Shown here: piece by piece, positions 1-64,000 of the stretch
How positions within the stretch are numbered: the stretch's first letter is position 1
Layout of the letters: every line of letters begins with the position of its first letter
NCBI GenBank assembly: GCA_022340465.1
Contig: JAJDNW010000003.1
Coordinates: 1-64,000, forward strand
DNA length: 64,000 nt
Source of the DNA: Deltaproteobacteria bacterium
GTDB taxonomy: Bacteria; Desulfobacterota; Desulfobacteria; Desulfobacterales; B30-G6
Direction of reading: 5' to 3'
Translations under genes and position numbers: made by a program
Notes under the pieces: model-generated
The model's database searches: none
Seen by the model: the letters and a program-made list of their open reading frames with translations, nothing else
What the model was told of the DNA's origin: nothing

Positions 1-4
1 AGGA

Positions 5-39
5 TTTAGATATTCGATAGTGGAATTTCCGGCTTATCG
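5..39 (+). repeat. Dispersed intergenic repeat, copy 1
   Basis: The first 20 bases of this stretch recur exactly, in inverted orientation, at 57192-57211. The match continues with a few substitutions over about 35 bases. Both copies are intergenic. It is probably a short dispersed repeat of this genome; no coding capacity is seen. Confidence 0.6.
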
Positions 40-81
40 GGAATCTCTGTGAAATCTGGGTGTTCAGAGGGAGGGACGGCT

Positions 82-1485
82 TCATGCTGCCGCTACCGCC
101 TCGATGACACGCATTTTTTTCCACTTCCCGTGACGGTAGCGCAAATAGAATGCCACGCCCAGGGCGGCGATATAGAGCGTAATCAACACCCAGGCAGTAT
201 AGATGCCTGCCTCGAAAATTTCTATCGCCAGGTAGATGGGTAGAATCATCACGCCGCAAGACAATGCCGCAATGGTCCCCAGGATAAACTGCGTGTCGCC
301 GGCCCCCTTCAAGGCTCCCGAGAAAACCAGGTTCATGGCATCGAACAGGCAGAACAGGGCCACAAATCGGAGCAGGACGATGCCCAGTTTCGAGATCCGG
401 CCGGAAAGGGCCGGATCGACATGGTTGTTTTCGAATAGGGCGAGCAACGGCTCGGGGACAAGCGTAAAAATGGCCACCATGAGGACCATGTAGGTTATGG
501 CAATGTGCAGCGAGCTGGTGGTGGCGATCACGGCGTCATCCGGCTGTCCGCTGCCGATGGCCTGCCCGACCAGCGTCGTCGTGGCGATATGAACGCCGAA
601 CATGGGCAGAAAGGCCAGCGATTCGATGGAAAGCACGATGTTGCTGGCGGCAAGCTCGAGGTCGCCCAAGCGCCCCAGCATCTGAATGAAAAAGGCGAAA
701 CCGAATATCTCCAGGAAGAATTGTCCGCCGCTGGGCAGTCCGTAGCGCATCAACCTGGCGAAAAGGTCCCCGTCCCAGCGTCTGTTTCTCCACGTTCCAA
801 ACTGGCTGCGGTTATGACGGTTGAAGATCAGCAGGATAAAGATAATGTTGATGAGGGCGGATGCCGAGACCGTGGCGATGGCCGCCCCGACGATGCCGAG
901 GACGGGAAAGGGCCCCACGCCGTAGATCAGGCAGTAGTCTAACGGGATATTCAGCGCGGCCCCGGCCAGATGAACCCACATGACCGCCCAGGTCAGGCCC
1001 CGACCGGTGTAAAAGCAGGACAAGGCAGAGCTTAACACGACCAGTCCGGCACCCAGAGTCAATATGTTGAAATAGGCGATCTCCAGTTCCCGAACAGGGG
1101 GCGAGTGCCCGATTAAAGCGAATAGCGGCCTTGAAAGAAAGTAAAACGAGGCCAGGATGCATGCCGATATGAGTGCGAAATACCCCCCCTGCCATATGGC
1201 CGCACCAACGCGTTCCAGCCTTTTTGCTCCGGTGTACTGGGCGACAAAGGCATTGGTGTAGCTGGCCACCCCCATGAAGAAAGAGATCAGGGTAAACGAA
1301 AGAATGCCGGCCGGCAGGGCGGCGCTGATGGCCTCCACCCTGTAGTTGGCCAGAAAAATCCGATCGGTAAACTGCATCAGGGTGATGGTGCCCATGGAGG
1401 CGATCAGTGGCAGGCTGATCGCCAGGACCTGGCGATAGCCCTGGGACCGTTTCCAGCGATGATTAAGTAGATCGATAACGGACAA
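82..1485 (-). CDS. MATE family efflux transporter
   Basis: This 467-residue protein has about twelve hydrophobic segments in two similar halves, the layout of MATE (multidrug and toxic compound extrusion) exporters, and the usual MATE length. The N-terminal half has the family pattern around MQFTDRIFLANY, and the C-terminal half has LKGAGDTQFILG. The start appears to be TTG, because GAGGAAGGAAC lies at the right distance upstream and no ATG lies near the N-terminus. Such proteins export cationic organic compounds using sodium or proton gradients; the substrate here is unknown. It is the last gene of the minus-strand block that starts at hutU, 118 bp after the molybdopterin oxidoreductase, so export of an intermediate or toxic analogue of that pathway is possible but unproven. 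Confidence 0.9.
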   Translation of the reverse strand: MSVIDLLNHRWKRSQGYRQVLAISLPLIASMGTITLMQFTDRIFLANYRVEAISAALPAGILSFTLISFFMGVASYTNAFVAQYTGAKRLERVGAAIWQGGYFALISACILASFYFLSRPLFALIGHSPPVRELEIAYFNILTLGAGLVVLSSALSCFYTGRGLTWAVMWVHLAGAALNIPLDYCLIYGVGPFPVLGIVGAAIATVSASALINIIFILLIFNRHNRSQFGTWRNRRWDGDLFARLMRYGLPSGGQFFLEIFGFAFFIQMLGRLGDLELAASNIVLSIESLAFLPMFGVHIATTTLVGQAIGSGQPDDAVIATTSSLHIAITYMVLMVAIFTLVPEPLLALFENNHVDPALSGRISKLGIVLLRFVALFCLFDAMNLVFSGALKGAGDTQFILGTIAALSCGVMILPIYLAIEIFEAGIYTAWVLITLYIAALGVAFYLRYRHGKWKKMRVIEAVAAA

Positions 1486-1603
1486 AGGGGGTTCCTTCCT
1501 CGATGTGGTCGAACGCGCCGGTCGTGTGCGCCGGTCATGTGCGGCCGGTAAACGGCCTCCATGAGCTGTTGTTGAAAAGTCGTTTTCAGGGTCGGTTCCA
1601 TTT

Positions 1604-3670
1604 TTAACTTCCTGCTTTCTCGATTCTCACCGGCACCGCTTTCAACAGAGGGAAGCCGCTGATGGGGTCATTGACCATGTCCATGGTCGTAAAATTGATC
1701 CGCCATTCTTCCCAGCCATGATACATTTCGACGACGCCTTTTCGAAGCTCCCCCGCCTGAACGATTTTGGCCGGAACCAACAGCGCGCCTATTTTAGAGA
1801 CAATGCGCACCTGATCGCCGTTTTCGATGCCCAAATCGGACGCGTCTTCGGGGTGGATCTCCACTTCGGCGAGCGGGTGGACCCTGCGAAAGTGTTTAAG
1901 GTTCTGATGCCGCGAATGGTAAAGCAGGGTTTTGCGGGCGCCTGTGGTCAGCAGGAGCGGGTAGTTTTTGGAGGGGTGGCGCAGGTGATAGGGCCGCACA
2001 TATTCGGGAATACCGGCATGGCCTTTTTCCTGAAGGTAGGCGGAGACAAATTCTATTTTACCGGACGGTGTGGGCAGGGGGCGGGACAGGTGCTTTTTAA
2101 AGGTCAGGGGGCGGTACTGAATGCCTTCCGGATGGTTCTGGAGCTCTTCCAGGGAGATGCCCGAAGGTTCCAGGATATGGGCGTTCACCCGGGTTTCATC
2201 CTCCCAGGGAAAATACCGCTCCCCGAAGCCCAGACGGAAGGCCAGGTCCCTCCAGAGAGTGTATTCATCCTCGATGCCCGGTATTTGGGCGACCTTTCTG
2301 GTCAGATAGACGCGTTGGTATTTGGGATCGATGTGCACTTCCGACCGTTCCAGGAACGTCGCTGCCGGCAGGATGTAGTGGGCCAGCTGGGCGGTTTTGG
2401 TCATGAAAAGGTCGTTGACCACCAGCAGGTCCAGACGTTTCAGGGCGCTTTCCACCTTGGTGGTGTTGGGGTTGGTCACTGCCGGATTGGCGCCGGTCAG
2501 AATGAGGCCTTTCAGCGGATATTTTCCGTGCCCGAGCATGGCATCCATGGCCGTCATGGTGTGGCACTCCCTGCGCAGTTCATAGAGGATGGGAAAGCGG
2601 TCCTTCCCGATAGGCATTTCATGGTCAAGGGGCTTTTCATCGTACAGGGTGAGCCGGTTTCTGGGCATCTCCTCGGGCCAGATGAGACCGCAGGGGATGT
2701 CCAAAGCTCCGGTGAGACAGGCCAGAATGGCCAGGGCGCGGGCGTTGTTCACGCCGTTGTCGTGGTGTTCCAAGCCGGCCCCCATGTAAAGGCTGATTTT
2801 GGGGCGGGTGTCGATGACCAGGTTACCGATGCGTTCGACCACATCGGCATAGACGCCGGTTTCACGCTCCACCAGGTCGGGTGTGAATTTCTGGGCGTAT
2901 CGGGCAATGGCTTCAAACCCGGTGCTGTATGTCTCGACCAACTCGTGGTCGTAGGCTCCGGCATTGATGAGGATTCGGATCAGTCCCCAGGCCAGGGCGC
3001 CGTCGGTGCCGGGAATAGGCTGGGCAAAAACATCGGCATAGCAGGCGATGGGGTTGAGCCGCGGGTCGATCATCACCAGTTTGGCGCCCCTGGCCCTGGC
3101 ATCGGTAAACTCACCCATAAATGGTGTGTGGCACACCGGCGGATTGGTGCCGAACAGCAGAATCAGGTCCGCCTCGGCATAATATGGGAAGGGATTCCAG
3201 AAGCCGACGACCAGGTGATGCCCGAGAAAACGGCCGTTGTAACAGGCCGAGTCATTGGAAAAGTAGTTGGGTGTGCCGAAGGCGTGGGCAAATCTTCGGA
3301 CGTATTCTTCCTGCTGCAGAAAACCGACGGCCTCGCCTTTCCATACCCCCATGCTGCGGGCGCCGAAACGATTCTTGATCTGCAGGGTTTTTGCGGCGAT
3401 TTCATCCAGGGCCCGTTCCCGGTCGATGGGGGCAAATGATCCGTCGGGCTGCCGCTTCAAGGGCTTCAGGAGGCGCTTGGGATGATAAAACATGTCCAGG
3501 GCCGCCTTTCCGCGGGGGCACATTTTGCCCTTGTTGACAGGGTTGCCTTCCATGGGACGCACGTCCACCAGTTCCCCTTTTTCGACATGAAGGACGATGC
3601 TGCAGCGGTTGCTGCACATTCTGCAGAGGGTCGGAAGGGTCCCTTTTTCGATCACGGCGCTGTGGGTCAC
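1604..3670 (-). CDS. Molybdopterin (Mo/W-bisPGD) oxidoreductase, catalytic subunit
   Basis: This 688-residue member of the DMSO-reductase superfamily starts with a 4Fe-4S motif (CRMCSNRC followed by a later MCPRG) in the usual N-terminal place. The molybdopterin domains follow, then a C-terminal dinucleotide-binding domain ending in a family-like DPISGFP segment. The candidate metal ligand is a cysteine in the segment NDSACYNGR. There is no Tat signal, so the enzyme is probably cytoplasmic. It starts with GTG and overlaps the stop of the ferredoxin gene by 4 bp, so the two are translationally coupled partners. The overall form recalls acetylene hydratase, transhydroxylase and thiosulfate-reductase-like members, and the reaction cannot be assigned. 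Its place behind hutU-hutH suggests a redox step on an imidazole-derived intermediate, which is an inference. Confidence 0.88.
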   Translation of the reverse strand: MTHSAVIEKGTLPTLCRMCSNRCSIVLHVEKGELVDVRPMEGNPVNKGKMCPRGKAALDMFYHPKRLLKPLKRQPDGSFAPIDRERALDEIAAKTLQIKNRFGARSMGVWKGEAVGFLQQEEYVRRFAHAFGTPNYFSNDSACYNGRFLGHHLVVGFWNPFPYYAEADLILLFGTNPPVCHTPFMGEFTDARARGAKLVMIDPRLNPIACYADVFAQPIPGTDGALAWGLIRILINAGAYDHELVETYSTGFEAIARYAQKFTPDLVERETGVYADVVERIGNLVIDTRPKISLYMGAGLEHHDNGVNNARALAILACLTGALDIPCGLIWPEEMPRNRLTLYDEKPLDHEMPIGKDRFPILYELRRECHTMTAMDAMLGHGKYPLKGLILTGANPAVTNPNTTKVESALKRLDLLVVNDLFMTKTAQLAHYILPAATFLERSEVHIDPKYQRVYLTRKVAQIPGIEDEYTLWRDLAFRLGFGERYFPWEDETRVNAHILEPSGISLEELQNHPEGIQYRPLTFKKHLSRPLPTPSGKIEFVSAYLQEKGHAGIPEYVRPYHLRHPSKNYPLLLTTGARKTLLYHSRHQNLKHFRRVHPLAEVEIHPEDASDLGIENGDQVRIVSKIGALLVPAKIVQAGELRKGVVEMYHGWEEWRINFTTMDMVNDPISGFPLLKAVPVRIEKAGS

Positions 3671-4158
3671 GGCAGGGCATCCCCATCGTCGGGAATCGCG
3701 CGAAGCCCCAGGTGCACCTCGGGATGGTTCTTCCTGCGTTCCGCAATTGATTGCAGACTGTCAAAATGGAGGGCCCCGGCCATGCACACCTGAACACACC
3801 TGGGATCGCCCCCGCAGAGGTCGCACTTGGTGGCCCGGCGGGAAACGGTATCCAGATCCATATATCCGAAGGGACAGGCGACGGTGCACATGCCACAGGC
3901 AATACACACGCTGCGGTCGACGAGGACGGCCGACGTCAGCGGATCGCGGGACAGCGCATCCACCGGGCACACGGCCAGGCAAAGGGCGTTGGCACACTGC
4001 AGACAGGTGCCGGCGAAGATGCGTCGTTGCTGCATATCCACACTGACAAAGATATTGGCCGTTTCGCCGGCGTGCCGTTCGCTTCGATGAAACCGACAGG
4101 CCTGCTCACAGTTCAAGCAGGCAATGCACCTGTCGAGGTCTACGGTTACAATTTTCAT
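3667..4158 (-). CDS. Four-cluster ferredoxin subunit (DmsB/PsrB type)
   Basis: This 163-residue protein has four cysteine groups of the 4Fe-4S type: CIACLNCEQAC, CLQCANALCLAVC, CIACGMCTVAC, and CDLCGGDPRC with VC. This matches the electron-transfer subunits that accompany bis-PGD oxidoreductases. It has neither a signal peptide nor a membrane anchor, and no anchor subunit follows, so it probably passes electrons in the cytoplasm to or from a soluble partner. It starts 34 bp after the hutH stop and overlaps the oxidoreductase gene by 4 bp. No strong ribosome site is visible before its ATG, consistent with read-through translation from the hut messenger. Confidence 0.9.
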   Translation of the reverse strand: MKIVTVDLDRCIACLNCEQACRFHRSERHAGETANIFVSVDMQQRRIFAGTCLQCANALCLAVCPVDALSRDPLTSAVLVDRSVCIACGMCTVACPFGYMDLDTVSRRATKCDLCGGDPRCVQVCMAGALHFDSLQSIAERRKNHPEVHLGLRAIPDDGDALP

Positions 4159-4192
4159 ATAGCGCTTCTATCCGAAATCATCCGGTTTGGAT

Positions 4193-5752
4193 CTACCTAT
4201 TGAAAAACGATACAAGCTCGAGGTTGCCCACGGCTTTTTCCACCGTCTCGATGATTTCCCCGGTGCGGATCAGGGCAACCATTTTATCGATGTCCTGCCC
4301 CAGTTCGCGGTCTTTGTCAAGATAAGACACGTGTTCCCGGATGATCCGGTAGGCTTCCCGGGTTCCTCTGCCCCAGACGAGTTTTTTCTTTTCCGTCAGG
4401 AGGTCGTAGGCCTGGGCCGCGCAGAGCATTTCTACGGCAATGACATGCTCGACATTGTCCAGGATTTCCCGGCACTGCCTGATGGCGATGGTGCCCATGC
4501 TGACGTGGTCCTCTTTGTTGGCGGAGGTGGGGATGGAGTCCACGCAGGCGGGATGGGCCAGCACTTTGTTTTCCGAAACCAGCGCTGCAGCGGTGTACTG
4601 GGCGATCATAAATCCGGAGTTGAGACCGCCGTTTTTGACGAGGAAGGCCGGCAGTTCGCTCAGTTGCGGATTGACCATGCGCTCGGTGCGCCGTTCGGAC
4701 ACATTGCCGAGTTCGGCGATGCCCATGGAGAGGTAGTCGGCCGCCATGGCGATGGGCTGTCCGTGAAAGTTGCCTCCCAGGCGGATTTCCCGTGTGTCGG
4801 CAAAAACCAGGGGGTTGGTGGTGGTGGCATTGATTTCGATGTCCACAACATGGCGGGCATGCACGACCGCATCCTTGCTGGCGCCGTGGATCTGGGGAGA
4901 GCATCGCAGGGTATAGGCGTCCTGCACACGGGCACACCCCGCGTGGGAGAGGATAATTTCGCTTTCAGCGGTCAGTCGCAGCAGGTTGTCGGCCGAGGCC
5001 ACCTGGCCGGGGTGCGGGCGGATCTCATGGATGCGCGGATCGAACTCCGAGTTGCTGCCCATGAGCACTTCCAGGCTCATGGCACAGGCGATATCGGCCA
5101 GTTTGGCCAGGCGGATGGCATCATGCACCACCAGGCTGGCAATCCCGGTCATCACCTGGGTGCCGTTGATCAGGGCCAGGCCTTCACCGGCAGCCAGATC
5201 CAGCGGTTCCAGGCCGATGCTTGCCAATGCCTTTGCGCCGTCCATGCGCTCATCACCATGAAAGGCTTCCCCTTTGCCGAGGAGGACCAGCCCCAGGTGG
5301 GCCATGGGCGCCAGGTCGCCGCTGGCTCCCACGGATCCCTTTTCCGGGACCACGGGCGTCACGTCATCATTTAAGAAAGCCATCAGGTATTGCAGGGTTT
5401 TCAAGGAGCAGCCCGAATACCCCATGAACAGGTCGTGGAGGCGCACGGCCATGACGGCCCTCACCACATCCTGCGGCAGGGGTGCTCCGATGCCGGCGGC
5501 GTGGCTCATAATGACCTTGTGCTGCAGCCGGCGCGTGTCGGATGCGGAAATAGGGACATTGCACAAGGCGCCGAATCCGGTGGTGATGCCGTAGATCGCC
5601 TTCTTTTCCCTGATCCACCCGTCGATCAGCCGGCGGGTACGCTCAACGCGCTGCCCCCCTTTGGAAGAGGCTTTCACCGGGCATCCGAAGCGGGCAATGG
5701 CGACGACGTCGTCGAGGGTCAGCTTTTGCTTGTCGATGATGACGGGTTTCAT
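4193..5752 (-). CDS. hutH: Histidine ammonia-lyase
   Basis: This 519-residue aromatic amino-acid lyase would convert L-histidine to urocanate and ammonia. The MIO cofactor triad Ala-Ser-Gly is at residues 143-145, in GSVGASGDLAP. Other active-site residues of true histidine lyases are in place: Tyr54 in YGITTGFG, His84 in SHAAG, Asn196 in LINGTQ, the QDAYTLRC segment, GNFHG, and Glu in SANKEDHVSMG. The ATG at 5752 is chosen over an upstream in-frame ATG at 5800 because TTTGGGGTGTC precedes it and the homology begins there. It lies 160 bp after hutU and leads into the ferredoxin and molybdoenzyme genes. Ergothionase, a relative that releases trimethylamine, is less likely because the usual lyase residues are kept, but it is not excluded. 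Confidence 0.93.
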   Translation of the reverse strand: MKPVIIDKQKLTLDDVVAIARFGCPVKASSKGGQRVERTRRLIDGWIREKKAIYGITTGFGALCNVPISASDTRRLQHKVIMSHAAGIGAPLPQDVVRAVMAVRLHDLFMGYSGCSLKTLQYLMAFLNDDVTPVVPEKGSVGASGDLAPMAHLGLVLLGKGEAFHGDERMDGAKALASIGLEPLDLAAGEGLALINGTQVMTGIASLVVHDAIRLAKLADIACAMSLEVLMGSNSEFDPRIHEIRPHPGQVASADNLLRLTAESEIILSHAGCARVQDAYTLRCSPQIHGASKDAVVHARHVVDIEINATTTNPLVFADTREIRLGGNFHGQPIAMAADYLSMGIAELGNVSERRTERMVNPQLSELPAFLVKNGGLNSGFMIAQYTAAALVSENKVLAHPACVDSIPTSANKEDHVSMGTIAIRQCREILDNVEHVIAVEMLCAAQAYDLLTEKKKLVWGRGTREAYRIIREHVSYLDKDRELGQDIDKMVALIRTGEIIETVEKAVGNLELVSFFNR

Positions 5753-5914
5753 ATGACACCCCAAATTTTCTTTGACCAGAATCCGGCGGGCACAGGCCAT
5801 GCCTCGGTTTGATATGGTGTTTTGAAAAATGAACCCGCCACCCGCTTAGGGCATACGGAGCCTTATTCGGACAAACACTATAACCGACCTCTGTCTTTTT
5901 TCAATGTTCTGCGC

Positions 5915-7945
5915 TCATTTCCTGTTAAAGCTTTCATCCACCAGGCGTTCGACCAGATCGTCCCGTGCAACAAAAGGGACGGTGATGTGGCCCACCCCCC
6001 GGTTCGACCGGTTGAAAGCCTTGCTGACTTCCATGGCATTGGCGTTCCTGGCCCAGCTACGCCGGGCCACGCCGCCCATAACATCCCAGGAGATGGCGGA
6101 TCGGATGGTGTCGTCCACCCGCTGGCTGCCGTCCAGCACCAGACCGAAACCGCCGTTGATGGCGTTGCCGATTCCCGTACCGCCGCCGTTGTGCAGCGCC
6201 ACCATGGACATCCCCCTCGCGCAGTTGCCGGCAAAACAGTGGGTGGCCATGTCGGCCATGACATTGCTGCCGTCCCTGATGTTGGCAGTTTCACGGAAAG
6301 GGGCGTCCGTCCCGCCCGGATCATGGTGGTCTCTTCCGATCATGATGGGCCCCACGTCGCCCCTTCTCACCATTGCGTTGAATTTCAGGGCGATGTTGAT
6401 TCTCCCTTCGGCATCCTGGTAGAGGATGCGCGCCTGGGTTCCCACAACCAGGCGGTTCTTCTCGGCATCCCGGATCCAGACCCAGTTGTCGCGGTCCTGA
6501 AATCTGCGGTCGGGATCGATGCACGCCAGGGCGGCCTTGTCGGTCTTGACGAGATCGTCGTGTCTGCCGCTCAGGCATACCCAGCGAAAAGGGCCGTAGC
6601 CGAAGTCAAAGATGCGGGGCCCCATGATGTCCTCGAAGTAAGACGGGAAGATGAAGCCGTCTTTTTCATCCACACCGTTTTTGGAGATGCGGGTGACGCC
6701 GGCATCGAAGACGGCTTTGAGGAAGGCATTGCCGTAATCGAAAAAGAAGGCGCCCCGTTCTGTCAGGGTTTCGATCAGGTCGATATGGCGGCACAGGCTT
6801 TTATCCACCAGCTTGCAGAAGGTGTCACGGTCTTCAGCCAACAGCCGCGTTCTTTCTTCGAAAGAGATGCCCTGGGGGCAGTATCCCCCATGGTGGGCGA
6901 CATGGCAGGAGGTCTGGTCCGATAGAAGGTCGATCTTTTCGTTGTTGTCCACGGCGTAGGCTAAAAGGTCGACGATGTTGCCGTGAAAGGCGATGGATGC
7001 GGGACGGTCTGACCGCAATGCCTTGCGGGCCGTGGCAAACGCTTCGGCAAGGTCTGTGGTAACGTGGCCGACCCAACCCTGGGAATGACGTGTCTGAATT
7101 CTGGACGCATCCACTTCGGCGATGATGGAAACGGCGCCGGCAATTTCCGCAGCCTTGGGCTGTGCCCCGCTCATCCCCCCCAAGCCGGAAGAAACGAACA
7201 GTCGCCCCTTGAGGCTGGCTTCTCTGCCCAGGCCGAACCTGATTCTACCGGCATTCAACAGGGTGTTGTAGGTACCGTGGACGATTCCCTGGGGGCCGAT
7301 GTACATCCATCCGCCGGCGGTCATCTGCCCATAGCTGGCCACGCCCATCTGGGCGGCGACTTCCCAGTCGTCGAGGTTGTCATAAATGCCCACCATGAGG
7401 CCGTTGGTAATGATCACCCGCGGGTTGGACGGGCGCGATTCGAAGAGGCCCAAGGGATGCCCGGAAGCCATCACCAGGGTCTGGTCTTCGGTCATTGCTT
7501 CCAGGTACATCTTTATCAGGCGATACTGCATCCAGTTCTGACAAACGCTGCCGGTTTCGCCGTAGGTGACCAACTCGTAGGGGTAGAGGGCCACGTCGAA
7601 ATCCAGATTGTTGTCGATCATTACCTGGAAGGCCTTGGCGGCCAGACACCGGCCCCGGTACTGGTCGATGGGTTTGGCCTTGACCGGGCCGGCGGGCCGG
7701 AAGCGGTAACCGTAGACCCTTCCCCGGGTGGTCAGTTCCTTCATAAATTCAGGGGCTAATTTTTCGTGCAGGTGGGGGGGGATGTACCGCAGGGCGTTCT
7801 TGAGCGCCGTCTCCGTTTGGGCCTGGCTCAGGCGGAATCCGCGATCCGGCGCCCGGCGGATGCCCGGGGCAAATTCGGGGTGCTCGGGCAGGACAGGAGC
7901 GAGTTGGAACCGGGTCACGTTATCGTCGTCGGCTGGCATGGTCAT
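5915..7945 (-). CDS. hutU: Urocanate hydratase
   Basis: This 676-residue urocanase uses tightly bound NAD to hydrate urocanate to imidazolonepropionate, the second step of histidine breakdown. Family signatures are clear: ETGSVCQNW, the SGLGGMSGAQ segment in the NAD-binding core, GHVTTDL, DQTSCHVAHHGGY, and the C-terminal ALHNGGGTGIGNAINGG. It belongs to the longer urocanase type of about 670 residues. The ATG at 7945 is preferred because GGAGGTG lies just upstream; the in-frame extension to 8047 has no family similarity. It is the first gene of the minus-strand block, with a HutC-type operator about 215 bp upstream. No imidazolonepropionase (hutI) or formiminoglutamate enzyme is present in the window, so the pathway is completed elsewhere or differently. 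Confidence 0.95.
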   Translation of the reverse strand: MTMPADDDNVTRFQLAPVLPEHPEFAPGIRRAPDRGFRLSQAQTETALKNALRYIPPHLHEKLAPEFMKELTTRGRVYGYRFRPAGPVKAKPIDQYRGRCLAAKAFQVMIDNNLDFDVALYPYELVTYGETGSVCQNWMQYRLIKMYLEAMTEDQTLVMASGHPLGLFESRPSNPRVIITNGLMVGIYDNLDDWEVAAQMGVASYGQMTAGGWMYIGPQGIVHGTYNTLLNAGRIRFGLGREASLKGRLFVSSGLGGMSGAQPKAAEIAGAVSIIAEVDASRIQTRHSQGWVGHVTTDLAEAFATARKALRSDRPASIAFHGNIVDLLAYAVDNNEKIDLLSDQTSCHVAHHGGYCPQGISFEERTRLLAEDRDTFCKLVDKSLCRHIDLIETLTERGAFFFDYGNAFLKAVFDAGVTRISKNGVDEKDGFIFPSYFEDIMGPRIFDFGYGPFRWVCLSGRHDDLVKTDKAALACIDPDRRFQDRDNWVWIRDAEKNRLVVGTQARILYQDAEGRINIALKFNAMVRRGDVGPIMIGRDHHDPGGTDAPFRETANIRDGSNVMADMATHCFAGNCARGMSMVALHNGGGTGIGNAINGGFGLVLDGSQRVDDTIRSAISWDVMGGVARRSWARNANAMEVSKAFNRSNRGVGHITVPFVARDDLVERLVDESFNRK

Positions 7946-8160
7946 GGGAACACCTCCATCAAGAACCGGTCTGTCTTCGATAATCGTTCGGAGAACGCTG
8001 ACCCCAGGGTTGCAACTGTGGGGTTGATGTGTCCTATACCTACTCAATTTAGGCTATAGTATGATCCTTTTAAAAATTCAATTACAGCCGGCCTTCCGGC
8101 TTCATTTTATGGCGTTATTCCTGCAGCCATAAAAATGATCTTGATCTTGGAACGCCGAGA

Positions 8161-8174
8161 CTTGTATATACAAG
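8161..8174. promoter_or_regulatory. HutC-type operator 1
   Basis: CTTGTATATACAAG is a perfect 14-bp palindrome between the divergent hutU and hutC genes. It matches the TTGTATATACAA core known for HutC operators. A minus-strand TTGACA at 8207-8202 lies just upstream with respect to hutU, so binding here would block that promoter and perhaps hutC itself. An identical core recurs at 9181-9194. Confidence 0.85.
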
Positions 8175-8332
8175 CTGTATGTTTCATCAATCCCCCGGGG
8201 TTGTCAACACGAATTTATTCTCATCGTTACAATGTTGAGGGTGGGAAAGAAAGTTGGAAAACATGTTTATTTAGATCATTCTTAAAATGTGGAACGCTCA
8301 TATTGATTGGCTGCAGATGGAAGCGGGTGGCG

Positions 8333-9058
8333 ATGGCAAAACGATATCCCAAATATGAACAGATCAAGGACTATGTGGTCAAGGGCATCAAGGCGCGCCA
8401 TTTTACCGAAGCCGTTCCTTCCGAAAATCAGCTGGCCCGGCGGTTCGGCGTCAGCCGCATGACAGCGCGCAAGGCCATTGACGCCCTCGAACGCGAAGGC
8501 TTTGTGGAGCGCAGTCCGGGCAAGGGCACTTTCGTAAAAAAAAGGCAGCATTACACCACCGGTTTTTTCAAGGTGCGGCCGTTTCAAAGGTGGGCCGACG
8601 ATCTCAATGTGGAACTTACCACCGACGTCCTGGAGGCCGGGGTGGTCGAACCGCCGGCGCATGTGGCCGAAAAACTGCAGTCGGACGGTCAGGTGATCAT
8701 CATGCGCCGGTTGTGGTATTTTGATAAAAAACCGGTTCGTTATGAAATCCGCTATCTGCTTCCGGATATTTGTGCCGGGATTCTTTTCGAAGATTTGGAA
8801 AATGCATCGATCCACAGCATTCTCATCAACAAGTACAAGCTGCCCCTGACCCGGATCAGCCAGAGCATGGAGGCGATTGTCCTTTCCAGAGAGACCGCCG
8901 CCCTTTTTCAAGTGGATGCCGGCTATCCGGCATTCCACATCAAGCGCACGACCTACTCTGGCGACGATCCGGTTACCTATGTGGAATACACCATGCGGGG
9001 TGAAATGGCCTTCAGGGACACCTTTTCACCTCAGTTCGACCCAGCGGATTTTTTCTAG
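8333..9058 (+). CDS. hutC: GntR/HutC family transcriptional regulator
   Basis: This 241-residue protein has a GntR winged helix at about residues 5-70 (motifs SENQLARRFGVSRMTARKAI and GKGTFV) and a UTRA effector domain at about 90-235, the architecture of HutC repressors. HutC in other bacteria is released from DNA by urocanate. It is divergent from hutU and flanked on both sides by the same palindromic operator, so it probably represses the hut block, the corrinoid module and perhaps itself. The ATG at 8333 is chosen, with GCGGGTGGCG upstream; the in-frame extension to 8135 would run through the operator and lacks domain similarity. The effector is inferred from family and context, not shown. 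Confidence 0.88.
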   Translation: MAKRYPKYEQIKDYVVKGIKARHFTEAVPSENQLARRFGVSRMTARKAIDALEREGFVERSPGKGTFVKKRQHYTTGFFKVRPFQRWADDLNVELTTDVLEAGVVEPPAHVAEKLQSDGQVIIMRRLWYFDKKPVRYEIRYLLPDICAGILFEDLENASIHSILINKYKLPLTRISQSMEAIVLSRETAALFQVDAGYPAFHIKRTTYSGDDPVTYVEYTMRGEMAFRDTFSPQFDPADFF

Positions 9059-9160
9059 AACCGCGACATTTTCTCGAAAGGCGCACCGCCGAATAGGCAG
9101 GCACCTGTGATTAGCAGCGATCGGCGGGTGGCCGCTGCTTTGTAATGCAAAAGTTACGGC

Positions 9161-9190
9161 TTGACAGGCAAAAGCGTCAACTTGTATATA
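9161..9190 (+). promoter_or_regulatory. Putative sigma-70 promoter of the corrinoid module
   Basis: TTGACA at 9161-9166 is followed after 18 bases by TATATA at 9185-9190. The -10 box lies inside the HutC-type palindrome at 9179-9196, so a bound repressor would occlude RNA polymerase. The corrinoid-protein gene starts 128 bp downstream. Confidence 0.55.
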
Positions 9191-9196
9191 CAAGTT
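9179..9196. promoter_or_regulatory. HutC-type operator 2
   Basis: AACTTGTATATACAAGTT is a perfect 18-bp palindrome with the same 14-bp core as the operator at 8161-8174. It stands between hutC and the corrinoid-protein gene and overlaps the -10 region of a putative promoter. This links the methyltransferase module to the hut regulator. Confidence 0.85.
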
Positions 9197-9317
9197 TATG
9201 GTCGGATTCAAATGCCATCGACAATCAGACGTACCTGAAAAAATTTGGGTTAATAGTGGTTGTCATGCTTACGTTGCACCGATCGCTCAACTTGGGATAA
9301 TCTAAAGGAGGCAGCCA

Positions 9318-9947
9318 ATGTCGTTGGAGGAATTGAGCAAGCTGGTGGAAGACGGTGAAACCGAGACAGCACAGGAACTGGCAGGGAAACTGCTGGCGGA
9401 TGGTACGGATCCGCTTGAAATGATTGCCGAAATGACCCGGACCATGGCCCATGTGGGGGACCTTTTTTCCAAACTGGAGATTTTTTTACCCGAAATCATG
9501 CTGGCCGGAGAGGCGCTGACCGGTGTGGTCGAAGTCCTGTCCCCCTATCTTGAAGCGGTGGGCGGCCAGGAAGTCAAGGGCAAGATCGTGATCGGTGTGG
9601 TCAAGGGTGACCTGCATGAGATCGGCAAAAACATTGCCAAGCTGATTCTGGAAACCAGCGGCTTCGAGGTCAAGGACCTGGGCTACAATGTCGATCCGCT
9701 TACCTTCATCAAGGAAGCAGAAGCCATGGGTGCCGATGTCATCGGCGCGTCTTCCCTGATGACCACCACCATGCCGCGTCAAAAGGAGATCATCGAGATC
9801 ATGGAAGCCAAAGGAATCAGGGACCGATTCAAGGTCGTTATCGGCGGCGCACCCACCTCCCAAATGTGGGCCGATCAGATCGGCGCGGATCTCTATTGCC
9901 GCGAGGCAAAGGATATACCGGAATTGCTGGTGAATCTACTTCACTAA
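9318..9947 (+). CDS. Corrinoid methyl-carrier protein (MtbC/MttC family)
   Basis: This 209-residue protein has a four-helix cap domain (about residues 1-90) and a B12-binding Rossmann domain. The base-off cobalamin signature is KGDLHEIGKN, where the His would ligate cobalt, followed by GASSLMTTTM and VVIGGAPTS. In methylamine, methanol and betaine systems such proteins carry the methyl group between a substrate-specific methyltransferase and a second methyltransferase. AAAGGAGG precedes the ATG at good spacing. It is the first gene after HutC-type operator 2 and is followed by an MtmB homologue and a UroD-family methyltransferase, which gives a complete three-part methyl-transfer set. Confidence 0.95.
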   Translation: MSLEELSKLVEDGETETAQELAGKLLADGTDPLEMIAEMTRTMAHVGDLFSKLEIFLPEIMLAGEALTGVVEVLSPYLEAVGGQEVKGKIVIGVVKGDLHEIGKNIAKLILETSGFEVKDLGYNVDPLTFIKEAEAMGADVIGASSLMTTTMPRQKEIIEIMEAKGIRDRFKVVIGGAPTSQMWADQIGADLYCREAKDIPELLVNLLH

Positions 9948-9983
9948 GGATTCAAGGATTCGAGTGAAATAGAAATTAGCTTT

Positions 9984-10021
9984 TAGCTGACAGATCATAG
10001 CTCATAGTATGCTATCAGCTA
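9984..10021. terminator. Hairpin downstream of the corrinoid-protein gene
   Basis: TAGCTGACAG (9984-9993) pairs with CTATCAGCTA (10012-10021) with one mismatch, and ATAGC/GCTAT extend the stem inward. A T-rich tract follows near 10033. It could attenuate transcription between the carrier gene and the MtmB homologue. The outer arm resembles the hairpin at 25316-25374, so it may be a dispersed intergenic element. Confidence 0.45.
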
Positions 10022-10143
10022 TAAGCTATGACCTTTTTTCCCTCGGCCCCTTGATCCCTTGGGTCCTTTTTTTGTCAAAGTATGAAAAAGGATAATATCA
10101 GATCTCGTGACATTGACCGAGAATTATTACAAGGAGATGTAAC

Positions 10144-11526
10144 ATGACCACAGCCTACAGGCACTGGGAAATTCTGGAGCGTTCCCAGACCGGCCCCTTT
10201 ATGGACGAGGATGATTTCCTGCCGCGGCTTTTTACGCCCACGCTGAAAAAGCTCATCAAGAAGTACGAAATCAAGTACGATCCCGCGAACCCCTGCCCGA
10301 CGGATGACGACATGGCCGACCGGATCTGGCAGGCGGCCTGGGATCTGTTCCGGGAGGTGGGCTACTACAACACCGATACCCACCGCATCATCCAGGTCAG
10401 CGACGAGGAAATCCGCGAAGCGCTGTACATGGCCCATGATCAGTACTGGGTGGGTGCGGGCAAGGATGCCGTGTTGTGGAAACACCGCCAGGTTGAGGAC
10501 ACGGATCCACCCTTTTGCATCATGAGCCCGGACATCACCTGCGACGAGCAGTACCACCAGTCCATCTGCATGGCCTATCTCAAAGAACCGCTCCTCGACG
10601 GTATCTGCGGGCCGATTCTGGAGGAGACGTTTGGTCACCTGATTTCCTCTTCGGGTCCTACGGAAATCAGCGGATGCATTCAACATATCTACAACCAAAA
10701 AATGGCGGCAAGGCTGCTGGGTCGTCCCGGAACCTTCATGGTGGCCGTGGGCACCGCCGAGCATGACAGCGGACAGATCGCGGTCTCCAACGATGAGTGG
10801 GGGGTTCAGAAAACAGACGCCCGCCTGGTGGGATCCCTGACCGAATTCAAGACAGCGGACACCTTGTTGAACCGTTCCCTGCACTACGCGCAGTACGGAT
10901 GCTTTACCGGCAACCTGACCGGGGCGATTTACGGCGGATGGTGCGGCGGGTCCGAAGGCACGGCCGTCACCACGGTGGCGTACAGCCTCATCGGTCTGGT
11001 AATCCACGGGGCCGTTTTCAACCAGCACTTTCCCTTTCATCTGAACTACGGCTCCAATACCACCCGCGAGCTGTTGTGGCCCGTTGCCATGGCCGGCCAG
11101 GCTCTGGCCAGAAACAGCCGGCTTTTGCAGACCTCCAACGGGTTCGCCAATGCGGGCCCCATGACGGAGATGCTGTTCAGGGAAACGGCCGTGCACGCCA
11201 TGGTGTCCACGGTAACCGGTTGGCATTTGTGGGAGATGGCTTCTGCACGCAATAAATACAGAAACCGGGCCACGCCCCTGGAAGCGCGCATCGGTATGGA
11301 AGTGGGGCACGCCGTGGCCCGGCAGGGACTTTCCAGGGCCGAAGTGAACGAGATCGCCAACCGGCTCCTGGCCACCTACGAAGACAGTGCAGCGGATGCG
11401 CCCATGGGATCGGAATATCAGGAATGCTACGATGTGGCCAAGGCGGTGCCGACCCAGGAGCACTACGACATGTTCCGCCGGGTGAAGGACGAAATTGCCG
11501 GCATGGGGATCGAATTTCCATTTTAA
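10144..11526 (+). CDS. MtmB-family corrinoid methyltransferase lacking pyrrolysine
   Basis: This 460-residue protein resembles archaeal monomethylamine methyltransferase MtmB (458 residues) along its whole length. Shared segments are TDTHRI near the N-terminus, LGRPG before the active site, an RELLW segment, and QECYDV near the C-terminus. MtmB carries pyrrolysine at position 202, encoded by an in-frame UAG. Here residue 202 is valine (GTG, in FMVAVG) and the frame has no amber codon. It therefore probably demethylates a substrate other than monomethylamine, as non-pyrrolysine MttB homologues do. ACAAGGAGATG precedes the ATG. It is flanked by a corrinoid carrier and a UroD-family methyltransferase, its expected partners. 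Confidence 0.85.
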   Translation: MTTAYRHWEILERSQTGPFMDEDDFLPRLFTPTLKKLIKKYEIKYDPANPCPTDDDMADRIWQAAWDLFREVGYYNTDTHRIIQVSDEEIREALYMAHDQYWVGAGKDAVLWKHRQVEDTDPPFCIMSPDITCDEQYHQSICMAYLKEPLLDGICGPILEETFGHLISSSGPTEISGCIQHIYNQKMAARLLGRPGTFMVAVGTAEHDSGQIAVSNDEWGVQKTDARLVGSLTEFKTADTLLNRSLHYAQYGCFTGNLTGAIYGGWCGGSEGTAVTTVAYSLIGLVIHGAVFNQHFPFHLNYGSNTTRELLWPVAMAGQALARNSRLLQTSNGFANAGPMTEMLFRETAVHAMVSTVTGWHLWEMASARNKYRNRATPLEARIGMEVGHAVARQGLSRAEVNEIANRLLATYEDSAADAPMGSEYQECYDVAKAVPTQEHYDMFRRVKDEIAGMGIEFPF

Positions 11527-11623
11527 CCGAAAGAAGCATTACCAAAATGAACTTTATATTTCGTGCGTTCGTGATGAAGGCTTAAGAAAAACACTGAACC
11601 ACAAAGGCACAAAGGACACAAAG

Positions 11624-12658
11624 ATGGCTAAGCAAATGTTGATCGACGCCACCCGCGGAAAAAAAACCGAAAAGGCGCCCTGGTTGCCCTATGCCGGATG
11701 CAACTGCGCCTATTTGATCCAGGAAAAGGCGGACCGGTTTTTCAAGGATGCCGACCTGTTGGCAAAGGGAGTCGTGACGGCCGCCGCCACCTATCATGCA
11801 GACGGCATTCCCCTGTTGTTCGATCTTTCGGTCGAAGCCGAAGCTGTGGGCTGTGAGCTGGAGTTCTGGGAGGACAATGTTCCTTCGGTCAGAACCCATC
11901 CCTGTGAAAAAGAAACGCCCGAGGAACTGGGCATGGGGCTCTTTACCCGGGAGAGTGGACGCTGGCCGGTCATTTTCGAGGCAGCGGCCAAGACCAAGCC
12001 GCAGCTGGACGAAATGGACTGCGCCATGCTCGGCCTGGCAGCGGGCCCCCTGACCCTGGCCTCGCATCTGGCCGGCGTGCGCATCTTCACGGCTGTAAAG
12101 AAAAACAAGGCATTTGCCCATGCGGTTACCGCCTATGCCGGCAGACTGTGCGCCGAGTCAGTCAGGTACTATGCGGAAATGGGGTGCGACATCATCGCCA
12201 TCGTGGACCCGGTAGCCTCCCAGATTCGACCGGAAACCTTTCGGGAATTCGTGACACCCAACTGCCAAGAAGCGATAGCGGCCATTCACGCGGCCGGCAA
12301 GACGTCGACCTTTTTTATCTGCGGCGACTGCACCAAGGTCATCGAAGAGGTCTGTCAGACGGGCACCCATGGCTTTGCCGTCGACGAGCAGATGAACATG
12401 AACTTCATCCGCGACATCGCCATGAAATACAACAAGGGCTTTGGCGGTAATTTGAAACTGACCCTGGCCCTCAGTCTGGGGCTGCTGTCCCCCAGGGAAG
12501 ATGCGCTGGCAAGCCTGGCCGCCGGCGGTACCAGGGGCTACACCTTTGCTCCCGGCTGAGACCTTCCTTTCGATGTTCCGGCGGAACATCTGATTCAGGC
12601 CTACGAAGCCCGGGAGTGGTTTGATGAGCATTATCCGAAGTATCCGGATGTTGGATGA
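11624..12658 (+). CDS. UroD-family corrinoid methyltransferase (MtaA/MtbA-like), probable selenoprotein
   Basis: The conventional frame stops at TGA 12557-12559, but the family continues past this point. Reading through the TGA adds 32 residues, which begin DLPFDVPAEHLIQAYEA, and ends at TGA 12656-12658 for a 344-residue product. The TGA stands at residue 312, where MtaA/MtbA homologues have the last zinc-binding Cys of the HxC...C motif in a PGC-like context (here APG, then TGA). The first Cys is Cys233 in FFICGDC, 79 residues earlier, the family spacing; the usual His two residues before it is Phe231. A perfect 8-bp hairpin starts 12 nt after the TGA. The protein would move methyl groups between the corrinoid carrier and an acceptor such as a folate or thiol. 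Confidence 0.8.
12557..12559 (+). other. Probable selenocysteine (UGA) codon
   Basis: This in-frame TGA replaces the codon of the conserved last zinc-ligand cysteine of a UroD-family methyltransferase. It is followed by family-like coding sequence and a SECIS-like hairpin. A truncation at this point would remove one metal ligand and the C-terminal helix. A sequencing or assembly error, TGC or TGT read as TGA, is the main alternative. Confidence 0.78.
12572..12590 (+). promoter_or_regulatory. Bacterial SECIS-like hairpin
   Basis: GATGTTCC (12572-12579) pairs perfectly with GGAACATC (12583-12590) around the three-base loop GGC. The loop begins 20 nt after the UGA and has G at its first two positions. 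Stem length, loop size, G placement and distance all fit the published model of bacterial selenocysteine insertion elements. The hairpin lies inside the extended coding frame, as bacterial SECIS elements do. Confidence 0.75.
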
Positions 12659-12711
12659 AACAGTACAGAAATCTAGCTCAAGCGTGGGGGGAGTTTTAGC
12701 TTAAAAGCCTT

Positions 12712-12785
12712 GTCATTCCCGCGAAAGCGGGGATCCAGGGCAAATAGCTAATCGCTTTCTGGATCCCCGCCTTTGCGGGGATGAC
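12712..12785. repeat. REP-like palindromic repeat, copy 1
   Basis: Two arms of about 26 bases, starting GTCATTCCCGC and ending GCGGGGATGAC, are inverted around a short centre and contain GGATCCAG/CTGGATCC. The 30-base centre recurs with two changes within 55438-55535. It is a dispersed palindromic intergenic element, which may act as a bidirectional terminator or messenger stabiliser here. Confidence 0.75.
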
Positions 12786-12911
12786 GGAAAAAACACCCTG
12801 ATGGCTCATCTAACCGATAATCTTGGTAGAGCCATTAATTTAGATAGGATCCTCATACGTATATAAAATGAGGTCAACACCATGGATTCGGAAATTGGAG
12901 TGGAATGACTG

Positions 12912-13304
12912 ATGAATGACAAAATCAAAATCGATGTATTGACCCTGGACAGTGTGCAGTGTGCGGCCTGCGGCTACATGATGGAGTCCATCGCGGCGCT
13001 GCCGACCGACGTGCAGGCGATGATTGCGTACAGAGAGTGGTCGATCAAGACCAGGGACGGCATCGCCATGTTCACCAGGCTCAAGGGCAAGGTGCTTCCC
13101 ACCATCTGCATCGAGGAGGATCTGGTTTTTCAGAGCATGATTCCCCAGTACGAGGAGTTGATCGATGCCCTGGCCGAAAGAGCGCATTCAGGTGAACAGC
13201 GTGAGCGCATCCTGTCCCTGCGGGACGAGGGTTTTGACTTCGACAACATCAAGTCAAACCTGGACAAGGCCGGTTCCGGGCGGAATTTGCGTACGGGTCG
13301 CTGA
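12912..13304 (+). CDS. Small thioredoxin-fold protein with CAAC motif
   Basis: This 130-residue protein has a CxxC pair (QCAACGYM) near residue 17 and a cis-proline-like LPTICIEE segment near residue 65. Together they suggest a thioredoxin or glutaredoxin-like fold. The C-terminal 30 residues are charged and look less structured. GGAGTGG precedes the ATG. It sits inside the corrinoid methyltransferase module between the UroD-family gene and the CobW-type GTPase. It might keep metal-binding cysteines or the corrinoid carrier reduced, or deliver a metal, but the sequence does not fix a function. Confidence 0.75.
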   Translation: MNDKIKIDVLTLDSVQCAACGYMMESIAALPTDVQAMIAYREWSIKTRDGIAMFTRLKGKVLPTICIEEDLVFQSMIPQYEELIDALAERAHSGEQRERILSLRDEGFDFDNIKSNLDKAGSGRNLRTGR

Positions 13305-13415
13305 GAGATATATTTCGACGCCATTTCAAAGCGGGATGACTTGAAGGCTGCGATGACGGAGAGGCTGCAGCCAACCGCTATAGAAGGTAAGAAAAGCAGA
13401 AGGAGCGGTATTAAC

Positions 13416-14396
13416 ATGGGGGCGACAACCGATGTGTTTCTGATCACCGGTTTTCTGGGAAGCGGCAAGACCACTTTCCTGAACCGGATCATCAAGGCGT
13501 TCCCAAGGGATCGTAGCCTCATGATCCTGATGAACGAATTCGGCGACCTGGGCGTGGACGGGGCTCTGGTGGAAGGGGAGGATCTGGACATGCTGGAGAT
13601 CAGCAGGGGATCGATCTTCTGTGTCTGCGTCAAAACCGATTTCATCAGGGGGCTGGCGGATATCGCCAAAAACAAGCGTCCCGACGTCCTGCTGATCGAA
13701 GCAACCGGCGTGGCCAACCCCACGGACGTGAAAAAGGACCTCGAGCTGTCGATTTTTAAAAACCGGTTTCAGCTCAAGGAGCAGTTCTGCCTTATCGATG
13801 CCGCCAACTTCGAGGATGTCTACGATACCTTCACATCGGTTGAAAAACAGCTGGAAAGCGCCACACTTTTTATCATCAATAAAATCGACGAAGCCGACGC
13901 CGCTGCCGTCGCCAGAGTTCGGGAAATTGTCAGACGGCACCATCCGGAGCCGGCAATCATCGAAACCCGATATGCGGACATCCCCCTGGAAAATTATCTT
14001 TCCACCCGGGACCTTTTGAGCGGTGATCGTCTGCCGGATATTTCCCCGGCGGAACTTGACCGTTTCATTGACGGCCTCATGGCAGCGCCCGGGCTCTCCA
14101 TGATGCCGGCCGATCAATTGGTGTCAAAGACGGTCGCCTGGGCCGGCGGAAGCCGCCAGTCCCTTGCCGAAATGGTTGATAAAATGCCCGCCGGAATTCT
14201 GAGGGCCAAAGGGATTGTTCAGGCCGGCGACGGCGTGTATCTGTTTAACTGCGTGATGGGCAAGAGCCGGTTTGAAAGGGTCGCCGCAAGGACAGGCATG
14301 GCCGCCATCATGAACCGGTTGGTTTTCATCGGAACCCCTGAAGCGATGGAACGACTAGAGAAGGTCGAGTTCAAGGACCTGTTTCAGGAGAAGTAA
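13416..14396 (+). CDS. CobW/COG0523-type GTPase, metal-chaperone family
   Basis: This 326-residue P-loop GTPase has Walker A GFLGSGKTT (residues 12-20), a Walker B-like segment DVLLIEATG, and the specificity motif INKIDEAD. This is the order of the CobW/HypB-related G3E family. The family's usual CxCC metal motif appears as FCVCV, with one Cys fewer. AGAAGGAGCGG precedes the ATG at 13416; an in-frame start at 13341 has no such site. Relatives deliver zinc, cobalt or other metals. Here a role in loading zinc or maintaining the corrinoid enzymes of the same operon is plausible. It lies 22 bp before the MttB homologue. Confidence 0.88.
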   Translation: MGATTDVFLITGFLGSGKTTFLNRIIKAFPRDRSLMILMNEFGDLGVDGALVEGEDLDMLEISRGSIFCVCVKTDFIRGLADIAKNKRPDVLLIEATGVANPTDVKKDLELSIFKNRFQLKEQFCLIDAANFEDVYDTFTSVEKQLESATLFIINKIDEADAAAVARVREIVRRHHPEPAIIETRYADIPLENYLSTRDLLSGDRLPDISPAELDRFIDGLMAAPGLSMMPADQLVSKTVAWAGGSRQSLAEMVDKMPAGILRAKGIVQAGDGVYLFNCVMGKSRFERVAARTGMAAIMNRLVFIGTPEAMERLEKVEFKDLFQEK

Positions 14397-14418
14397 TCAA
14401 TACATCGAGGATGATACC

Positions 14419-15894
14419 ATGGTAACGCCAACAGACGTCACGTCGCAGTGCCTGCCCACCTACAGGATGCTCACCCCGGATCAGATCGAGCATATTCACA
14501 CGGCCACCCTGGAACTGCTGAAAACCGTGGGCGTCAAGGTGATGGCTCCGGAGGCCGTCGCCATGCTGGCCGGCGCCGGCTGCGAGGTAACGTCAGGGAA
14601 TATTGTCAAGATACCCAATCGGCTGGTGGAGGCGTCGATTGCCAGCGCGCCTTCGTGGATTACCATCTACAACCGTCTGGGGAAGGAAGCCATGCATCTG
14701 GGGGGCCGCAAGAGCTATTTCGGTCCGGGCACGGACCTGATCAAGACGTACGACCTGGAAACCGGCGAATTGCGCGCATCGCAGCTTATCGATGTGGCCA
14801 ATGCCGCCCGCGTGGCCGATGCTTTGGAGGAGATCGACTTTCTCGGTTCCTACGCCCTGCCTTTCGATTCCCCCACCAACCTGATGTACATCGACTCCTT
14901 TAAAACCCAACTGGAGAATTCCATCAAACCGATCTTTTACACGGCGGCCGGAGTGGCCGACATTGCCGTGATCAACGCCATGGCGGCGGCAGTAATGGGC
15001 GGAGAGGATGCGTTGAAAGCCAAGCCGATCCACATCCATTACGCCGAGCCGCTGACGCCGCTGACGCATTCCTCCGGTGCCATTCAGAAGCTCTTTTTTT
15101 GTGCCGACAAGGCCGTGCCGGTATGTTACACGCCCGGTATGATGTCCGGGGCCAGCGCACCGGTGACCCTGGCCGGCGCTATTACGGTGGGCAATGCCGA
15201 AGCTTTGAGCGGGATCGTCATGCATCAACTGCGGAAAAAGGGCGCTCCCATTATTTCAGGATTCGGCATGTCCACCCTGGACATGAAGACGTCGGCGTGT
15301 GTCTACGGCTGCCCGGAATATCGCCTGGCCCTGTCGGCCTGTGCGGATCTCTATCACTACTACGGCGTTCCCATGTGGGGCACGGCCGGGGTCAGCGATG
15401 CGCACGCCCCGGATGAACAGGCGGGCGTGGAGTGGTCCATCTCCCTGCTCGCGGCGGGCCTGGACGGGGCCAACCTCGTTCACGACGTCGGCTACATGGG
15501 ACAGGGGCTGGTGGGCTCGCCGGCGGCTCTGGTGATGAATGCCGAGATCATCAGCTACGTGCGCCGCGTCATCGAGGGCTTTGACATCGATGCGGAACAC
15601 ATCGGTATGGACGTGATCCGGGAGGTCGGACCCCAGGGGGCCTATATCGCCACGCCGCAGACCAGGCAGTATTTCAAACAAGAGCACTGGCAGCCGCAGC
15701 TTTTCAACCGTGAAACCCTGGAACCCTGGATAGCCCGGGGAAGGAAAACGTGGGGTGCCAAAGCCGTAGAAAAAGCCAAACAGCTCCTTAAAAACCACCG
15801 TCCGCAAAAGCTGCCCGAAGATGTGCGCAGCACCCTCGATCGGCTGCGTCAAGCGGCCCTCGAAAAACTCGAGGGTGAACACATAGGCGCATAG
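14419..15894 (+). CDS. MttB-superfamily methyltransferase without pyrrolysine
   Basis: This 491-residue protein belongs to the trimethylamine methyltransferase superfamily (MttB/MtgB). It shows the N-terminal SMLTPDQIE-like start, HLGGRKSYFGPGTD, the central PVTLAGAITVGNAE segment and MWGTAGVSD near the active site. The frame has no UAG, so it is one of the non-pyrrolysine members. Known members of that kind demethylate quaternary amines such as glycine betaine, proline betaine or carnitine. GAGGATGATACC precedes the ATG. Together with the MtmB homologue upstream, it gives the module two substrate-specific methyltransferases, as if a multiply methylated amine were demethylated stepwise. The substrate is not known. 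Confidence 0.92.
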   Translation: MVTPTDVTSQCLPTYRMLTPDQIEHIHTATLELLKTVGVKVMAPEAVAMLAGAGCEVTSGNIVKIPNRLVEASIASAPSWITIYNRLGKEAMHLGGRKSYFGPGTDLIKTYDLETGELRASQLIDVANAARVADALEEIDFLGSYALPFDSPTNLMYIDSFKTQLENSIKPIFYTAAGVADIAVINAMAAAVMGGEDALKAKPIHIHYAEPLTPLTHSSGAIQKLFFCADKAVPVCYTPGMMSGASAPVTLAGAITVGNAEALSGIVMHQLRKKGAPIISGFGMSTLDMKTSACVYGCPEYRLALSACADLYHYYGVPMWGTAGVSDAHAPDEQAGVEWSISLLAAGLDGANLVHDVGYMGQGLVGSPAALVMNAEIISYVRRVIEGFDIDAEHIGMDVIREVGPQGAYIATPQTRQYFKQEHWQPQLFNRETLEPWIARGRKTWGAKAVEKAKQLLKNHRPQKLPEDVRSTLDRLRQAALEKLEGEHIGA

Positions 15895-16026
15895 ACCGAT
15901 TGTCACAATTCTGTTGCGTTTCATCCATGTCAATCGGAACGCATTTTTGGCAACCCGTATTAGCAGGAAGACAGCATGAAAAGGCTGCTGCCGCCCAATC
16001 CTTTTAGATGTCCACATACCCCCAAT

Positions 16027-18111
16027 TCAGGCTGCTGTTTTCACGCTGGGAAAGGCATCGATATTGGTGTGCGGCAAAAAAAGCGCCGACGTGTATTCAT
16101 CCATGAATCCGCTGTTGCTGGAAAAATCGATATAGGTCATGCTGTTTGAGATATCACGCGCTTCATGCCGGTATTCGTCGCTCAACAGCGCCAAATATGC
16201 GCCGCCGATGGAACTGTTGCCCAGATATTTGAATTTGCTGCGGTCGATGTCCGGCAGCAGTCCGATGGTAACGGCTTTGTCGATATCGAGGTACTGCCCG
16301 AATCCGCCGGAGATCCAGATGCGGTCGACCATGGCAAAATCGAGGCCGGCCTGATTGAGCAGTACCGTAAAGCCGGCATATACAGCCGCCTTGCTCATCA
16401 TGAGGCTGTTGATGTCGGTTTCCGTGAAGATGATGTCCTCGTCCATCTGCGTATCTTGCATAGGGGCAATGATATAGGCTTTCTGATCGTTTTCGCGCTT
16501 CATTCTCGGGTGGCTCTCGTCCAGTTTGAATTTACCATTGGGATCGATGATGCCTTTGAGCAGCATTTCCGAAATCAGGTCGATCATCCCCGATCCGCAA
16601 ATTCCCCTGGCGGGGGCATTTTCGACGGTTTCATAGGATGGCGCACGGGTGTCGGGGTCGATGGTGATTTTTTCGATGGCGCCTTCCTCGGCCCGCATGC
16701 CCCAACGGATGCCGCCCCCCTCGAAGGCCGGGCCTGCCGAGCAGGCCGCCGTCATCAGCCAGTCCCTGTTTCCCAGCACAATTTCGCCGTTGGTTCCGAC
16801 ATCGATGAACAACGTCAGCGGCTCTTCACGGTGAAGGCCGGAATATAGCATTCCTGAAACGATGTCTCCGCCGACGTAGCTGGCGGGACCGGGCATGATG
16901 AAAACCGCGGCAATTGGATCGGCTTTGATGCCGATCTCCCCGGCTTTGAAGAAGGGGAATTCCGAGGCAGTGGGGATGTAAGGTTCCCGGCGGATGTAGC
17001 GCGGTTCGATCTTGAGCAGCAGATGCGTCATGGTGGTGTTGCCGGACAGGACGACATTTTTAATCTGCCGGTAGTCGCTTTCGGCGCTTTCCAGCGCTTC
17101 GCCGATCAGGTTGTTGATGGTGGACAAGACCATGCCGCTGAGCTTGTTGACCCCGTTTTTTTCTGCACAGATAATGCGGTTGATCACGTCGTCCCCGCAG
17201 GCGGCCTGCTTGTTATGGCCTGAGGTGGCGGCCAGAATGGAGCCGTCTCCCATGTCTACCAGGTAGACGACGATTGAGGTGGTGCCGACGTCGACGGCAA
17301 GGCCCAGCGATTTTTCATTGCCGTTGCCGGGAGCGACCTTCAGGATTTCGTTGGAGCATTTTTTTCGAATGACCGTTGCCTTGACCTTCCAATTTTCGTG
17401 GCGCATGGCATTGGAAAGCTCGCGCATGACGTTCAGCCCGACATTCATACGGCTGATATCGCAGCCGGCCTTTTTCAGGCCCCGGTTGAGCCTGTCCAGA
17501 TCACTGACCGAGTCTTCCAGGGTCGGCGGCTGGAGCGTCAAGTTGATCTCTTTGATCATGGGGTCGATTTCCGTGACCAGCCCTTTGAATTTGGCGGACA
17601 ATTCATTCCCGAGACCGGCAACTTTCAGTTTTCGCTCCACCGCTTCGGGCGGAATACTGACGACGACCTCTTCGCCCGGTTTTGCCTGACAAGCCAGTAC
17701 ATATCCTCTTTCCTTTTCCCGGGCCGTGAGAAGGGGGGTGTCTTCCGATTCCACAGTCCCGGATTCCAAAACCAGCTTGCATTTGCCGCAGGCGCCTTTG
17801 CCGTTGCAGGAGGCGTTGATGTGGACATCCGCTTTTTGGGCGGCGTCCAGCAGCGTCGATCCCGGTTCGACCTCAACGGTTGTATCTTGAGGCTGAAAGG
17901 TCACCCGACGGGCAGCTGCCTTCTCCAATGCCGCTTGTTGACGGGCCTCTCTCAGCTTGCGTTTGTGCTCATACCAAATGGGGCAGGCGCTGCGGAATTT
18001 ACAGTAAATATTGGGATCGCGGCATTCGAGACACTCTTCGCAAAGATAGGTGCCGTGTTTGGAGCACATGTAATTGGTTTCACGATCCGGATGATTGATG
18101 CATTTTCCCAT
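16027..18111 (-). CDS. RamA-like reductive activator of corrinoid proteins (ferredoxin-ASKHA ATPase)
   Basis: This 694-residue protein has three parts. The first 45 residues hold a Cys/His-rich zinc-finger-like segment. Residues about 70-155 are a plant-type 2Fe-2S ferredoxin domain with Cys102, Cys108, Cys111 and Cys141. The rest, from about residue 265, is an ASKHA ATPase of the DUF4445 type (LAVDVGTTS, a GNTTMTHL segment, IDVGTNGEIVLG, CGSGMID, and WISGGFGQY). Proteins of this kind use ATP to drive one-electron reduction of oxidised cob(II)amide carriers to the active Co(I) state. It converges on the MttB gene and has AAGGATAAGAA before its ATG. It supplies the repair function of the module; the extra N-terminal finger is unusual. 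Confidence 0.9.
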   Translation of the reverse strand: MGKCINHPDRETNYMCSKHGTYLCEECLECRDPNIYCKFRSACPIWYEHKRKLREARQQAALEKAAARRVTFQPQDTTVEVEPGSTLLDAAQKADVHINASCNGKGACGKCKLVLESGTVESEDTPLLTAREKERGYVLACQAKPGEEVVVSIPPEAVERKLKVAGLGNELSAKFKGLVTEIDPMIKEINLTLQPPTLEDSVSDLDRLNRGLKKAGCDISRMNVGLNVMRELSNAMRHENWKVKATVIRKKCSNEILKVAPGNGNEKSLGLAVDVGTTSIVVYLVDMGDGSILAATSGHNKQAACGDDVINRIICAEKNGVNKLSGMVLSTINNLIGEALESAESDYRQIKNVVLSGNTTMTHLLLKIEPRYIRREPYIPTASEFPFFKAGEIGIKADPIAAVFIMPGPASYVGGDIVSGMLYSGLHREEPLTLFIDVGTNGEIVLGNRDWLMTAACSAGPAFEGGGIRWGMRAEEGAIEKITIDPDTRAPSYETVENAPARGICGSGMIDLISEMLLKGIIDPNGKFKLDESHPRMKRENDQKAYIIAPMQDTQMDEDIIFTETDINSLMMSKAAVYAGFTVLLNQAGLDFAMVDRIWISGGFGQYLDIDKAVTIGLLPDIDRSKFKYLGNSSIGGAYLALLSDEYRHEARDISNSMTYIDFSSNSGFMDEYTSALFLPHTNIDAFPSVKTAA

Positions 18112-18186
18112 TTCTTATCCTTGGCAAGTGGTTTCGGCTGTCAAATCAAGTTTAACCTCAACTTAGTTTAACCTTCCGCGTTGAGA

Positions 18187-18212
18187 TAAACCGAGCGTTT
18201 CACATTTCAAGA
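18187..18212 (-). repeat. Dispersed GAAACGCTC motif, copy A
   Basis: Read on the minus strand, this stretch contains TGAAACGCTCGGTTTA. Related sequences occur at 19994-20018 and 62181-62206 on the plus strand. All three are intergenic and close to gene starts or ends. Function unknown. Confidence 0.45.
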
Positions 18213-18270
18213 TAGTAATACGATTGCATTAATTGTCAATAATGGACACTTGTGCCTCCGGCTTTTAAAA

Positions 18271-19908
18271 TCAAGCTGCTTTTTTATTGTTATTGGTCGG
18301 ACGTTCTTCCTCAGCCGGCGATATGACGTTGGCGGTGTTTTCGTTTTCGGGCAACCGCACCACCATGACCGGCCGGGAACACCTGCGGATAACGTCTGCG
18401 GCAACACTGCCGATGACGGCCTGGCCGAGCTTTCCGTGGCCATGGGTCCCCATGATGATCAGGTCATAGTTCCCCTGACGCGCCGTCGTCAAGATTTGCT
18501 CCACTGGATTGCCCACACGGATCTCCACGTTTTTTTCGTTCAACGGGCAGTGGGGGATTTCACGAGCCACTTTGCGCGAGGTTTCGCTGATCCGTTCGTG
18601 CACGGTTTTCTTGGCGGCTTCAATGCCTTTGATGTTGAAAGACTCCCACTCTTTTTTTCCCATGTGTTCGGCCAGATTTATGCCCGTTCCCATGGATATC
18701 TCTTCCACGATGTCCGGAATGATGTGCAGCAGGGTGACCTCGGCTTTATACTGGTGGCCGAGGCTGCAGGCGTAGCGGACAGCGTGGCGAGCTGTGTCGG
18801 ACAGATCCGTGGCGTAAAGAATGCGTTTGATAGCAGGCACCATGACGTTGTCTTCCAGGGGCAACGGCTCGGGCATTTCCGTATCGAATGTATCGGGTTG
18901 GACAATTTCAGCAGGTCGGGCGCCCTTTGCCCTTTGCGTGCTTCGGCCAAAAATCCAGTCGACCGACTTGACATACCATGCGGCCGACTGAATCTGGATG
19001 ACATAGGCCAGAGCGATCAGCAGGGCAATGGTGACACCCTGTTTACCGAAGGCTGTCATGGCAATGGCCAGGGCAATGGAGAGATCCCGCATCACCACAC
19101 CGTAAACCATGGCAATGGCGTCTCCGCGCCGAAAGAAAAGTCGGCCCACTATGGATAGCAGGCTGTATGAAACTAGATAAAATACAGCCAGCGGTGCCAG
19201 AATGCTCAAAATGTCGCCGGGGTTGGCGATAATGCTTTTGGCCTTCAAAGACATGGCTACGAAGGCAATCAGGACAACGCCCAATGCCGAGAAAGGAGGG
19301 AATTTGGGTTTGATGCGCTGATTCCAGGTCATTTCACCAAATTTTTTCCTGAAAATCGCTTGGGTGGCAAGACCGGCTACGAGAGGTACGAACACAAAAA
19401 GCGCGATCTGTTTGAACATGTGCAGCATGTTTACCTCGATCGTAGCACCCATGAAAACCTTTGTGTAAATGGGTGCGGCCAGGGCGCCGATAATCAGACC
19501 GAAAACCACCATTTTGATGGCGGCTTCCTTGTTGCCCCTGGCAAACCCTGTCCACGAGATGGTCATGCCCGAGGTGGGCAGGACACCGATCAGGAAAAGC
19601 CCCACGGCCCAAAGTGCATATTTTTCCGGCCCTCCGGAGAAGAAAAGTCTGCCGATGAAATAGGCAATGGCGGGAATGAGCACGAAGTTGATAAATTGGG
19701 TGGTTAGCTGAAGTTTATAGTCCTCTCCCTTGAAAACGCTTTTGACATTCAGGGTGACCATCATGGGGTAGACCATGATAAAGGTCACGGGAATGATACC
19801 CTGTTTAAGGGGCGCGGCGTTGAAGAAATAGCCAAAGGCGAGGCCAAATGCCATGGAAATCGGAATGGCCCACACCAGATTTTTTTGTAGTAGTGTCAGT
19901 AGGTTCAT
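18271..19908 (-). CDS. ACR3/bile-acid-symporter family permease fused to a universal stress protein domain
   Basis: This 545-residue protein joins two modules. Residues about 1-320 have nine to ten hydrophobic segments and resemble the ACR3/BASS (BART) transporter superfamily, including GVLPTSGMTISWTGFARGN, where ACR3 arsenite exporters have their conserved region. Residues about 350-515 form a cytoplasmic UspA domain with the nucleotide-binding pattern GTHGHGKLGQAVIGS and a final PVMVVRL. GGGAGA precedes the ATG. The permease may export arsenite or carry an organic anion, and the UspA domain could gate it through ATP binding. Neighbouring thioredoxin genes fit a thiol or stress setting; no arsR or arsC lies nearby. 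Confidence 0.85.
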   Translation of the reverse strand: MNLLTLLQKNLVWAIPISMAFGLAFGYFFNAAPLKQGIIPVTFIMVYPMMVTLNVKSVFKGEDYKLQLTTQFINFVLIPAIAYFIGRLFFSGGPEKYALWAVGLFLIGVLPTSGMTISWTGFARGNKEAAIKMVVFGLIIGALAAPIYTKVFMGATIEVNMLHMFKQIALFVFVPLVAGLATQAIFRKKFGEMTWNQRIKPKFPPFSALGVVLIAFVAMSLKAKSIIANPGDILSILAPLAVFYLVSYSLLSIVGRLFFRRGDAIAMVYGVVMRDLSIALAIAMTAFGKQGVTIALLIALAYVIQIQSAAWYVKSVDWIFGRSTQRAKGARPAEIVQPDTFDTEMPEPLPLEDNVMVPAIKRILYATDLSDTARHAVRYACSLGHQYKAEVTLLHIIPDIVEEISMGTGINLAEHMGKKEWESFNIKGIEAAKKTVHERISETSRKVAREIPHCPLNEKNVEIRVGNPVEQILTTARQGNYDLIIMGTHGHGKLGQAVIGSVAADVIRRCSRPVMVVRLPENENTANVISPAEEERPTNNNKKAA

Positions 19909-19993
19909 CGTAACGAAATCTCCCGTGACTTTTTAAGATCATGTGTTGTTAATTGACACCTAATCTGAGTGAATGAAAATAACCAACTCCTAA

Positions 19994-20018
19994 AATTTGA
20001 AACGCTCGGTTTAGGTGA
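19994..20018 (+). repeat. Dispersed GAAACGCTC motif, copy B
   Basis: AATTTGAAACGCTCGGTTTA begins here, running into AGGTGA. It shares its core with the copies at 18187-18212 (minus) and 62181-62206 (plus). It lies at the 3' end of the thioredoxin gene and upstream of the ACR3-UspA gene. Confidence 0.45.
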
Positions 20019-20331
20019 CAATGTCCGCTAATATGCGTTGCAGGGTAGGGGCATCTTGAAGTCCAATCAGACGGGCGATTTCTTCACCTTCCCTGTAAAC
20101 AACAAGGGTGGGGATGCTTTGAATCCCGAGTTGGACAGCCACTTTCTGGTTTTTGTCGATGTTTATCTTGGTAAAGGTTGCTTTGCCTTTAAAAATTTTT
20201 TCAATTTTATCGAGAACCGGTTCCTGGGCATGGCAAGGCGCACACCATGGCGCATTGAAATCAACCAGGGTGATGCCATGTCCGACCAGGGTTTTAAATT
20301 TTTCAAGGGATGATAATTTAAGGGTCGCCAT
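20011..20331 (-). CDS. Thioredoxin-family protein (WCAPC)
   Basis: This 106-residue single-domain thioredoxin has the redox motif FNAPWCAPCHAQEP and the cis-proline segment QSIPTLVVY. It has the standard length and no signal peptide, so it is cytosolic. GAGGTAACGGCC precedes the ATG. The central residues (Ala-Pro instead of Gly-Pro) and the following HAQEP differ from general thioredoxin. A close paralogue with WCGPC and RAQEP lies at 23036-23356, so the two probably serve specialised partners of the nearby redox genes. A terminator-like hairpin separates it from the upstream gene. Confidence 0.92.
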   Translation of the reverse strand: MATLKLSSLEKFKTLVGHGITLVDFNAPWCAPCHAQEPVLDKIEKIFKGKATFTKINIDKNQKVAVQLGIQSIPTLVVYREGEEIARLIGLQDAPTLQRILADIVT

Positions 20332-20365
20332 GGCCGTTACCTCTTACCGGATGCGTTAGTGAAAA

Positions 20366-20394
20366 AATGCGGCACCGGTTTCGGGTGCCGCATT
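20366..20394 (-). terminator. Rho-independent terminator
   Basis: On the minus strand, AATGCGGCACC and GGTGCCGCATT form a perfect 11-bp stem with a seven-base loop, followed by a short T-run. It lies directly after the 105-residue gene at 20423-20740 and before the thioredoxin gene. It may terminate or attenuate read-through. Confidence 0.75.
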
Positions 20395-20422
20395 CGTCTA
20401 TTTTTTCCCGAATGAAAATGGG

Positions 20423-20740
20423 TTATCCGCCGAAGTCTCCACCGCCAAGGCCCTTCATGGCCTCTTCGGCATTCACCCGCAGCGTAGAGATAGCGGCATC
20501 GAAAGCCTTGCGCTCCGCCACGATGTCATCCATCCCGGTATCGGGCGTGCAATTTTCCCTGATTTGATCGATACGGCTGTCCATTTCTTCAACCAGCATG
20601 TGCAGGTCTTCGATGTTGGGTAAAATTTTTTCCTTTTCTCCACCCGGCAGCCTTTCCATTTTACGGGCAATGTCATAGACGATGGCTTTCCATCCGGTTA
20701 ACTCCATTTCCATTGTCCTGCAGCAGTTTCTTGCTTTCAT
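20423..20740 (-). CDS. Small hypothetical protein, predicted helical
   Basis: This 105-residue protein has no family I recognise. It starts with a Cys pair (MKARNCCRTM), is charged and helical in character through its middle, and ends in the glycine-rich GLGGGDFGG. AAAAGGAGAAAATC precedes the ATG at 20740, which is better than the in-frame start at 20860. Residues about 35-80 look like a helical hairpin. It is divergent from a sigma-54 activator gene and stands upstream of the thioredoxin gene across a terminator. Confidence 0.65.
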   Translation of the reverse strand: MKARNCCRTMEMELTGWKAIVYDIARKMERLPGGEKEKILPNIEDLHMLVEEMDSRIDQIRENCTPDTGMDDIVAERKAFDAAISTLRVNAEEAMKGLGGGDFGG

Positions 20741-21083
20741 GATTTTCTCCTTTTGTTGGTGTTGTGGGGTTAACAACATTAACCATTTCATTGAACTCAG
20801 TAAGCGGTAAATCAACATCTGTGCCAAACTTTTCAAGAATAGGTTTTGCCGTTCAACCAATGTGGTAACTATTTTAATTCAAAGGGAAATAAGATATTCA
20901 AAATTTGCGCTTATCGGAATTCGGATGAAGATGGGGGTACCGGAGAGTGTTAAGTTGACACCCATTTTGGATTGACAACGTTATATAACGTTAATATACA
21001 TTTGCTGGTAGTGTGTTCATGATACAACTGTTGTCAATTAACAGCATGCGGTTAAGCCGTTTCGATTAGGGAGGTGCATCGTC
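20741..21083. other. Divergent control region before the sigma-54 activator
   Basis: This 343-bp gap separates divergent genes. It holds an inverted repeat GGTTAACAACATTAACC near 20768, a promoter-like pair with an internal palindrome at 20972-21000, and an ACAACTGTTGT palindrome near 21024. No coding sequence is seen. Confidence 0.6.
20972..21000 (+). promoter_or_regulatory. Putative sigma-70 promoter with palindromic operator in its spacer
   Basis: TTGACA at 20972-20977 and TATACA at 20995-21000 are 17 bases apart. The spacer carries the perfect 16-bp palindrome AACGTTATATAACGTT (20977-20992). A regulator bound there would sit between the promoter boxes and repress, or autoregulate, the activator gene starting at 21084. 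Confidence 0.6.
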
Positions 21084-22514
21084 ATGCAGGAACAAACGCA
21101 TCAGGTCTGGAATCTTCAGATTCTCAACCAGATCATCAATTCCATGGCGGATGGTGTTTTTACGATGGATACCCAAGGCCGGATTTCATCTTGGAACAGG
21201 TCCATGGAGCGTATCAGCGGATATACGGCGGGAGAGGCGTTGGGCCGACCCTGCAGATTGCTGCAATGCAGCCGCTGTTTTGGGAAAAGCTGTCCGTCCG
21301 ACATCGAGAAGTGTAAAATTGTCGAGCACGGAAAATCAGAGGCCAAGGAGTGCCTATTACGGCACAAGGATGGGCATGATGTTCCGGTGATTAAAAATGC
21401 CAGTGCGGTAAGAGACGAAAACAACGCCATCATCGGTGTGGTCGAAACGGTAACCGATTTGAGTGAGCTCAACAAAGCGCGTGAAAAGGCACTTGAGGCT
21501 GAACTGCGGCTGAAGGATGTTTATCGCCTGGGCAACATCATCGGCAAAAGCAGCGCCCTGCGCAGGGTTTTTGATTCCATCAAGGCGGCGGCGGCGAGCG
21601 ATGCCACCATTCTCGTCACCGGTGAAAGCGGCACCGGCAAAGAGCTGGCGGCCAACGCCATCCATTACAACAGTGAACGCAGCGAGGGGCCGTTTATAAC
21701 GGTGAACTGCAGCGCCCTGTCGGAATCGCTTCTGGAAAGTGAGTTGTTCGGGCATGTCAAGGGCGCTTACACCGGCGCCATTCGTGACCGGGCCGGCCGG
21801 TTCGAACAGGCCGATGGTGGGACGGTTTTTCTCGATGAGATCGGTGAATTGAGCCCGCTGATCCAAGTCAAGCTCCTGAGGGTTTTGCAGGAACGGAAAA
21901 TTGAGCGCGTCGGTGAATCAAGGGAGCGCAAGGTTGACATTCGTGTGATTACGGCGACACATCAGGACCTGATGGAGTGTGTGCGCAAGGGGACCTTCAG
22001 GGAGGATTTATATTACCGGCTCAAGGTCTTTCCTGTCTTTATGCCGCCGCTCAGGGAGAGGAAGGAAGATATACCGGCACTTGCGAATCATTTTATAGAC
22101 AAGCTGAACGGCAAAACAAATAAATCCATAAAAGGCCTGTCCCAAGCGTCCATGCGTTTGTTCATGGATTACGCCTGGCCCGGTAATGTCCGTGAATTGG
22201 AAAACGCCATTGAACACGCCTTTGTGCTTTGCAACGACGGCCAGATCGGATCGTTGGACTTGCCAATAGAAATCAGGCGGCCTGATTATTCCGACGCCTG
22301 TTCTCAACCGGTTCCCAAACCACCGGGGGCACCCGTAAGACGAAAAAAACTTTCCAGGCAGATTCTGCTGGAACTCCTCGATCAATGTGAGTGGAACAAG
22401 GCCGAAGTCGCCCGCCGTGTGGGATTGAGCCGTACATCCATTTGGCAGTATATGAAAAAATGGGAAATCCCTCTCCGAAAAGAGGAGGAAACTCATTTTC
22501 TTTCGAATCTATAG
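21084..22514 (+). CDS. PAS-domain sigma-54 dependent activator
   Basis: This 476-residue enhancer-binding protein has an N-terminal PAS domain (about residues 5-130), a sigma-54 AAA+ domain (about 150-385) and a Fis-type helix-turn-helix at the end (VARRVGLSRTSIWQYMKKW). The AAA+ part has Walker A GESGTGKE, the sigma-54 contact motif GAYTGA and LDEIGELSP. The PAS domain holds a Cys cluster (LQCSRCFGKSCPS and later KCKI), which suggests sensing through a metal, a cluster or thiols. GGGAGGTG precedes the ATG. It probably activates nearby -24/-12 promoters. The second activator at 27587-28954 shares the same plan. Confidence 0.93.
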   Translation: MQEQTHQVWNLQILNQIINSMADGVFTMDTQGRISSWNRSMERISGYTAGEALGRPCRLLQCSRCFGKSCPSDIEKCKIVEHGKSEAKECLLRHKDGHDVPVIKNASAVRDENNAIIGVVETVTDLSELNKAREKALEAELRLKDVYRLGNIIGKSSALRRVFDSIKAAAASDATILVTGESGTGKELAANAIHYNSERSEGPFITVNCSALSESLLESELFGHVKGAYTGAIRDRAGRFEQADGGTVFLDEIGELSPLIQVKLLRVLQERKIERVGESRERKVDIRVITATHQDLMECVRKGTFREDLYYRLKVFPVFMPPLRERKEDIPALANHFIDKLNGKTNKSIKGLSQASMRLFMDYAWPGNVRELENAIEHAFVLCNDGQIGSLDLPIEIRRPDYSDACSQPVPKPPGAPVRRKKLSRQILLELLDQCEWNKAEVARRVGLSRTSIWQYMKKWEIPLRKEEETHFLSNL

Positions 22515-22554
22515 CCCAAAATAGGGCACAACGATTGCCGAGGAACAATGCCTT

Positions 22555-22716
22555 CCCGGCCGTGAAAGACTCGGCTCAAAGCGTCCGTAGTGCCGAACAG
22601 GGCTAAACTTTGGAAATAATATCGTCGGTATTCAGCCCGGCATAGGTATGTTGGGATAAGTTCAGGCCGTTCGGCACTACGGACGCTAAAAAACCTCAAA
22701 CAGTTTCACGGCCGGG
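22555..22716. repeat. 162-bp inverted-repeat element, MITE-like or structured RNA
   Basis: AGCGTCCGTAGTGCCGAAC (22580-22598) is repeated perfectly in inverted form at 22669-22687. Outside these, CCCGGCCGTGAAA (22555-22567) pairs with 22704-22716. The arms are therefore about 45 bases, interrupted by a mismatched part, around a 70-bp centre. No transposase is present. It could be a miniature transposable element or a long terminator/attenuator after the activator gene. Confidence 0.6.
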
Positions 22717-22812
22717 ACGGCATCACCCCCCGGCTGTCAGGTTTTTACCTTGTTATTGGTTATAGAGCCGTTTTCTTTAAACGTATTCTGCCTGGTGACC
22801 GCAAACCTGACG

Positions 22813-22844
22813 ATGGTTAACACATGGTTAACGTTACCCGTTAC
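22813..22844. promoter_or_regulatory. Enhancer-like site (GTTAACGTTAC)
   Basis: ATGGTTAAC occurs twice, 11 bp apart, at 22813 and 22824. The second copy leads into the 11-mer GTTAACGTTAC (22827-22837), which is found again at 26475-26485 and inverted at 26497-26507. It lies about 200 bp upstream of the thioredoxin operon, a usual distance for a sigma-54 activator site. Confidence 0.55.
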
Positions 22845-22978
22845 TCCCCCTTTAACAGAGAACGCACCTTTTGTGGGTGTCGCCGGATGGCTCTTGTATT
22901 ATAAAAAATCTATAATATTAAGTAATTATGTGAAAAATCGCTTCTTGGAACCAAAAAAAAGACAGCTAAACTCCTCGT

Positions 22979-22994
22979 TGGTATGAAAATTGAA
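22979..22994 (+). promoter_or_regulatory. Weak sigma-54-like promoter
   Basis: TGGTA, six bases, then TTGAA matches the -24/-12 spacing but has GA rather than the near-invariant GC at -12. It lies 42 bp before the thioredoxin start and downstream of an enhancer-like site. Tentative. Confidence 0.3.
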
Positions 22995-23035
22995 TTGTTT
23001 TTTAGCATTCCGATAACGAGGAGGGCAGTTTAAAA

Positions 23036-23356
23036 GTGGAAACCAAACAGCTGACGAATGCAGAAGAATTTGAAAATTCAATTAAAAAAGGGGTGACTCT
23101 CATCGATTTCAATGCACCCTGGTGCGGGCCCTGTCGTGCCCAGGAGCCCATCATCAACCAGCTGGTGGAAGACTTTGCGGGCAAAGCGACCGTGGCTGAA
23201 ATGAACATCGATGAAAACCAGGAAACAGCCGTAAGGCTCGGAATCCAAAGTATTCCCACGATAGCGCTTTTTAAGGACGGGGTCGAAGTTAAACGCTTTG
23301 TCGGCCTTCAAAGCGCCCAAACGCTCGCAAGCGCCATCGAAAATCATTTGCAGTAG
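23036..23356 (+). CDS. Thioredoxin-family protein (WCGPC)
   Basis: This 106-residue cytosolic thioredoxin has the classical motif FNAPWCGPCRAQEP and the cis-proline segment QSIPTIALF. The start is GTG, with GAGGAGGGCAG upstream; no ATG is available near the family start. It is a close paralogue of the WCAPC protein at 20011-20331. It is the first gene of a run that continues with an FmdB-like protein, a Tat-exported ferredoxin and a membrane subunit. Together these suggest thiol-disulfide chemistry tied to an electron-transfer complex. Confidence 0.92.
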   Translation: METKQLTNAEEFENSIKKGVTLIDFNAPWCGPCRAQEPIINQLVEDFAGKATVAEMNIDENQETAVRLGIQSIPTIALFKDGVEVKRFVGLQSAQTLASAIENHLQ

Positions 23357-23398
23357 TTTTGTATTGCTTTTTTATGAAAACGAGAAAGGAATGGTAAC

Positions 23399-23593
23399 AT
23401 GCCCATTTATGAATATCGTTGTGAAAATTGCCAGCATGAATTTGAAAAGTTGATGTTTCAAGGTGACGAGGAAAGGATTCGATGCCCTGAATGCGGTGAA
23501 ACAAAAACAACCCGCGTGCTGAGCGCCACCAGTTTCATGAGCGGTTCCGGTTTGGGGGCCTGCGTTTCCGGATCGTCATCGGGCTTCTCGTGA
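23399..23593 (+). CDS. FmdB-family zinc-ribbon protein
   Basis: This 64-residue protein begins MPIYEYRCENC and continues to IRCPECGE, two CxxC pairs that form the zinc ribbon of the FmdB regulatory-protein family. The C-terminal tail is rich in Ser and Gly with one further Cys. AAAGGAATGGTAAC precedes the ATG. Members are small cytosolic proteins of uncertain role, first noted near formamidase and formylmethanofuran dehydrogenase genes. It follows the thioredoxin gene by 42 bp. Confidence 0.9.
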   Translation: MPIYEYRCENCQHEFEKLMFQGDEERIRCPECGETKTTRVLSATSFMSGSGLGACVSGSSSGFS

Positions 23594-23757
23594 GCGGGCT
23601 GATAAAGGCCGGCGGGCTGCCGGAAAAAATATCAAGGTCTGTATTATTTCGAGCAGGCCAAAATTGTCAGGAATCAACTTGATCAACGGATCGGATTCAA
23701 TTTTAGGGGGCTAATAGCGTAAGCCCCGTTGATCAGCGATTTGAACGAGGAGCTATC

Positions 23758-24744
23758 ATGCCGAAAGAAATATCGAGAAGATCGTTTCTAAAAGGGTCTT
23801 TGGTGGCGGCCTGCGCTACCTGCGCATCGCAGGTCCCGCTGCCGGCATCGGCTAGAATGAAAAGCGGACAGGAGTTGGCCACTCTCATCGACATCCGCAA
23901 ATGTATCGGGTGCGAGGCCTGTGTGGAGGCCTGTCGCGAGGTCAACGACTTTAAATACCCTGAACCTGAAAAGCCTTTTCCCAAGATGTATCCCAACCGG
24001 GTCAAGGTGGCGGACTGGTCCGACGAAGAGGGGCGGGAAGTTCGGGACCGGCTGACACCCTACAACTGGCTGACCATCCAGTGGGCCACGGTCGAAGTGG
24101 ACGGCGAAGAAACGGAGCTTTCCTTTCCACGGAGATGCATGCATTGCCAGAATCCGCCCTGTGCCGACCTGTGCCCCTGGGGCGCCGCAAGCAAACTGGA
24201 AAACGGGATCACCCTGATTCATTCGGATATCTGTCTGGGCGGGAAAAAATGTCAGGTGGCCTGCCCATGGGACATTCCCCAGCGCCAAACCGGTGTCGGA
24301 CTTTATCTTGATATCCTGCCCAGCCTGGCGGGCAACGGTGTGATGTACAAATGCGACCGCTGCTACAACCGCATTGCCGAAGGAGAGATGCCGGCCTGTA
24401 TCGAAGCGTGTCCAGAAGAAGTGCAGATTATCGGGCCAAGGGATGAAATCGTGGCAGAGGCCCACCGACTGAAAAAAGAAGAGGGTGTCTACATTTACGG
24501 TGAGACCGAAAACGGTGGCACCAACACCCTGTATGTGTCACCGGTTCCCTTCGAAACCCTCAACCAGGCCATTGGCAAAGGTCCGGGTCGCCCCCATTTC
24601 AACAAGGTCGAGAACAAAATGGCGCATGCCGACAACCTGGCCAAGGCCATGCTGATAGCACCTTTTGCCGGGCTGACGGCAGCCGTTGGGCGCGTTTACA
24701 AAGCCTCAAAAAAACTTGATGACAAAACGGGAGACATATCATGA
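23758..24744 (+). CDS. Tat-exported four-cluster ferredoxin subunit
   Basis: This 328-residue iron-sulfur protein opens with a Tat signal (SRRSFLKGSLVAACATC) and then has four ferredoxin-type Cys groups: CIGCEACVEAC, CMHCQNPPCADLC, the KKCQVAC region, and CDRCYNR with CIEAC. This is the plan of periplasmic or extracytoplasmic FdhB, HybA and DsrO-like subunits. A hydrophobic stretch near the C-terminus (AMLIAPFAGLTAAVG) could anchor it. GAGGAGC precedes the ATG. The stop overlaps the ATG of the membrane subunit by 4 bp, so the pair is coupled. No catalytic subunit lies beside it, so the partner is either elsewhere or one of the redox complexes of this region. Confidence 0.9.
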   Translation: MPKEISRRSFLKGSLVAACATCASQVPLPASARMKSGQELATLIDIRKCIGCEACVEACREVNDFKYPEPEKPFPKMYPNRVKVADWSDEEGREVRDRLTPYNWLTIQWATVEVDGEETELSFPRRCMHCQNPPCADLCPWGAASKLENGITLIHSDICLGGKKCQVACPWDIPQRQTGVGLYLDILPSLAGNGVMYKCDRCYNRIAEGEMPACIEACPEEVQIIGPRDEIVAEAHRLKKEEGVYIYGETENGGTNTLYVSPVPFETLNQAIGKGPGRPHFNKVENKMAHADNLAKAMLIAPFAGLTAAVGRVYKASKKLDDKTGDIS

Positions 24745-25217
24745 CATTAGCGACAACGCCTAAAGCGTTTGCCGAACAAAGATTTTTCAAGCCGTTTTAT
24801 TTCCTGCTGCTGTTTGTCATGGGCTTGACCGGTTTCGGCCAGATGCCGATATTCAAACGCTACTACATTGCCGATATTCCCGGGTTGGCGTGGTTGGCGA
24901 ATTTCTATACCACCCACTATATCCATTATATAGGCGCCGCCAGTCTCTTTGGATTTTTTGTTTATGCCGTGGTCGTTTATTTCGGATTGATGCGTAAGCG
25001 CTTTCGGCTGACCTGGGCGGCCTATGTCAGGATTGCATTGCTGGCGTTGATTGCGGTTACCGGTATTTTCCGTGTCCTTAAAAATTTGCCGGATGTGGTT
25101 TTTTTACCCAAATTTACCATGGTGATCGACATCTCCCATTTGGCCTTCATGATGTTTCTGATGGTTGCCGGCATTGTTTTCATCATCATCAAAAAAGGCT
25201 GGCTGGTCAGTAAATAG
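24741..25217 (+). CDS. Small cytochrome b-like membrane subunit
   Basis: This 158-residue protein has four hydrophobic segments (starting near residues 17, 58, 90 and 127). Conserved-looking histidines lie in THYIHYIGAAS and DISHLAF. These are consistent with haem b ligation or quinone binding in the formate-dehydrogenase/hydrogenase cytochrome b class. It overlaps the Tat-exported ferredoxin gene by 4 bp and would be its membrane partner, exchanging electrons with the quinone pool. The family is not certain; it is shorter than standard FdhI or HybB subunits. Confidence 0.8.
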   Translation: MTLATTPKAFAEQRFFKPFYFLLLFVMGLTGFGQMPIFKRYYIADIPGLAWLANFYTTHYIHYIGAASLFGFFVYAVVVYFGLMRKRFRLTWAAYVRIALLALIAVTGIFRVLKNLPDVVFLPKFTMVIDISHLAFMMFLMVAGIVFIIIKKGWLVSK

Positions 25218-25315
25218 GACCCTCTTCTGCAAAGATCACGAAAACACGAGAGCCGTGAAAAATCATGTTTTCATCAGTGTAGTAATGCAACGCTGGGGGC
25301 AGGGGACCAGAATAG

Positions 25316-25374
25316 CGCAGGCTGACAGGTAATAGCCCATGGCAATCCATTTGCTATGGCCTGTCAGCTATGCG
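25316..25374. terminator. Long hairpin between convergent genes
   Basis: GCTGACAGG (25321-25329) pairs with CCTGTCAGC (25360-25368), and an inner CCATGGCAA/TTGCTATGG stem nearly completes it. It lies between the convergent cytochrome-like and OsmC genes and could terminate both. Its outer arm resembles the hairpin at 9984-10021. Confidence 0.55.
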
Positions 25375-25385
25375 TTCCTATCGGT

Positions 25386-25793
25386 TTAGGAGTTATCTCG
25401 GATGGTCGCGGAAACGGTAAACTGCGGCGGATCGAGGATGTTTCTTTTTACCGTGCACAATTGGGCCGCTTTAACCACCGCCGCTTTGTATTTCGGCGGA
25501 AAGTCCGCCGGCAGGTCGAAATGGATGTGAACCGCCGTGGTCAAGTGTTTCTCTTCGTTTCTCTCGAAGTCAAGCTTCATTTTGATATTTGATGTGTCAA
25601 TGCCGCGTTCCTGGCAGAAGTAGACCACATAAACCCCTGCGCATGTGCCGATAGAAGCGAGAAAGAGACTGTAGGGCTCGGATGCGCTTCCATCACCTCC
25701 CTCATCCTTGGATTGGTCGGTTTCAATGGTAAAGCCTTTGTAAATGGCATTGACCTTCTTACCTCCGGGAAAATATACTTCCATAGATTCCAT
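25386..25793 (-). CDS. OsmC/Ohr-family protein
   Basis: This 135-residue protein resembles the OsmC/Ohr/YhfA fold. It has PYSLFLASIGTCAGVYVVYFC, which carries the first conserved Cys in the family position, but the second redox Cys of peroxidase members is not clearly placed. The YhfA-like members have unknown function; true Ohr/OsmC reduce organic hydroperoxides. AAAAGGACTTGTC precedes the ATG. It ends convergently with the cytochrome-like subunit. Confidence 0.85.
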   Translation of the reverse strand: MESMEVYFPGGKKVNAIYKGFTIETDQSKDEGGDGSASEPYSLFLASIGTCAGVYVVYFCQERGIDTSNIKMKLDFERNEEKHLTTAVHIHFDLPADFPPKYKAAVVKAAQLCTVKRNILDPPQFTVSATIRDNS

Positions 25794-25972
25794 GACAAGT
25801 CCTTTTGGCTGGCGTAGTTGTCGGAAACATATTCCGATTCGAGTGCAAGGCTGTTGAAGTAAAACAAAACCTTGGAACCATCATCAATTGATCTGATACC
25901 GTTCAGACAATGAAGCTATAATAAGGCCAAAAGAATAGGAATCAAGGTGCCCCTTAAAAATAGGATTGATCT

Positions 25973-26236
25973 TTAGTCGCTATCGGGCACTTTTTCACTT
26001 TCCGGTATTTCCTCGTTGGGCGCCCAGGTGTCGAACAGATTGGGCGTTATGGTTTCACCGGGAGTGGCATCGGTGCGCAACCAGACGATGCGGGTATGAC
26101 ACTCCAGGATCTTTTTCCCGAGTTCGTCACGGCGAATGACAAGGGCCCTTTCAGCGGATTTTCTGTCAGTGTGCAGGGACAGGACTTTCTTCTCGCGTTC
26201 TCCGGGGGTAAGCTCGTCATAAATTAATGCAAACAT
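25973..26236 (-). CDS. Small hypothetical protein under a sigma-54 promoter
   Basis: This 87-residue protein, starting MFALIYDELTPGERE, is charged and ends with the acidic segment EEIPESEKVPDSD. I do not recognise a family. The ATG at 26236 is chosen because AAAGGAGGGCG lies just upstream; the longer frame to 26401 would run through the promoter. A strong -24/-12 promoter (26319-26304) and an inverted enhancer-like repeat (26475-26507) precede it, so it is probably part of the regulon of one of the local sigma-54 activators. Confidence 0.7.
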   Translation of the reverse strand: MFALIYDELTPGEREKKVLSLHTDRKSAERALVIRRDELGKKILECHTRIVWLRTDATPGETITPNLFDTWAPNEEIPESEKVPDSD

Positions 26237-26303
26237 AATCGCCCTCCTTTGTGTTGCGTTGATAAACCCAGAAAGAATCTTCTCTGACCTGATAATAGAT
26301 GGT

Positions 26304-26319
26304 TGCACAAACGATGCCA
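26304..26319 (-). promoter_or_regulatory. Sigma-54 (-24/-12) promoter
   Basis: On the minus strand TGGCA, six bases, then GTGCA fits the consensus TGGCA-N6-TTGCW with one change; the GG and GC dinucleotides are 10 bases apart. Transcription would start near 26293, about 57 bp before the ATG at 26236. Confidence 0.7.
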
Positions 26320-26474
26320 GGGAGGCACACAGGTCAACATAGCGGCTGTCTTGAGTGATGATGGCGGCCAGTGCGGTGATCATGGTGTATTTTTCCCCCA
26401 AGGTGCCGTTGTCGCAAACACGCTGCTTGTGGCGCGAAGCGGATCACGAAAAAGATCGCGGTTGTCACCCATAT

Positions 26475-26507
26475 GTTAACGTTACCTAACGCAAAAGTAA
26501 CGTTAAC
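26475..26507. promoter_or_regulatory. Inverted enhancer-like repeat
   Basis: GTTAACGTTAC (26475-26485) and its exact reverse complement (26497-26507) are separated by 11 bases, so the centres are about two helical turns apart. The element lies about 170 bp upstream of the sigma-54 promoter at 26319-26304. The same 11-mer occurs at 22827-22837. It is a likely activator-binding site. Confidence 0.65.
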
Positions 26508-26807
26508 TTGACGATGGGAACGGCTGCATGGGCGGACACCGTTTCGGCTCAGGGTAATGAACGGCAGCATTGAAAAGGGGGCTTGGCGGAAAGCCTGGCA
26601 GCGGGATGGCGTGGGTTTAAACCGGAACGCTCATCGACCATGTCTGCCTTGTAACATAGGCAGCAGATGCTCATACGGGGCCGATGTCCGGAAATGCAAA
26701 TCGACCCGGTGGGCCTATTCCCAAGGGGCCGATTTGCTACTCAGGTGGGTAATTATGCATCAAATGGAGGTAATGCCAAGTATAATTCCCAACGTCTGTT
26801 GATGCAA

Positions 26808-27467
26808 TTAGGGTGCCAAGTTCTCAACTGCTTCGCCGAGAAGCCGCTTGAACCGGTCGAGCGTGACTGGGTAGGCCTGCATGGGGATGCCCATCCAGTC
26901 ACAGTATTCCAGGAAGCCTTCGGGATCTTCCGCCATGTATTGATCCAGGTAACCGATGCCGTCCAGAACGATGGCACCACCGCTATGCCTCGGAAAATTT
27001 TCATTGGCGATACCCTTGTCCCAGCCTTTGAACACCTGCTTGCGAAATTTTACCCAGCCCGGCGTCATCCACCACACCGGTTCGCCTCCGGCCATTTCCT
27101 GGGCGATACGCCGGCGCTCCTCTTCCGTGGCGATCATGTCCATGCATTGCGTGGCCTGAATGCGACCCACCCTGGGACCCTGTTCCTTGATAATGGTCTG
27201 CATGAGCCGGGTCGGTTCGTTGACATTGACGTAACAGAATTTTCCGCCGTAAACCACCAGGACTTTTTCAGCCTTCTGCTTGGCTTTGTCGATCATGTTG
27301 ACCAGCTGGCGTTCCAGTTCCGGAATGTCCTGGTGCAGCCCCGGCGTGGTGTAATAGAGGTGGTTCGTGTCCAGGAACCCTTCTTTTTTCAGATGATTCA
27401 GCTCCAGGCTCATCGTCCCGCAGGACACGATGGCGACATTGGCAAAAGAGATCTTTTCCATGTTCAT
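26808..27467 (-). CDS. DUF1638-like protein
   Basis: This 219-residue protein resembles the DUF1638 family, which often occurs near corrinoid methyltransferase genes. Features include an N-terminal VAIVSCGTMSLEL, a GGKFCYVN segment, a QATQCMDMI segment and YCDWMGIPMQAYPV. Cysteines in these four segments could bind a metal or cofactor. AAAAGGAGGCATCC precedes the first ATG. A near-perfect sigma-54 promoter lies at 27544-27529. It follows the second sigma-54 activator gene on the same strand. Function unknown. Confidence 0.75.
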   Translation of the reverse strand: MNMEKISFANVAIVSCGTMSLELNHLKKEGFLDTNHLYYTTPGLHQDIPELERQLVNMIDKAKQKAEKVLVVYGGKFCYVNVNEPTRLMQTIIKEQGPRVGRIQATQCMDMIATEEERRRIAQEMAGGEPVWWMTPGWVKFRKQVFKGWDKGIANENFPRHSGGAIVLDGIGYLDQYMAEDPEGFLEYCDWMGIPMQAYPVTLDRFKRLLGEAVENLAP

Positions 27468-27528
27468 GGATGCCTCCTTTTAATGGGTTCCGGTCGTTCA
27501 GCTCAGCGCTGTTTTAGATCAAGGTAAA

Positions 27529-27544
27529 AGCAAGATTGGTGCCA
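27529..27544 (-). promoter_or_regulatory. Sigma-54 (-24/-12) promoter
   Basis: On the minus strand TGGCACCAATCTTGCT matches the sigma-54 consensus at every conserved position. Transcription would start near 27518, about 50 bp before the DUF1638-like gene. Confidence 0.82.
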
Positions 27545-27586
27545 GAAATGGAATGACGGTCGGTTCAGTACTAACATGCCCCTTCT

Positions 27587-28954
27587 TTACTTGCCGTTGA
27601 GATTGAAGCGCTTCATTTGGCTCCACACACTCGTCCTGGAGATCCCCAGAATCCTGGCTGCCTCAGATTGGTTCCCCTTTGCACGGTTCAGCGCATCGAC
27701 CAGGCGCTGTTTCTTGATGTCGTCCAGGCTTTGTGCCGGCTCGGCTGCCAGTTCGACCGGGTTGACATCCCGGCTGCCGTCGAATGGAAAGTGTTCGGGC
27801 AGGAGGGTTGGACCGTTGCAGGATACAAAAGCGTACTCGAAGGCGCTCTTAAGCTCGCGCACGTTTCCCGGCCATCTATACTGCATCAGGGACTCGAGGG
27901 CCGTCTTGGATATTTTTTCGATTTTTTTACCGCTTTTCATCTGCATTCTTCTAAAAAAAGTGTCCGCCAGGATGGGAATGTCGCCGAACCGTTCCCGTAG
28001 CGGGGGGACGTGGATGGGAATGACATTGATGCGGTAATAAAAGTCCTCACGGTAGGCGCCTTGTTCCACCAACTGACTCAAATTGCGACTGGTGGCTGAA
28101 ATGATACGGGTGTCGATGTGAATGGGCCGGTTGTCGCCGACACGCTCCACCACCTTTTCCTCCAGCACCCGCAGCAGCTTGATCTGGGTGGACAGCGGCA
28201 GGTCCCCGATTTCATCAAGAAAAAGGTCGCCCCCCTGGGCCGCTTCAAAACGACCCTTACGGGTTTTATGCGCGCCGGTAAAAGCCCCTTTGACGTGGCC
28301 GAACAATTCACTCTCCAAAAGGGACTCGTTCAGGGCGGCGCAATTGACCTTGATATAGGCTGCATCCTTGCGATTTCCACTGTTATGGATGGCTTTGGCC
28401 ACCAGTTCTTTTCCCGTGCCGCTTTCGCCGAAAATAATCACCGGTGCATCCGAGCGGGCAGCATTGGTAATCAGATCGAAGACCCGCTGCATGGCGGCCG
28501 ACGACCCGACCATGCCGTGAAAGCGGTCTTCTGCCTTCAGCTCGCGTCTGAATTTTTCGATCTGGACCTCCTTGTCCATGAGATCGGTTATATCGGTCAT
28601 GGTTTCGACGGCGCCGGCCACGTTGCCTTCCGCGTCAAGCAGCACCGACGCATTTTTCACGACATGAACATACCGGTCGTCTTTGCGCTTTATTACGCAG
28701 GTCTGCTTGCGCAGTTTTTCTTTTTGGAACAACAGGCACCAGTGGTGGCCTTTGTTATTGCGGGCGATTTTACAGGTGTTGCAGTTCAGGATAGAGCAGG
28801 ATGCCCCGATGATCTCATTGCGGATATAGCCGGTAATATTTTCGAAGGCGCGGTTGACCGAGACAATCACGCCATCGGTGTTTACAATCATCACGCCATC
28901 CTGAATCGTGTCGACAACGGTTTTCCAGTATGAATCGAGTTCTTTTTCAAACAT
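27587..28954 (-). CDS. PAS-domain sigma-54 dependent activator
   Basis: This 455-residue activator has an N-terminal PAS domain (about residues 5-125), a sigma-54 AAA+ domain (about 140-375) and a Fis-type helix-turn-helix (AARILGISRTSVWSQMKRF). The AAA+ part shows GESGTGKE, GAFTGA and LDEIGDLPL. The PAS domain contains the Cys/His-rich segment CSILNCNTCK and a later WCLLF, like the Cys cluster of the activator at 21084-22514. The ATG at 28954 is preferred, as GGAGG lies 5 bases upstream and would be inside the longer frame. It is divergent from the hdr-met operon, whose sigma-54 promoter lies at 29138-29153, and is the obvious candidate to activate it. Confidence 0.93.
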   Translation of the reverse strand: MFEKELDSYWKTVVDTIQDGVMIVNTDGVIVSVNRAFENITGYIRNEIIGASCSILNCNTCKIARNNKGHHWCLLFQKEKLRKQTCVIKRKDDRYVHVVKNASVLLDAEGNVAGAVETMTDITDLMDKEVQIEKFRRELKAEDRFHGMVGSSAAMQRVFDLITNAARSDAPVIIFGESGTGKELVAKAIHNSGNRKDAAYIKVNCAALNESLLESELFGHVKGAFTGAHKTRKGRFEAAQGGDLFLDEIGDLPLSTQIKLLRVLEEKVVERVGDNRPIHIDTRIISATSRNLSQLVEQGAYREDFYYRINVIPIHVPPLRERFGDIPILADTFFRRMQMKSGKKIEKISKTALESLMQYRWPGNVRELKSAFEYAFVSCNGPTLLPEHFPFDGSRDVNPVELAAEPAQSLDDIKKQRLVDALNRAKGNQSEAARILGISRTSVWSQMKRFNLNGK

Positions 28955-28978
28955 GGCATCCTCCATATGTTAGAAAAG

Positions 28979-28997
28979 TGAACATGCGAATTGTTCA
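28979..28997. promoter_or_regulatory. Candidate activator site upstream of the hdr-met operon
   Basis: TGAACA (28979-28984) and TGTTCA (28992-28997) form an inverted repeat with a 7-bp spacer. Further GAACAA half-sites follow to about 29035. The cluster lies 100-160 bp upstream of the sigma-54 promoter at 29138-29153. Confidence 0.5.
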
Positions 28998-29137
28998 ATA
29001 AGTTAACACACGAACAACCGATGAACAAGTTCAAAGCAACAAATTGGGCGCTTCGCAGGCATTTTTGTTGCCGCACTGTTTTTTATTTAGATATATTTCA
29101 ATCAGTTGTCTTTAGACTGTGTCCAGTTGGAAAAACA

Positions 29138-29153
29138 TGGCATCCGCATTGCT
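29138..29153 (+). promoter_or_regulatory. Sigma-54 (-24/-12) promoter of the hdr-met operon
   Basis: TGGCATCCGCATTGCT matches TGGCA-N6-TTGCW exactly. Transcription would start near 29164, about 20 bp before the first gene. It probably drives the whole run from 29183 to 38168. Confidence 0.82.
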
Positions 29154-29182
29154 TTATACATTGAAAAAGAGAAGCTGAGACC

Positions 29183-29413
29183 ATGCAGATTGATTTAAGA
29201 AACTGGATAATGCCGTTTTCGCTTTTAAAAGGCAGCAACGCTTTCAGGTCGCTTAAGGCGGATGAAACACTCGAACTACTGTGGAGCGACACGCAGAATC
29301 TGAACGACCTGTTAAAGATCATTCCATCCGATCAATGCGAGATCGTTTCGGTGAGAGACTTATCGCCGGACAACCCGGGCATAAGCGTTCGCATGCGCAA
29401 AATGCATAATTAA
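29183..29413 (+). CDS. TusA-like protein lacking the sulfur-carrier cysteine
   Basis: This 76-residue protein has the length and pattern of the TusA/SirA fold: DLRNWIMPFSLLKG at the start, a LKADETLELLW strand region and a C-terminal ISVRMRK strand. In TusA the start carries the active CPxP motif; here the same place reads IMPF, so the sulfur-binding cysteine is absent. The only Cys is in DQCEIVS. It is the first gene after the sigma-54 promoter and directly precedes an intact TusA gene. It may be a scaffolding or regulatory paralogue. The assignment rests on a weak pattern. Confidence 0.6.
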   Translation: MQIDLRNWIMPFSLLKGSNAFRSLKADETLELLWSDTQNLNDLLKIIPSDQCEIVSVRDLSPDNPGISVRMRKMHN

Positions 29414-29433
29414 ATAAGGGAAAGGAGAATATC

Positions 29434-29688
29434 ATGAGCGATGTAGATTTAAGCACGATTGAAATTGCGAGCACCGTCGATGCCAGGGGCAGCGCCTGCC
29501 CCGGCCCCCTGCTGGAGGCCAAGAAAGGGATTGGCAAGGTCAAAGTCGGTGAAATTCTGGAAATTTTTTCCAACGATTCAGGCACCCGCAAAGACATCCC
29601 CGCCTGGTCGAACAAGGTCGGCCACGCTTACCTCGGTGTGCTCGAAGCCGACGGCTATGACAAGCACTATGTCAAACGCAACAAATAA
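29434..29688 (+). CDS. TusA/SirA-family sulfur-carrier protein
   Basis: This 84-residue protein has the TusA motif DARGSACPGPLLEAKKGI with the CPGP sulfur-carrier cysteine, followed by VGEILEIFSND. It has the standard length. TusA proteins carry persulfide sulfur in the cytoplasm and in sulfur-metabolising bacteria feed Hdr-like, Dsr or DsrE partners. AAAGGAGAATATC precedes the ATG. Here it sits with a DsrE-like gene and Hdr/Mvh subunits, so sulfur transfer to a Cys-rich complex is plausible. Confidence 0.92.
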   Translation: MSDVDLSTIEIASTVDARGSACPGPLLEAKKGIGKVKVGEILEIFSNDSGTRKDIPAWSNKVGHAYLGVLEADGYDKHYVKRNK

Positions 29689-29732
29689 CCCGTACGGTGA
29701 TGTTCAGGCCGGTACTTTCACCCGGCCGCATG

Positions 29733-29794
29733 GTGACCACAAAGACACATAGGACGGATGCGGTTTTTTCCCCCGGGTGTCTTTGTGGTCTACC
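29733..29794. repeat. Perfect 14-bp inverted repeat between tusA-like and mvhD-like genes
   Basis: GACCACAAAGACAC and GTGTCTTTGTGGTC face each other across about 28 bp that includes a T-run. It is a strong intercistronic hairpin and could attenuate transcription or protect the downstream messenger. Similar CACAAAG tracts occur at 11599-11622. Confidence 0.6.
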
Positions 29795-29881
29795 ACGTCC
29801 TGAAGAGGAGGCCTTGTTCAGGAAATCCGCTGAACAAGGTGCCCGCAGGCAATTATCCATCAGCAACAGGGCAGGAGAATA

Positions 29882-30310
29882 ATGGCAACGCAAGCAAGCA
29901 GCAAAAAAGAGGGAAAAATCCTCATCCTGGCGACCGAGAACTGTGCCTACCCCGGAGCCAACTCGGTGGGCCAGGCACACTCGAGTTATCCCGCCAACAC
30001 CTATATCATGCGCGTTCGAGCGCCGGTGTTGTTTCCGGAACGGTTTTATCTGGACTGTTTTAAAAAGGGCATTGCCGCCATCATCATCATGTCCTGTGGC
30101 GAAGAATGCCCCTATGAAGGCGCCTATCATGCCCTCGCGAAAAGAATCGACCGCGTCTATGCCATGATGAAGGAGCAGGGGCTGGATATCCGGCGCCTGC
30201 GCCTGACGGCAATCTGCACGGTGTGCAACCGGGCTTTTCTAAAGGAAGTCAACGAGATGAACGCGCTTATCCAGGAGATCGGGCTGCCTGAATTTGAGAA
30301 AGCCGCCTAA
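29882..30310 (+). CDS. MvhD-family [2Fe-2S] electron-transfer subunit
   Basis: This 142-residue protein resembles MvhD, the small iron-sulfur subunit that links a hydrogenase or other oxidoreductase to HdrA. The family cysteines are in TENCAYPGAN, MSCGEECPYEGAY and the C-terminal AICTVCNRAF. GGCAGGAGAATA precedes the ATG. In this operon MvhD, HdrA and MetV/MetF are encoded together, as in the methylene-THF reductase complexes of some acetogens, where MvhD hands electrons to HdrA. No hydrogenase genes are present in the window. Confidence 0.9.
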   Translation: MATQASSKKEGKILILATENCAYPGANSVGQAHSSYPANTYIMRVRAPVLFPERFYLDCFKKGIAAIIIMSCGEECPYEGAYHALAKRIDRVYAMMKEQGLDIRRLRLTAICTVCNRAFLKEVNEMNALIQEIGLPEFEKAA

Positions 30311-30345
30311 TTTTAAAAAGCGTGTTGTCGGATCAGGAGAGATGC

Positions 30346-31656
30346 ATGCAACCCAACCAAGAAATGGAATTTGACGCCATAACGATAGGGGGCGGTATTG
30401 CAGGACTTCAATCCGCCCTGGACCTGGCCGATCAGGGCTACAAAGTGGCGGTAATCGAGAAAGATGCCACCATCGGGGGCAAGATGATTCGCCTTTCCAA
30501 GGTATTCCCAACCTTGGATTGTGCCAGTTGCATCACGACCCCCAAGATGGCAGCAGCCGCACATCATGAAAATATAACCATTTTTACCTGTTGTGAGTTG
30601 AAAAGCCTCGATCGCGAAGGGGAGAAGCTTCTTGTCCGGGTAACCCAGATGCCCCGCTATGTCGACCCTGACAAGTGCATCGGTTGTCGCCAATGTGAAT
30701 ATGGCTGTCCGGTCTATGTCGCGGATGACGAACAGGGGGGGTTCAACATGCGCAAGGCCATCCGGATTCCCTTCTCCAACGCCATCCCCCAGGTCGCTCT
30801 TTTGGATATGGACAACTGTTCCCTCTGCGGCAAGTGCGATCGGGTCTGCCCAACGGACGCGGTCAACTACCTCGATCAGCCTGTTGATTTCGTTATCAAG
30901 TCCCAGAGCGCCGTTCTTACCACCGGTTTCGATTTGACCCCGGCGGAACAAAAGAAAGAGTATGGCGGCGGCCAGATTCAAAATGTGATCACTTCCATGC
31001 AGATGGAACGGTTGCTGGCGCCCCACGGTCCCTACATGCGGGTCCTGCGGCCATCCGACGGCAAGGAACCGGACTCCATTGCCTACATTCAGTGTGCGGG
31101 ATCACGCGACAAGAGCATCGGGATTCCCTATTGCTCCAGGGTTTGCTGCATGTATGCCATCAAACAGGGCATGCTGCTTTCCGGGGCGCTCCCGCTGGCG
31201 GATATTACCATTTACTACATGGATATTCGTGCCTTCGGCAAAGGCTATGAACAGTTTTTCCAGAATGCCAAGGCCATGGGCATCGAGTTCGTGAAAGGCA
31301 AGGTGGCCAAGATCACCCAGGGTGAGAATCAGAATGTCAACCTGCGCTATGAGGCCCAGGAGGACGGCGGCGGGGTGGTTACCCGCGAACACGACCTGGT
31401 GGTTCTCTCACTGGGCATGGTTCCCCAGTGGCATCCGGGGCGTGTGTGTCCGGTTTCAGTGGGTGGTGACGGATTCATCAAAAACATCATGCCCAGGATG
31501 GCACCTGCGCTTACGGATCTGGAGGGGGTGTTCACGGCGGGGGTGGCCTCGGGTCCCAAAGACATCGTGGACACCATTGCCGAGGCCGGCGCCGCTGCCA
31601 TGGAGGCATCGAAATACATGCGGGCTCAAAGCAGCTCATTCGAAAAGGTAGCCTAG
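30346..31656 (+). CDS. HdrA/QmoA-like flavoprotein with two ferredoxin clusters
   Basis: This 436-residue flavoprotein has an N-terminal FAD-binding GGGIAGLQSALDLA. The HdrA Cys motif follows (VFPTLDCASCITTPKM), then two 4Fe-4S groups (CIGCRQCEYGC and CSLCGKCDRVC). A second flavin segment starts at IQCAGSRD and includes CSRVCCMYA. The length is close to QmoA. CAGGAGAG precedes the ATG at 30346; the in-frame start at 30322 lacks a site. With the second HdrA at 31745 and the membrane subunit at 33958 it forms a Qmo-like set that could pass electrons between MvhD/MetV and quinones. Confidence 0.9.
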   Translation: MQPNQEMEFDAITIGGGIAGLQSALDLADQGYKVAVIEKDATIGGKMIRLSKVFPTLDCASCITTPKMAAAAHHENITIFTCCELKSLDREGEKLLVRVTQMPRYVDPDKCIGCRQCEYGCPVYVADDEQGGFNMRKAIRIPFSNAIPQVALLDMDNCSLCGKCDRVCPTDAVNYLDQPVDFVIKSQSAVLTTGFDLTPAEQKKEYGGGQIQNVITSMQMERLLAPHGPYMRVLRPSDGKEPDSIAYIQCAGSRDKSIGIPYCSRVCCMYAIKQGMLLSGALPLADITIYYMDIRAFGKGYEQFFQNAKAMGIEFVKGKVAKITQGENQNVNLRYEAQEDGGGVVTREHDLVVLSLGMVPQWHPGRVCPVSVGGDGFIKNIMPRMAPALTDLEGVFTAGVASGPKDIVDTIAEAGAAAMEASKYMRAQSSSFEKVA

Positions 31657-31744
31657 AAACATAAATCAGCCTCGTACGGGCGGTTGTCGGCTGCAAGGCA
31701 GTTGTGTCGGCCAACAATCGGGAAAAACCATTGGATGTAAAGCC

Positions 31745-33655
31745 ATGACGGACAAAGAGACGGATAAAGAAAAAGAGAGCCAGGACAAAAAAGTCGGCGT
31801 GTACATTTGCCACTGTGGCGGGAATATTTCAGACCATGTGGATGTAGAGGCAGTGGCCGAGAAGGTGAAAAAGCTCCCAGGTGTCGCCAAGGTCCATACC
31901 AATACCTTCATGTGCTCGGATCCGGGGCAGGAGCTTATCCAGAAAGACATCAAGGAGGGCTCCATCGACCGGGTGGTCGTGGCATCGTGTGCCCCCAGCC
32001 TTCACGAGCTCACCTTTCGAGGAGCCATAAAACGGGCGAATTTTAACCCCTACCTCTACGAACATGCCAATATAAGGGAACAGGTCAGCTGGGTTCATCA
32101 CGGAGAAAAGGCCACGGAAAAGGCCGCCTCTCTGGTGGCGGCGGCCGTGGCCAAAACAAAACAATTGACACCCCTGGAACCCATCAGGGTGGATGCCCGG
32201 CGCCACGCAACGGTCATCGGTGGCGGAATAGCCGGTATGCGCGCGGCCATTGACCTGGCCGAGAAAGGGCTCAAGGTAGCCCTCATCGAAAAATCACCCT
32301 TTTTAGGCGGCCGGACGGCCAAACTCGACACCCTTTTTCCCACGGGGGAAAAGGCGGCCGACCTGGTTCGGGCCTTTGCAGATAAAATCGAAGCATCGGC
32401 CGCTATTAGCGTGCACACCTGCGCGCAAATCGTTGAATTCCAGGGGTATGTGGGCAACTTCAACTTGACCGTCAAGCAGGCGCCACCGGTCGTGGAAGAT
32501 GAAGGCGCGGCCAAGATTATCACGGCGGCGGCCAGTGCCGGACCCGGTGACTACGTTCCCTTCGCGGGGTATTTCCCGGAGCCTGTCCCCACGGACGCCA
32601 GGACCACTGCCGTGGAGACCGGGGCGGTCGTATTCGCCACCGGCTTCCATACCTATACGCCCGGCGACGGCGAGTTCGGTTATCTCAAACACCGGCAGGT
32701 GATGACGCTTCCCGAGTTGATAGAGGAGATGGCCAAGAGCGAGGCAGAGGGCAAGTACCTGCAGATCGACGGCAACACGGTTCGTAGCGTCGCCCTGATT
32801 CACTGCGTGGGCAGTCGGCAGATACCCGGCATTCACGAGCCGGATGCAGACGGTAACCTGAACGAATACTGCTCGCGGACGTGCTGTACGGCCACGCTCC
32901 AGGCGGCCGCTGAGATCAAAAAGCACCATCCGGCAACGCAGGTGTTCGAGTTTTACCGGGACATTCGTACCTATGGGCGCGGTCAGGAAGAGATTTATGA
33001 GGAGGCTTCCAACCGCAATGTTTTGTTCTTTCGTTACGAGCCCGAGGACCCGCCGGTGGTCGAAAGGGCTAATCACCGTTCGCATCCGCTGCAGATCAGA
33101 GTCAAGGACACATTGACGTTCGGGGAGGAGGTCATCGCACCGGTCGATCTGGTTGTGCTTTCCGTGGGGATGGAGGCCGGCAACATTAAACAACTGGTGG
33201 AGATGATGAAGCTTCCGGTGGGTGCCGATCGGTTCCTGCAGGAAGTCCATCCCAAGCTGCGGCCCGTGGAACTGGCCAACACCGGAATCCTGCTGGCCGG
33301 CACCTGCCAGGCGCCCATGGATATCGGCGAGGCCTGCGCGGCCGCGCAGGCAGCGGCTGCAAAGGCAGCCACGCTGCTGGATAGGGGATATGCGGAGCTG
33401 GATCCGTTTGTAGCCAGTGTGGATGAGGGGCGGTGCCAGGGGCATGGTGAATGCCGGGAGGTGTGCCCCGTTGAAGGGACGATTGTTCTGGAAGCGGGAG
33501 GGCCCGACGGTGAAGCAAAGAGAGCCCGGGTCAACGCGGCCTTGTGCACTGGATGCGGTATCTGTGTAGCCGCTTGCCCGGAAAACGCCATCAATGTCAA
33601 GGGCTGGACCCTGCAACAATACGAGGCGATGGTGGATGCCATCGTGGCCGCTTAG
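31745..33655 (+). CDS. HdrA-like flavoprotein with C-terminal ferredoxin domain
   Basis: This 636-residue protein has the full HdrA plan. An N-terminal domain opens VGVYICHCGGNI with further Cys in FMCSDPGQ. The FAD site is VIGGGIAGMRAAIDLAEKG near residue 155. The NADH-like part has IHCVGSRQ and CSRTCC, and the C-terminal ferredoxin has two groups (CQGHGECREVC and CTGCGICVAAC). Its flavin-proximal motif reads LDTLFPTGEKA, so it lacks the Cys pair present in the HdrA at 30346. The two proteins may form an asymmetric pair as QmoA and QmoB do. The N-terminal site upstream of the ATG is weak. Confidence 0.9.
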   Translation: MTDKETDKEKESQDKKVGVYICHCGGNISDHVDVEAVAEKVKKLPGVAKVHTNTFMCSDPGQELIQKDIKEGSIDRVVVASCAPSLHELTFRGAIKRANFNPYLYEHANIREQVSWVHHGEKATEKAASLVAAAVAKTKQLTPLEPIRVDARRHATVIGGGIAGMRAAIDLAEKGLKVALIEKSPFLGGRTAKLDTLFPTGEKAADLVRAFADKIEASAAISVHTCAQIVEFQGYVGNFNLTVKQAPPVVEDEGAAKIITAAASAGPGDYVPFAGYFPEPVPTDARTTAVETGAVVFATGFHTYTPGDGEFGYLKHRQVMTLPELIEEMAKSEAEGKYLQIDGNTVRSVALIHCVGSRQIPGIHEPDADGNLNEYCSRTCCTATLQAAAEIKKHHPATQVFEFYRDIRTYGRGQEEIYEEASNRNVLFFRYEPEDPPVVERANHRSHPLQIRVKDTLTFGEEVIAPVDLVVLSVGMEAGNIKQLVEMMKLPVGADRFLQEVHPKLRPVELANTGILLAGTCQAPMDIGEACAAAQAAAAKAATLLDRGYAELDPFVASVDEGRCQGHGECREVCPVEGTIVLEAGGPDGEAKRARVNAALCTGCGICVAACPENAINVKGWTLQQYEAMVDAIVAA

Positions 33656-33666
33656 GGGAGCGTATC

Positions 33667-33936
33667 ATGGGAAACAAAGAAGCACTTAAAAAGCTCCGGC
33701 AGGAAAGATCGGTCTCCGTCGCCGGAGCCAAAGAGCGCATTAAAACGCAAAATAAGCTGATCAAGAAAATAAAGGAACAGATAAAAGACGAAGGACGAAC
33801 CGTTCCCGAGATTGCCGAGGCCATAAACGCTTCGACGTCACAGGTGCTTGTTTTCGTCTCCACGCTGAAAAAATACGGCGAAGTCGTGGAGGATGCCAAG
33901 GACGGCGACTATTTCAAGTATCGGATCGCCGATTGA
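33667..33936 (+). CDS. Small winged-helix-like protein in the hdr-met operon
   Basis: This 89-residue basic protein begins with a lysine/arginine-rich helix. It continues with a winged-helix-like region (TVPEIAEAINASTSQVLVFV), then an acidic end. GGGGAGCGTATC precedes the ATG at 33667; the longer frame overlaps the preceding gene. It sits between the second HdrA and the QmoC-like gene, in the place where accessory proteins of Hdr complexes occur. It could bind DNA or stabilise the complex; no evidence decides. Confidence 0.7.
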   Translation: MGNKEALKKLRQERSVSVAGAKERIKTQNKLIKKIKEQIKDEGRTVPEIAEAINASTSQVLVFVSTLKKYGEVVEDAKDGDYFKYRIAD

Positions 33937-33957
33937 CAGAAAAAGAGGAGAGGATCC

Positions 33958-35121
33958 ATGGGTTCGATAGTCAATCCGGATTTGTTGATTAATTTAAAAA
34001 AATTTGGCGTTGAAGACGCTTCGGCCTGTTTCAACTGCGGGAACTGCACGGCGGTCTGCGAGCTTTCCACCGAATCGACCCCGTTCCCCCGCAAGGTTAT
34101 CCGTTATCTGCAATTGGGCCTGACCGACAAACTGGCCCAGAGCCCGGAACCCTGGCTGTGCTATTACTGCGGTGACTGCACCCAGACCTGTCCACGCCAG
34201 GCCAACCCGGGAGAGGTCATGATGGGGTTGCGGCGCTATCTGACCTCCCGGTACGACTGGACCGGCATCTCACGTCTTTTTTATACATCCAAGGTCTTTG
34301 AAGTCATGTCCATCCTGGTGGTGGCAGCCATGGTCGGACTGGGGTTTTATTTTTTTCACGGCCCCATGCTGACCGACCGGGTCGCCTTGAATGTGTTTGC
34401 CCCCAACACCACCATTGAAATCCTCGACATCATCATGCTGGTCGTGCTTTCCTTTTTCCTGCTCAGCAACGCCTACCGTTTGTTCAAGGGAGTGATGGGC
34501 GATCCGGCCCAGTATCCCGAACTGAGTTTTTCGGAAAAGCAGCAGTTCTCGAACCGCTTGCTCCGGGGCGTTCCCATTCCCATCTACATCAGGGAGTTCA
34601 AAGAGTTCGTTGTCCAATTTATGACCCAGAGGAAGTTTGCTTCCTGCGGCACGCCATCGCAGCGTATGCAGTGGATCGTTCACCTTCTGATCATGACCGG
34701 ATATTCCATCGTATTTTTGCTGGTGGTGGTGGGCATCCGCTGGTTTCAGCGGGATGAGATCTATGCCATCTGGCACCCCATACGGCTGCTTGGGTACTAC
34801 TCCACCTTCGCTATTTTATACGGGGTCACCTACGCCATCATCGGCCGCATCAAGAAGAGCAAGACCGTTTACGAAAATTCCCACTCGTCAGACTGGGCTT
34901 TTCTGATTCTGCTCTGGCTGACAACCTTCACCGGTATTGTCATCCACGCCACCAGACTGCTGGAGATGCCCCTGGCGACCTATTGCATGTATGTGCTCCA
35001 CCTGATGATCGCCGTGCCGATGCTGGTCATCGAGGTGCCTTTCGCCAAATGGACCCATCAGCTTTATCGCCCGCTGGCGCTCTTTCTCATGCGGGTGAAA
35101 CAACGCGCCATGCAAGCTTAG
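33958..35121 (+). CDS. QmoC/HdrE-C-like membrane subunit
   Basis: This 387-residue protein joins an HdrC-like ferredoxin domain (CFNCGNCTAVC and CYYCGDCTQTC, residues about 20-90) to a cytochrome b-like membrane domain with about six hydrophobic segments. Histidines in the segments VHLLIMTGYS, SSDWAF and VLHLMIAV may bind haem. QmoC has this plan and connects QmoAB with the menaquinone pool. AGAGGAGAGGATCC precedes the ATG. Here it would give the HdrA/MvhD/MetVF proteins a route to quinone, which Hdr-type MetVF complexes of acetogens lack. Confidence 0.92.
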   Translation: MGSIVNPDLLINLKKFGVEDASACFNCGNCTAVCELSTESTPFPRKVIRYLQLGLTDKLAQSPEPWLCYYCGDCTQTCPRQANPGEVMMGLRRYLTSRYDWTGISRLFYTSKVFEVMSILVVAAMVGLGFYFFHGPMLTDRVALNVFAPNTTIEILDIIMLVVLSFFLLSNAYRLFKGVMGDPAQYPELSFSEKQQFSNRLLRGVPIPIYIREFKEFVVQFMTQRKFASCGTPSQRMQWIVHLLIMTGYSIVFLLVVVGIRWFQRDEIYAIWHPIRLLGYYSTFAILYGVTYAIIGRIKKSKTVYENSHSSDWAFLILLWLTTFTGIVIHATRLLEMPLATYCMYVLHLMIAVPMLVIEVPFAKWTHQLYRPLALFLMRVKQRAMQA

Positions 35122-35177
35122 CAGATGAAGCTGGCATGCCGCTCAATTTTTAAGGACAAAGAAAAAAGGAAATCAAA

Positions 35178-35552
35178 ATGACCGAAAAACAAGAAAAGAT
35201 CATGTACATTTGCACCCACGCAGGCGAGAACCCCGAGAAGGCGGCCATGCCCTTCGCCATGGCCAATGCGGCCCTGGCCATGGATATTGAAGCGACCGTC
35301 TGTCTCCAGGGCAACGGCGTCTTTCTGGGCCAGAAAGGATATGCCCGTCATCTTCCCAAACCGGGTGGATTCCCGCCCGTCGATGAGCTTATGGCGTCGT
35401 TCAAAGAACTGGGAGGCAGGCTTCTGGTGTGCGTGCCGTGCATAAAAGAGCGCAACATCGATGAGGCCGAACTCGTAGAAGGCTCCCAGACGACGGCCGC
35501 CGGTAAACTGAACCTGGAAGCCATGGAAGCCGATGCCGTATTCGTCTACTAA
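35178..35552 (+). CDS. DsrE-family protein
   Basis: This 124-residue protein has the DsrE/YchN pattern: KIMYICTHAGENPEKAAMPF, then MDIEATVCLQGNGV, then a C-terminal LLVCVPCIKERN with two Cys close together. DsrE-like proteins receive or hand on persulfide sulfur, often from TusA. AAAAAAGGAAATC precedes the ATG. It lies in the same operon as tusA-like genes, which supports a sulfur-relay role, but could also serve a structural or regulatory role for the Hdr complex. Confidence 0.88.
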   Translation: MTEKQEKIMYICTHAGENPEKAAMPFAMANAALAMDIEATVCLQGNGVFLGQKGYARHLPKPGGFPPVDELMASFKELGGRLLVCVPCIKERNIDEAELVEGSQTTAAGKLNLEAMEADAVFVY

Positions 35553-35773
35553 TCACCTATAGTGGTTGCCAGGAAAACGTTCCGCATAGGGCCCATGGCT
35601 GTCCCTGATATTTTCAAGGCGGCATATCGAAAGGATACCTTTTTTGTGCCCATCGGATTGATGATGAATGATAACACCCGAACGCTGCAAAGAGAGATAA
35701 AAAAAGAGAATTCGCTTTGTGGTGCCCCGCTGCAGGGGAATTTTCAACCGGCTCGCCCGGGGAGGAGCACGTG

Positions 35774-36481
35774 ATGAACGATTCGATTTCATCAAGCCAG
35801 CCAAGACGTATAACCGACCTGACCGAACTCGCCCATAAAGGGGCAAGGGTCGAGTGCCGTCCCGTATTTGAGATTCTGCCGGTCGATTTCCATCATCGGG
35901 ACAACCAATTCATGGCCTACATCTTTTTGGCCCGTTACGTAGGTTCGGTGGATGGAGAGGCCTTTACGTTTCGAAAGTGCTATGCCAAAGGTTGCCCGCA
36001 CAATTTATGCATGCACGTGTCGCAGGCAGTGATGATCGCCAACCGGTACTTGCAAAGGGATTATCATCGCCTCAAAGCGGCCGGCATAGCGGTAGGCGAC
36101 CACCTGTTCACTTTGGAAAGCATGGTTGTCAAGTACGACGAGCTGCAGGACGGGGGCGGCCCGATCATGACCATTCACGATTACATCAACCTTGCCAGGG
36201 AAGGCAACCCGGTGTCGGTAGAGGTTGTTTTGGAACAGGTCTCCGCGGTGGAGCATTTTGCCCATGAGGACAATGCCCAGACCTTTCTGAACGGGAATTT
36301 CAAGATAAGCGCCCTCGGTGGCACCGGCAGCTACCAACGCTGTTTCAGCTGCTACCCAACCGACAGTGAAAGCGAGGAAAAAGCGCACGCCATTCACGTG
36401 GCCAACGCCCGCCTGCAGCTGCTTTACGAGGAGCTCGACCAGGCTGCGATTCAACACACCAGACTGTTTTTCAATCAATAA
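35774..36481 (+). CDS. Hypothetical Cys/His-rich protein of the hdr-met operon
   Basis: This 235-residue protein matches no family I recognise. It contains FRKCYAKGCPHNLCMHVSQA near residue 75 (three Cys and two His), and a later pair in YQRCFSCYP near residue 185, which together could bind a metal or an iron-sulfur cluster. GGAGGAGCAC precedes the ATG. It lies between the DsrE-like gene and metV, 11 bp before the latter, so it is likely part of the reductase complex or its assembly. No membrane segment or signal is seen. Confidence 0.75.
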   Translation: MNDSISSSQPRRITDLTELAHKGARVECRPVFEILPVDFHHRDNQFMAYIFLARYVGSVDGEAFTFRKCYAKGCPHNLCMHVSQAVMIANRYLQRDYHRLKAAGIAVGDHLFTLESMVVKYDELQDGGGPIMTIHDYINLAREGNPVSVEVVLEQVSAVEHFAHEDNAQTFLNGNFKISALGGTGSYQRCFSCYPTDSESEEKAHAIHVANARLQLLYEELDQAAIQHTRLFFNQ

Positions 36482-36492
36482 GGAGAAAGTGT

Positions 36493-37212
36493 ATGCATGC
36501 AACCATACAGAAACCGATCGACGAGATTGTCAGCTTTATCAAACCCGGTGAAAAGGTGTTCGTCGTAGGGTGCAACAACTGCGCCTGGAAATGCCACTCC
36601 GGGGGCGAGGACGAAACCAAGGCCATGGCCGCGAGGCTGGAAAGACGAGGTGTCGATGTCGTCGGGTACACGGTGCCCGGCCCCCAGGGAATGAGCCTTT
36701 GCAAGCTGGACCATACGCGCAAGGTCCTGCAGGAAGATTATGTCGACGAGACAAAAAAGGCCGATTCTTTTCTGGTGCTGGGCTGCGGGCAGGGCGTTCA
36801 CACGGTTATCGATGCTACGGACGGCGGTATGATCCACCCGGGATGCGATACCATTTTTGGTGGTGAAACCGTGTCCGAGGACACCATCAGCGAATACTGC
36901 TCCCTTTGCGGTGAATGCGTGATCGAGTTTACCGGCGGGCTGTGCCCCATGACGCTTTGCTCGAAGCAACTGCTCAACGGCCCCTGCGGTGGCGCTGAAA
37001 ACGGCTACTGCGAGGTGGACAAGGAGCGGCCCTGCGGCTGGGTGCTCATCTATGAACGCCTCAAGAAACTGGACCGCCTGGAGATGCTCGACCCCTATCA
37101 GCCGCCCAAAAACAACGCCAAATGGAGTCGGCCGCGGACGCTCAAGGTCAGCCCGACCGAAGCGACCTTCTGCAGCCAGGCGGGTGAGGTGACTGTCAGC
37201 AATCAGGATTAA
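36493..37212 (+). CDS. metV: MetV-type subunit of methylene-THF reductase complex
   Basis: This 239-residue protein resembles MetV, the zinc- or cluster-binding partner of MetF in acetogens and sulfate reducers. Cysteines are in VVGCNNCAWKCHSGG, ISEYCSLCGECVI, GGLCPMTLCSK, NGPCGGAENGYCEV and RPCGW, the last groups being the MetV C-terminal signature. AAGGAGAAAGTGT precedes the ATG. MetV is thought to link MetF to electron donors such as ferredoxin or HdrA-MvhD. It is followed by metF after 56 bp. The gene order fits a multi-subunit complex. Confidence 0.93.
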   Translation: MHATIQKPIDEIVSFIKPGEKVFVVGCNNCAWKCHSGGEDETKAMAARLERRGVDVVGYTVPGPQGMSLCKLDHTRKVLQEDYVDETKKADSFLVLGCGQGVHTVIDATDGGMIHPGCDTIFGGETVSEDTISEYCSLCGECVIEFTGGLCPMTLCSKQLLNGPCGGAENGYCEVDKERPCGWVLIYERLKKLDRLEMLDPYQPPKNNAKWSRPRTLKVSPTEATFCSQAGEVTVSNQD

Positions 37213-37268
37213 CTATTCCCATAATCGCCCGGGGTATAGAAGCGCATACCACACAGGAGAATGCATCA

Positions 37269-38168
37269 ATGAAGATAACCGATCTATTTGAAAAAGGCGA
37301 ATTTGTCGTTACCGGCGAGGTGGGCCCGATCAAGGGCGCGGTGTCCAGAAACAAAAGAATCGATCCGACCTGCGCAAAAGAGGCCTACCAGCTTCAGGAC
37401 CACGTTCACGCCATCAATGTCACCGACAACCAATCGGCCGTTATGCGGCTCGGTTCCCTGGCCGCCAGCGTACGCCTCAAAGAGAGGGGCATCGAGCCGA
37501 TCTACCAGTTGACCTGCCGCGACCGCAACCGCATCGCCCTGCAGAGCGACATTCTGACGGCCTACTCGCTGGGAATCGACAATGTGCTGCTGCTAACCGG
37601 CGACCACATCCAACTGGGGGACCATAAGGAAGCCAAACCGGTATTTGATCTCGATTCGGTCCAACTGATAAAAATGGCCATCGGTTTGAGCGAGGGGCGC
37701 GACATTACGGGGAATCCCATCGAAAATCCGCCCGATTTGGCCTACGGCGCCGTCGTCAACCCCAATTTCGAGCCTTTGGAGCTCCAGTTGATGAAGATGA
37801 AAAAGAAAGTGGATGCAGGCGCTGAATTTTTTCAAACGCAGGCTGTTTATGACGATGCCGTGGTCGATCGCTTCGTTGAACAGGCCGAGAAGCTCAACTG
37901 TCCCGTTCAAATGGGCGTCGTCGTGTTAAAGTCCCCTCAAATGGGAAATTTCATGAATAAGAACGTTTCCGGTATTACCGTTCCAGAGAATTGGATCGAA
38001 GAGATCGGGTCGGTCGACAGGGCCGACAGAAAGAAAAAGGCCGCCGAAATGATGGGTCGTTTTATCAAAAAGCACAAACACAAGTTCCAAGGCGTGCACA
38101 TCATGCCCCTGGGATGGACGGATGTGGTGCCGCAAATTATTTCCCAAGCTGAAATTGACGCCGTTTAA
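37269..38168 (+). CDS. metF: Methylenetetrahydrofolate reductase
   Basis: This 299-residue flavoprotein interconverts methylene-THF and methyl-THF. MetF-family features include VTGEVGPIKG at the start, HAINVTDNQSAVMRLGS, QLTCRDRNRIALQSD, LLLTGDH, and the barrel segment AEFFQTQAVYDD. ACAGGAGAATGCATCA precedes the ATG. In a cell that demethylates amines, the likely direction is oxidation of methyl-THF, with electrons passed through MetV, MvhD and the HdrA pair to quinone. The direction is inferred from context. It ends the operon; a strong hairpin follows. Confidence 0.95.
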   Translation: MKITDLFEKGEFVVTGEVGPIKGAVSRNKRIDPTCAKEAYQLQDHVHAINVTDNQSAVMRLGSLAASVRLKERGIEPIYQLTCRDRNRIALQSDILTAYSLGIDNVLLLTGDHIQLGDHKEAKPVFDLDSVQLIKMAIGLSEGRDITGNPIENPPDLAYGAVVNPNFEPLELQLMKMKKKVDAGAEFFQTQAVYDDAVVDRFVEQAEKLNCPVQMGVVVLKSPQMGNFMNKNVSGITVPENWIEEIGSVDRADRKKKAAEMMGRFIKKHKHKFQGVHIMPLGWTDVVPQIISQAEIDAV

Positions 38169-38212
38169 ATTTGAATTCCCCGCTGCTTGCCGCGCGGGAT
38201 GAATTCAAATTT
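38167..38212. terminator. Terminator-like hairpin after metF
   Basis: AAATTTGAATTC (38167-38178) pairs with GAATTCAAATTT (38201-38212). An inner CCCGC/GCGGG stem has a two-base bulge. It begins at the metF stop and closes the operon. Confidence 0.7.
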
Positions 38213-38269
38213 ATAGATAAGGATCCATTTATTTGCGGAAGAGCGATACCGGAATCCGAAGGATTTCGG

Positions 38270-38316
38270 CAAAATTCCGTAATACCCTGCAGCTTGCTGC
38301 AGGGATAGGAATTTTG
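38270..38316. repeat. Composite hairpin between convergent genes
   Basis: CAAAATTCC, then CCCTGCAG, cttg, CTGCAGGG, then GGAATTTTG fold into a two-part stem. With 38167-38212 and 38374-38398 it fills the 230-bp space between metF and the glycyl-radical enzyme gene. Confidence 0.5.
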
Positions 38317-38373
38317 GCCCGCCAAACTAACGGCGGATAAATCTTTCGAATAGGAGCGACGTAGTCGCGTTTC

Positions 38374-38398
38374 ATAAAATCGTGGAACACGATTTTAT
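38374..38398. terminator. Terminator-like hairpin after the glycyl-radical enzyme gene
   Basis: ATAAAATCGTG and CACGATTTTAT pair perfectly over 11 bp around GAA, directly at the stop of the glycyl-radical enzyme gene on the minus strand. Confidence 0.6.
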
Positions 38399-40759
38399 TT
38401 AGAATTCTTTTTGGGCCGTGCGTTCGATGATCTCCTGCTGGTGGTACTTGTCCAGGTCCACGAAGTAGTCGCTGTAGCCGGCCACGCGCACCAGGAGGTC
38501 GGTGTAGTCTTCGGGAACGGCCTGGGCCTTTTTCAGGGTTTCCGTGTCCACGATGTTGAACTGGATGTGGTGACCGTTAAGCCTGAAGTAGGTGCGGATG
38601 AGATGCACCAGCTTGTCCAGATCCGTTTCGGTTTTGAGAACGTCCGGCAGGAAACGCTGGTTTAAAAGGGTGCCGCCGGATTTGATCTGGTCCATTTTTC
38701 CCAGGGATTTTACCACGGCCGTAGGCCCGTTGCGGTCGGCGCCGTGGGACGGCGACGTACCGTCGGAGATGGGCATCCCTGCAAGGCGTCCGTTGGGCGT
38801 GGCCCCCAGCATCCTGCCGAAGTAGATGTGACAGGTGGTGGAGAGCATGTTCAGGTGATACCCACTTCCCTTGGTGTTGGGTTTTCCGTCGATGGCGTCG
38901 AAAAGGGAGGCGTAAACCCGCTGCATCAGGTTGTCGGCGTAGTCATCGTCATTACCGAAAAAGGGGGTCTTGTTCCAGAGCTTGAGACGCAGGGCCTCTT
39001 CGTTTTTAAAGTCGGCTTTCAAACCTTCGAGCAGCGTTGCCATGCTGATGGTCTGTTCCTCGAAAACGTGCTTTTTCAAGGCCGACAGGCTGTCGGTGAT
39101 GGTGCCGATGCCGCAGCACTGGATGTAATTGGTGTTGTAGCGCGGCCCACCGTCGTAATAGTCCCGTCCCTTTTTGATGCAGTCCTGGATGACCACGGAC
39201 AGAAAGGGCGCCGGGGCATGTTCGGCGAACATCCGCTCTATGTAGTTGTTGACGCGTATTTTCAGATCGACGACGTGGTTAAGCTGCGTGACGAAGGCCT
39301 GATAAAGCGTATCGAAGCTGTCAAAGGTCAGCGGATTCCCGGTTGCTGGCCCCAGGCGTTCACCCGACAGGGGGTCGATGCCGTTGTTCAGCGCCAGCTC
39401 GAGAACTTTCGGCACGTTCAGGTAGCCCGTCAGGATGTAAGCTTCCTTGCCGAAGGCGCCGGTTTCTATGCAACCGCTGCATCCTCCCTCCCTTGCGTCC
39501 TCGATACTTTTTCCCACCCGGAGCTGTTCCATGATCACTTCATCGGCATTGAACACGGAAGGGTACCCGTAGCCTTTGCGGATGACCCGGCAGGCGGCCT
39601 TGAGGAAACGGTTTGGTGTTTTGTCGCTGATCTGCACATTGCTCTGGGGCTGGAGCAGGTGGAGTTCGTCGATCACCTCCAGGATGATGTAGGACAGCTT
39701 GTTGACCGCGTCCGTGCCATCGGGCTTAAGTCCCCCCAGGTTTATGTTGGTGAAATCGTTGTAGGTACCGCTTTCCTTGGCCGTTACCCCGACCTTGGGC
39801 GGTGCCGGGTGGTTGTTGACCTTGATCCACAGGCAGCTGATCAGTTCCTTGGCGCGCTCCCTGTCGAGCGTGCCGTCGTCGCGGTCCTTTTGATAGAACG
39901 GCATGAGGTGCTGGTCCAGGCGCCCGGGATTCATGGCGTCCCAGCCGTTGAGTTCCGTGATGGTGCCCAGGTGGACGAACCAGTACATCTGGATGGCTTC
40001 CCAAAGGTTCTCCGGCGCATGGGCCGGCACACGGCGGCAGACGGCGGCGATGGCCTCGAGTTCCTTTTTGCGCTCAGGGTCCTCTTCCCGTGCTGCCATG
40101 GACAGCGCCAGGTCGGCATGCCGCTCGGCGAACAGAATGGCCGCATCGCAGGCGATCTCCATGGCCTTCAGGTTTTCCGCCTTTTGGGTGGCCGTTCTGT
40201 CGGCAAGGTAATCCAGCGCTTCGACGGCCAGGGCGATCTCCTTTTTAAAATCGAGCATGCCCTTTCTGTAAATGGTTCCGTCCAGGGTGGTGTGGCCGGC
40301 CGCACGTTGTTCCATGAACTCGGTGAAAAGCCCCGCCCGGTAGGCTTTTTCCCAGATGGCGGGTACGTGGCCGAAGACCCTGTCCCGCATGCTTCTTCCC
40401 TTCCAGAAGGGAACGACCTCCCTGTCATAACGATCGGTCTCCTCGTCGGAAATGCGAAAACGGGTCATGGGCCGTTCGTTGAGTATGCGCAAATCTTCAG
40501 CCGAGTGGCAGGTCAGTTCCGGAAAGGTTGAAACGGCCTTGGGAAAGGGGCCCCGTTCGCCCACGATCAGTTCGTCTTTGCCGATGTAGATGGTTTTTTT
40601 GGCGCAGAGCTCCCTGAAGACCAGGGCGCGCATCACGGGCGTCGAGTGTTTGCCCAGGTTGTCTTTGTAAAATTCGGTTTCTATCAGCGCCCTTTCGATG
40701 GAGATGCTGGGCACGGCTTCGAAGCTTTCCTTGCGGAGTCGCTGGATACGTGCATTCAT
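38399..40759 (-). CDS. Glycyl-radical enzyme, HypD (hydroxyproline dehydratase)-like
   Basis: This 786-residue protein has the glycyl-radical motif RVAGYSDYF with the radical Gly near residue 761. The active-site cysteine lies in the segment GGCSGCIETGAFGKEAY. As far as I recall that family, its sequence tracks trans-4-hydroxyproline dehydratase (HypD) over its length, including FTEFMEQRAAGHT, QMYWFVHLG and NVQIS. The ATG at 40759 is preferred over TTG 40768, with GGGAGG upstream. It is 5 bp after the activase gene. HypD makes pyrroline-5-carboxylate from hydroxyproline; a closely related substrate is possible. No proC gene is seen in the window. Isethionate or choline lyase type is less likely. 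Confidence 0.85.
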   Translation of the reverse strand: MNARIQRLRKESFEAVPSISIERALIETEFYKDNLGKHSTPVMRALVFRELCAKKTIYIGKDELIVGERGPFPKAVSTFPELTCHSAEDLRILNERPMTRFRISDEETDRYDREVVPFWKGRSMRDRVFGHVPAIWEKAYRAGLFTEFMEQRAAGHTTLDGTIYRKGMLDFKKEIALAVEALDYLADRTATQKAENLKAMEIACDAAILFAERHADLALSMAAREEDPERKKELEAIAAVCRRVPAHAPENLWEAIQMYWFVHLGTITELNGWDAMNPGRLDQHLMPFYQKDRDDGTLDRERAKELISCLWIKVNNHPAPPKVGVTAKESGTYNDFTNINLGGLKPDGTDAVNKLSYIILEVIDELHLLQPQSNVQISDKTPNRFLKAACRVIRKGYGYPSVFNADEVIMEQLRVGKSIEDAREGGCSGCIETGAFGKEAYILTGYLNVPKVLELALNNGIDPLSGERLGPATGNPLTFDSFDTLYQAFVTQLNHVVDLKIRVNNYIERMFAEHAPAPFLSVVIQDCIKKGRDYYDGGPRYNTNYIQCCGIGTITDSLSALKKHVFEEQTISMATLLEGLKADFKNEEALRLKLWNKTPFFGNDDDYADNLMQRVYASLFDAIDGKPNTKGSGYHLNMLSTTCHIYFGRMLGATPNGRLAGMPISDGTSPSHGADRNGPTAVVKSLGKMDQIKSGGTLLNQRFLPDVLKTETDLDKLVHLIRTYFRLNGHHIQFNIVDTETLKKAQAVPEDYTDLLVRVAGYSDYFVDLDKYHQQEIIERTAQKEF

Positions 40760-40764
40760 TATGG

Positions 40765-41715
40765 TCAACCTCCCACTTCGACCGTCAGTCCCGCGGCCCT
40801 GAACCGCTGCTCGATAACCCGGACGCTTTCGGTTGAGGGCGGCCTGACGTCATCGAGGTCATAGATCATCGAGAATGTTGTATACTTGCGTTTTTGAAAG
40901 TCGTGATACGGTAAAATATGCACCATTGGCACCCGTGGCAAGTGGCTCAGATGGGCAATGAATGCGTCGATGTCATCGTCGCGGTCATTGATGCCGGGAA
41001 TCAGAGGGATGCGGACGCCGATCCGGATGCCGTACCGGGAGAGGGCATCGAGATTTTTCAGGATCAATGCATTGGATACGCCGGTGTAACGCCGGTGCTT
41101 GGCCGGGTCCATGCATTTCAGATCGTACAGAAAAAGGTCGGTGTGCCGTGCGATCTGCATCAGGGTGTCCGTGTCCGCATATCCCGTGGTGTCAACGGCC
41201 CGGTGAATCTCCTCGCGGCCGCAGGCTTGAAGCAGCGCCAGAAGAAATTCGGGCTGCATCAACGGTTCGCCGCCGGAAAAGGTGGCCCCGCCGCCGGACG
41301 TGTCGAAAAAAGGGACATCTTTTTTGATGATGTCGAGCACTTCCCGGACGCTTGCTATTTTCCCCACGAGTTCGCGGGCATCCGCCGGGCAGGCTTTGGA
41401 ACAAGCGCCGCAATGCCGACAGCGCGTCTCGTCCGTGCGGACGCCCTCCGGGGTGAGGGCAAGCGCCTTTTCCGGACAGGCGTCGATGCATTCCCCGCAC
41501 CCGATGCAGCGGTCTTGCCGGTAGGCCACTTGCGGTACCCTGTCGAGGCCCTCGGGGTTGTGGCACCAGGGGCATCTCAACGGACAACCCTTGAAGAAGA
41601 CGGTCGTCCGGATGCCGGGACCGTCGTGGATGGCGTAGCGTTTGATGTCGAAGATGATGCCGGTCTGCATGGGTTGGGTGTTACCGCTTCTTTCATTAGA
41701 AACCGTCTGCTGCAT
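40765..41715 (-). CDS. Glycyl-radical enzyme activase (radical SAM)
   Basis: This 316-residue activase has the radical-SAM cluster motif in FKGCPLRCPWCHNPEG (CxxxCxxC). An inserted ferredoxin domain carries two groups (CIGCGECIDAC and CRHCGACSKAC). This is the plan of activases for HypD- and CutC-type enzymes. It uses S-adenosylmethionine and an electron to create the glycyl radical in the adjacent enzyme, which follows 5 bp downstream. The start is uncertain: ATG at 41715 or at 41670, neither with a clear ribosome site; homology begins near residue 17. Confidence 0.92.
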   Translation of the reverse strand: MQQTVSNERSGNTQPMQTGIIFDIKRYAIHDGPGIRTTVFFKGCPLRCPWCHNPEGLDRVPQVAYRQDRCIGCGECIDACPEKALALTPEGVRTDETRCRHCGACSKACPADARELVGKIASVREVLDIIKKDVPFFDTSGGGATFSGGEPLMQPEFLLALLQACGREEIHRAVDTTGYADTDTLMQIARHTDLFLYDLKCMDPAKHRRYTGVSNALILKNLDALSRYGIRIGVRIPLIPGINDRDDDIDAFIAHLSHLPRVPMVHILPYHDFQKRKYTTFSMIYDLDDVRPPSTESVRVIEQRFRAAGLTVEVGG

Positions 41716-41792
41716 TTAAGAACAGTATTCGGGTCCCAGAACTTGTGATATAAAACACCATCCGTGCTGATACATGTTTCTAATGTGTAGGG

Positions 41793-42371
41793 TCAGGAAT
41801 CACCGGAGGCCGGCCTGGTGATTTCGCGATGGAATGGGAGGCCTTTGATCCTGGTTCTCCGAATTTCGTTTTCCTCTTCGAATGCCGCGACGATTTTTTC
41901 CAAGACGTCGTCGATTCCGGAAACCGCGATGACCGGCCGCACATGGTGAACCGTGCGCCGACGCTCTCCCGCCACCTGTACGACCTGAACGCTGAGCATG
42001 CCCAACAGGGTGTAGGTGCCGTCGGAGGCCGCCAGCAGGTTCATCATATCCGGTGAACACCTGAGATTGTTGATGAAAATGTCCAGAGGATTGCGCGTCC
42101 AGCGCTTGTCGAAGACGAGCCGGCTCAATTTGCGCCGGTAGCCTTCCAGTCGCCACTTATCGGCCCTGTGATTGTTGATCACCGCTATGGCGGAAAACTC
42201 GGCGGTGCGGTTTTCCGTCTTGATAACCTGGCGATTGAACCCCAGGTAGCGCAGGTTTTCGGTTCTTTCCGGCATTCCGCTCAAGATCAGGATTTCGACC
42301 AGCCTGGCTTTGTTCACGACAACCTTCTGGTTTAAAGTCGAAATGAGATCATTTATCAGGTCATGAGACAT
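41793..42371 (-). CDS. Hypothetical cytosolic protein
   Basis: This 192-residue protein belongs to no family I recognise. It has basic clusters (RLEGYRRKLSRL and RRRTVHH) and hydrophobic strands near GTYTLLGMLSVQVVQV, and it is mixed in character, without a signal or membrane segment. GGGAGGATTCC precedes the ATG at 42371, preferred over 42437. It is on the same strand as the glycyl-radical genes but 77 bp upstream of the activase start, so co-transcription is possible. Confidence 0.65.
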   Translation of the reverse strand: MSHDLINDLISTLNQKVVVNKARLVEILILSGMPERTENLRYLGFNRQVIKTENRTAEFSAIAVINNHRADKWRLEGYRRKLSRLVFDKRWTRNPLDIFINNLRCSPDMMNLLAASDGTYTLLGMLSVQVVQVAGERRRTVHHVRPVIAVSGIDDVLEKIVAAFEEENEIRRTRIKGLPFHREITRPASGDS

Positions 42372-42593
42372 GTGCGGAATCCTCCCGGGCAAACGCTCCT
42401 TGAAACCGTGTTTAACGTTGGGGTAAAATCTACACAATAGCGGTTGCCACGCTACGAGAAAAATGGTTTTCTCTTAGAAAGAGAGCTTGCGTGGAACGTC
42501 AATCCGGGCCCGAAGAGATTGGTGACAACCGATATAAGCGTACCCTATATAACAAAATGAAACATTTATCTACATCTGAAAGGAGAAAGGTAT

Positions 42594-43511
42594 ATGAAAC
42601 CGAGAAGGTCCATACTTTCGGTTCCCGGCCATGTTCAGAAAATGCACGCCAAGGCGCTTGACAGCAGCGCGGATGTCGTCATGCTGGATATGGAGGACAG
42701 CGTGCCGCTGGATGCCAAGGAAGCGGCACGGGCGCAGGTAGTGGACTCGCTGCTTTCCATGGCATGGGGGGATAAAACCGTGGCCGTCAGAATAAACGGG
42801 CTCGATACGGGCTACGGGTACCAGGACATTCTGGCGGTCGCCGAGGCGGCTGGGGGCGTGGTCGACACCATCGTGGTCCCCAAGGTGGACCATCCCCGGG
42901 ATATCCATTGCGTGAGCCGGCTGCTGGACGGCATCGAGATGAATCGAGGCATCGAAGCGCCTATCGGCATCGAAGCTTCCATCGAGAGCGCCGCGGGCCT
43001 GGAGCAGGTGTCCCGGACCGCCTGTGCTTCCAGGCGGCTCAAAACCCTGATTTTCGGGATTGCCGACTATTCGGCCTCCATCGGTGCAAGGCTGGTTTCC
43101 ATTTCCGGTCACGGAGAAAAGGAGGACGAGATCTATCCGGGCCACCGCTGGCATTTCCCACTGAGCCGGGTTGTTATGGCGTCCAAGGCGCACGGTCTCA
43201 TGGCCATCGATGCGCCCTATGGCAATTTCAAGGACATCGAGGGCCTTAAGAAGTCTGCGGCCATGGCGGCCGCCCTGGGATTCAACGGCAAATGGGTCAT
43301 CCATCCCGGGCAGATCGACGCGGTGAACGCGGTTTTCTCCCCGTCCGCCGAGGATCTGTCCAGGGCCGAAAGGGTGATCAAGGCCCATGAAGAAGCCGTT
43401 CGGGCCGGCCGGGGGGCGGTGGCTGTAGACGGCCGCATGGTGGATAACGCCACCATCCGCCTGGCAAGACAGCTCTGGGAACAGGCCCGGTATTTGAAGC
43501 TGAGAAGATGA
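42594..43511 (+). CDS. HpcH/HpaI-CitE family lyase
   Basis: This 305-residue TIM-barrel protein belongs to the citrate lyase beta-chain-like group. It has SILSVPGHVQKM, VVMLDMEDSVPLD (metal-binding Glu/Asp), the IGIEASIESAAGL region, and FGIADYSASIG, close to the family's FG(I/A)EDY pattern. CitE-like proteins outside citrate lyase act on malyl-CoA, citramalyl-CoA or related thioesters. AAAGGAGAAAGGTAT precedes the ATG. It stands alone before the ABC importer genes on the same strand, 296 bp away. The substrate is unknown. Confidence 0.88.
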   Translation: MKPRRSILSVPGHVQKMHAKALDSSADVVMLDMEDSVPLDAKEAARAQVVDSLLSMAWGDKTVAVRINGLDTGYGYQDILAVAEAAGGVVDTIVVPKVDHPRDIHCVSRLLDGIEMNRGIEAPIGIEASIESAAGLEQVSRTACASRRLKTLIFGIADYSASIGARLVSISGHGEKEDEIYPGHRWHFPLSRVVMASKAHGLMAIDAPYGNFKDIEGLKKSAAMAAALGFNGKWVIHPGQIDAVNAVFSPSAEDLSRAERVIKAHEEAVRAGRGAVAVDGRMVDNATIRLARQLWEQARYLKLRR

Positions 43512-43740
43512 CCGGCGGCTTTGTGCCCGAATTGGCGCTGTTTGCAGAAAACCGAAGCGCCTAGCGGTCCGCGGAAAAAAGGGAACTGGTTGAAGGGGAT
43601 ATCATGCGATGGTACTTTCCGCTAAAAAATACTGGCCGACGAATCAATCCCAAGCGGTGCCATAATCATTTTTTTCTTTTACCAGATCTACCATCAGGGA
43701 TGTTTCCGTTGCGAGCACGCCATCTATTGTACTGATTTTA

Positions 43741-43769
43741 TTGACATCAAATTAAGACTGCGATACACG
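43741..43769 (+). promoter_or_regulatory. Weak sigma-70-like promoter before the importer operon
   Basis: TTGACA (43741-43746) and TACACG (43764-43769) are 17 bases apart, about 40 bp before the potA-like start. The -10 box is poor. Confidence 0.3.
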
Positions 43770-43807
43770 ATATGGGGGAACTTCATAGCAGATGATAAGG
43801 AGCGATC

Positions 43808-44941
43808 TTGATTAAGGATACTGGAAAAAAGACCCCGCCCCCTGCTGAATCTTTGGAAAAGGCGATTACTGCCGAGGGGGTCACCAAAGCGTTCGGAAGC
43901 GGCAAAGACAAAATCCTGGCCTTGAACGATGTTACCGTGGCTATAGAGGAAAATGAGTTTTTTACCCTGCTGGGGCCCTCCGGCTGCGGCAAAACAACCT
44001 TGCTGCGCCTGATTGCCGGCTTCGACCATCCGACGGCAGGCATCATCAAGCTTCACGGAAAAGACATTTCACACCTGCCGCCTTATCATCGCTCCATTAA
44101 TACCGTATTTCAAAGCTATGCCCTGTTTCCACACATGACCGTCTCCCAGAACATCTCTTTCGGGCTGGAGATGCTGGGAAAACCGAAAGGGCACATCAAG
44201 AAAACGGTTCATGAAATGCTGGCCATGGTAAAAATGGAGGATCTGCGCCATCGCCGCACCGACCAGATATCCGGCGGACAGCAGCAGCGTGTGGCCCTGG
44301 CCAGGGCCCTGGCCCCCAAACCGGAGGTGCTGCTGCTGGACGAGCCCTTGGCGGCGCTTGACTACAAGCTGCGCAAGGAGATGCAGATCGAACTGAAGCG
44401 CCTGCAGAGCGAAACCGGCATCACCTTCATTTTCGTCACCCACGACCAGGAAGAAGCGCTGACCATGTCCGACCGCATCGCGGTGATGGAGGCCGGTCGT
44501 ATTTTGCAGGTGGGCACACCGCGTCAGATTTACAATCATCCCGTGGAGCGTTTCGTGGCCGACTTCATCGGCAGCACCAATTTTCTGTCCGCCCGGGTGG
44601 TTTCCGCCAATGGAGGAGAAGCCCTGCTGAAGCTCGCTTCGGGGAAGGAGGTCTCCATTTCGTTGCCCGAAGGCATGCTGCCGGAAGACACGGTGACGGC
44701 CGTGGTCCGACCGGAATATGCACGCATCCACATGGAAAGCGAAACGGCGGGGGACTTGAACGGAATACTTGAAAACATCGTGTATGTCGGTACGGATACG
44801 CACTATCACGTCCGCCTACCGGACGAAAGTGTGTTTGTGACCCGCCACCAGAACCAGCGGGAAGATACGGAGAGTTTTCAGGTCGGTCAGCCGGTGGGTA
44901 TTGTATTCAAATCGAACGCCGTGCAGGTGTTGAGGGACTGA
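43808..44941 (+). CDS. potA: Polyamine-type ABC importer, ATP-binding protein
   Basis: This 377-residue ATPase has Walker [10 protein letters not shown], the signature [14 protein letters not shown], Walker [12 protein letters not shown], and a C-terminal regulatory TOBE-like domain of about 120 residues. This is the PotA (spermidine/putrescine) or closely related form. The start is TTG with AAGGAGCGATC upstream. It overlaps the first permease gene by one base (TGATG), so translation is coupled. The order A-B-C-D matches the E. coli pot operon. The ligand of relatives can also be other cationic amines or betaines. Confidence 0.92.
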
Positions 44942-45873
44942 TGGCAGCAAACGACGACATGGTTTCCAATTTGGAGGCGGAAGCGCAAAGAAGGAGCACC
45001 CGCAGGAGTTGGCTGCTCAGCATGCCCGCCCTTATCGTTCTTTTTTTTGCGGCATCAGGTCCGCTTTTAATCGTAGTCGTTTATTCGTTTCTCGCCGGTG
45101 GCGAATACGGCGGCATCGTCTGGAAATTTTCTCCGGATGCCTGGTTCAATGTGGTTTTTGTGAGAGACATATTCGACGGCACGCTCGGGCTGGCGGATGC
45201 CCACCTGCGTATCTTGTGGCGGTCGGTCAAGCTCTCTACGCTGACGACGGCGATCACTTTGGCGATCGGGTTTCCCACGGCTTATTTCATTGCCACACGA
45301 CCGCGGACATCCCGCAATATCTGGCTGTTTCTGGTCACGATTCCCTTCTGGACCAACCTGTTGATTCGCACTTTCGCGATTCTGGAGGTGATTCGCAATC
45401 GGGGCCTTGTCAACACGATACTCATGAAGTCAGGGATCATCGACAGCCCCATCCAGATGATGTTCACCGATTTTGCCATCATGGTGGGGATGGCTTACGT
45501 GTACCTGCCGCTGATGGTGCTGCCCCTCTATGCTTCCATGGAGCGGTTGGACTTCAACCTGGTGGAGGCGGCCTACGACCTGTATGCCTCGCGGGGCAGG
45601 GTGCTCCGCCGGGTGATCATTCCGCTGGTAAAGCCCGGGATTATCGCCGGGTCCATTCTGGTGTTCATCCCTTCGCTGGGAGCCTTCGTCACTCCCCGGG
45701 TGCTCGGCGGAGGCAAGAAGATGATGCTCGGCAACCTGATTGAGCTGCAGTTTGGCGCCGGGCGTAACTGGCCCTTGGGTGCGGCGCTTTCCATCACCCT
45801 GCTGGCCATCGTGATGATCGCCCTGCTTTTCTACGTGCGTAACATGCAAAGCGATACGGATGGTCCGCGATGA
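44941..45873 (+). CDS. potB: Polyamine-type ABC importer, permease 1
   Basis: This 310-residue permease has six hydrophobic segments and the conserved coupling loop around EAAYDLYASRGRVLRRVIIPL, the EAA motif, which contacts the ATPase. It is most similar in plan to PotB. It overlaps the previous gene by one base and the next by 4 bp. Confidence 0.92.
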   Translation: MAANDDMVSNLEAEAQRRSTRRSWLLSMPALIVLFFAASGPLLIVVVYSFLAGGEYGGIVWKFSPDAWFNVVFVRDIFDGTLGLADAHLRILWRSVKLSTLTTAITLAIGFPTAYFIATRPRTSRNIWLFLVTIPFWTNLLIRTFAILEVIRNRGLVNTILMKSGIIDSPIQMMFTDFAIMVGMAYVYLPLMVLPLYASMERLDFNLVEAAYDLYASRGRVLRRVIIPLVKPGIIAGSILVFIPSLGAFVTPRVLGGGKKMMLGNLIELQFGAGRNWPLGAALSITLLAIVMIALLFYVRNMQSDTDGPR

Positions 45874-46691
45874 CGACCGCTGCCAAACAACGGAAACCAT
45901 TTTCGCTGAAAAAACAACCCGGGTTCAGCTTCATTGCCATCGCCTGCTTCGTGATGCTCTACGCGCCTATTTTCGTGCTGATCGTGTATTCCTTCAACCT
46001 CGGAGAAAACATTGCCCTGTGGGAGGGCTTTTCACTGAAGTGGTATGTGTCGGCCTGGCACAACGAGGCGGTACAGGACGCCTCCATTCGATCTCTCATC
46101 CTCGCGCTGCAGGCTTCCATCTATGGGACCGTGCTGGCCACCATGGCCGCACTGGGCACTACCCGCATACGGCCTTTCAAGGGATTGACCTTTATCTACG
46201 TGATGATCAACCAGCCCTTGATGGTGCCCGAGATCGTCACCGCCGTGGCGTTGCTGACGCTTTTTGCCATCATCAAGATAGTTACCGGTATTCAGGGAAT
46301 GGTGTATCTGGTGGCGGCCCATACCGCTTTCTGCATTCCGTTTGCCTATCTGCCCATCCGGGCCCGGCTGGAAAGCATGGACCTGATGCTGGAAACGGCC
46401 GCCTCCGACCTTTATGCCACGCCGTGGAAAACCTTCAAGCGGGTGACCCTGCCGCTGCTCTGGCCGGGCATCATTGCCGGCGCCATGCTGGCTTTCGTCA
46501 TTTCGCTGGATGACGTGGTGATCACCGAGTTTATCAAATCGTCCGGCCAGGAGACGCTGCCCACCTACATGCTGGGGCAGCTGCGCCGCATCGTCACGCC
46601 GGAAATCAACGCCATTTCGACGGTTCTGGTTTGCATCTCCATCACCGTGTTGGGGGTGTTTTTTATTGTTGACAAAAAATTCGGCAAGTAA
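45870..46691 (+). CDS. potC: Polyamine-type ABC importer, permease 2
   Basis: This 273-residue permease has about six hydrophobic segments and an EAA-like loop (ETAASDLYATPWKTFKRVTL) followed by the family segment PGIIAGAMLAFVISLDDVVIT, the PotC signature. It overlaps the first permease gene by 4 bp (ATGA). Confidence 0.92.
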   Translation: MTTAAKQRKPFSLKKQPGFSFIAIACFVMLYAPIFVLIVYSFNLGENIALWEGFSLKWYVSAWHNEAVQDASIRSLILALQASIYGTVLATMAALGTTRIRPFKGLTFIYVMINQPLMVPEIVTAVALLTLFAIIKIVTGIQGMVYLVAAHTAFCIPFAYLPIRARLESMDLMLETAASDLYATPWKTFKRVTLPLLWPGIIAGAMLAFVISLDDVVITEFIKSSGQETLPTYMLGQLRRIVTPEINAISTVLVCISITVLGVFFIVDKKFGK

Positions 46692-46862
46692 AGGCACTGC
46701 ATCAACGACCGGCCGAGGTGCCCGGTTTGCAGTCTAAACCATTATAAAGAAAGGAGGCACGCGGTACACAGGTACATCTATTTTAACGACAGGTCTGCCG
46801 ATCGCAATGTCAGCGGAGATATGGAACGGCAGCCATAAACTTTAAGCAAAGGAGTTTCATAG

Positions 46863-47897
46863 ATGAAAAAGAAGATGCTACTCATTGTCGTCGCTGCGGC
46901 GTTTTTGGCGGTTGCGGGTACGGCCATGGCCGCTGGAGAACTGAACTTTTACAACTGGGGGGACTACACCAATCCCGACCTGGTCAAGAAATTCGAGACC
47001 AAGTATGACGTCAAGGTAATCATCACGGACTATGATTCCAATTCCACCATGCTGGCCAAGGTCAAGGCCGGCGGACACGGTTTCGACATGGTCTGCCCCT
47101 CCGCCAATTACGTGAAAATCATGGCCGATGAGGGGCTGCTTTTGGAAGCGCGCCCGGACCAAATGGAGAACTTCAAAAATGTGGCCCAGGAATGGCGCAA
47201 CCCCAGTTGGGACCCGGGACGTCACTACAGTGTGCCCTGGCAGTGGGGCACGGTGGGCATCGCAGTGGACACCGAATATTATAAAGGCGACATCAACACC
47301 TCCGCCATCGTTTTCGATCCGCCCAAGGAACTGCAGGGCAAGATCAACATGCCGCCCGAAATGGGGGATGTTATGGCGCTGGCCCTTATGTATGTCGGTA
47401 GCCAGCCCTGCACCACGGACAAGGTCGCCCTGAAAAAGGCGCGGGACGTCCTGATGAACGCAAAACAGTACTGGGTGTCGTTCGATTACGGCCTGTCCGA
47501 AAAAATGCCGCGTGGAGATTACCTTGCGGCCGCTTACTGGAACGGCGCGGTGTTTCGTGCCCGTCTGGCAAAACCGTCGATCCACTTCGGCTATCCGAAA
47601 GAAGGGTATCCGGTATGGATGGACAGTGTAGCTATTCTGAAAAGTGCCAAAAACGTCGAAAACGCCAAGTTGTTCATGAACTTCATCATGGAGCCCGAAA
47701 ACGCGGCCATGATTTCGAGTTTTGCACGCTATGCCAACGGCATAGCCGGTTCGGAGAAGTTCATGCCGGAAGACATGAGCAGCGCCGTGGAAATCGTCGT
47801 TCCCGACGAGTTTAAAAGTGCCGGTGTGTTTATACCGGCCTGCTCCAAAGAGGCCACTGACTACAACACGGCCATCTGGACGGAGCTGACCAAATAG
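46863..47897 (+). CDS. potD: Polyamine-type ABC importer, periplasmic binding protein
   Basis: This 344-residue protein has a signal peptide (MKKKMLLIVVAAAFLAVAG, cleaved after AMA). The mature start ELNFYNWGDYTNPDL is typical of PotD/PotF binding proteins, followed by KVIITDYDSNSTMLAKVKAG. AAAGGAGTTTCATAG precedes the ATG. It is the high-affinity ligand receptor of the importer. A strong terminator follows at 47941-47973. The exact ligand (putrescine, spermidine or another cation) cannot be read. Confidence 0.93.
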   Translation: MKKKMLLIVVAAAFLAVAGTAMAAGELNFYNWGDYTNPDLVKKFETKYDVKVIITDYDSNSTMLAKVKAGGHGFDMVCPSANYVKIMADEGLLLEARPDQMENFKNVAQEWRNPSWDPGRHYSVPWQWGTVGIAVDTEYYKGDINTSAIVFDPPKELQGKINMPPEMGDVMALALMYVGSQPCTTDKVALKKARDVLMNAKQYWVSFDYGLSEKMPRGDYLAAAYWNGAVFRARLAKPSIHFGYPKEGYPVWMDSVAILKSAKNVENAKLFMNFIMEPENAAMISSFARYANGIAGSEKFMPEDMSSAVEIVVPDEFKSAGVFIPACSKEATDYNTAIWTELTK

Positions 47898-47940
47898 CCT
47901 GCCGGAAGACGGTTATCGTTAACCGGATTATATCACACCG

Positions 47941-47973
47941 AAGGAGGGCCTGCGTGACAGGCCCTCCTTTTTT
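47941..47973 (+). terminator. Rho-independent terminator
   Basis: AAGGAGGGCCTG and CAGGCCCTCCTT form a perfect 12-bp stem with a CGTGA loop, followed by a T-run. It ends the importer operon just before the ribosome site of the hydrolase gene. Confidence 0.92.
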
Positions 47974-47984
47974 AAAGGAGTAAA

Positions 47985-49124
47985 ATGGACACTTCGGTTA
48001 CACTCGCCAACTGGCGCACAAGCCCCTACAGCTCCCAATCCTTTCACAACGTGGGCAAACTCGTTCCCGCCGCTCGTATCGAAGCGCCGGAAAAGCCTTG
48101 GATGCTGGACACCCGGCTGACGTCGCTGGATGCGCTCGAGGTCGTCGATCGTTTTGGCAGGGCCCGCCCGCTTCTTGACGTGCTCACAGCGACCGACACG
48201 CGTGGACTGGTGGTTCTTCACAAGGGGCGGCTGGCCACGGAATGGTATGGGGGGGGGTATGACGGGAACAGCCCGCACATTATCTTTTCGGTTAGTAAAT
48301 CTCTGACCGGGGCCATGACCGGAATTCTGGTCGAGGAGGGAAAACTGGATCCGAACCGTCCCGTGGTGGCTTACATTCCGGAAGCAGAAGGCTCGGCATA
48401 CGGCGACTGCACGGTGCGCCACGTGCTCGATATGACGGTCAGTTCTTCCTTCGTGGAAGAGTACGTGGACCTCTCGGGCGACTACGGGCGCTACCGGCGC
48501 GCCACTCTCTGGGAACCGCCTCTTCCCGGGGAAACGCCCGAGACCCTGCACGGTATGCTGGCCAACCTTGCGCCGTCACCGTCACCGCATGGACAGGTGT
48601 TCAGATACATGTCGCCCAATTCGGATATGCTTGGGTGGCTGGTGGAGCGTGCCAGCGGACAGGATTTTGCCTCTCTTTTTTCAGGGCTGGTCTGGAAGCC
48701 GATGGGAGCCGAGGCCGATGCCTATGTAACCGTCGATGCGGAAGGGTCGCCGCGTACGGCCGGCGGGATATGCGTTTTGCCCCGGGACTTGGCCCGTTTC
48801 GGTGAAATGATGCGTCTCGGAGGGCGGGGCATCCTGCCCGCGCGGTGGATCGAGGATATCCGCAGCAACGGCGACCGCAATGCCTGGCAAAAGGGCGATT
48901 TTGCAAAGCTGTTTCCCAAGGGGCGCTATCGCAGCAAATGGTACCAGACCGGCCATGCGTCGGGCGCCTATTGCGCCATCGGCATTCACGGTCAGTGGCT
49001 TTGGATCGACCCCACGCGGGAGGTCGTCATTGCCAAGGTTGCCGCCCAGCCGGACCCCGAAAACGACGACCTGGACCTGCTGCTGATAGACACCTTCGAG
49101 GCCATTGCCGCAGCCGTCGGTTGA
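47985..49124 (+). CDS. Serine hydrolase of the class C beta-lactamase fold
   Basis: This 379-residue protein has the SxxK motif at Ser102-Lys105 (FSVSKSLTGAM), a later YMSPNSDMLG segment where the family's Tyr lies, and a C-terminal HGQWLWIDP. It resembles 6-aminohexanoate-dimer hydrolases and other esterases/amidases of the beta-lactamase fold. No signal peptide is evident, so it is cytosolic. AAAGGAGTAAA precedes the ATG. It follows the importer operon behind a terminator and might hydrolyse an amide or ester taken up by it; this is a guess. Confidence 0.88.
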   Translation: MDTSVTLANWRTSPYSSQSFHNVGKLVPAARIEAPEKPWMLDTRLTSLDALEVVDRFGRARPLLDVLTATDTRGLVVLHKGRLATEWYGGGYDGNSPHIIFSVSKSLTGAMTGILVEEGKLDPNRPVVAYIPEAEGSAYGDCTVRHVLDMTVSSSFVEEYVDLSGDYGRYRRATLWEPPLPGETPETLHGMLANLAPSPSPHGQVFRYMSPNSDMLGWLVERASGQDFASLFSGLVWKPMGAEADAYVTVDAEGSPRTAGGICVLPRDLARFGEMMRLGGRGILPARWIEDIRSNGDRNAWQKGDFAKLFPKGRYRSKWYQTGHASGAYCAIGIHGQWLWIDPTREVVIAKVAAQPDPENDDLDLLLIDTFEAIAAAVG

Positions 49125-49187
49125 AAAGGCAAACCTTCCCGCGAATAATTCGCTGGAGAATTTCTTTTCAATTGGATGATTCGCAAA

Positions 49188-49281
49188 GCCGAACAGCCCT
49201 CAGGCAAGGCATTTCAGACAGAAGGTGTAGTGATGATCTTTACCGCGAAGTCTGAATAACGCCGCCTGAGAGCTGTTCGGC
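49188..49281. repeat. Inverted repeat between convergent genes
   Basis: GCCGAACAGCCCTCAGGC (49188-49205) is repeated inverted with one mismatch at 49264-49281, around a 58-bp centre. It lies between the hydrolase gene and the convergent nrdJ gene and could terminate both. Confidence 0.55.
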
Positions 49282-49370
49282 AAAGCCCGCAGGGTGAAAC
49301 GATGTGAAAATAAAATGCTTCTCAATCAATCCAAATAAAAATTTTCACATATTTTCATGAATCATTCAAT

Positions 49371-51857
49371 TTAGCCGCATTTGGTGTACCCACAGAAATG
49401 GCAGGTCATGCAGCCTTCTTCAAAGCTGATGGTCTGCCCGCACTCCGGGCACGTTTCCCCCAACAGTGAGTGGGCATAACCGTTGTTCTTTCTGCGGCCG
49501 TTTTTCAGATACCTTTTTTCAAGCACGCGCGCGACGGCATCCGGAATGGAGAGCACCAGCCCGCCTTCCTGAAACACGGGATGCTCCCCACCGATACCCT
49601 TCAGCTGGTCGACGATTTCCTGCACTTCCACCCCGGAACGCAACGCCAGGGAGACCAGCCGGCCGATGGCCTCTGTTTTGGCAGTGGTGGAACGGCCCGA
49701 TTTTCCGATGGTGGCGAACACTTCAAAAGGCTGACCGTCGAGTTCGGTCACGGTGAGGTAGAGGTTCCCCATGCCGGTTTTAATCTGGGAAGTAAATCCC
49801 TCGAGTGTTTCGGGGCGTTCCCGAACGGTTGTGGAAGGCTCCGTTTGCTTGCTGATTTTTTTAGAGAGTGAGAGCACCTGGTTCTTCTTGCTGCCGTCCC
49901 TGTAAATGGTGACGCCCTTGCATCCCAGCTCGAACGCCAGGTCATAGATGCGACGAACGTCCTCGACCGTGGCGTCGTTGGGTAGATTGACGGTTTTCGA
50001 AACCGCGTTGTCCGTGTGCTTTTGGAACGCGGCCTGCATGCGCAGATGCCATTCCGGGGTCACATCGTGGGCGGTAACAAACACCTCGCGGATATCCGCG
50101 GGTATCTCTTCGAAATCCCGGATACTTCCCTTTTTAGCGATAGCATCCATCAGGTCGGCGGAATAAAACCCCCTCTCCTTGGCGACCGTCTCGAAATAAG
50201 GATTGACCTCCATCAGCCTGTCGTTGTCCATCACATTTCTGACGAAGCTCAGAGCGAAGATCGGCTCGATGCCGCTGGAGCAGTCGGAAATGATGCTCAG
50301 GGTGCCGGTGGGAGCGATGGTCGTGGTGGTGGCATTGCGTCGGGCTCCCCCTTTTTTCCCGTAGTAAATACTTTTTTCATAATTTTTAAACGGCCCCCTT
50401 TCCTTGGCCAGCTCCCGGGAGGCATCGTGGGAGGTGTGCTGAATGAAGCCCATCACCTCATCGGCCACGGCCAGGGCCTCTTCTGAATTATAGGGGATGC
50501 CCAGGCGGAATAGCAGGTCGGCAAATCCCATGACGCCGAGGCCGATTTTGCGATTGCCCTTCACCATTTCGTCAATTTCCGCGATGGGGTAATTGGACAT
50601 GTCGATGGTGTTGTCCAGAAAGCGGACGGCACTGCAGACGGTTTCCCCGAGTCCCTCGTAGTCGACAGAGGCCTTGCTTCCCGAGGTATCGACGAATTTT
50701 GCCAGGTTGATGGAACCCAGGTTGCACGCTTCCAGGGGCAGCAGGGGCTGTTCACCGCAGGGATTGGTGCTTTCGATTTCGCCCAGGCTCGGCGTTGGAT
50801 TGTCACGATTCATCCTGTCCAGAAAAATAATACCGGGATCGCCGGTTTCCCACGCATGTTCAACCAGCGTGCGATAAACCTCTAACGCTCTGAGCTCGCC
50901 GGTTTTGGCCTTCTCGCACGGATCGACAAGGTCATAGGTGTCGTCCTCCTGGACCGCCTGCATGAATTCTTCGGTCAGGCCCACGGATATATTGAAGTTG
51001 TTCAGTTCGCCGTCATTTTTTTTACAGCTGATGAACTCCATGATATCCGGATGATCGATTCTTAAAATGGCCATGTTGGCACCCCTGCGGGTGCCGCCCT
51101 GCTTGACCTGTTCCGTGGCCGTGTTGAATATTTTCATGAAGGAAACAGGCCCCGAGGCTACGCCGCCGGTGGTCCCTACCCGGCTGTCTTTGGGGCGCAG
51201 ACGGGAAAAAGAGAACCCGGTGCCTCCACCTGACTTGTGGATCAAAGCCGCGTTTTTCAGAGATTCGAATATTCCGTCCATACTGTCTTCCACGGGCAGG
51301 ACAAAGCAGGCTGCCAGCTGACCGAGCCTTCGACCGGCATTCATTAGGGTAGGCGAGTTGGGCAGAAACTTGAGCTCCGTCATCATTTGGTAAAACGTTT
51401 CTTCCATCTTCCTGCGGTCGGCATCATCGCCATACTTCTTTTCAGCCCTGGCGATGTGACGGGATACCCGCTTGAACATCTGTTTAGGCGACTCTATCAG
51501 CCGGCCATTGGTATCCTTTTTCAGGTAGCGCCTTTTCAGTACGCTTCTGGCATTGTCCGAAAGATCCAGATCGTTCTTAACGAATATAGACGAATTCAAT
51601 TTGAGTGAAGCCATGTTTTTCAGTCCGACTTCCTGCAGCCGCGCTCCGACCATTTTGTCGATGGCCGGAATGGTTATGGTTTCGAGTTTGGTGTTGGTGA
51701 TCGCCTCCCGGATAAATTTGCTGATACCCAGCGCCTTGTCTTTTTCAATGCTGCTTTCCTTCACCAGCAGGTTGGAAAACAGGTTGTCGTCCCAACTATA
51801 TGTGCTCAAATCGATGCGGGCATCTTCCGTAACCAGAAACTTGCGTTTTTGACCCAT
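49371..51857 (-). CDS. nrdJ: Adenosylcobalamin-dependent (class II) ribonucleotide reductase
   Basis: This 828-residue enzyme reduces ribonucleotides with adenosylcobalamin. The catalytic domain has LPNSPTLMNAGR, GTGFSFSRLRP, ESTNPCGEQPLLP with CNLGSINL, and ATTTTIAPTGTLSIISDCSSG. The C-terminal 100 residues hold a zinc-ribbon-like part (CPECGQ and CHFCGY) and the ACTS-like segment before it. The N-terminal 80 residues are family-specific. GGAGTGATAC precedes the ATG. It does not need oxygen, which fits an anaerobe, and shares the B12 supply with the corrinoid methyltransferases. Confidence 0.95.
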   Translation of the reverse strand: MGQKRKFLVTEDARIDLSTYSWDDNLFSNLLVKESSIEKDKALGISKFIREAITNTKLETITIPAIDKMVGARLQEVGLKNMASLKLNSSIFVKNDLDLSDNARSVLKRRYLKKDTNGRLIESPKQMFKRVSRHIARAEKKYGDDADRRKMEETFYQMMTELKFLPNSPTLMNAGRRLGQLAACFVLPVEDSMDGIFESLKNAALIHKSGGGTGFSFSRLRPKDSRVGTTGGVASGPVSFMKIFNTATEQVKQGGTRRGANMAILRIDHPDIMEFISCKKNDGELNNFNISVGLTEEFMQAVQEDDTYDLVDPCEKAKTGELRALEVYRTLVEHAWETGDPGIIFLDRMNRDNPTPSLGEIESTNPCGEQPLLPLEACNLGSINLAKFVDTSGSKASVDYEGLGETVCSAVRFLDNTIDMSNYPIAEIDEMVKGNRKIGLGVMGFADLLFRLGIPYNSEEALAVADEVMGFIQHTSHDASRELAKERGPFKNYEKSIYYGKKGGARRNATTTTIAPTGTLSIISDCSSGIEPIFALSFVRNVMDNDRLMEVNPYFETVAKERGFYSADLMDAIAKKGSIRDFEEIPADIREVFVTAHDVTPEWHLRMQAAFQKHTDNAVSKTVNLPNDATVEDVRRIYDLAFELGCKGVTIYRDGSKKNQVLSLSKKISKQTEPSTTVRERPETLEGFTSQIKTGMGNLYLTVTELDGQPFEVFATIGKSGRSTTAKTEAIGRLVSLALRSGVEVQEIVDQLKGIGGEHPVFQEGGLVLSIPDAVARVLEKRYLKNGRRKNNGYAHSLLGETCPECGQTISFEEGCMTCHFCGYTKCG

Positions 51858-52271
51858 GTATCACTCCAGTGCGAAGGCTTAATTGTCGTATGGAAATCAT
51901 CGGAAACAGGTGCCGGACCATCCAAGCCAGTATCGATGCCCTATGTTGAAAGATAAGACGGAATAAGGAGGCGGCAACTATTCCTGATGGTTATGGTTGA
52001 AAAGCGGAATCTGTCGCCTGGGCCTGTCCGACAACCAGACGGTCAGGATGACGAAAGCTGCGCCCCCCGCAAATGGGAGAAAGAATCAGAGCACGAGAAA
52101 ACAACCAGCGATGTCCCAGAAAGTGCACAGCGGTCATTTGCGGGGAGACACAGACTAACGAGAATGTTCCTTTGCACACTATATGTGGTATGTCAACGAA
52201 AAAAACACACAAGACTTATTGTGCAGAAAATCTATTTCCGTGCCAATAGATCCCGATCCCGGTTTCGGGTC
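51858..52271. other. Upstream region of nrdJ
   Basis: This 414-bp gap lies between nrdJ and the MttB-superfamily gene on the same strand. On the minus strand TTGACA near 52197 may be a promoter box, next to an ACACTATATGTGG stretch that loosely recalls an NrdR box but is too short. No B12 riboswitch core is seen. Confidence 0.4.
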
Positions 52272-53720
52272 TCATACCAGCGGGTACCGCCCCCGGACCC
52301 TTTTGGCGGCGGCGTGTATACGGCCCAACTCGCGTTCCACATTTTCGTCCAGGGTTTCGGGCCGGTGTGAAGAAAGAATGCGGGCAACCCTTTCCCTGGC
52401 TTCCAAAGCCAGAGTGGGCCGCCCGTTATCCGACCAGTTTTCGTAACTGTCATGAACGCCGAGCTGCGGCAGGTACCACTCGCCGCTGCGTAGGGATTCG
52501 AGGGTCGATTTCTCCATGAGATAATTGCCTCCCGGACCGACCCGCTCGATAACGTCCTCCAGCCATCTGTCATCCCCCGTATCTATTCCCCTGTGCATTT
52601 GCCTGATCATGCGGACCACCTCCAGGTCTACCAGGAGCTGGTCGAAGCTCAACATCATATCGCCGCCGTAAAGGCCTGGGCCGACCAGGATATCCGGCCA
52701 TTTTAAAAGCGGCAAGGCGGCATTCAGGGCTCTTTCGTAACCACCCTGGCGCGAAGGAATGAAGGCGTCGGTGCCGAAACCCGAGGCCATGACCGGGAAG
52801 CCGTAGTAAGCGGCGAGTTCGACAACAGCACCGTTCATAACGGCGTTTTCAACCCCGCCGCTGAAATAGCGGCCGGTTCTGGGGTCCATCAAGGTCAGCG
52901 CCGGGGCATACAGAAAGGGGGCCCCCGGCTCGTGGGCCTGGACGAGGCACAAGCTGGCCAGCACTTCGCAATTGCATTGGATCAGGGTGCCCAGCATGCT
53001 GGCGGGGGCGGTGGCCCCCATAAGCGCCATGGGCATGACCGCCACGGGAATATTCCAACCCTTCAGCGCCAGGTAGGCATCCGTATATTCCGCCGTGATC
53101 ATTAACGGGGATTGCGGGCAGAGAAGCGTCGAATAGGGGTGCGTTTTTTTTATGGTTTCACGGTCTCCAAAAATCGTCTGCAGGATTTCCAAAAGCCAGG
53201 GGGCCTGGTCCGGCGACATGAAGGGATCCATGACATGCTTGGAAAAGTTTCGGAAAACATCGGTCGCCCCATCCACGAAGTCCGCCATGCTCTCGCCCAA
53301 GTCATGGGGGGTGACCATGCGCCAGTATATGCCGACCTCGTCCGTGAAGTCCGCCAGGCGGGTCGCCTCGAGCCAATCCCTGCGGGTGGCGGGCCTCGCT
53401 TCGGCGCTGTCCCGATCGATGACCAGGGTGCCCTCGCCGTTCAGGCAGAGGGTGTTGTTACCGGAATTGACGGCAAAGGACCATGCGCTCCGGCGCCCCC
53501 CCAGGGTAAAGCGGCGGGGCGCCGCCTTTATGGATCGTTCGACAAGGTCCTCCGGAAAGCGAACGACGTTGGCGCCCTTTCGGATAACGGCACCGGCCTG
53601 CTCCAGAATCTGCCGGCCTTTTCGCGTATCCACCCGCAGGCCGGTTTTGGCCAGCAGATGGAGGGATTTTTCGTGGATGCGCTGCAGGTCGCTTTCTGAC
53701 AGTATGTCGATTCGGGTCAT
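52272..53720 (-). CDS. MttB-superfamily methyltransferase (second MttB-type copy)
   Basis: This 482-residue protein belongs to the trimethylamine methyltransferase superfamily without pyrrolysine. It has EKSLHLLAKTGLRVD at the start, GGRRSAWSF, the GTLIQCNCEVLASLCLVQ segment, and MASGFGTDAFIPS at the probable active-site region. The ATG at 53720 overlaps the stop of the PfkB gene by one base, so the two are coupled. Homologues demethylate quaternary amines. No corrinoid carrier lies beside it, so it probably shares a carrier encoded elsewhere, perhaps the one at 9318. The substrate is unknown. Confidence 0.9.
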   Translation of the reverse strand: MTRIDILSESDLQRIHEKSLHLLAKTGLRVDTRKGRQILEQAGAVIRKGANVVRFPEDLVERSIKAAPRRFTLGGRRSAWSFAVNSGNNTLCLNGEGTLVIDRDSAEARPATRRDWLEATRLADFTDEVGIYWRMVTPHDLGESMADFVDGATDVFRNFSKHVMDPFMSPDQAPWLLEILQTIFGDRETIKKTHPYSTLLCPQSPLMITAEYTDAYLALKGWNIPVAVMPMALMGATAPASMLGTLIQCNCEVLASLCLVQAHEPGAPFLYAPALTLMDPRTGRYFSGGVENAVMNGAVVELAAYYGFPVMASGFGTDAFIPSRQGGYERALNAALPLLKWPDILVGPGLYGGDMMLSFDQLLVDLEVVRMIRQMHRGIDTGDDRWLEDVIERVGPGGNYLMEKSTLESLRSGEWYLPQLGVHDSYENWSDNGRPTLALEARERVARILSSHRPETLDENVERELGRIHAAAKRVRGRYPLV

Positions 53721-54655
53721 CACACGATCTCCTCGTGAATTTTTTCGGAGGTTGCCAGTGCCGTTTCGAGTGTCGGCACCCCTTGCCTGCCGCCGTAGTG
53801 TTCGCACGAAAGGGATGCCACCGCCACGGCAAAGCGTACGGCCCCGTGCAGGTCGAAATTACGGTCCAGGGCCAGAGCGAAAGCCCCGTGAAAATTGTCT
53901 CCGGCGCCGATGGTGTCCACGGCACGGACTTTTGGCGCGGGAACGCGGTAGAGTTTTCCGTCGACGGGGTAAAAAGCGCCGTCTTCGCCACGCGTAACGA
54001 TCAGCTGTCCGGCGAGCGATGCCTGCAGCCGAAATATTTTTTTATTGAATTCAAGCTGGTTTTCCAACCAAGGTATCGAATCCAGAAAGGAGGACGAAGG
54101 GATGAAATAATCGGCCACGGCCATCATTTTTTCAATTCCCGCCTTCCATCTTTCACCGTCGTAGACAATGCGTGTTTGCGGGCCGGCATGTGTTTTGGCG
54201 ACCCCGGCGAGGTAAGTGGTTTCCGGGTCCAGCAGGATGACTCGGGCCGTCGACAGCAGGCGAAAGTGTTGGCTGTTCAACACGATTTCAGGCAGTCGAC
54301 TGGGTTCGTATACAATGGTCCTCCGACCGGTTTTGCGGGTGATGAACAGATAGGCCACGGGCGTTGCACCACCTGCGACGCTGTCGACAAAACCGGTGTC
54401 GACACCAAAGGCGTGGAGTCGCTCTTTGCAAAAAACGCCTTCGTCGTCTCCGCCGATCCGGCCGATGAGGGCGACATCGCCTCCCAGCCTGGCAATGCAA
54501 CAGGCGGAGGTGCCGCCCTGCCCCCCGCCCTCCACGATGCGGAAGTCTAAGGGCGCCTTTTCGTCTTCGGCCGGCAGCTTTTCAACGACGGCGATGTAAT
54601 CCAGGCAGTTTCGCCCGATCACCAGGATCGTATTTTTGTTGTCGCGGCTATGCAA
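53720..54655 (-). CDS. PfkB/ribokinase-family carbohydrate kinase
   Basis: This 311-residue kinase has the two PfkB signatures: a GGGQGGTSACCIARLGG segment near residue 50, and DTIGAGDNFHGAFAL near residue 255, with the catalytic Asp. It phosphorylates a sugar or nucleoside-like substrate at a hydroxyl using ATP. The TTG at 54655 is preferred, with AGGAGGATATT upstream. Its stop overlaps the ATG of the MttB-superfamily gene, an uncommon pairing that suggests the methylated substrate carries, or is handled with, a sugar-like group. Confidence 0.9.
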   Translation of the reverse strand: MHSRDNKNTILVIGRNCLDYIAVVEKLPAEDEKAPLDFRIVEGGGQGGTSACCIARLGGDVALIGRIGGDDEGVFCKERLHAFGVDTGFVDSVAGGATPVAYLFITRKTGRRTIVYEPSRLPEIVLNSQHFRLLSTARVILLDPETTYLAGVAKTHAGPQTRIVYDGERWKAGIEKMMAVADYFIPSSSFLDSIPWLENQLEFNKKIFRLQASLAGQLIVTRGEDGAFYPVDGKLYRVPAPKVRAVDTIGAGDNFHGAFALALDRNFDLHGAVRFAVAVASLSCEHYGGRQGVPTLETALATSEKIHEEIV

Positions 54656-54968
54656 AATATCCTCCTGCAAAGCGGATACTCGGAATTTAGTGATTTACCC
54701 ACAACACGGTTGGTGGTATGAACCGCATTGGCGTTTGCATTCCCGTCTGCCTGTCGGGGCGCAACGAAGAACCCGCCCTCAGGACCGGGCAGCGTTGAGC
54801 TTCAATCTGCCGATGAGCTACTATAACACGTTGCCTCGACTGGAAGGAAGCCCTATTGCGGTTCAAAGCGGTCCGGCATAACGGACTTGAAAAAAATTAA
54901 ACAATTCAACAGCCGGGGGCATTATCCCACGGCCGGATCAAATTTCCAGACAGCGGAGAAATGAGGCC
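54656..54968. other. Intergenic region without recognised gene
   Basis: This 313-bp gap between divergent genes shows no clear promoter or repeat. The open frame at 54636-54881 has no ribosome site or family pattern. Confidence 0.45.
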
Positions 54969-55406
54969 ATGAACAGTTCTACTGGGGCTATATTTATTGC
55001 GGCGGCGGGTGGCCTGGCCGTGGCGGTTCAGGCGCAGCTCATGGGGTTGATGGACCGCGGTATCGGCAGTGTGGAGTCGGTGTTCATCACCTACTGCGGA
55101 GGCGGTGTTTTGATTGCCGGCCTCATGTTCCTGATGCGCGGTGGAAACCTTGTGGCCTTTCGCAACGTTCCCTGGTATGTCTTTACTTCAGGAATTTTCG
55201 GCCTGATCATCGTCGGCGCCATCGGGTTCAGCGTTCCCAGGCTCGGCTTGGTGGTCAGCATGACCACCCTGGTCACGGTCCAATTGCTGACGGGGGCCGT
55301 CCTGGATCATTTCGGGCTTTTGGGGGCCGCACCGCGGCCGCTTGATCTGTCCAGAATGATGGGCATGGGGGTGCTTGTGGCCGGAATCTGGTTGACTGTC
55401 CGGTGA
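54969..55406 (+). CDS. DMT-superfamily inner-membrane protein (YdcZ/DUF606-like)
   Basis: This 145-residue protein has about five hydrophobic segments and resembles the small DMT/DUF606 (YdcZ) proteins, with NAxGGLAVAVQAQ-like start and VSMTTLVTVQLLTGAVLDHFG near the C-terminus. Members are half-size transporters that work in pairs or as homodimers. AATGAGGCC precedes the ATG. No partner of the same family is adjacent, so it may be homodimeric. The substrate is unknown. Confidence 0.85.
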   Translation: MNSSTGAIFIAAAGGLAVAVQAQLMGLMDRGIGSVESVFITYCGGGVLIAGLMFLMRGGNLVAFRNVPWYVFTSGIFGLIIVGAIGFSVPRLGLVVSMTTLVTVQLLTGAVLDHFGLLGAAPRPLDLSRMMGMGVLVAGIWLTVR

Positions 55407-55420
55407 GGGATAATTGAGCC

Positions 55421-55560
55421 GTCGGGGTGTTCTTTCCGTCATCCCCGCGCAGTCGGGAGTCCAGGGCATATAGCTAATTGCTTTCTGGATAGCGCGAAAC
55501 CTTCACTGCGTGCCCCGCCTGCGCGGGAATAACGAGGGTTTTATGCTAAAACACCCCGAC
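55421..55560. repeat. REP-like palindromic repeat, copy 2, nested in an outer inverted repeat
   Basis: The centre of this element shares about 30 bases with two changes with the copy at 12712-12785. It is enclosed by GTCGGGGTGTT (55421-55431) and AACACCCCGAC (55550-55560). It lies between the DUF606-like gene and the LemA gene. Confidence 0.65.
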
Positions 55561-55647
55561 GCTTCGGATAATTAGGCTTCACATATCGAAATTATATCGT
55601 GTTTGCGCAGAATTTTAGTTCCGGTTTATCCGGGTCCGGGAGGATGT

Positions 55648-56250
55648 ATGAATGTGTTGCAGCATATGAAGAAATTTTATCGTGTGTTGATAATGGCGGC
55701 GGCGGTGGCAATGCTGACCGGCTGCGGGTACAACTCACTGCAGCAGATGGAAGAGGGCGTATTCAGGGCCTGGAGCGATGTGGAGTCCAATCTCCAGCGT
55801 CGCGCGGACCTGATTCCCAACTTGGTACAGACGGTGAAAGGCTATGCCGCGCATGAGAAGGAAACGCTCCAGGCGGTGGTGGAAGCCCGCTCGAAGGCGA
55901 CCAGCATCACCCTGAGCACCGGCGACCTCGCCAATGCCCAGGCCATGCAGCAGATGGCAGACGCCCAGGGGGCATTGTCCGGCGCTCTTTCGCGGCTCAT
56001 GGTGGTGGTGGAACGCTATCCCGACCTGAAAGCCAATCAGGCTTTCCTGGATCTCCAGAACCAGCTGGAAGGAACCGAGAATCGGATCAACGTCGCCCGG
56101 CAGCGCTATAACCGGGCCGTGGAAACCTTCAATGCCGCCATTCGCAAATTTCCTTACAGCCTGACCAACAGCCTGCTGCTGAAGCTCGAACGCAAGGCGT
56201 ATTTCAAGGCCGAAGCCGGTGCCGAACAAGCGCCCAAGGTGGAGTTTTAA
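55648..56250 (+). CDS. LemA-family lipoprotein
   Basis: This 200-residue protein has an N-terminal hydrophobic segment ending in a lipobox (MLTGCGY). The LemA core follows: [30 protein letters not shown] and later [15 protein letters not shown] and [13 protein letters not shown]. LemA proteins are membrane-tethered helical bundles of uncertain role, often encoded next to TPM-domain proteins as here. GGGAGGATGT precedes the ATG at 55648; the TTG at 55603 is an unlikely start. Confidence 0.92.
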
Positions 56251-56257
56251 TTACCAA

Positions 56258-57166
56258 ATGAATTGGTTACCTATGCGACGTGTGTTGTTGGGGACGCTTC
56301 TGGCCGCCGGCATGGTTCTGGCCGTACTATTCACCCGACCGTACCTGGCGGCAGCCGCTGACGTACCGGCACTGAAGGCGCGGGTGAACGATTATGCGCA
56401 TCTTTTGGCACCTTCCACCGTGAGCAGGCTCGAGCAGGCCCTTATGGAGTTTGAGAAGTCACAGTCAACCCAGATCGTGGTTCTCACGGTAAACTCGCTG
56501 CAGGGGGAGTCCCTGGAAGGGTTTTCCATGCAGGTGGCCGAGGCCTGGAAAGTGGGGCAGAAGGATCTGGACAACGGCGCCATTCTGCTGATTGCCAAAA
56601 AGGAGAGAAAAGTCCGCATTGAAGTGGGGTACGGACTGGAAGGGCGCCTGACGGACATGCTGAGCGGCCGGATTATCCGCGACGTCATCGTGCCGTCTTT
56701 CAAGGCCGGCAATTTCGATCAGGGGGTTGCCAACGGGGTGGCGGCCATGATGGCGGCCGTCAAGGGTGAGTACCAGGCGCAGCCTCAAAAAAGGCTTCCC
56801 AAGGGGAGCGGCTCCTCGGCAAACTTCATCCCCCTGATCGTGTTTATCTTTCTGATTATGCAACTGGGCAGGGTCCGACGGGGGCTGGGGGTGCTTGCCG
56901 GCGGCTTGCTGTTGCCGGTATTCGGGAGCATGATCCTTCCTTTTGGCTTGATCACCCTGCTGCTCGTGCCTGCCGGACTCCTGGCGGGCTTCGTGCTCTC
57001 CCTGTTTGGTTCGGCCATGGGGACAGCGGGTGCCGTCGGCCATCGGCGGCGGGGCGGCGGATTCTGGCTCGGCGGGTCGGGCGGTGGCTTTTCCTCGGGC
57101 GGGTTCGGCGGTTTCAGTGGTGGCGGCGGCGGATTCGGCGGCGGCGGCGCTTCCGGAGGATGGTAA
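56258..57166 (+). CDS. TPM-domain (YgcG-type) membrane protein
   Basis: This 302-residue protein has a signal peptide, a periplasmic TPM domain (VNDYAHLLAPSTVSRLEQAL, EVGYGLEGRLTD, about residues 35-170) and two hydrophobic segments. It ends in a glycine-rich tail (GGGGGFGGGGASGGW). This is the YgcG family plan. It follows lemA by 7 bp and is probably part of the same membrane-associated unit, possibly in cell-envelope or membrane-protein quality control. The ATG at 56258 is chosen; the GTG at 56219 lies inside lemA. Confidence 0.9.
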   Translation: MNWLPMRRVLLGTLLAAGMVLAVLFTRPYLAAAADVPALKARVNDYAHLLAPSTVSRLEQALMEFEKSQSTQIVVLTVNSLQGESLEGFSMQVAEAWKVGQKDLDNGAILLIAKKERKVRIEVGYGLEGRLTDMLSGRIIRDVIVPSFKAGNFDQGVANGVAAMMAAVKGEYQAQPQKRLPKGSGSSANFIPLIVFIFLIMQLGRVRRGLGVLAGGLLLPVFGSMILPFGLITLLLVPAGLLAGFVLSLFGSAMGTAGAVGHRRRGGGFWLGGSGGGFSSGGFGGFSGGGGGFGGGGASGGW

Positions 57167-57176
57167 GACCCAACCC

Positions 57177-57211
57177 GGATAAACTGGAAACTCCACTATC
57201 GAATATCTAAA
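57177..57211 (-). repeat. Dispersed intergenic repeat, copy 2
   Basis: Read on the minus strand, this matches positions 5-39 of the window, exactly over 20 bases (TTTAGATATTCGATAGTGGA) and nearly over about 35. It lies between the two TPM-domain genes. Confidence 0.6.
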
Positions 57212-57294
57212 CGCTAGACAATTTTAAATGACCCGAAACCAAAACCTTTCGCAACCATGATGGGATTTGGACAAATAGGTACTAAACGTATGTC

Positions 57295-57945
57295 ATGAAA
57301 AGTGTAGCTGAAAAATTTTTGTCGGCCGAGGAGCGTGGACGCATCGAGGAAGCGGTGGGGGAGGCTGAAAAGAAGACCGCCGGAGAGATCGTTCCCATGG
57401 TGGTTCCGGCGAGCTACCACTACCCCCTGGCAGACATCCTGGGGGGCGTGTTTCTGGCGCTGCCGGTGTCGATTCTCCTGACTTATCTGCTGGGCGGCAT
57501 GCTGTGGGCGGGGTCCAGCAACATGTGGGTTTTCATGGGTGTTTTTTGTGTCGTTTTCATCGTGTTCCACCAGGTGGTGCAGCGCGTGCTGCCACTGAAG
57601 CGGATCTTCGTGTCCAAGCGGGAAATCGATGAAGAGGTCGAAGAGGCCGCCATCACGGCGTTTTTTACCAGGGGGCTTTATCGCACCAGGGATGAAACCG
57701 GCATTCTGATTTTCATTTCTGTGTTCGAGCGCAAGGTGTGGGTGCTGGCCGACCGCGGCATCAACGCGAAGGTCTCCCCCGGCCGGTGGGACACGGTCGT
57801 TGCCCGCATCGTCGACGGCATAAAAGGCGGCCGCCAGGCCGAGGCCATCTGCGAGGCCGTGAAGGAAGTGGGCGGTGAACTGGCGGAGCACTTTCCCGTG
57901 AAAGATGACGATGAGAATGAACTGGACAACCTGATCGTGCAGTAG
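57295..57945 (+). CDS. TPM-domain membrane protein, second copy
   Basis: This 216-residue protein has a shorter TPM plan: an N-terminal helix (FLSAEERGRIEEAVGEAEKKTAGEIV), two membrane segments near residues 47-100, and a C-terminal TPM-like end (FFTRGLYRTRDETGILIFIS, ADRGINAKV). It lacks a cleavable signal peptide and the glycine tail. It follows the YgcG-like gene, so the lemA-TPM-TPM group is likely one operon or functional unit. The ribosome site is weak. Confidence 0.88.
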   Translation: MKSVAEKFLSAEERGRIEEAVGEAEKKTAGEIVPMVVPASYHYPLADILGGVFLALPVSILLTYLLGGMLWAGSSNMWVFMGVFCVVFIVFHQVVQRVLPLKRIFVSKREIDEEVEEAAITAFFTRGLYRTRDETGILIFISVFERKVWVLADRGINAKVSPGRWDTVVARIVDGIKGGRQAEAICEAVKEVGGELAEHFPVKDDDENELDNLIVQ

Positions 57946-58040
57946 GCGCCGCTACTTGGTTCACGAAGACACCCCGGTAAAATCGTCCTCGATGGCACTG
58001 ACGCGCATTTCACCGGCTAAACAAAGGACATAGGGGCTTC

Positions 58041-58103
58041 ATCACGAAAGCACGAAAGAAAGAAAACAAGAAACTCAATGTAACGATTTCGTGTTTTCGT
58101 GAT
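58041..58103. terminator. Inverted repeat with T-run before the PLP-enzyme gene
   Basis: A 17-base arm starting ATCACGAAAGCACG (58041-58057) is repeated inverted at 58087-58103 with one mismatch, and seven T follow. It may end transcription of the TPM genes. CACGAAA tracts of this kind recur elsewhere. Confidence 0.55.
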
Positions 58104-58138
58104 CGATTTTTTTAACGTTTGAAATGCGGAGGGAGCAG

Positions 58139-59257
58139 ATGAAGGGCAAGCCGGTAGTCCATCCTGTCTACATGACGGCAACCTATAAATTCGATCGGTC
58201 GGACGACCTGATCGACGTCGTGCAGAACCGTACCGGGTACATCTACTCGCGCTGGGACAACCCTTCGGTAAGGGCTGTTGAGCAGGAACTGGCAAAGCGG
58301 GAAGGGTACGAAGGCGGCCTGGGGTTCGGGTCGGGCATGGCTGCCATTACCACTGCCGTCATGGCCAGCACCAGGGGCGGCGACAGGGTGGTGGCCACCC
58401 AGGAGGTCTACGGCGGCACCTATGAACTGCTGCATGACCTGCTGCCGGCATACAACGTGAACACGATCATGATCAACTGCTGGGACCGGGACCGCCTCCT
58501 GGCAGAGATCGAAAAAGGCCTTGCCGTGCTGTATCTGGAGACTCCCACCAATCCATTGCTGCGCGTGGTGGATATCGCGCCGCTGGCCGAGGCCGCCCAT
58601 GCCAAGGGAGCCGTGGTACTGCTGGACGCCACATTTGCGTCGCCCATCAACCAGCATCCCGTAGATCTGGGGGTGGATGTGGTGATACACAGCGCCACCA
58701 AATACCTGGGTGGCCACCACGACGTCACGGCCGGTTTTGCATGCTGCAACGATCCCTATTTCAGCAAAATGTGGGGTCTGCGCAAGGTCCTGGGCGGCAT
58801 CATGGACCCCATGAGTGCCTTTATGATCCTGCGCGGGATTCAGACCCTGGAGCTTCGCATGGCAAAACACAACGAGAATGCCCAAAAGATCGCAGCGTTC
58901 CTGGAAAAACAGGAGAAGATCAAAACGGTCAACTACCCGGGCCTGCCCTCCCATCCGGACCATGACGTGGCCGTGAGGCAGATGAGCGGTTTCGGCGGGA
59001 TACTCAGCTTTGAAATCGACGGCGATTTCGACCGGACCAAGCGCTTCATGGATCAGCTTGAAACGATCAAACTGGCCACCAGCCTGGGCGGGGTGACCAG
59101 CCTGGCCAATCAGCCCATCACCAACACCCACGTTGCTCTCAGCCCGGAAAACCGTGCCAAAGCCGGCGTCAGCGAAAGCCTGGTCCGTTTGTCGGTGGGC
59201 ATCGAAGATGCCGGCGTACTGATCCGCGACCTCGAAAGGGCACTGGCTGCGATCTGA
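58139..59257 (+). CDS. Cys/Met-metabolism PLP-dependent lyase (cystathionine/methionine gamma-lyase family)
   Basis: This 372-residue PLP enzyme has YIYSRWDNPSVRAVEQ, GFGSGMAAITTA, LETPTNPLLRVVDI, the PLP lysine in VIHSATKYLGGH, and a final SLGGVTSLANQP and VRLSVGIED. These are signatures of the gamma-family (MetB, MetC, MetY, methionine gamma-lyase). Which reaction cannot be decided from sequence. The ATG at 58139 is preferred, with CGGAGGGAGC upstream, over 58124. It lies alone before an alpha/beta hydrolase gene. Confidence 0.92.
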   Translation: MKGKPVVHPVYMTATYKFDRSDDLIDVVQNRTGYIYSRWDNPSVRAVEQELAKREGYEGGLGFGSGMAAITTAVMASTRGGDRVVATQEVYGGTYELLHDLLPAYNVNTIMINCWDRDRLLAEIEKGLAVLYLETPTNPLLRVVDIAPLAEAAHAKGAVVLLDATFASPINQHPVDLGVDVVIHSATKYLGGHHDVTAGFACCNDPYFSKMWGLRKVLGGIMDPMSAFMILRGIQTLELRMAKHNENAQKIAAFLEKQEKIKTVNYPGLPSHPDHDVAVRQMSGFGGILSFEIDGDFDRTKRFMDQLETIKLATSLGGVTSLANQPITNTHVALSPENRAKAGVSESLVRLSVGIEDAGVLIRDLERALAAI

Positions 59258-59330
59258 ATGCAAGCTCCTGCGACCTTTGAAATGTAAAATTCGAAACACT
59301 CAAACCGGGTTGGAAAAAAGAAGGTGACCG

Positions 59331-60116
59331 ATGGTCCGTGAAAACGGTTACGTGAAGTCGGGGAGCGGGCGTTTGGAGGTCAGATGGTACGGTCCGGATC
59401 CCGGCGAAGCCACCACGCTGGTGTTCCTGCACGAAGGACTGGGTTGCGCCGCCATGTGGCGCGATTTTCCTTCCGACCTGGCGGCAGCCACCGGTTGCGG
59501 CGCGCTGGTTTACAGCCGCCTGGGCTACGGCCGGTCCGATGCCTGTGACCTGCCAAGGCCCTTGCGTTTCATGCACCACGAAGGGCAGACCGTGCTGCCC
59601 GAACTGCTGGAAAAGACCGGGGTGAGGGATTGCATATTGATTGGGCACTCGGACGGCGGATCCATCGCCATCATTCACGCCGGCAACGGCCCTGAGGTGC
59701 GCCTGCGGGGGCTCGTCACCATGGCGGCCCACGTGTTCTGTGAATCCCTGACCATCCAGTCCATTCAGGCCGCCAGGAAAAATTACCTGGAGGGGGACCT
59801 GCGCGAGAAGCTGAAAAAATACCACGGCCGCAACGTTGACTGCGCCTTCTGGGGGTGGAACGATGCCTGGCTGCACCCCGATTTCAAAAAGTGGAATATC
59901 GAGGCGTTTCTTCCGGGTATCAACGCACCCCTGTTGGCCATTCAAGGAAAGGAGGATCCTTACGGGACGCCGGCACAGGTGGAAGCGATTGTGGGTCAGG
60001 CCGGCGGACCGGCAGACCCGCTGATGCTGGACGCCTGCGGCCACGCCCCCCACCGCGACCGCCCCAATGCCACCCTCCGGGCAATGAGCAATTTCATTCG
60101 AAAGATAAAAGCGTAA
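59331..60116 (+). CDS. Alpha/beta-fold hydrolase
   Basis: This 261-residue hydrolase has an oxyanion-hole segment FLHEGLGCAAMW, the nucleophile elbow IGHSDGGS (Ser), a late Asp region near KEDPYGTP and a final CGHAPHRD His. It has no signal peptide. The substrate is unknown; relatives cleave esters, thioesters or C-C bonds. AAGAAGGTGACCG precedes the ATG. It follows the PLP lyase gene by 73 bp. Confidence 0.9.
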   Translation: MVRENGYVKSGSGRLEVRWYGPDPGEATTLVFLHEGLGCAAMWRDFPSDLAAATGCGALVYSRLGYGRSDACDLPRPLRFMHHEGQTVLPELLEKTGVRDCILIGHSDGGSIAIIHAGNGPEVRLRGLVTMAAHVFCESLTIQSIQAARKNYLEGDLREKLKKYHGRNVDCAFWGWNDAWLHPDFKKWNIEAFLPGINAPLLAIQGKEDPYGTPAQVEAIVGQAGGPADPLMLDACGHAPHRDRPNATLRAMSNFIRKIKA

Positions 60117-60273
60117 TGATCATCGTGGATGATTATTGCAGTTTTATCTTTTTCACGCAGTGAAAGACACTTTTTAAATCAGAAACCGCTTGGGCATGTC
60201 GTGCTTTTGAAGATCCAACCGGTTTTCAATCTCGGCAGATTTTATTCGGGAAAATATCCAGGCGGATTCTGGT

Positions 60274-60774
60274 TTAAAAAGGCCAGAAGGCGTTGTCGTG
60301 CCAGATAGCCTCGGTGATTTCCCTGTCGATTTTGGCCAGGTATTCGAGGTGCCCGGTCTCCCATTCGGCCAGCCATGTATAAAGGGCTTTCTCTTCAGGC
60401 TCTGCGGTCTGTTCGGCCCTTTGTGAATACAGCTTTATGGCTCGCTCCTCCATACCCATGGCGGCGGATACGGCAGCGGATTCGAAGCTTGCGGCGGCGA
60501 TGCCTGCCTTCAGTTCATCGGTCAGCACGGCGGCGGCGACCTGTTCCTGGCTGCCGTCCAGGGCGCGTGGTTGAAATCTGCCGGTTTTTTTATAGGCCTT
60601 GTACTGCTCGGAAAGCATTTCCACGTGGCTTCCTTCATCCGCGGCCATCCTGGTGAAAAAATCCTTCACGACCTGCTTTTCGGCGCCGTCGGCCGCTTTT
60701 TCGTAGAAGGCCTTGCCGCGGATTTCCAGCAGCAGGGCGCTTTTGAGAATTTCCAGGGGTTTTGATTCGGACAT
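60274..60774 (-). CDS. Ferritin-like (rubrerythrin-type) diiron protein
   Basis: This 166-residue helical protein has the two-helix metal sites of the ferritin-like/rubrerythrin group: EIRGKAFYEKAA and ADEGSHVEML in the first half, then MEERAIKLYSQRAEQ and WETGHLEYL in the second. It lacks the rubredoxin domain. Such proteins reduce peroxide or store iron. GGGAGGTCAA precedes the ATG. It is divergent from the deacetylase-like gene. Confidence 0.88.
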   Translation of the reverse strand: MSESKPLEILKSALLLEIRGKAFYEKAADGAEKQVVKDFFTRMAADEGSHVEMLSEQYKAYKKTGRFQPRALDGSQEQVAAAVLTDELKAGIAAASFESAAVSAAMGMEERAIKLYSQRAEQTAEPEEKALYTWLAEWETGHLEYLAKIDREITEAIWHDNAFWPF

Positions 60775-61149
60775 TTGACCTCCCTTTACGTGTCAGAAAC
60801 CGTTCGTTCGGAACCGTCCATCTTTTCCGAACATGTCAAACACCGTTGCCGTTGTCAAACCCGATTGTATGCGAAGGCCCCGTTTAAATCAAATCTAAAT
60901 TGAGCGCTCAATGTCGGGGCGAAGAAAAATGGTGCCCGGGAGTCCGATAGGGCACCTTCTGCTGTCTGTTCAACCGGGCGATTCATACAATAACCTGACA
61001 AATTAGCTCTGTTCTTGATAATTTTGTAGGGAACCATTATGAAAACTCTGATAAATCCGTCTTTGCCATGTCATGCTCTGAAAAATCGATCAAATTGTAC
61101 GACAGGGTCTGGACCAAGCTGAAACAATGATGTTCAGGCAGGGAAAAGG
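60775..61149. other. Divergent intergenic region
   Basis: This 375-bp gap separates the ferritin-like gene from the deacetylase-like gene. It contains the palindrome ATTGAGCGCTCAAT at 60899-60912, a candidate regulator site. No coding sequence is seen. Confidence 0.5.
60899..60912. promoter_or_regulatory. Candidate palindromic operator
   Basis: ATTGAGCGCTCAAT is a perfect 14-bp palindrome between two divergent genes. Placement and symmetry suggest a dimeric repressor site. No regulator gene lies beside it. Confidence 0.4.
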
Positions 61150-62181
61150 ATGATTACCGTATTTTCTGAAAAACATCACTTGCAGTTCGGCCAGTACGAA
61201 CTGATCGACGGCAAGCTAGTGACTCCTTTCGAGTGCCCGCAGCGGATGGACGCCATCATGCAGCGAATCGCCGATGTAAATCTCGGCGACGTCATCGAAC
61301 CGCAGGCGTTCGGCCTCGAGCCCGTTACCGGGATACACACGGAAGCGTTTGTGGAATTCATGCGCACCGCCCATGACAAGTGGCGGGAGCGCCACGGCGA
61401 TTCCGATGCCCTGCCGATCTGCTGGCCCACGCGAACGCTGCGGCAAAAATGTCCCAAGGAGATCGACGGACTACTCAGCTACTACTCCTTCGATGCCGGG
61501 ACGCCCATCACCGCCGGCACCTGGGGGGCGATCACCGCTTCGGTCGACGTTGCCTTGACAGGGGCAGATCTGATTCGCAGGGGGGAGTCCAGCGTGTTTT
61601 CCGCCTGCCGGCCGCCGGGGCACCACGCGTCGGCCGAGGTCTACGGCGGGTACTGCTTTTTCAACAACGCCGCCGTGGCCGTCCAGGCGCTTATCGACGG
61701 CGGGGCGGAGCGGGTGGCCCTTCTGGACATCGACTATCACCATGGCAACGGGAGCCAGGCAATTTTTTATGATCGGGACGATGTTCTCTATGTGTCCCTG
61801 CATGGCGACCCCCGTCAGGAGTTTCCCTTTTTCCTGGGATATGGCGACGAAACCGGCCGGGGTGCGGGCAGAGGCTTTACCTGCAACTACCCCATGCCCT
61901 GGGGGACGGAGTGGAAGGATTACGGCGAGGCCCTTGACAGGGGCCTCGCCCGGATCCGGGCGTTTTCTCCGGACATCCTTGTCGTTTCCCTGGGCGTGGA
62001 CACGTTCGAAAAAGACCCCATTTCAAAATTCAAATTGAAAAGCGACCGGTTTCAAACCGTCGGGGAAAAGATCGCCAGAGAAACCGACCGCCCTTGTTTG
62101 TTCATTATGGAGGGCGGGTATGCCGTGGAGGAGATCGGCATCAATGTGGTCAATGTACTGACAGGCTACTTGAATGCCTGA
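61150..62181 (+). CDS. Histone-deacetylase family (acetylpolyamine amidohydrolase-like) protein
   Basis: This 343-residue enzyme has the arginase/deacetylase-fold active site: CRPPGHHAS with the His pair, GGYCFFNNAA, LLDIDYHHGNG with metal-binding Asp and His, and a C-terminal MEGGYAVE. It resembles bacterial acetylpolyamine amidohydrolases, which remove acetyl groups from acetylputrescine and related compounds. GGGAAAAGG precedes the ATG. It is followed after 40 bp by an N-carbamoylputrescine amidase-like gene, so the two may act in one polyamine pathway. Confidence 0.92.
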   Translation: MITVFSEKHHLQFGQYELIDGKLVTPFECPQRMDAIMQRIADVNLGDVIEPQAFGLEPVTGIHTEAFVEFMRTAHDKWRERHGDSDALPICWPTRTLRQKCPKEIDGLLSYYSFDAGTPITAGTWGAITASVDVALTGADLIRRGESSVFSACRPPGHHASAEVYGGYCFFNNAAVAVQALIDGGAERVALLDIDYHHGNGSQAIFYDRDDVLYVSLHGDPRQEFPFFLGYGDETGRGAGRGFTCNYPMPWGTEWKDYGEALDRGLARIRAFSPDILVVSLGVDTFEKDPISKFKLKSDRFQTVGEKIARETDRPCLFIMEGGYAVEEIGINVVNVLTGYLNA

Positions 62182-62206
62182 AATTTGAAACGCTCAACTT
62201 AGGCGA
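62181..62206 (+). repeat. Dispersed GAAACGCTC motif, copy C
   Basis: AAATTTGAAACGCTCAACTT begins here and runs into AGGCGA, overlapping the stop of the deacetylase-like gene by one base. It shares its core with copies at 18187-18212 and 19994-20018. Confidence 0.45.
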
Positions 62207-62221
62207 AAGGAAACGAGCATC

Positions 62222-63112
62222 ATGCCGGAAACGGAGACCGTCAAAATAGCCCTGGTGCAGATGCCCTGCTCGAAAGAGCGCGAGGAAAATTGCCGGAAAG
62301 CTTTCGAACAGGTGCAAAAGGCCGCGGATAAGGGGGCCGAAATCGTCTGCCTTCAAGAGCTGTTTTCAGGACAGTACTTTTGTCAAAAGGAGGAATTTTC
62401 ACCTTTTGACGATGCGGAAGCAATCCCCGGACCGTTGACCGACAGGCTTTCATCCCTGGCGGCCGAGACAGGCGTGGTACTCATCGCTTCCGTGTTCGAG
62501 CAGCGGCGGCGGGGATTGTATCACAACACCACCGTCGTGTTCGAAACCGACGGGCGGCTTCTGGGAAAGTACAGAAAAATGCACATCCCCGACGATCCGG
62601 GATACTACGAAAAATTTTATTTCACACCGGGTGATCTGGGCTACGTGGTGTTCGAAACCAGCGTGGCCTCCGTCGGCGTGCTGGTTTGCTGGGACCAGTG
62701 GTTTCCAGAGGCCGCACGCATACTGGCCCTGAAAGGCGCACAGATCATTTTTTGCCCCACGGCCATCGGGTGGGCGCTTGGCGATCCATCCGAAACCAGC
62801 CGTCGGGCCGAGGAGAACCGCCGGGAACAATTGGCCGCCTGGATCGATATCCAACGCAGCCACGCCATCGCCAACGGCGTGTTCATTGCTGCTGTCAACC
62901 GTGTCGGCACCGAGGGCGGCATCGAATTCTGGGGCAACAGTTTCGTTTGCAATCCCATAGGCAGGATTACGGCTGCAGCCGATGCCTCGCCCGCAACGCT
63001 TTTAGACGACTGCGATTTGGGGCAGATAGACTACTATCGGCAGCGGTGGCCGCTGCTGCGGGACCGCCGCATCGAAACCTATGCGGAGATCATGCAGCGC
63101 TGTATCGACTGA
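62222..63112 (+). CDS. aguB: Nitrilase-superfamily amidohydrolase (N-carbamoylputrescine amidase-like)
   Basis: This 296-residue protein has the Glu-Lys-Cys triad of nitrilases: Glu in CLQELFSGQYF, Lys in YRKMHIPDD, and Cys in VLVCWDQWFPE, with the later segment TAIGW. The sequence resembles N-carbamoylputrescine amidase (AguB), which releases putrescine from the agmatine pathway. AAAGGAAACGAGC precedes the ATG. With the upstream deacetylase-like gene and the potABCD-type importer in this window, polyamine breakdown or salvage is likely. Confidence 0.9.
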   Translation: MPETETVKIALVQMPCSKEREENCRKAFEQVQKAADKGAEIVCLQELFSGQYFCQKEEFSPFDDAEAIPGPLTDRLSSLAAETGVVLIASVFEQRRRGLYHNTTVVFETDGRLLGKYRKMHIPDDPGYYEKFYFTPGDLGYVVFETSVASVGVLVCWDQWFPEAARILALKGAQIIFCPTAIGWALGDPSETSRRAEENRREQLAAWIDIQRSHAIANGVFIAAVNRVGTEGGIEFWGNSFVCNPIGRITAAADASPATLLDDCDLGQIDYYRQRWPLLRDRRIETYAEIMQRCID

Positions 63113-63264
63113 AGGGGACTGCAGCACCTCCCACCGATGGCTCATTGAATTAGCGGACAGTAATCAGTAATTCCCACAGTGGTAGCGGGCATGATGGTTC
63201 CCAGGATTCTTTGCTGGATCCAGGCAGGAAAAACAAGGCATAAAGATCCGGCAACCTGGAAGGG

Positions 63265-64000
63265 TCAGGGCACCCCTTGCGACGTTGCCGCCGCCTTGTG
63301 CAGCAGGACCGTCAGGGGCAGCGTCGTAAGGGCCACCAGGCCCAGCACGATGGTTGCGGCTCCAAGCCCGAAAGTGTCGCCGAACATTCCGAGAGCCGGA
63401 GGGCACACGGCGGCAGCCGAGATGATGACCGTGTAAAAAAGGCCGAAAGCGCGTGGAACGTGGCTTGGAGAAACAAAATCGGCAACCGAACCGTAAAGCA
63501 CCGACGAGGTTCCGTGCAGGGCAAGCCCCAGAAGCGGCAGGAATGGCAGCACCGCAGGCAGGGGCATGGCGTAAAGATAAAGGATTCCCAATCCGCTCAG
63601 CGCCTCGGTGGCGACGATGGAGGGGATGACGCCGATCCTTTCGGCCAAGACGCCGCAGAGAAACTTTCCCAGGGCACCGCCGATGTAAAGCAGGGCTAGG
63701 GCCAGACCGGCTTTTTCCATGGGCATGCTTTTCTCTATCAGCAAAAAGGGTAGAAAAGTGATCAGGGCCGCACGTACGGCCGTGTCTATGAATCCGATTC
63801 CGGATAAAAAAACGAAGGCCCTTTTGTTGATGATACCCCAACCACGGTTCCTGCACCGCTTGCCGCCGGGTTCGGTCTCTATTCCGCCGGCATGGCTGCT
63901 GCACAGCAGCCGGTAAAGGCATGCCGTCATAAGGAGGCCGAGGGCGCCGTAGCCGACGCACAGAGAACGCCAGTCGGTAACCATGAGCACAAACGCGGCC
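63265..64000 (-). CDS. MFS transporter, C-terminal part (cut by the window end)
   Basis: This partial gene encodes at least 245 residues and continues beyond the window. Five to six hydrophobic segments and a GGALGKFLCGVLAERIG loop, a form of the MFS conserved motif between segments, mark it as a major facilitator superfamily member. Segments near DTAVRAALITFLPF and GLALHGTSSVLYGSV fit the C-terminal half. It converges on the amidase gene. The substrate cannot be read. Confidence 0.85.
   Translation of the reverse strand, partial: AAFVLMVTDWRSLCVGYGALGLLMTACLYRLLCSSHAGGIETEPGGKRCRNRGWGIINKRAFVFLSGIGFIDTAVRAALITFLPFLLIEKSMPMEKAGLALALLYIGGALGKFLCGVLAERIGVIPSIVATEALSGLGILYLYAMPLPAVLPFLPLLGLALHGTSSVLYGSVADFVSPSHVPRAFGLFYTVIISAAAVCPPALGMFGDTFGLGAATIVLGLVALTTLPLTVLLHKAAATSQGVP

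Follow-up and report, generated by a model that had tools for sequence, protein, structure and literature searches.

Which methylated compound does an MtmB-like methyltransferase without pyrrolysine act on, in a marine sulfate reducer that carries its gene next to those for histidine breakdown? The question is raised by a 64,000 nt stretch of contig JAJDNW010000003.1 from a deltaproteobacterial genome of Desulfobacterales type (assembly GCA_022340465.1), here called the window, in which a first-pass annotation had described a homologue of the monomethylamine methyltransferase MtmB with valine at the pyrrolysine position.

The valine MtmB-like protein and its clade

The ORF at 10144-11526 begins with ATG and encodes 460 amino acids with no internal stop, in agreement with the earlier statement that the gene has no amber codon. 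Its product scores 290 bits against Pfam PF05369 (MtmB; curated cut-off 25 bits), with residues 8-455 covering positions 4-449 of the 450 in the profile, and phmmer aligns residues 8-458 with 10-458 of MtmB 1L2Q (E 1e-52, far beyond chance). The description of a full-length MtmB homologue therefore stands. Pyl202 of MtmB (X in the 1L2Q chain) pairs in the alignment with V200 of the window protein, confirming the valine that had been placed at residue 202 by MtmB numbering. Identity is 28% to MtmB of Methanosarcina barkeri and 32% to bacterial Pyl-MtmB. The AlphaFold2 model (pTM 0.80, mean pLDDT 73.5, low at 201-235 and 246-304) has 1L2Q as its top PDB match (TM 0.82, E 3e-30), with part of the barrel at low confidence. 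Modelling of the active site had been proposed as a check; this model of the whole protein shows the MtmB fold with V200 at the end of a predicted strand (198-200); Pyl202 of MtmB sits on a barrel strand (PMC9842639).

The 4.39-Mb genome has no other PF05369 gene. Among 291 genomes of the host's class, 27 have PF05369 genes, with UAG in only two, so that non-pyrrolysine forms are common in this class. Close relatives of the window protein (74-94% identity) are found in 11 of the 291, and a scan of 84,980 species gave 33 loci with relatives at 73-94% identity, in Desulfobacterota, Spirochaetota and one Chloroflexota MAG. The cluster is also present in cultured Desulfocicer vacuolatum DSM 3385, whose MtmB-like copy is 89% identical. 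No relatives were found on viral contigs.

All 33 aligned clade members have Val at the pyrrolysine position. Additionally, the residues that we take to contact pyrrolysine in MtmB (E229, E259, Q333 and Y335) are L (I in a few), L, N and F across the 33, and the bacterial Pyl-MtmBs L068 and L069 keep E, E, Q and Y. The first-pass emphasis on Val was thus correct as far as Val200 goes but was not the whole story. A quick maximum-likelihood tree places the 32 Val rows in a single group (support 100) on a long stem (length 1.14) and the pyrrolysine MtmBs in a separate one (support 100), so that the phylogeny suggested earlier does divide proteins with UAG from the valine proteins. The sister of the Val group, with support of only 80, is another non-pyrrolysine group that mostly has Asn at this position. 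Members of this Asn clade (L050, L052, L053, L054 and L055) have corrinoid partners.

A degenerate or mis-sequenced pyrrolysine gene is ruled out by the fixation of Val and the loss of the contact residues. The valine MtmB is a subfamily and not a stray mutant. Homology to MtmB would also fit a monomethylamine enzyme, or a degenerate MtmB, but we regard either as extremely unlikely, because pyrrolysine and all four contact residues are replaced in every member, whereas the bacterial Pyl-MtmBs retain them, and because the Val clade is strongly conserved. The protein resembles M. barkeri MtmB (1L2Q/1NTH; PF05369) in full-length homology, size, fold and an adjacent corrinoid gene; it differs in having no UAG or pyrrolysine, in V200 and the replaced contacts, and in belonging to a fully supported clade of its own.

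The host genome encodes tRNA-Pyl and PylS, with further genes read as PylB, PylC and PylD, and a lack of pyrrolysine machinery is thereby ruled out as the cause of the Val. Judged from its genes, the host cell can make pyrrolysine and its valine MtmB-like enzyme does not use it. The pyrrolysine cassette (L185 7124-11765, G000:C9) adjoins genes for corrinoid, MtbA-like and methyltetrahydrofolate-type methyltransferase proteins. Marine Deltaproteobacteria with dual Sec/Pyl decoding are already known (PMC8318568).

Non-pyrrolysine MtmBs had been called much less described than their MttB counterparts, and this needs correction. MtqB of Methanococcoides methylutens Q3c demethylates tetramethylammonium and choline (2026; PMC13044021), and a dichloromethane-induced non-pyrrolysine MtmB of unknown role was reported from strain DCMF in 2022 (PMC9768040). 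An MtmB tree of 1,061 sequences also exists, in which the function of most members is unknown (PMC13044021). Non-pyrrolysine MtmBs are thus numerous, and MtqB is the first and only one with a known function. Like the window protein, it is a homologue of MtmB without pyrrolysine and has a dedicated corrinoid protein, but it is archaeal and CoM-linked and has no reported hut link.

Gene order, histidine breakdown and a shared operator

The features of the locus are given in Table 1. Rightwards run the genes for the HutC-like repressor, corrinoid protein, MtmB-like, MtaA-like, thioredoxin-like, CobW and MttB-family proteins, with the RamA-type gene on the opposite strand; leftwards run those for urocanase, histidine ammonia-lyase, ferredoxin and molybdopterin oxidoreductase. 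The carrier that the first-pass annotation had placed at 9318 is indeed a corrinoid protein. Genes for polar-amino-acid transporters lie beside about 13 clade loci.

Table 1. Features of the methyltransferase and histidine breakdown cluster in the window
Position	Strand	Feature	Basis or remark
1604..3670	-	Molybdopterin oxidoreductase, DMSO-reductase family, Cys at metal-ligand position	Kept in 14 clade loci
3667..4158	-	4Fe-4S ferredoxin-like electron carrier (PadI/AegA-like)	Profiles
4193..5800	-	Histidine ammonia-lyase (hutH)	Intact MIO motif (ASGD)
5915..8047	-	Urocanate hydratase (hutU), long form like T. cruzi-type 6UEK	Likely start near 7945
8161..8174	.	Putative HutC-type operator CTTGTATATACAAG	hutU/gntR divergent promoter region
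8333..9058	+	GntR/UTRA repressor, HutC-like	ORF opens 8135, likely start 8333; kept in 14 loci
9181..9194	.	Second putative HutC-type operator CTTGTATATACAAG	Upstream of corrinoid/MtmB-like operon
9318..9947	+	Cognate corrinoid protein (MtxC-type), GDLHEIGKN cobalamin motif at residue 97	Profiles; synteny in nearly all relatives
10144..11526	+	Non-pyrrolysine MtmB-like methyltransferase, V200 at Pyl202 position	ORF, profile, alignment, tree, model
11624..12658	+	MtaA/URO-D-family methyltransferase, UGA read as selenocysteine (residue 312), predicted	Stop TGA 12656-12658
12557..12559	+	In-frame TGA read as selenocysteine (predicted)	At MtaA C-terminal Cys position
12572..12590	+	SECIS-like hairpin, 8 bp, loop GGC, 12 nt after UGA	Compensatory changes among relatives
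12912..13304	+	Small thioredoxin-like CxxC protein, weak match to HUIPC (seleno)protein family	Kept in 7 loci
13341..14396	+	CobW/G3E GTPase	Profiles
14419..15894	+	Non-pyrrolysine MttB-family methyltransferase	Nearest solved relative glycine betaine MtgB
16027..18111	-	RamA/AcsV-type reductive activator of corrinoid proteins	Profile

The MtmB-like protein shares with the non-pyrrolysine MttB family (MtgB, MtpB and others), one member of which is encoded in the same operon, the property of being a pyrrolysine-free corrinoid methyltransferase, but MttB belongs to COG5598 and has no significant sequence homology to MtmB. The adjacent MttB-like gene is absent from L090, and by comparison with that locus the MtmB-like enzyme alone may suffice without an MttB-like partner. 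A second non-pyrrolysine MttB-family gene, adjoining a sugar-kinase-like gene, is found at 52272-53807 of the window. Shortly 3' of the MtmB-like gene in about nine loci (for example L073 7406-8227 and L082 11371-12174) is a small protein with a weak match to the MetH activation domain, possibly an alternative corrinoid reactivator. The molybdopterin oxidoreductase gene adjoins one for a PadH-like NADH reductase in some relatives; its identification as a formate dehydrogenase was unsupported, as the residue after the Cys is Tyr rather than His and a loop Arg is replaced by Glu (by comparison with HDCR FdhF). The window also encodes a trans-4-hydroxy-L-proline dehydratase and its activase (38399-41715; 1203 bits, cut-off 1100). 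A dehydratase 83% identical to this one adjoins the MtmB-like cluster in L071, and in L088 the cluster has a related glycyl radical enzyme beside it.

Both hutH and hutU are single-copy in the genome and diverge from the methyltransferase operon. The genes for HutI, formiminotransferase-cyclodeaminase (FTCD) and an amino-acid ABC transporter lie together at a separate locus; with HutH and HutU in the cluster, the histidine pathway is therefore complete. Two other assignments were ruled out: an ergothionase-like lyase, because the hutH product has an intact MIO motif and scores above the HutH family cut-off, and a urocanase for methyl- or thio-urocanate, because the hutU product scores 569 bits to 6UEK and far under the cut-offs of the thiourocanate models.

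One or both of hutH and hutU adjoin the MtmB-like cluster in the window, L074, L085 and L089. With kinship uncorrected, hutH is present in 9 of the 11 clade genomes and 132 of the 280 others (P 0.024), and hutU in 9 of the 11 and 113 of the 280 (P 0.008). No hut genes were found within reach of most Desulfobulbaceae clade loci, and none were seen in the Spirochaetota clusters. The Spirochaetota loci have a HisC-type transaminase, IorAB and an ADP-forming acyl-CoA synthetase, either in the operon (L090 and L097) or divergent from it (L095). On its predicted gene functions, the transaminase/IorAB set is a second route for the degradation of histidine or of some other aromatic amino acid.

The best NCBIfam match of the repressor is HutC (TIGR02018) at 132.6 bits, under the cut-off of 220, and the protein is called HutC-like only. 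The exact palindrome TTGTATATACAA has two copies in the 4.39-Mb genome, one at the hutU/gntR promoter and the other before the corrinoid gene. When up to two mismatches are allowed, 0.06 sites are expected in the window; two were found, both without mismatch. The palindrome fits TGTA-N2-TACA, the consensus of Pseudomonas HutC, for which the site has been footprinted (PMC12977541). When one mismatch at most is allowed, L073, L074 and L089 have a match at each of the two promoters, and L070, L075, L076, L085 and L093 have one at a single promoter; control loci (400 kb) gave two matches. This suggests that the methyltransferase operon is apparently under the same genetic switch as histidine breakdown, the HutC-like repressor presumably binding the same operator in both places to control the hut and methyltransferase genes. 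The arrangement resembles the Pseudomonas Hut regulon (HutC, hutHUI) in its HutC-like repressor gene, TGTA-N2-TACA operator, hutH and hutU, but differs in that the operator is common to a corrinoid methyltransferase operon, the urocanase is of the long form and the organism is an anaerobe. A two-mismatch copy of the palindrome is also present just upstream of hutI (L186 9394).

These data bear on whether the hut genes could be bystanders of an MtqB-type demethylase of tetramethylammonium or choline. MtqB is the sole non-pyrrolysine MtmB with a demonstrated function, but the HutC-type operator and the hut synteny extend across several genera and the transporters are for amino acids and not choline, and we consider such an enzyme very unlikely.

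The MtaA-like partner as a candidate selenoprotein

The MtaA-like gene appears to end at 12559 with TGA, which is followed by about 32 conserved codons, a feature on which the first-pass annotation had not remarked. A truncated or frameshifted gene was considered, and was replaced by the UGA reading on the strength of the conserved TGA and downstream codons. The copies at neighbouring loci that are complete there have TGA in the same place in all but L093, which has Cys. Of the 31 full-length homologues in the host's class that are at least 68% identical, 30 carry a single TGA and the remaining one has Cys; no TGA is found in homologues below 40% identity. Past the TGA, third codon positions vary more than the other two. 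The hairpin is paired in 95.5% of cells, with two pairs changed on both sides, compared with 29-59% in slid-partner controls, and its loop is GGC or GTC across relatives. By itself the folding energy does not stand out (z -1.2 and -1.8), and the same bases also code for protein. The host genome contains tRNA-Sec.

The partner resembles the MtaA/MtbA methylcobamide:CoM methyltransferases (4AY7) in being of the URO-D-type family and in lying beside a corrinoid system. The zinc ligands of MtaA are presumably His, Cys and Cys; in the alignment to MtaA 4AY7 the corresponding residues are Phe, Cys and the predicted Sec, so that the partner differs in having Phe for the His and Sec (UGA) for the C-terminal Cys. 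The main text of the 2026 list of prokaryotic selenoproteins (PMC13188914) contains no MtaA/URO-D family, nor does that of earlier selenoprotein surveys. The Sec MtaA-like protein is apparently, and for now provisionally, a new selenoprotein family. Its gene is also present in genomes without the Val clade, for example on a G225 contig that carries a pyrrolysine MtmB, and it may therefore serve more generally as a second methyltransferase. For bacterial methylamine systems, the enzyme in this role has been called uncharacterised (PMC8318568).

The probable substrate

On balance, we favour the reading in which the MtmB-like protein is a corrinoid-dependent methyltransferase for N-methylated histidine, most likely ring-methylated (1- or 3-methylhistidine). 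This would fit the shared operator, the hut synteny, the single-copy hutH and hutU, the hut co-occurrence, the Spirochaete transaminase/IorAB set and the amino-acid transporters. An operon with a histidine operator and histidine-consuming neighbours most simply makes histidine. HutH and transaminases require a free alpha-amine. Gene context cannot discriminate between ring-methyl and alpha-N-methyl histidine. Methylhistidine was among the compounds that the first-pass annotation had listed for assay, and the gene context points that way; as to its proposal of a new N- or O-methyl substrate, an N-methyl compound is probably new but an O-methyl one is without support.

The scheme builds on what was seen directly, namely gene content, homology, the Val clade, the operators and UGA conservation. 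The substrate-specific MtmB-like methyltransferase would take the methyl group from N-methylated histidine and pass it to Co(I) of the corrinoid protein; the MtaA-like partner, apparently Sec-bearing, would then move it to a presumed acceptor leading towards one-carbon metabolism, and the RamA-type protein would reset oxidised cobalt. HutH and HutU, encoded next door, would take up the histidine that is left, and HutI and FTCD, encoded at the separate locus, would continue its breakdown. To our knowledge, the known non-pyrrolysine enzymes of the MtmB and MttB families all act on a quaternary (cationic) nitrogen. Pyrrolysine may be dispensable here because a protonated N-methylimidazole would be a cationic methyl donor with a good neutral leaving group.

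Several points count against methylhistidine. The presence of an MttB-like gene within the operon gives a hint of a quaternary amine, the cluster's molybdenum enzyme is left unexplained, and other aromatic amino acids are also substrates of HisC-type and IorAB enzymes. Additionally, most Desulfobulbaceae loci are without nearby hut genes, the repressor scores under the HutC cut-off, and regulation shared through urocanate need not entail a methylhistidine substrate.

The main rival is hercynine (histidine betaine), because of the MttB-like gene. The MttB-like enzyme would remove the first methyl group and the MtmB-like enzyme a later one, leaving histidine for HutH. The known substrates of non-pyrrolysine MttBs are betaines, an MttB-family gene with MtgB as nearest solved relative is present here and in most Desulfobacterota loci, and hut regulation fits equally well. 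However, three demethylations would be needed, two of them from tertiary and secondary amines, which we know of no non-pyrrolysine enzyme to use, and in the Spirochaete locus L090 the MtmB-like gene adjoins one for a transaminase, with no MttB-like gene there. Hercynine is thus unlikely. Another methylated amino acid, such as hydroxyproline betaine, tryptophan betaine or a methylated thiohistidine (e.g. ovothiol), with the histidine genes as one outlet, seems decidedly unlikely. In its favour are the hydroxyproline dehydratase, which adjoins the cluster in L071 and lies about 23 kb from it in the window, the transaminase/IorAB context, which suits any aromatic amino acid, and the molybdenum enzyme, which could act on sulfur or a ring. 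Against it, histidine and urocanate are the specific substrates of HutH and HutU, whose genes have an operator in common with the methyltransferase operon.

Returning to methylhistidine, we put forward more tentatively an anaerobic pathway for methylated histidine that would combine a pyrrolysine-free MtmB, a Sec MtaA-type enzyme of a family outside the 2026 list and HutC-type coupling, the host cell decoding the 21st amino acid as well as the 22nd. What is new in the valine MtmB is its gene context, the hut link. Our literature search found no report of corrinoid demethylation of methylhistidine or hercynine. As a candidate for the role of second methyltransferase in bacterial methylamine systems, the Sec MtaA-like enzyme would add methyl transfer to the reactions that involve selenocysteine. 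Finally, a bacterial non-pyrrolysine MtmB subfamily gains a concrete and testable class of substrate from an independent line of evidence, the shared operator.

Follow-up and report, generated by a model that had tools for sequence, protein, structure and literature searches.

We present here evidence that the in-frame UGA codon of a UroD/MtaA-like methyltransferase gene is, with near certainty, recoded to selenocysteine (Sec), an inference drawn from the conservation of the UGA, the exchange of Cys and Sec at its position, the constraint on a SECIS element behind it and the presence of sel genes. Our joint reading, to which we assign a probability of roughly 0.8, is that the product is a selenoprotein with Sec312 inferred to lie at a metal/thiolate methyl-transfer site, and with CobW and thioredoxin-like proteins as partners. 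Protein, selenium and metal data are absent; that zinc is bound, and what serves as substrate and acceptor, is inference. The gene lies in the window (by which we mean the whole stretch of 64,000 nucleotides that was analysed), together with the features listed in Table 1. A preliminary description of this DNA had the frame of the gene stopping at a TGA at 12557-12559, with 32 further codons before a second stop at 12656, and re-reading of the sequence bore this out: the frame opens with the ATG at 11624, and the second stop is also a TGA (12656-12658).

Table 1. Positions of the features discussed, numbered from the first letter of the window.
Feature	Position	Strand	Basis or remark
Cognate corrinoid protein	9318..9947	+	B12-binding PF02310/PF02607, TIGR02370 E 1.2e-53
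MtmB-superfamily methyltransferase without pyrrolysine	10144..11526	+	PF05369 E 4e-86
Putative Sec-containing UroD/MtaA-like methyltransferase gene	11624..12658	+	344 aa if read through, Sec = residue 312
UGA codon of predicted selenocysteine 312	12557..12559	+	Column of MtaA's third zinc-ligand Cys
32-codon C-terminal extension, reached only through the UGA	12560..12655	+	Conserved to residue ~342 in orthologues
Putative SECIS hairpin, 8 bp, GGC loop	12572..12590	+	Synonymous constraint, compensatory pairs
Thioredoxin-like protein, CAAC motif, partner gene	12912..13304	+	Synteny, fusion, weak NF047660 match
CobW/COG0523 GTPase, metallochaperone type	13341..14396	+	PF02492 E 8.4e-40
MttB-superfamily methyltransferase	14419..15894	+	PF06253 E 1.1e-97; frame reaches its stop codon without a TAG
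RACo-type corrinoid reductive activase	16027..18111	-	PF14574 E 2.4e-106

Codon 312 is TGA in every one of the 49 distinct orthologues first collected, which are all those that cover the codon and which are ~61-88% identical to the product of the window's gene. Isolates bearing the TGA include Desulfocicer vacuolatum, Desulfatitalea alkaliphila, Pelotomaculum propionicicum, Desulfotomaculum copahuensis and Desulfofundulus australicus. Of 58 genomes searched, 12 gave a full-length match (that of the window plus 11 relatives), always with exactly one internal TGA, and 42 loci came from scanning 84,980 genomes of different species; a wider search of the Bacillota added further Sec forms (L096-L101, L105 and L120) as well as Cys forms. 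Conserved Cys/UGA pairs at this column, for which a search had been suggested beforehand, were indeed found: across the whole clade (n = 77), 55 members carry TGA (Sec) and 22 carry TGC or TGT (Cys), with no TAA, no TAG and no sense codon other than Cys at codon 312 in any of the 77. One orthologue of 58% identity (L089), for example, has TGT. The tree calls for about five switches between Sec and Cys, of which well-supported branches force at least four, and Sec and Cys paralogues occur together in three genomes (G683, G754 and G531). Natural Cys twins, even within one genome, are available for comparison with the Sec form.

The hairpin that had been described behind the TGA (a perfect 8-bp stem with loop GGC, 12 nt downstream) was confirmed in the sequence, its 5' arm (12572-12579, GATGTTCC) and 3' arm (12583-12590, GGAACATC) enclosing a loop at 12580-12582 that lies 20 nt past the TGA. 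A small apical loop containing G is a published feature of bacterial SECIS elements (PMC1088965), and this criterion is met by a hairpin just 3' of the UGA with G in the first loop positions. As for chance, a perfect stem of at least 8 bp stands in the same position range at 7 of the 2051 TGA triplets of the window, and the stem behind TGA 12557 is the longest among the ~70 TGAs that end frames (here, a frame of 90 or more codons ended by TGA, with 28 or more open codons beyond). The hairpin is also conserved and constrained in the orthologues. Over codons 316-323 pS is 0.265, whereas 76 upstream segments of equal size average 0.755 and never fall below 0.593; a single synonymous codon is used almost exclusively at each of codons 317-321, and none of the 95 comparable columns of the gene is as uniform as the four-fold columns 318, 319 and 320. 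Compensatory changes were found at two stem pairs, a small count because much of the stem is invariant, and the observed covariation score was reached by no shuffle, while sliding the pairs by 2 columns gave similar scores with far fewer cells pairing. Two orthologues (L087 and L088) have a different stem, ACGTTC/GAACGT, as read by eye. On these comparisons we infer that the hairpin is under selection as RNA. A scan of the window against Rfam at gathering thresholds gave no match, and the case for a SECIS element is thus a comparative one, without an Rfam model behind it. In the Cys orthologue L089 (minus strand), a weakened hairpin, TGTTC-CAGTC-GAACA, occupies the SECIS position just after the Cys codon and is perhaps the remnant of a former Sec gene.

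A genome search for selA, selB, selC and selD had likewise been suggested, and all four, selC being the tRNA-Sec gene, are present above curated cut-offs; the selD of this genome itself holds one TGA. Of the genomes that hold a homologue, 19 of 21 encode selB, and the remaining two are 65% and 82% complete; selB is also present in the three Bacillota isolates tested.

The fold of the predicted protein is that of the UroD superfamily. An AlphaFold2 model in which Cys replaces Sec has a mean pLDDT of 94, and its closest solved structure is Methanosarcina mazei MtaA (4ay8; Z 41.1, rmsd 1.8 Å over 323 residues); UroD structure entries score Z 33-35, and the criterion of a UroD-superfamily (PF01208) profile plus a TIM barrel is met. 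The TIGR01463 (MtaA/CmuA) model matches with E 5.8e-36, yet with 124 bits against a curated cut-off of 235, and the MtaA model reaches 107 bits against a cut-off of 400, so that the family cut-off for MtaA/MtbA CoM methyltransferases is not met. In the alignment with M. mazei MtaA (4ay7), residue 312 falls on the APGC Cys and Cys233 on the HICG Cys. The zinc ligands of MtaA are the His and Cys of HICG plus the APGC Cys. The preliminary description had put Sec at the last zinc-binding Cys, and the alignment supports this placement, zinc ligation itself being an inference from the column. What does not stand is a plain exchange of sulfur for selenium in an MtaA-like zinc site, since the column of the zinc-ligand His (231) is Phe or Leu in all 77 clade members and Phe in the window's protein; for the same reason, zinc binding cannot be assumed from homology. 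The His-x-Cys plus distal Cys pattern of MtaA/MtbA is replaced by Phe231-x-Cys233 and Sec312, with His148 elsewhere, a residue found in 77 of 77 clade members and absent from nearly all outgroup sequences. The metal site may therefore be rearranged in the Sec/Cys clade. As the His148/Phe231 change is one evolutionary event, the moved ligand is a hypothesis and not proven. Three outgroup UroD-family sequences (L128, L001 and L127) have His at both the 148 and the 231 columns and are possible intermediates of such a move. UroD-superfamily S-methyltransferases have a His-Cys-Cys site (PMC10418091), and zinc-free methyltransferase activity is known in the superfamily from CdmB (PMC13222342). The loss of the zinc His with a new invariant His148 had been overlooked in the preliminary description, as had the thioredoxin-like partner.

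This partner has 130 residues, its CAAC is invariant among 30 aligned sequences, and its gene begins no more than 450 nt downstream of the methyltransferase in 47 of 52 loci. Foldseek with its model listed mostly thioredoxins, these being weak matches with no E under 0.05. Among the more distant relatives, about 16 have such a domain fused to the methyltransferase C-terminus, which makes a physical partnership of the two proteins likely; the fused relatives nearly all have Cys, one (L105) has Sec, and the motif of the fused domain is CAAC, or CPPC in three. About a dozen loci (L008, L013, L014, L022, L024, L025, L026, L047, L059, L083, L099, L100 and L101) hold a second thioredoxin-like paralogue downstream of the methyltransferase, with its own in-frame TGA (UxAC, UxPC or related, in contexts such as RQ-U-xAC and Q-U-xPC), then a hairpin, and with a weak match to NF047660. 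It is likely to be a further selenoprotein in the same cluster. Some clusters also contain a thioredoxin-reductase-like gene. The CobW/COG0523 GTPase, which probably starts at an ATG near 13416, was found downstream in 21 of the 23 loci whose available DNA reaches far enough. The window carries an inverted repeat at 12714-12783 (CATTCCCGCGAAAGCGGGGATCC and its near complement), which lies between the Sec gene and the thioredoxin-like gene and resembles a dispersed palindromic repeat.

A corrinoid protein or RACo accompanies the gene in 19 of the 20 loci with enough upstream DNA. The MtmB-like gene has neither an internal stop nor an in-frame TAG, with Val at the Pyl202 column of 1l2q; some of the Desulfobacterales have it beside the Sec gene as well, strongly conserved (79-94%). 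A link to pyrrolysine was rejected, as no in-frame TAG lies inside the MtmB-like or the MttB-like neighbour. The window holds a second MttB-superfamily gene without in-frame TAG at 52272-53807 (minus strand). Other genes, all on the minus strand, include hutH and hutU beside a HutC/GntR-like regulator (4193-8047), the hutU-like protein having 710 aa with a long N-terminal extension and also scoring against S-methyl-thiourocanate hydratase models; a sodium/bile-acid-symporter (arsenite-efflux-like) domain fused to a universal stress protein domain (18271-19908); and a glycyl radical enzyme above the cut-off for trans-4-hydroxy-L-proline dehydratase (38399-40768).

We propose that SelB and tRNA-Sec would read UGA 12557 as Sec, directed by the hairpin at 12572-12590, to give a 344-residue enzyme of MtaA/UroD fold in which, in the absence of metal data, Sec312 is inferred to replace the third zinc-ligand Cys of MtaA. 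Sec312 and Cys233, with His148 perhaps or even probably standing in for the lost His231, would form a metal/thiolate site, although no geometry has been measured. The reaction at this site would be methyl transfer between a methyl-corrinoid protein and a substrate that is a thiol or a selenol. Metal for the methyltransferase may come from the CobW GTPase, and the CAAC thioredoxin-like protein may serve the same site, in the simplest case either keeping the Sec/Cys ligands reduced or handling the thiol product. By analogy with the Mlp/Sdm enzymes, for which methyl-sulfur or methyl-selenium substrates have been proposed (PMC10418091, PMC11097638), such compounds would be a reasonable first test.

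Sec312 might instead be no structural zinc ligand at all. Together with Cys233 it could be the reacting nucleophile of a redox-coupled methyltransferase, taking the methyl group itself or forming a selenenylsulfide that the thioredoxin-like CAAC domain resolves. The zinc His lost in every clade member and the conserved or fused CAAC partner speak for this, as do the extra thioredoxin-like, thioredoxin-reductase-like and second Sec-containing thioredoxin-like proteins of several clusters. However, the Cys of the same column is a zinc ligand in MtaA, the CobW gene of metallochaperone type is also well conserved, and His148 is a ready substitute ligand; we regard the nucleophile as tenable but the less probable of the two roles for Sec312. 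A broader formulation that spans both roles is a selenium-dependent corrinoid system in which Sec is ligand or nucleophile of a rearranged His148/Cys233/Sec312 site, with a dedicated thioredoxin-like domain and methyl transfer coupled to thiol redox, and this we hold to be nearly an even bet. To our knowledge, methyl transfer is coupled to thiol redox in such a way in no UroD-superfamily enzyme.

The readings that deny Sec fare far worse. That the TGA is a true stop, with the gene truncated or decaying and the remainder a remnant, is what translation table 11 gives by default. Against it, the PF01208 (URO-D) profile match continues across TGA 12557 (E 4.1e-46), and pN/pS is 0.26 after the TGA compared with 0.22 before it, a similar amino-acid constraint on both sides, so that the codons beyond must be taken as protein-coding. 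Homologues ending at the same TGA without a conserved extension would have refuted the original proposal, and the C-terminal extension is conserved in all relatives. With nothing but TGA and Cys codons at this place across the 77 clade members, and sel genes present, we reject a true stop or pseudogene, which has hardly any chance of being correct. Equally improbable is that a suppressor or altered code inserts some other amino acid: nothing besides the open frame favours this, and we reject it because UGA also terminates this same gene (12656), the constraint is of SECIS type, sel machinery is present and homologues have Cys at the column. An assembly error turning TGC or TGT into TGA, conceivable in a fragmented assembly of 162 contigs, is the least credible reading and is excluded, since the 49 distinct TGA sequences come from independent assemblies of unrelated projects, several isolates among them, and from two phyla (Desulfobacterota and Bacillota).

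As Sec312, Sec would sit at a probable zinc methyl-transfer site and not at a simple redox site, which raises the question of whether a selenolate ligand alters methyl-transfer chemistry. Translation table 11 ends these genes at residue 311, so that many anaerobes probably carry a wrong annotation of the family; one of them would be an Olavius symbiont (L015, L035), of a kind for which there is an earlier selenoprotein survey. An inventory of 119 prokaryotic selenoprotein families published in 2026 (PMC13188914) has no UroD/MtaA entry, the deep-Sep study of 2025 on Desulfosarcina and others (PMC12013277) lists no UroD/MtaA selenoprotein, and NCBIfam (June 2026) gave no selenoprotein model for this family. 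Nor, judged by title or abstract, did full-text searches that combined selenocysteine or selenoproteins with uroporphyrinogen decarboxylase bring up a report of such a protein. The UroD/MtaA methyltransferase class has thus likely gained its first selenoprotein, though not certainly, as most subscription papers and GenBank annotation lay outside the comparison.

Compared with the known systems, the window's protein shares the fold of M. mazei MtaA (4ay7/4ay8; TIGR01463), with Cys233 as the Cys of HxC and residue 312 in the column of the APGC Cys, but is only 25% identical to it, has Sec for the last Cys and Phe for the zinc His, and falls below both the TIGR01463 and the MtaA cut-offs. ComA (PF02679), of CoM synthesis, had no match in this genome or 19 relatives (20 genomes), which makes CoM a less likely acceptor, though not an excluded one. 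Clustering of COG0523 proteins with mtaA/corrinoid methyltransferase genes has been described (PMC2770081) and, as in subfamily 13 of that study, the CobW-type GTPase here adjoins such genes; unlike subfamily 13, it adjoins a putative Sec-containing enzyme and a thioredoxin-like partner. This partner and the Sec paralogues resemble the HUIPC-motif thioredoxin-like (seleno)proteins of NF047660 by weak matches, and one L026 neighbour passes the cut-off; however, they carry CAAC or UxAC and score below that cut-off, and synteny and fusion link them to the methyltransferase. Similar in setting are the Mlp (type 1 mlp gene clusters) and SdmABC systems of methyl-selenide demethylation, for which methyl-selenium chemistry has been proposed (PMC10418091, PMC11097638) and in which MtaA-like UroD methyltransferases likewise stand beside a corrinoid protein and reductive activase, mostly in Sec-using anaerobes. 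Those methyltransferases have a His-Cys-Cys site, with few Mlp1 exceptions, and no Sec, whereas the window's enzyme would hold Sec within the site itself, from which the His is absent.

Follow-up and report, generated by a model that had tools for sequence, protein, structure and literature searches.

A sigma-54-controlled, sulfur-carrier-linked Qmo/Hdr-type operon with an optional MetVF module in a sulfate-reducing bacterium

The stretch of DNA analysed here (the window; 64,000 nt) contains, at 29183-38168, a set of genes that an initial annotation had described as a Qmo/Hdr-linked methylene-THF reductase operon. We confirmed, through profile scores and an exact match to the promoter consensus, that MvhD/FlpD, two HdrA-like flavoproteins, a QmoC-like subunit, MetV and MetF are encoded behind one sigma-54 site, all six on the plus strand and within the limits claimed. 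However, that list of parts had missed five further genes of the operon, those for a Cys-less TusA-like protein, a TusA, a winged-helix-like protein, a DsrE and a Cys-rich protein (Hyp254), and their addition changes the interpretation. All features of the operon given below are on the plus strand.

The sigma-54 (-24/-12) promoter, TGGCAT-N5-TTGCT (TGGCATCCGCATTGCT; 29138..29153, plus strand), matches the consensus exactly. Of 37 orthologous intergenic regions, 24 have a site with at most one mismatch, as compared with 0.5% of shuffles, and retention so far above the shuffled background indicates that the match did not arise by chance. Divergently oriented from the operon (27587..28966, minus strand) is the gene of a PAS-sigma-54-activator-Fis regulator (PF00158, 236 bits; PAS; HTH_8), a homologue of which is located close to the cluster at 47 of 57 loci. 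Two other minus-strand genes have sigma-54 sites of their own: one for a DUF1638 protein (26808..27467; PF07796, 80 bits; site at 27529-27544, minus strand), which is found close to the cluster at 5 other loci, and one for a 142-aa protein (25973..26401; site at 26803-26818, minus strand) with homologues at 8 related loci. No terminator-like site was detected on the plus strand in the intergenic gaps of the operon. The gene order recurs across independent assemblies, among them that of the cultured Desulfosarcina widdelii PP31, whose chromosome is closed (locus L055, described below as an HdrBC variant with MetVF), and the operon is thus no artefact of assembly.

The first two genes of the operon are related to each other in fold. 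The product of 29183..29413 (sm77) resembles TusA only below the profile cut-off (PF01206, E 1.4e-4) and, when aligned with TusA, has the fold without the catalytic Cys of the CPxP motif; it does not qualify as a second TusA. The adjoining gene (29434..29688; PF01206, 67 bits) encodes a TusA sulfur carrier that scores above the cut-off and has its catalytic Cys within CPGP; this Cys and the CPGP motif are at least 97% conserved among 63 loci. Farther downstream is a DsrE-family sulfur transferase (35178..35552; PF02635, 63 bits), whose C85 and C88 are at least 97% conserved among 35 loci. Several related loci add a DsrE2, a CoA-disulfide-reductase/rhodanese fusion or a second DsrE. The small winged-helix-like protein (33667..33936) has a conserved position in the cluster and matched no family above cut-off in profile searches. 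Hyp254 (about 35774..36481) is a two-repeat, Cys-rich protein (Cx4Cx4CxH ... CxxC) with invariant Cys and His and an AF2 model of pLDDT 83; it matched no Pfam family or PDB sequence, and structure searches gave no convincing fold (the lowest Foldseek E was 0.012, and VIA Z did not exceed 3.4). A link between Hyp254 and the hypothetical proteins of YTD clusters was considered and found unsupported by the gene contexts of single-domain homologues.

The predicted redox subunits occupy the middle of the operon. The FlpD/MvhD variant (29882..30310; PF02662, 70 bits), which we call FlpD-S, has rearranged cysteines, in that two canonical Cys are gone and a CxxC has been acquired; the usual electron path through FlpD may therefore be altered by the loss of canonical cluster cysteines. 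Both HdrA-like flavoproteins have conserved cluster Cys. The QmoA-like one (30322..31656; NF040770 (HdrA2), 452 bits) has an inserted 2x[4Fe-4S] ferredoxin domain, and the QmoB-like one, of 636 aa (31745..33655; NF040770 (HdrA2), 508 bits), has its HdrA domain at the N-terminus and a ferredoxin domain at the C-terminus. In the QmoC-like subunit (33958..35121), a ferredoxin domain of HdrC type is joined to a membrane domain of cytochrome b type. Its score against NF038018 (199 bits, E 1.4e-58) falls below the curated NCBIfam cut-off of 300 bits, yet it retains both [4Fe-4S] motifs and conserved His, with three His in common with canonical QmoC.

Two HdrA-like flavoproteins and an HdrC-cytochrome b fusion are also what make up the aprBA-linked QmoABC, and a QmoC-like subunit might be taken to mean that the operon encodes a second Qmo complex serving adenylylsulfate reductase. 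We regard this as extremely improbable, since the genome carries a separate aprBA-linked QmoABC on contig C33, with a canonical QmoC that scores 496 bits versus about 199 for the subunit described here, and in the window no apr genes lie inside the operon or next to it. The architecture of QmoB also differs: FlpD is encoded by a separate gene rather than fused to QmoB, and the QmoB-like protein of the operon has no MvhD-like domain. Unlike canonical QmoABC, the operon is tied to TusA and DsrE rather than to Apr. The same separate QmoABC disfavours the possibility, raised with the initial annotation as one that would undo it, that the QmoC-like protein works only with adenylylsulfate reductase. 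HMM scores suggest that the QmoAB-like proteins resemble HdrA more closely than they do type I Qmo, a trait described for the type II QmoABC of Ammonifex and Vulcanisaeta (PMC10504309). The passages of that source consulted here report no link of type II QmoABC to MetVF, TusA or DsrE, and report an exchange of QmoC and HdrBC for Apr-linked Qmo also.

Comparison among 57 FlpD-anchored loci, together with a survey of 389 genomes from the order in which 60 (~15%) carried the core, defined the conserved unit as TusA-FlpD-HdrA-HdrA-DsrE together with a C module, which is either a QmoC-like protein, as in the present genome, or soluble HdrC plus HdrB. TusA was found in 56 of the 57 loci. The operon is a conserved bacterial one, of sulfur-carrier, Qmo-like type and uncharacterised.

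The last two genes of the operon encode a MetV of a cluster-specific subfamily (36493..37212; PF12225, 110 bits) and MetF, the methylene-THF reductase catalytic subunit (37269..38168; PF02219, 105 bits). Most clusters are without MetVF (7 of the 16 loci that were informative have it, a decayed copy among them), and MetVF is thus dispensable for the function of the core. While the core gene order recurs in a survey of genomes of the kind proposed with the initial annotation, MetVF is not a constant member of it, and the label of methylene-THF reductase operon does not fit a core that is widespread without MetVF and whose constant partners are TusA and DsrE. On the same grounds we rejected an obligate role for MetVF. 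Conversely, two relatives without MetVF had suggested a chance neighbour, which was rejected by a reverse survey of MetV. Among the 27 genomes with this MetV subfamily, MetV directly follows DsrE/Hyp in 23, and in the remaining 4 it adjoins the same kind of sigma-54 regulator without the core, which places MetVF in the sigma-54 regulon. The MetV subfamily and FlpD-S co-occur in 22 of the 27 (Fisher p 1.5e-15, uncorrected for kinship), and the Hyp-MetV gap is 11-37 bp at many loci. On the tree of the core, MetVF changed state 7 times or more, and it occurs in QmoC and HdrBC clades alike. QmoC-linked MetVF as a single clade was not rejected by the AU test (p 0.16), and HdrBC-linked MetVF as a single clade was weakly rejected (p 0.016-0.018, for groups partly picked after the tree was seen); these results do not amount to a clear case for lateral transfer. 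The combinations of MetVF with a QmoC-like protein come from metagenome assemblies only. In the aggregate, MetVF is an optional but specific module, best read as plugged repeatedly into the core.

These observations bear on what the quinone subunit contributes. Because MetVF accompanies QmoC-like and HdrBC modules alike, a quinone link is not what keeps MetVF there, and, with TusA and DsrE as the constant partners, the quinone subunit is not the defining link that it had been taken for. It is accordingly quite unlikely that the operon encodes chiefly a quinone-linked methylene-THF reductase complex in which the sulfur carriers are incidental, even though a single operon holds MetVF, FlpD, two HdrA-like proteins and a QmoC-like one, and Thermacetogenium phaeum shows quinone-dependent methylene-THF reductase activity (PMC6895022); MetVF is less constant than TusA and DsrE, and HdrBC can replace the QmoC-like protein in MetVF loci.

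A close likeness to a known system is with the Hdr-type methylene-THF reductase (HdrCBA-MvhD-MetVF) of Moorella thermoacetica and Sporomusa ovata, in which metVF likewise adjoins hdrA and mvhD; metV and metF share one operon with hdrA and mvhD here as well. The redox subunit set of that enzyme nearly equals that of HdrBC relatives such as L055, which have hdrB and hdrC in the cluster. The present operon has instead the QmoC-like fusion and no CCG protein, HdrA as two proteins, an FlpD-S without the canonical cluster cysteines, and the additional TusA, DsrE, Cys-less TusA, Hyp254 and winged-helix-like proteins. A quinone link of Hdr-type MetVF was proposed earlier for T. phaeum (PMC6895022) and, together with membrane association, for S. 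ovata (PMC9430772). In S. ovata, MetVF is in physical contact with HdrA, HdrB and MvhD; MetVF did not co-purify with Hdr proteins and required ferredoxin, and the membrane partner could not be identified (PMC9430772), whereas the present operon includes a gene for a membrane subunit.

Other systems share the sulfur carriers. YTD / DsrEFH type II clusters (PMC13293266, PMC12998232) likewise have TusA and DsrE in Desulfobacterota and combine yeeE/yedE, tusA and dsrEFH; the present operon differs in having an Hdr/Qmo core and one DsrE, with no YeeE/YedE and no three-gene dsrEFH. In the sulfur-oxidising sHdr complex, Hdr subunits are encoded with TusA and DsrE, and the core described here is present in sulfur-disproportionating genera (Desulfocapsa). 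The core might thus oxidise TusA/DsrE-bound sulfane sulfur with menaquinone as acceptor, and a reductive MetVF might use part of the electrons. We judge this very unlikely: no lipoate-binding protein was recognised among the operon genes, CCG-type HdrB is absent from the window (HdrBC relatives have one HdrB), and transfer from quinol to methylene-THF would be uphill. The present operon further differs from sHdr in its sigma-54 regulation and in MetVF.

The reading that we favour, at about an even chance of being correct, is a sigma-54-controlled Qmo/Hdr-type sulfur-carrier complex with optional docking of MetVF, through which methyl-THF electrons would pass to menaquinone. The two HdrA-like flavoproteins and FlpD would form its cytoplasmic core, and the QmoC-like subunit would relay electrons between the iron-sulfur clusters of the core and menaquinone. 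TusA and DsrE, as constant partners, would offer sulfane sulfur or a thiol to the complex. If MetVF docks on the HdrA/FlpD core, methyl-THF electrons (about -200 mV) could enter there, to exit to menaquinone and possibly in part to a sulfur carrier or ferredoxin. In the present genome the methyl-THF electrons would probably reach menaquinone. In favour of this reading are the conserved core with its near-constant TusA, the placement of MetV after DsrE/Hyp, the co-occurrence of MetV with FlpD-S, the S. ovata contacts, and another cluster of the same genome in which the same kind of regulator and a Cys-less TusA adjoin HdrC-HdrA-FlpD-MetVF. The host is also a sulfate reducer by gene content (Dsr, Apr/Qmo, CODH/ACS), with demethylation genes within the window. 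Set against it are the many clusters without MetVF, the altered cysteines of FlpD-S, the failure of S. ovata MetVF to co-purify with Hdr proteins and its need for ferredoxin, and the purely metagenomic origin of the combinations of MetVF with QmoC-like proteins. The physical complex, the direction of electron flow, the reduction of quinone and the sulfur chemistry are all predictions from sequence.

The co-localisation of MetVF may also reflect co-regulation only, with the core acting as a persulfide or thiol:quinone oxidoreductase and MetVF as a separate, for instance ferredoxin-dependent, enzyme under the same sigma-54 signal. The common occurrence of the core without MetVF, the 4 of 27 genomes with MetVF beside the regulator alone, and the precedent of ferredoxin-dependent MetVF (PMC9430772, PMC8515935) favour this. 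The placement of MetVF behind DsrE/Hyp in 23 of the 27, across QmoC and HdrBC clades both, and the known S. ovata MetVF-Hdr-MvhD contacts speak against it, and we hold it to be possible though doubtful.

A more elaborate form of the docked complex, which we consider unlikely, is a bifurcating respiratory one. Here the electrons of methyl-THF, at -200 mV, would be divided by the HdrA core: some would go through the QmoC-like subunit to menaquinone, and others to an acceptor of lower potential, at about -320 mV or higher, which could be NAD+, ferredoxin or the sulfane sulfur bound to TusA/DsrE. FlpD-S would have a rebuilt cofactor or persulfide site. If this were so, a single enzyme would tie C1 oxidation to both sulfur trafficking and the quinone pool.

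We found no published description of this gene combination in the open-licence literature. A candidate membrane partner for MetVF is encoded here within the same operon, which bears on how bacteria that oxidise methyl groups deliver methyl-THF electrons to respiration. The constant TusA and DsrE point to an undescribed sulfur-linked Hdr/Qmo enzyme in about 15% of the genomes sampled from the order, with carriers that include cultured sulfate reducers amenable to testing. The gene content suggests that, in sulfate reducers, electrons pass directly among one-carbon metabolism, the handling of sulfur and the respiratory chain.

The initial annotation had described a Qmo/Hdr-linked methylene-THF reductase operon behind a single sigma-54 promoter. 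We observed the operon with the same limits, 29183-38168 on the forward strand, behind an exact sigma-54 site, and a site with no more than 1 mismatch was present in 24 of 37 orthologous loci (0.5% in shuffles). Five genes could be added to those originally listed, encoding a Cys-less TusA-like protein, a TusA with a CPGP motif, a winged-helix-like protein, a DsrE with 2 conserved cysteines, and a Cys-rich hypothetical protein, Hyp254, with an invariant Cx4Cx4CxH and a CxxC motif. The predicted fold of Hyp254, of fair confidence (pLDDT 83), consists of 2 helix-three-strand-helix repeats, and its comparison with solved structures gave no convincing match.

We used an alignment of 3 FlpD proteins to survey named genomes, which yielded 57 loci, almost all from Desulfobacterota. 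The recurrent order was regulator / Cys-less TusA - TusA - FlpD - HdrA-like - HdrA-like - winged-helix - C module - DsrE - Hyp, the last being the Hyp254 counterpart, and TusA adjoined FlpD in 56 of the 57. The C module takes 2 forms, either a QmoC-like fusion, as in the window, or HdrC plus a CCG-type HdrB; 3 changes of form suffice on a tree of FlpD and the 2 HdrA-like proteins, which places the window in the main QmoC clade. FlpD of the operon type is present in 60 of 389 genomes of the order. At one locus (L154), the cluster is interrupted between HdrB and DsrE by a DUF1638 gene (7343-7990). Additional genes at some loci encode DsrE2, a second DsrE, or a CoA-disulfide-reductase/rhodanese fusion, and the core occurs in Desulfocapsa, a sulfur-disproportionating genus. 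The plainest reading of these partner genes is that the core has a sulfur-carrier function.

MetV and MetF (MetVF) were present in 7 of 16 informative FlpD-anchored loci, those with Hyp and enough downstream sequence, and absent from 9; one of the 7 (L054) is a decayed remnant, and additional closed or long contigs beyond the 16 are without MetVF. Immediately after Hyp254, L054 (16426-16916) and L198 (9444-9925) carry such a remnant, in which 43 aa of MetV and a damaged MetF are left, a snapshot of ongoing MetVF loss. The reverse test, a MetV search of the 389 genomes, is stronger. It revealed a distinct MetV subfamily (at least 64% identity, followed by a drop to about 43% and below) in 27 genomes, own genome counted. 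In 23 of these, the subfamily MetV immediately follows DsrE/Hyp, and in the remaining 4 it adjoins a homologous sigma-54 regulator; MetV is placed in the same way in 3 genomes whose MetV belongs to another clade but whose MetF is related. MetV and the operon-type FlpD occur together in 22 genomes (Fisher p 1.5e-15, kinship ignored), the core tree requires 7 or more changes of MetVF state, and about half of the loci have a Hyp-MetV gap of 11-37 bp. By these criteria, MetVF is an optional yet specific member of the cluster. Since it was found in the QmoC clade as well as in the HdrBC clade, its presence is independent of the quinone-type subunit. The original interpretation is supported in part: MetVF does belong to the regulon, but that subunit is not the defining link.

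A second tie between the regulon and MetVF chemistry came from another contig of the same genome (C127, 5392-14861), where the order is regulator / Cys-less TusA - HdrC - HdrA - FlpD - MetVF, and the sigma-54 regulator is 63% identical to that of the operon. This locus includes an extra MetF-like gene and a 1021-aa HdrA. Two reverse-strand genes of the window (25973-27544), one for a DUF1638 protein and one for a protein of 142 aa, probably belong to the regulon as well, because each has an exact sigma-54 site and members of either family are found close to the cluster in further genomes.

As for cofactor sites, the QmoA-like protein keeps the HdrA cysteines and an inserted two-cluster ferredoxin domain, the QmoB-like protein its N-terminal and C-terminal clusters, and the QmoC-like protein 8 cluster cysteines together with conserved histidines, 3 of them common to canonical QmoC. 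In contrast to the other FlpD proteins of this genome, the operon FlpD (29882-30310) lacks the first CxxC cysteine and a later CSG cysteine; a new CxxC lies close to its C terminus, and its C21, C72, C112 and C115 are conserved across the 57 related loci. The rearranged cysteines possibly hold another cofactor or form a persulfide site, and they could mean a new path for electrons or sulfur through FlpD. The genome contains 11 FlpD/MvhD matches; in 5 of them the matched stretch includes an in-frame TGA, which may encode selenocysteine in the CxxC or GC motifs.

By analogy, the putative function resembles that of an Hdr-type methylene-THF reductase to which a Qmo-like membrane module has been added. 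However, the operon is without the HdrBC of the former, and its FlpD is without the canonical MvhD cysteines; compared with canonical QmoABC, the QmoC-like protein falls below the QmoC cut-off, and both a fused QmoB and apr linkage are lacking. The defining features of both families are not matched, and a more apt name is TusA/DsrE-linked Qmo/Hdr complex with an optional MetVF module. MetVF of S. ovata has been shown to contact HdrA, HdrB and MvhD and to associate partly with the membrane, with no membrane-integral partner found (PMC9430772), and a quinone link of Hdr-type MetVF has been proposed for Thermacetogenium phaeum (PMC6895022), so the general idea of a membrane-linked Hdr-type MetVF is not new. 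We found no description of this cluster in open-licence papers, and what seems new is that the operon itself encodes a membrane partner and is linked to sulfur carriers.

The window lies on contig C3 of a genome (4.39 Mb, 95% complete) that encodes DsrA, an acetyl-CoA synthase of the CdhC family and, by sequence reading and homology to the Qmo-like genes, a sat-aprBA-qmoABC locus; the organism is therefore a sulfate reducer that has a pathway of the Wood-Ljungdahl type. A demethylating life style fits the 2 MttB-family methyltransferases, corrinoid protein, URO-D-type methyltransferase and RACo activator also encoded in the window. Convergent to the operon are genes for a PFL-like glycyl radical enzyme and its radical SAM activase (38399-41715, reverse strand). 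The potential of menaquinone is about -74 mV. That of methyl-THF/methylene-THF is about -200 mV (PMC6895022). Methyl-THF oxidation into the quinone pool is therefore downhill and energetically feasible; the opposite direction is not feasible without another driver. By calculation from the redox potentials, a bifurcation in which menaquinone takes part of the methyl-THF electrons and a second acceptor, at about -320 mV or above, takes the rest would break even energetically; speculatively, NAD+ or sulfane sulfur could then serve as that second acceptor.
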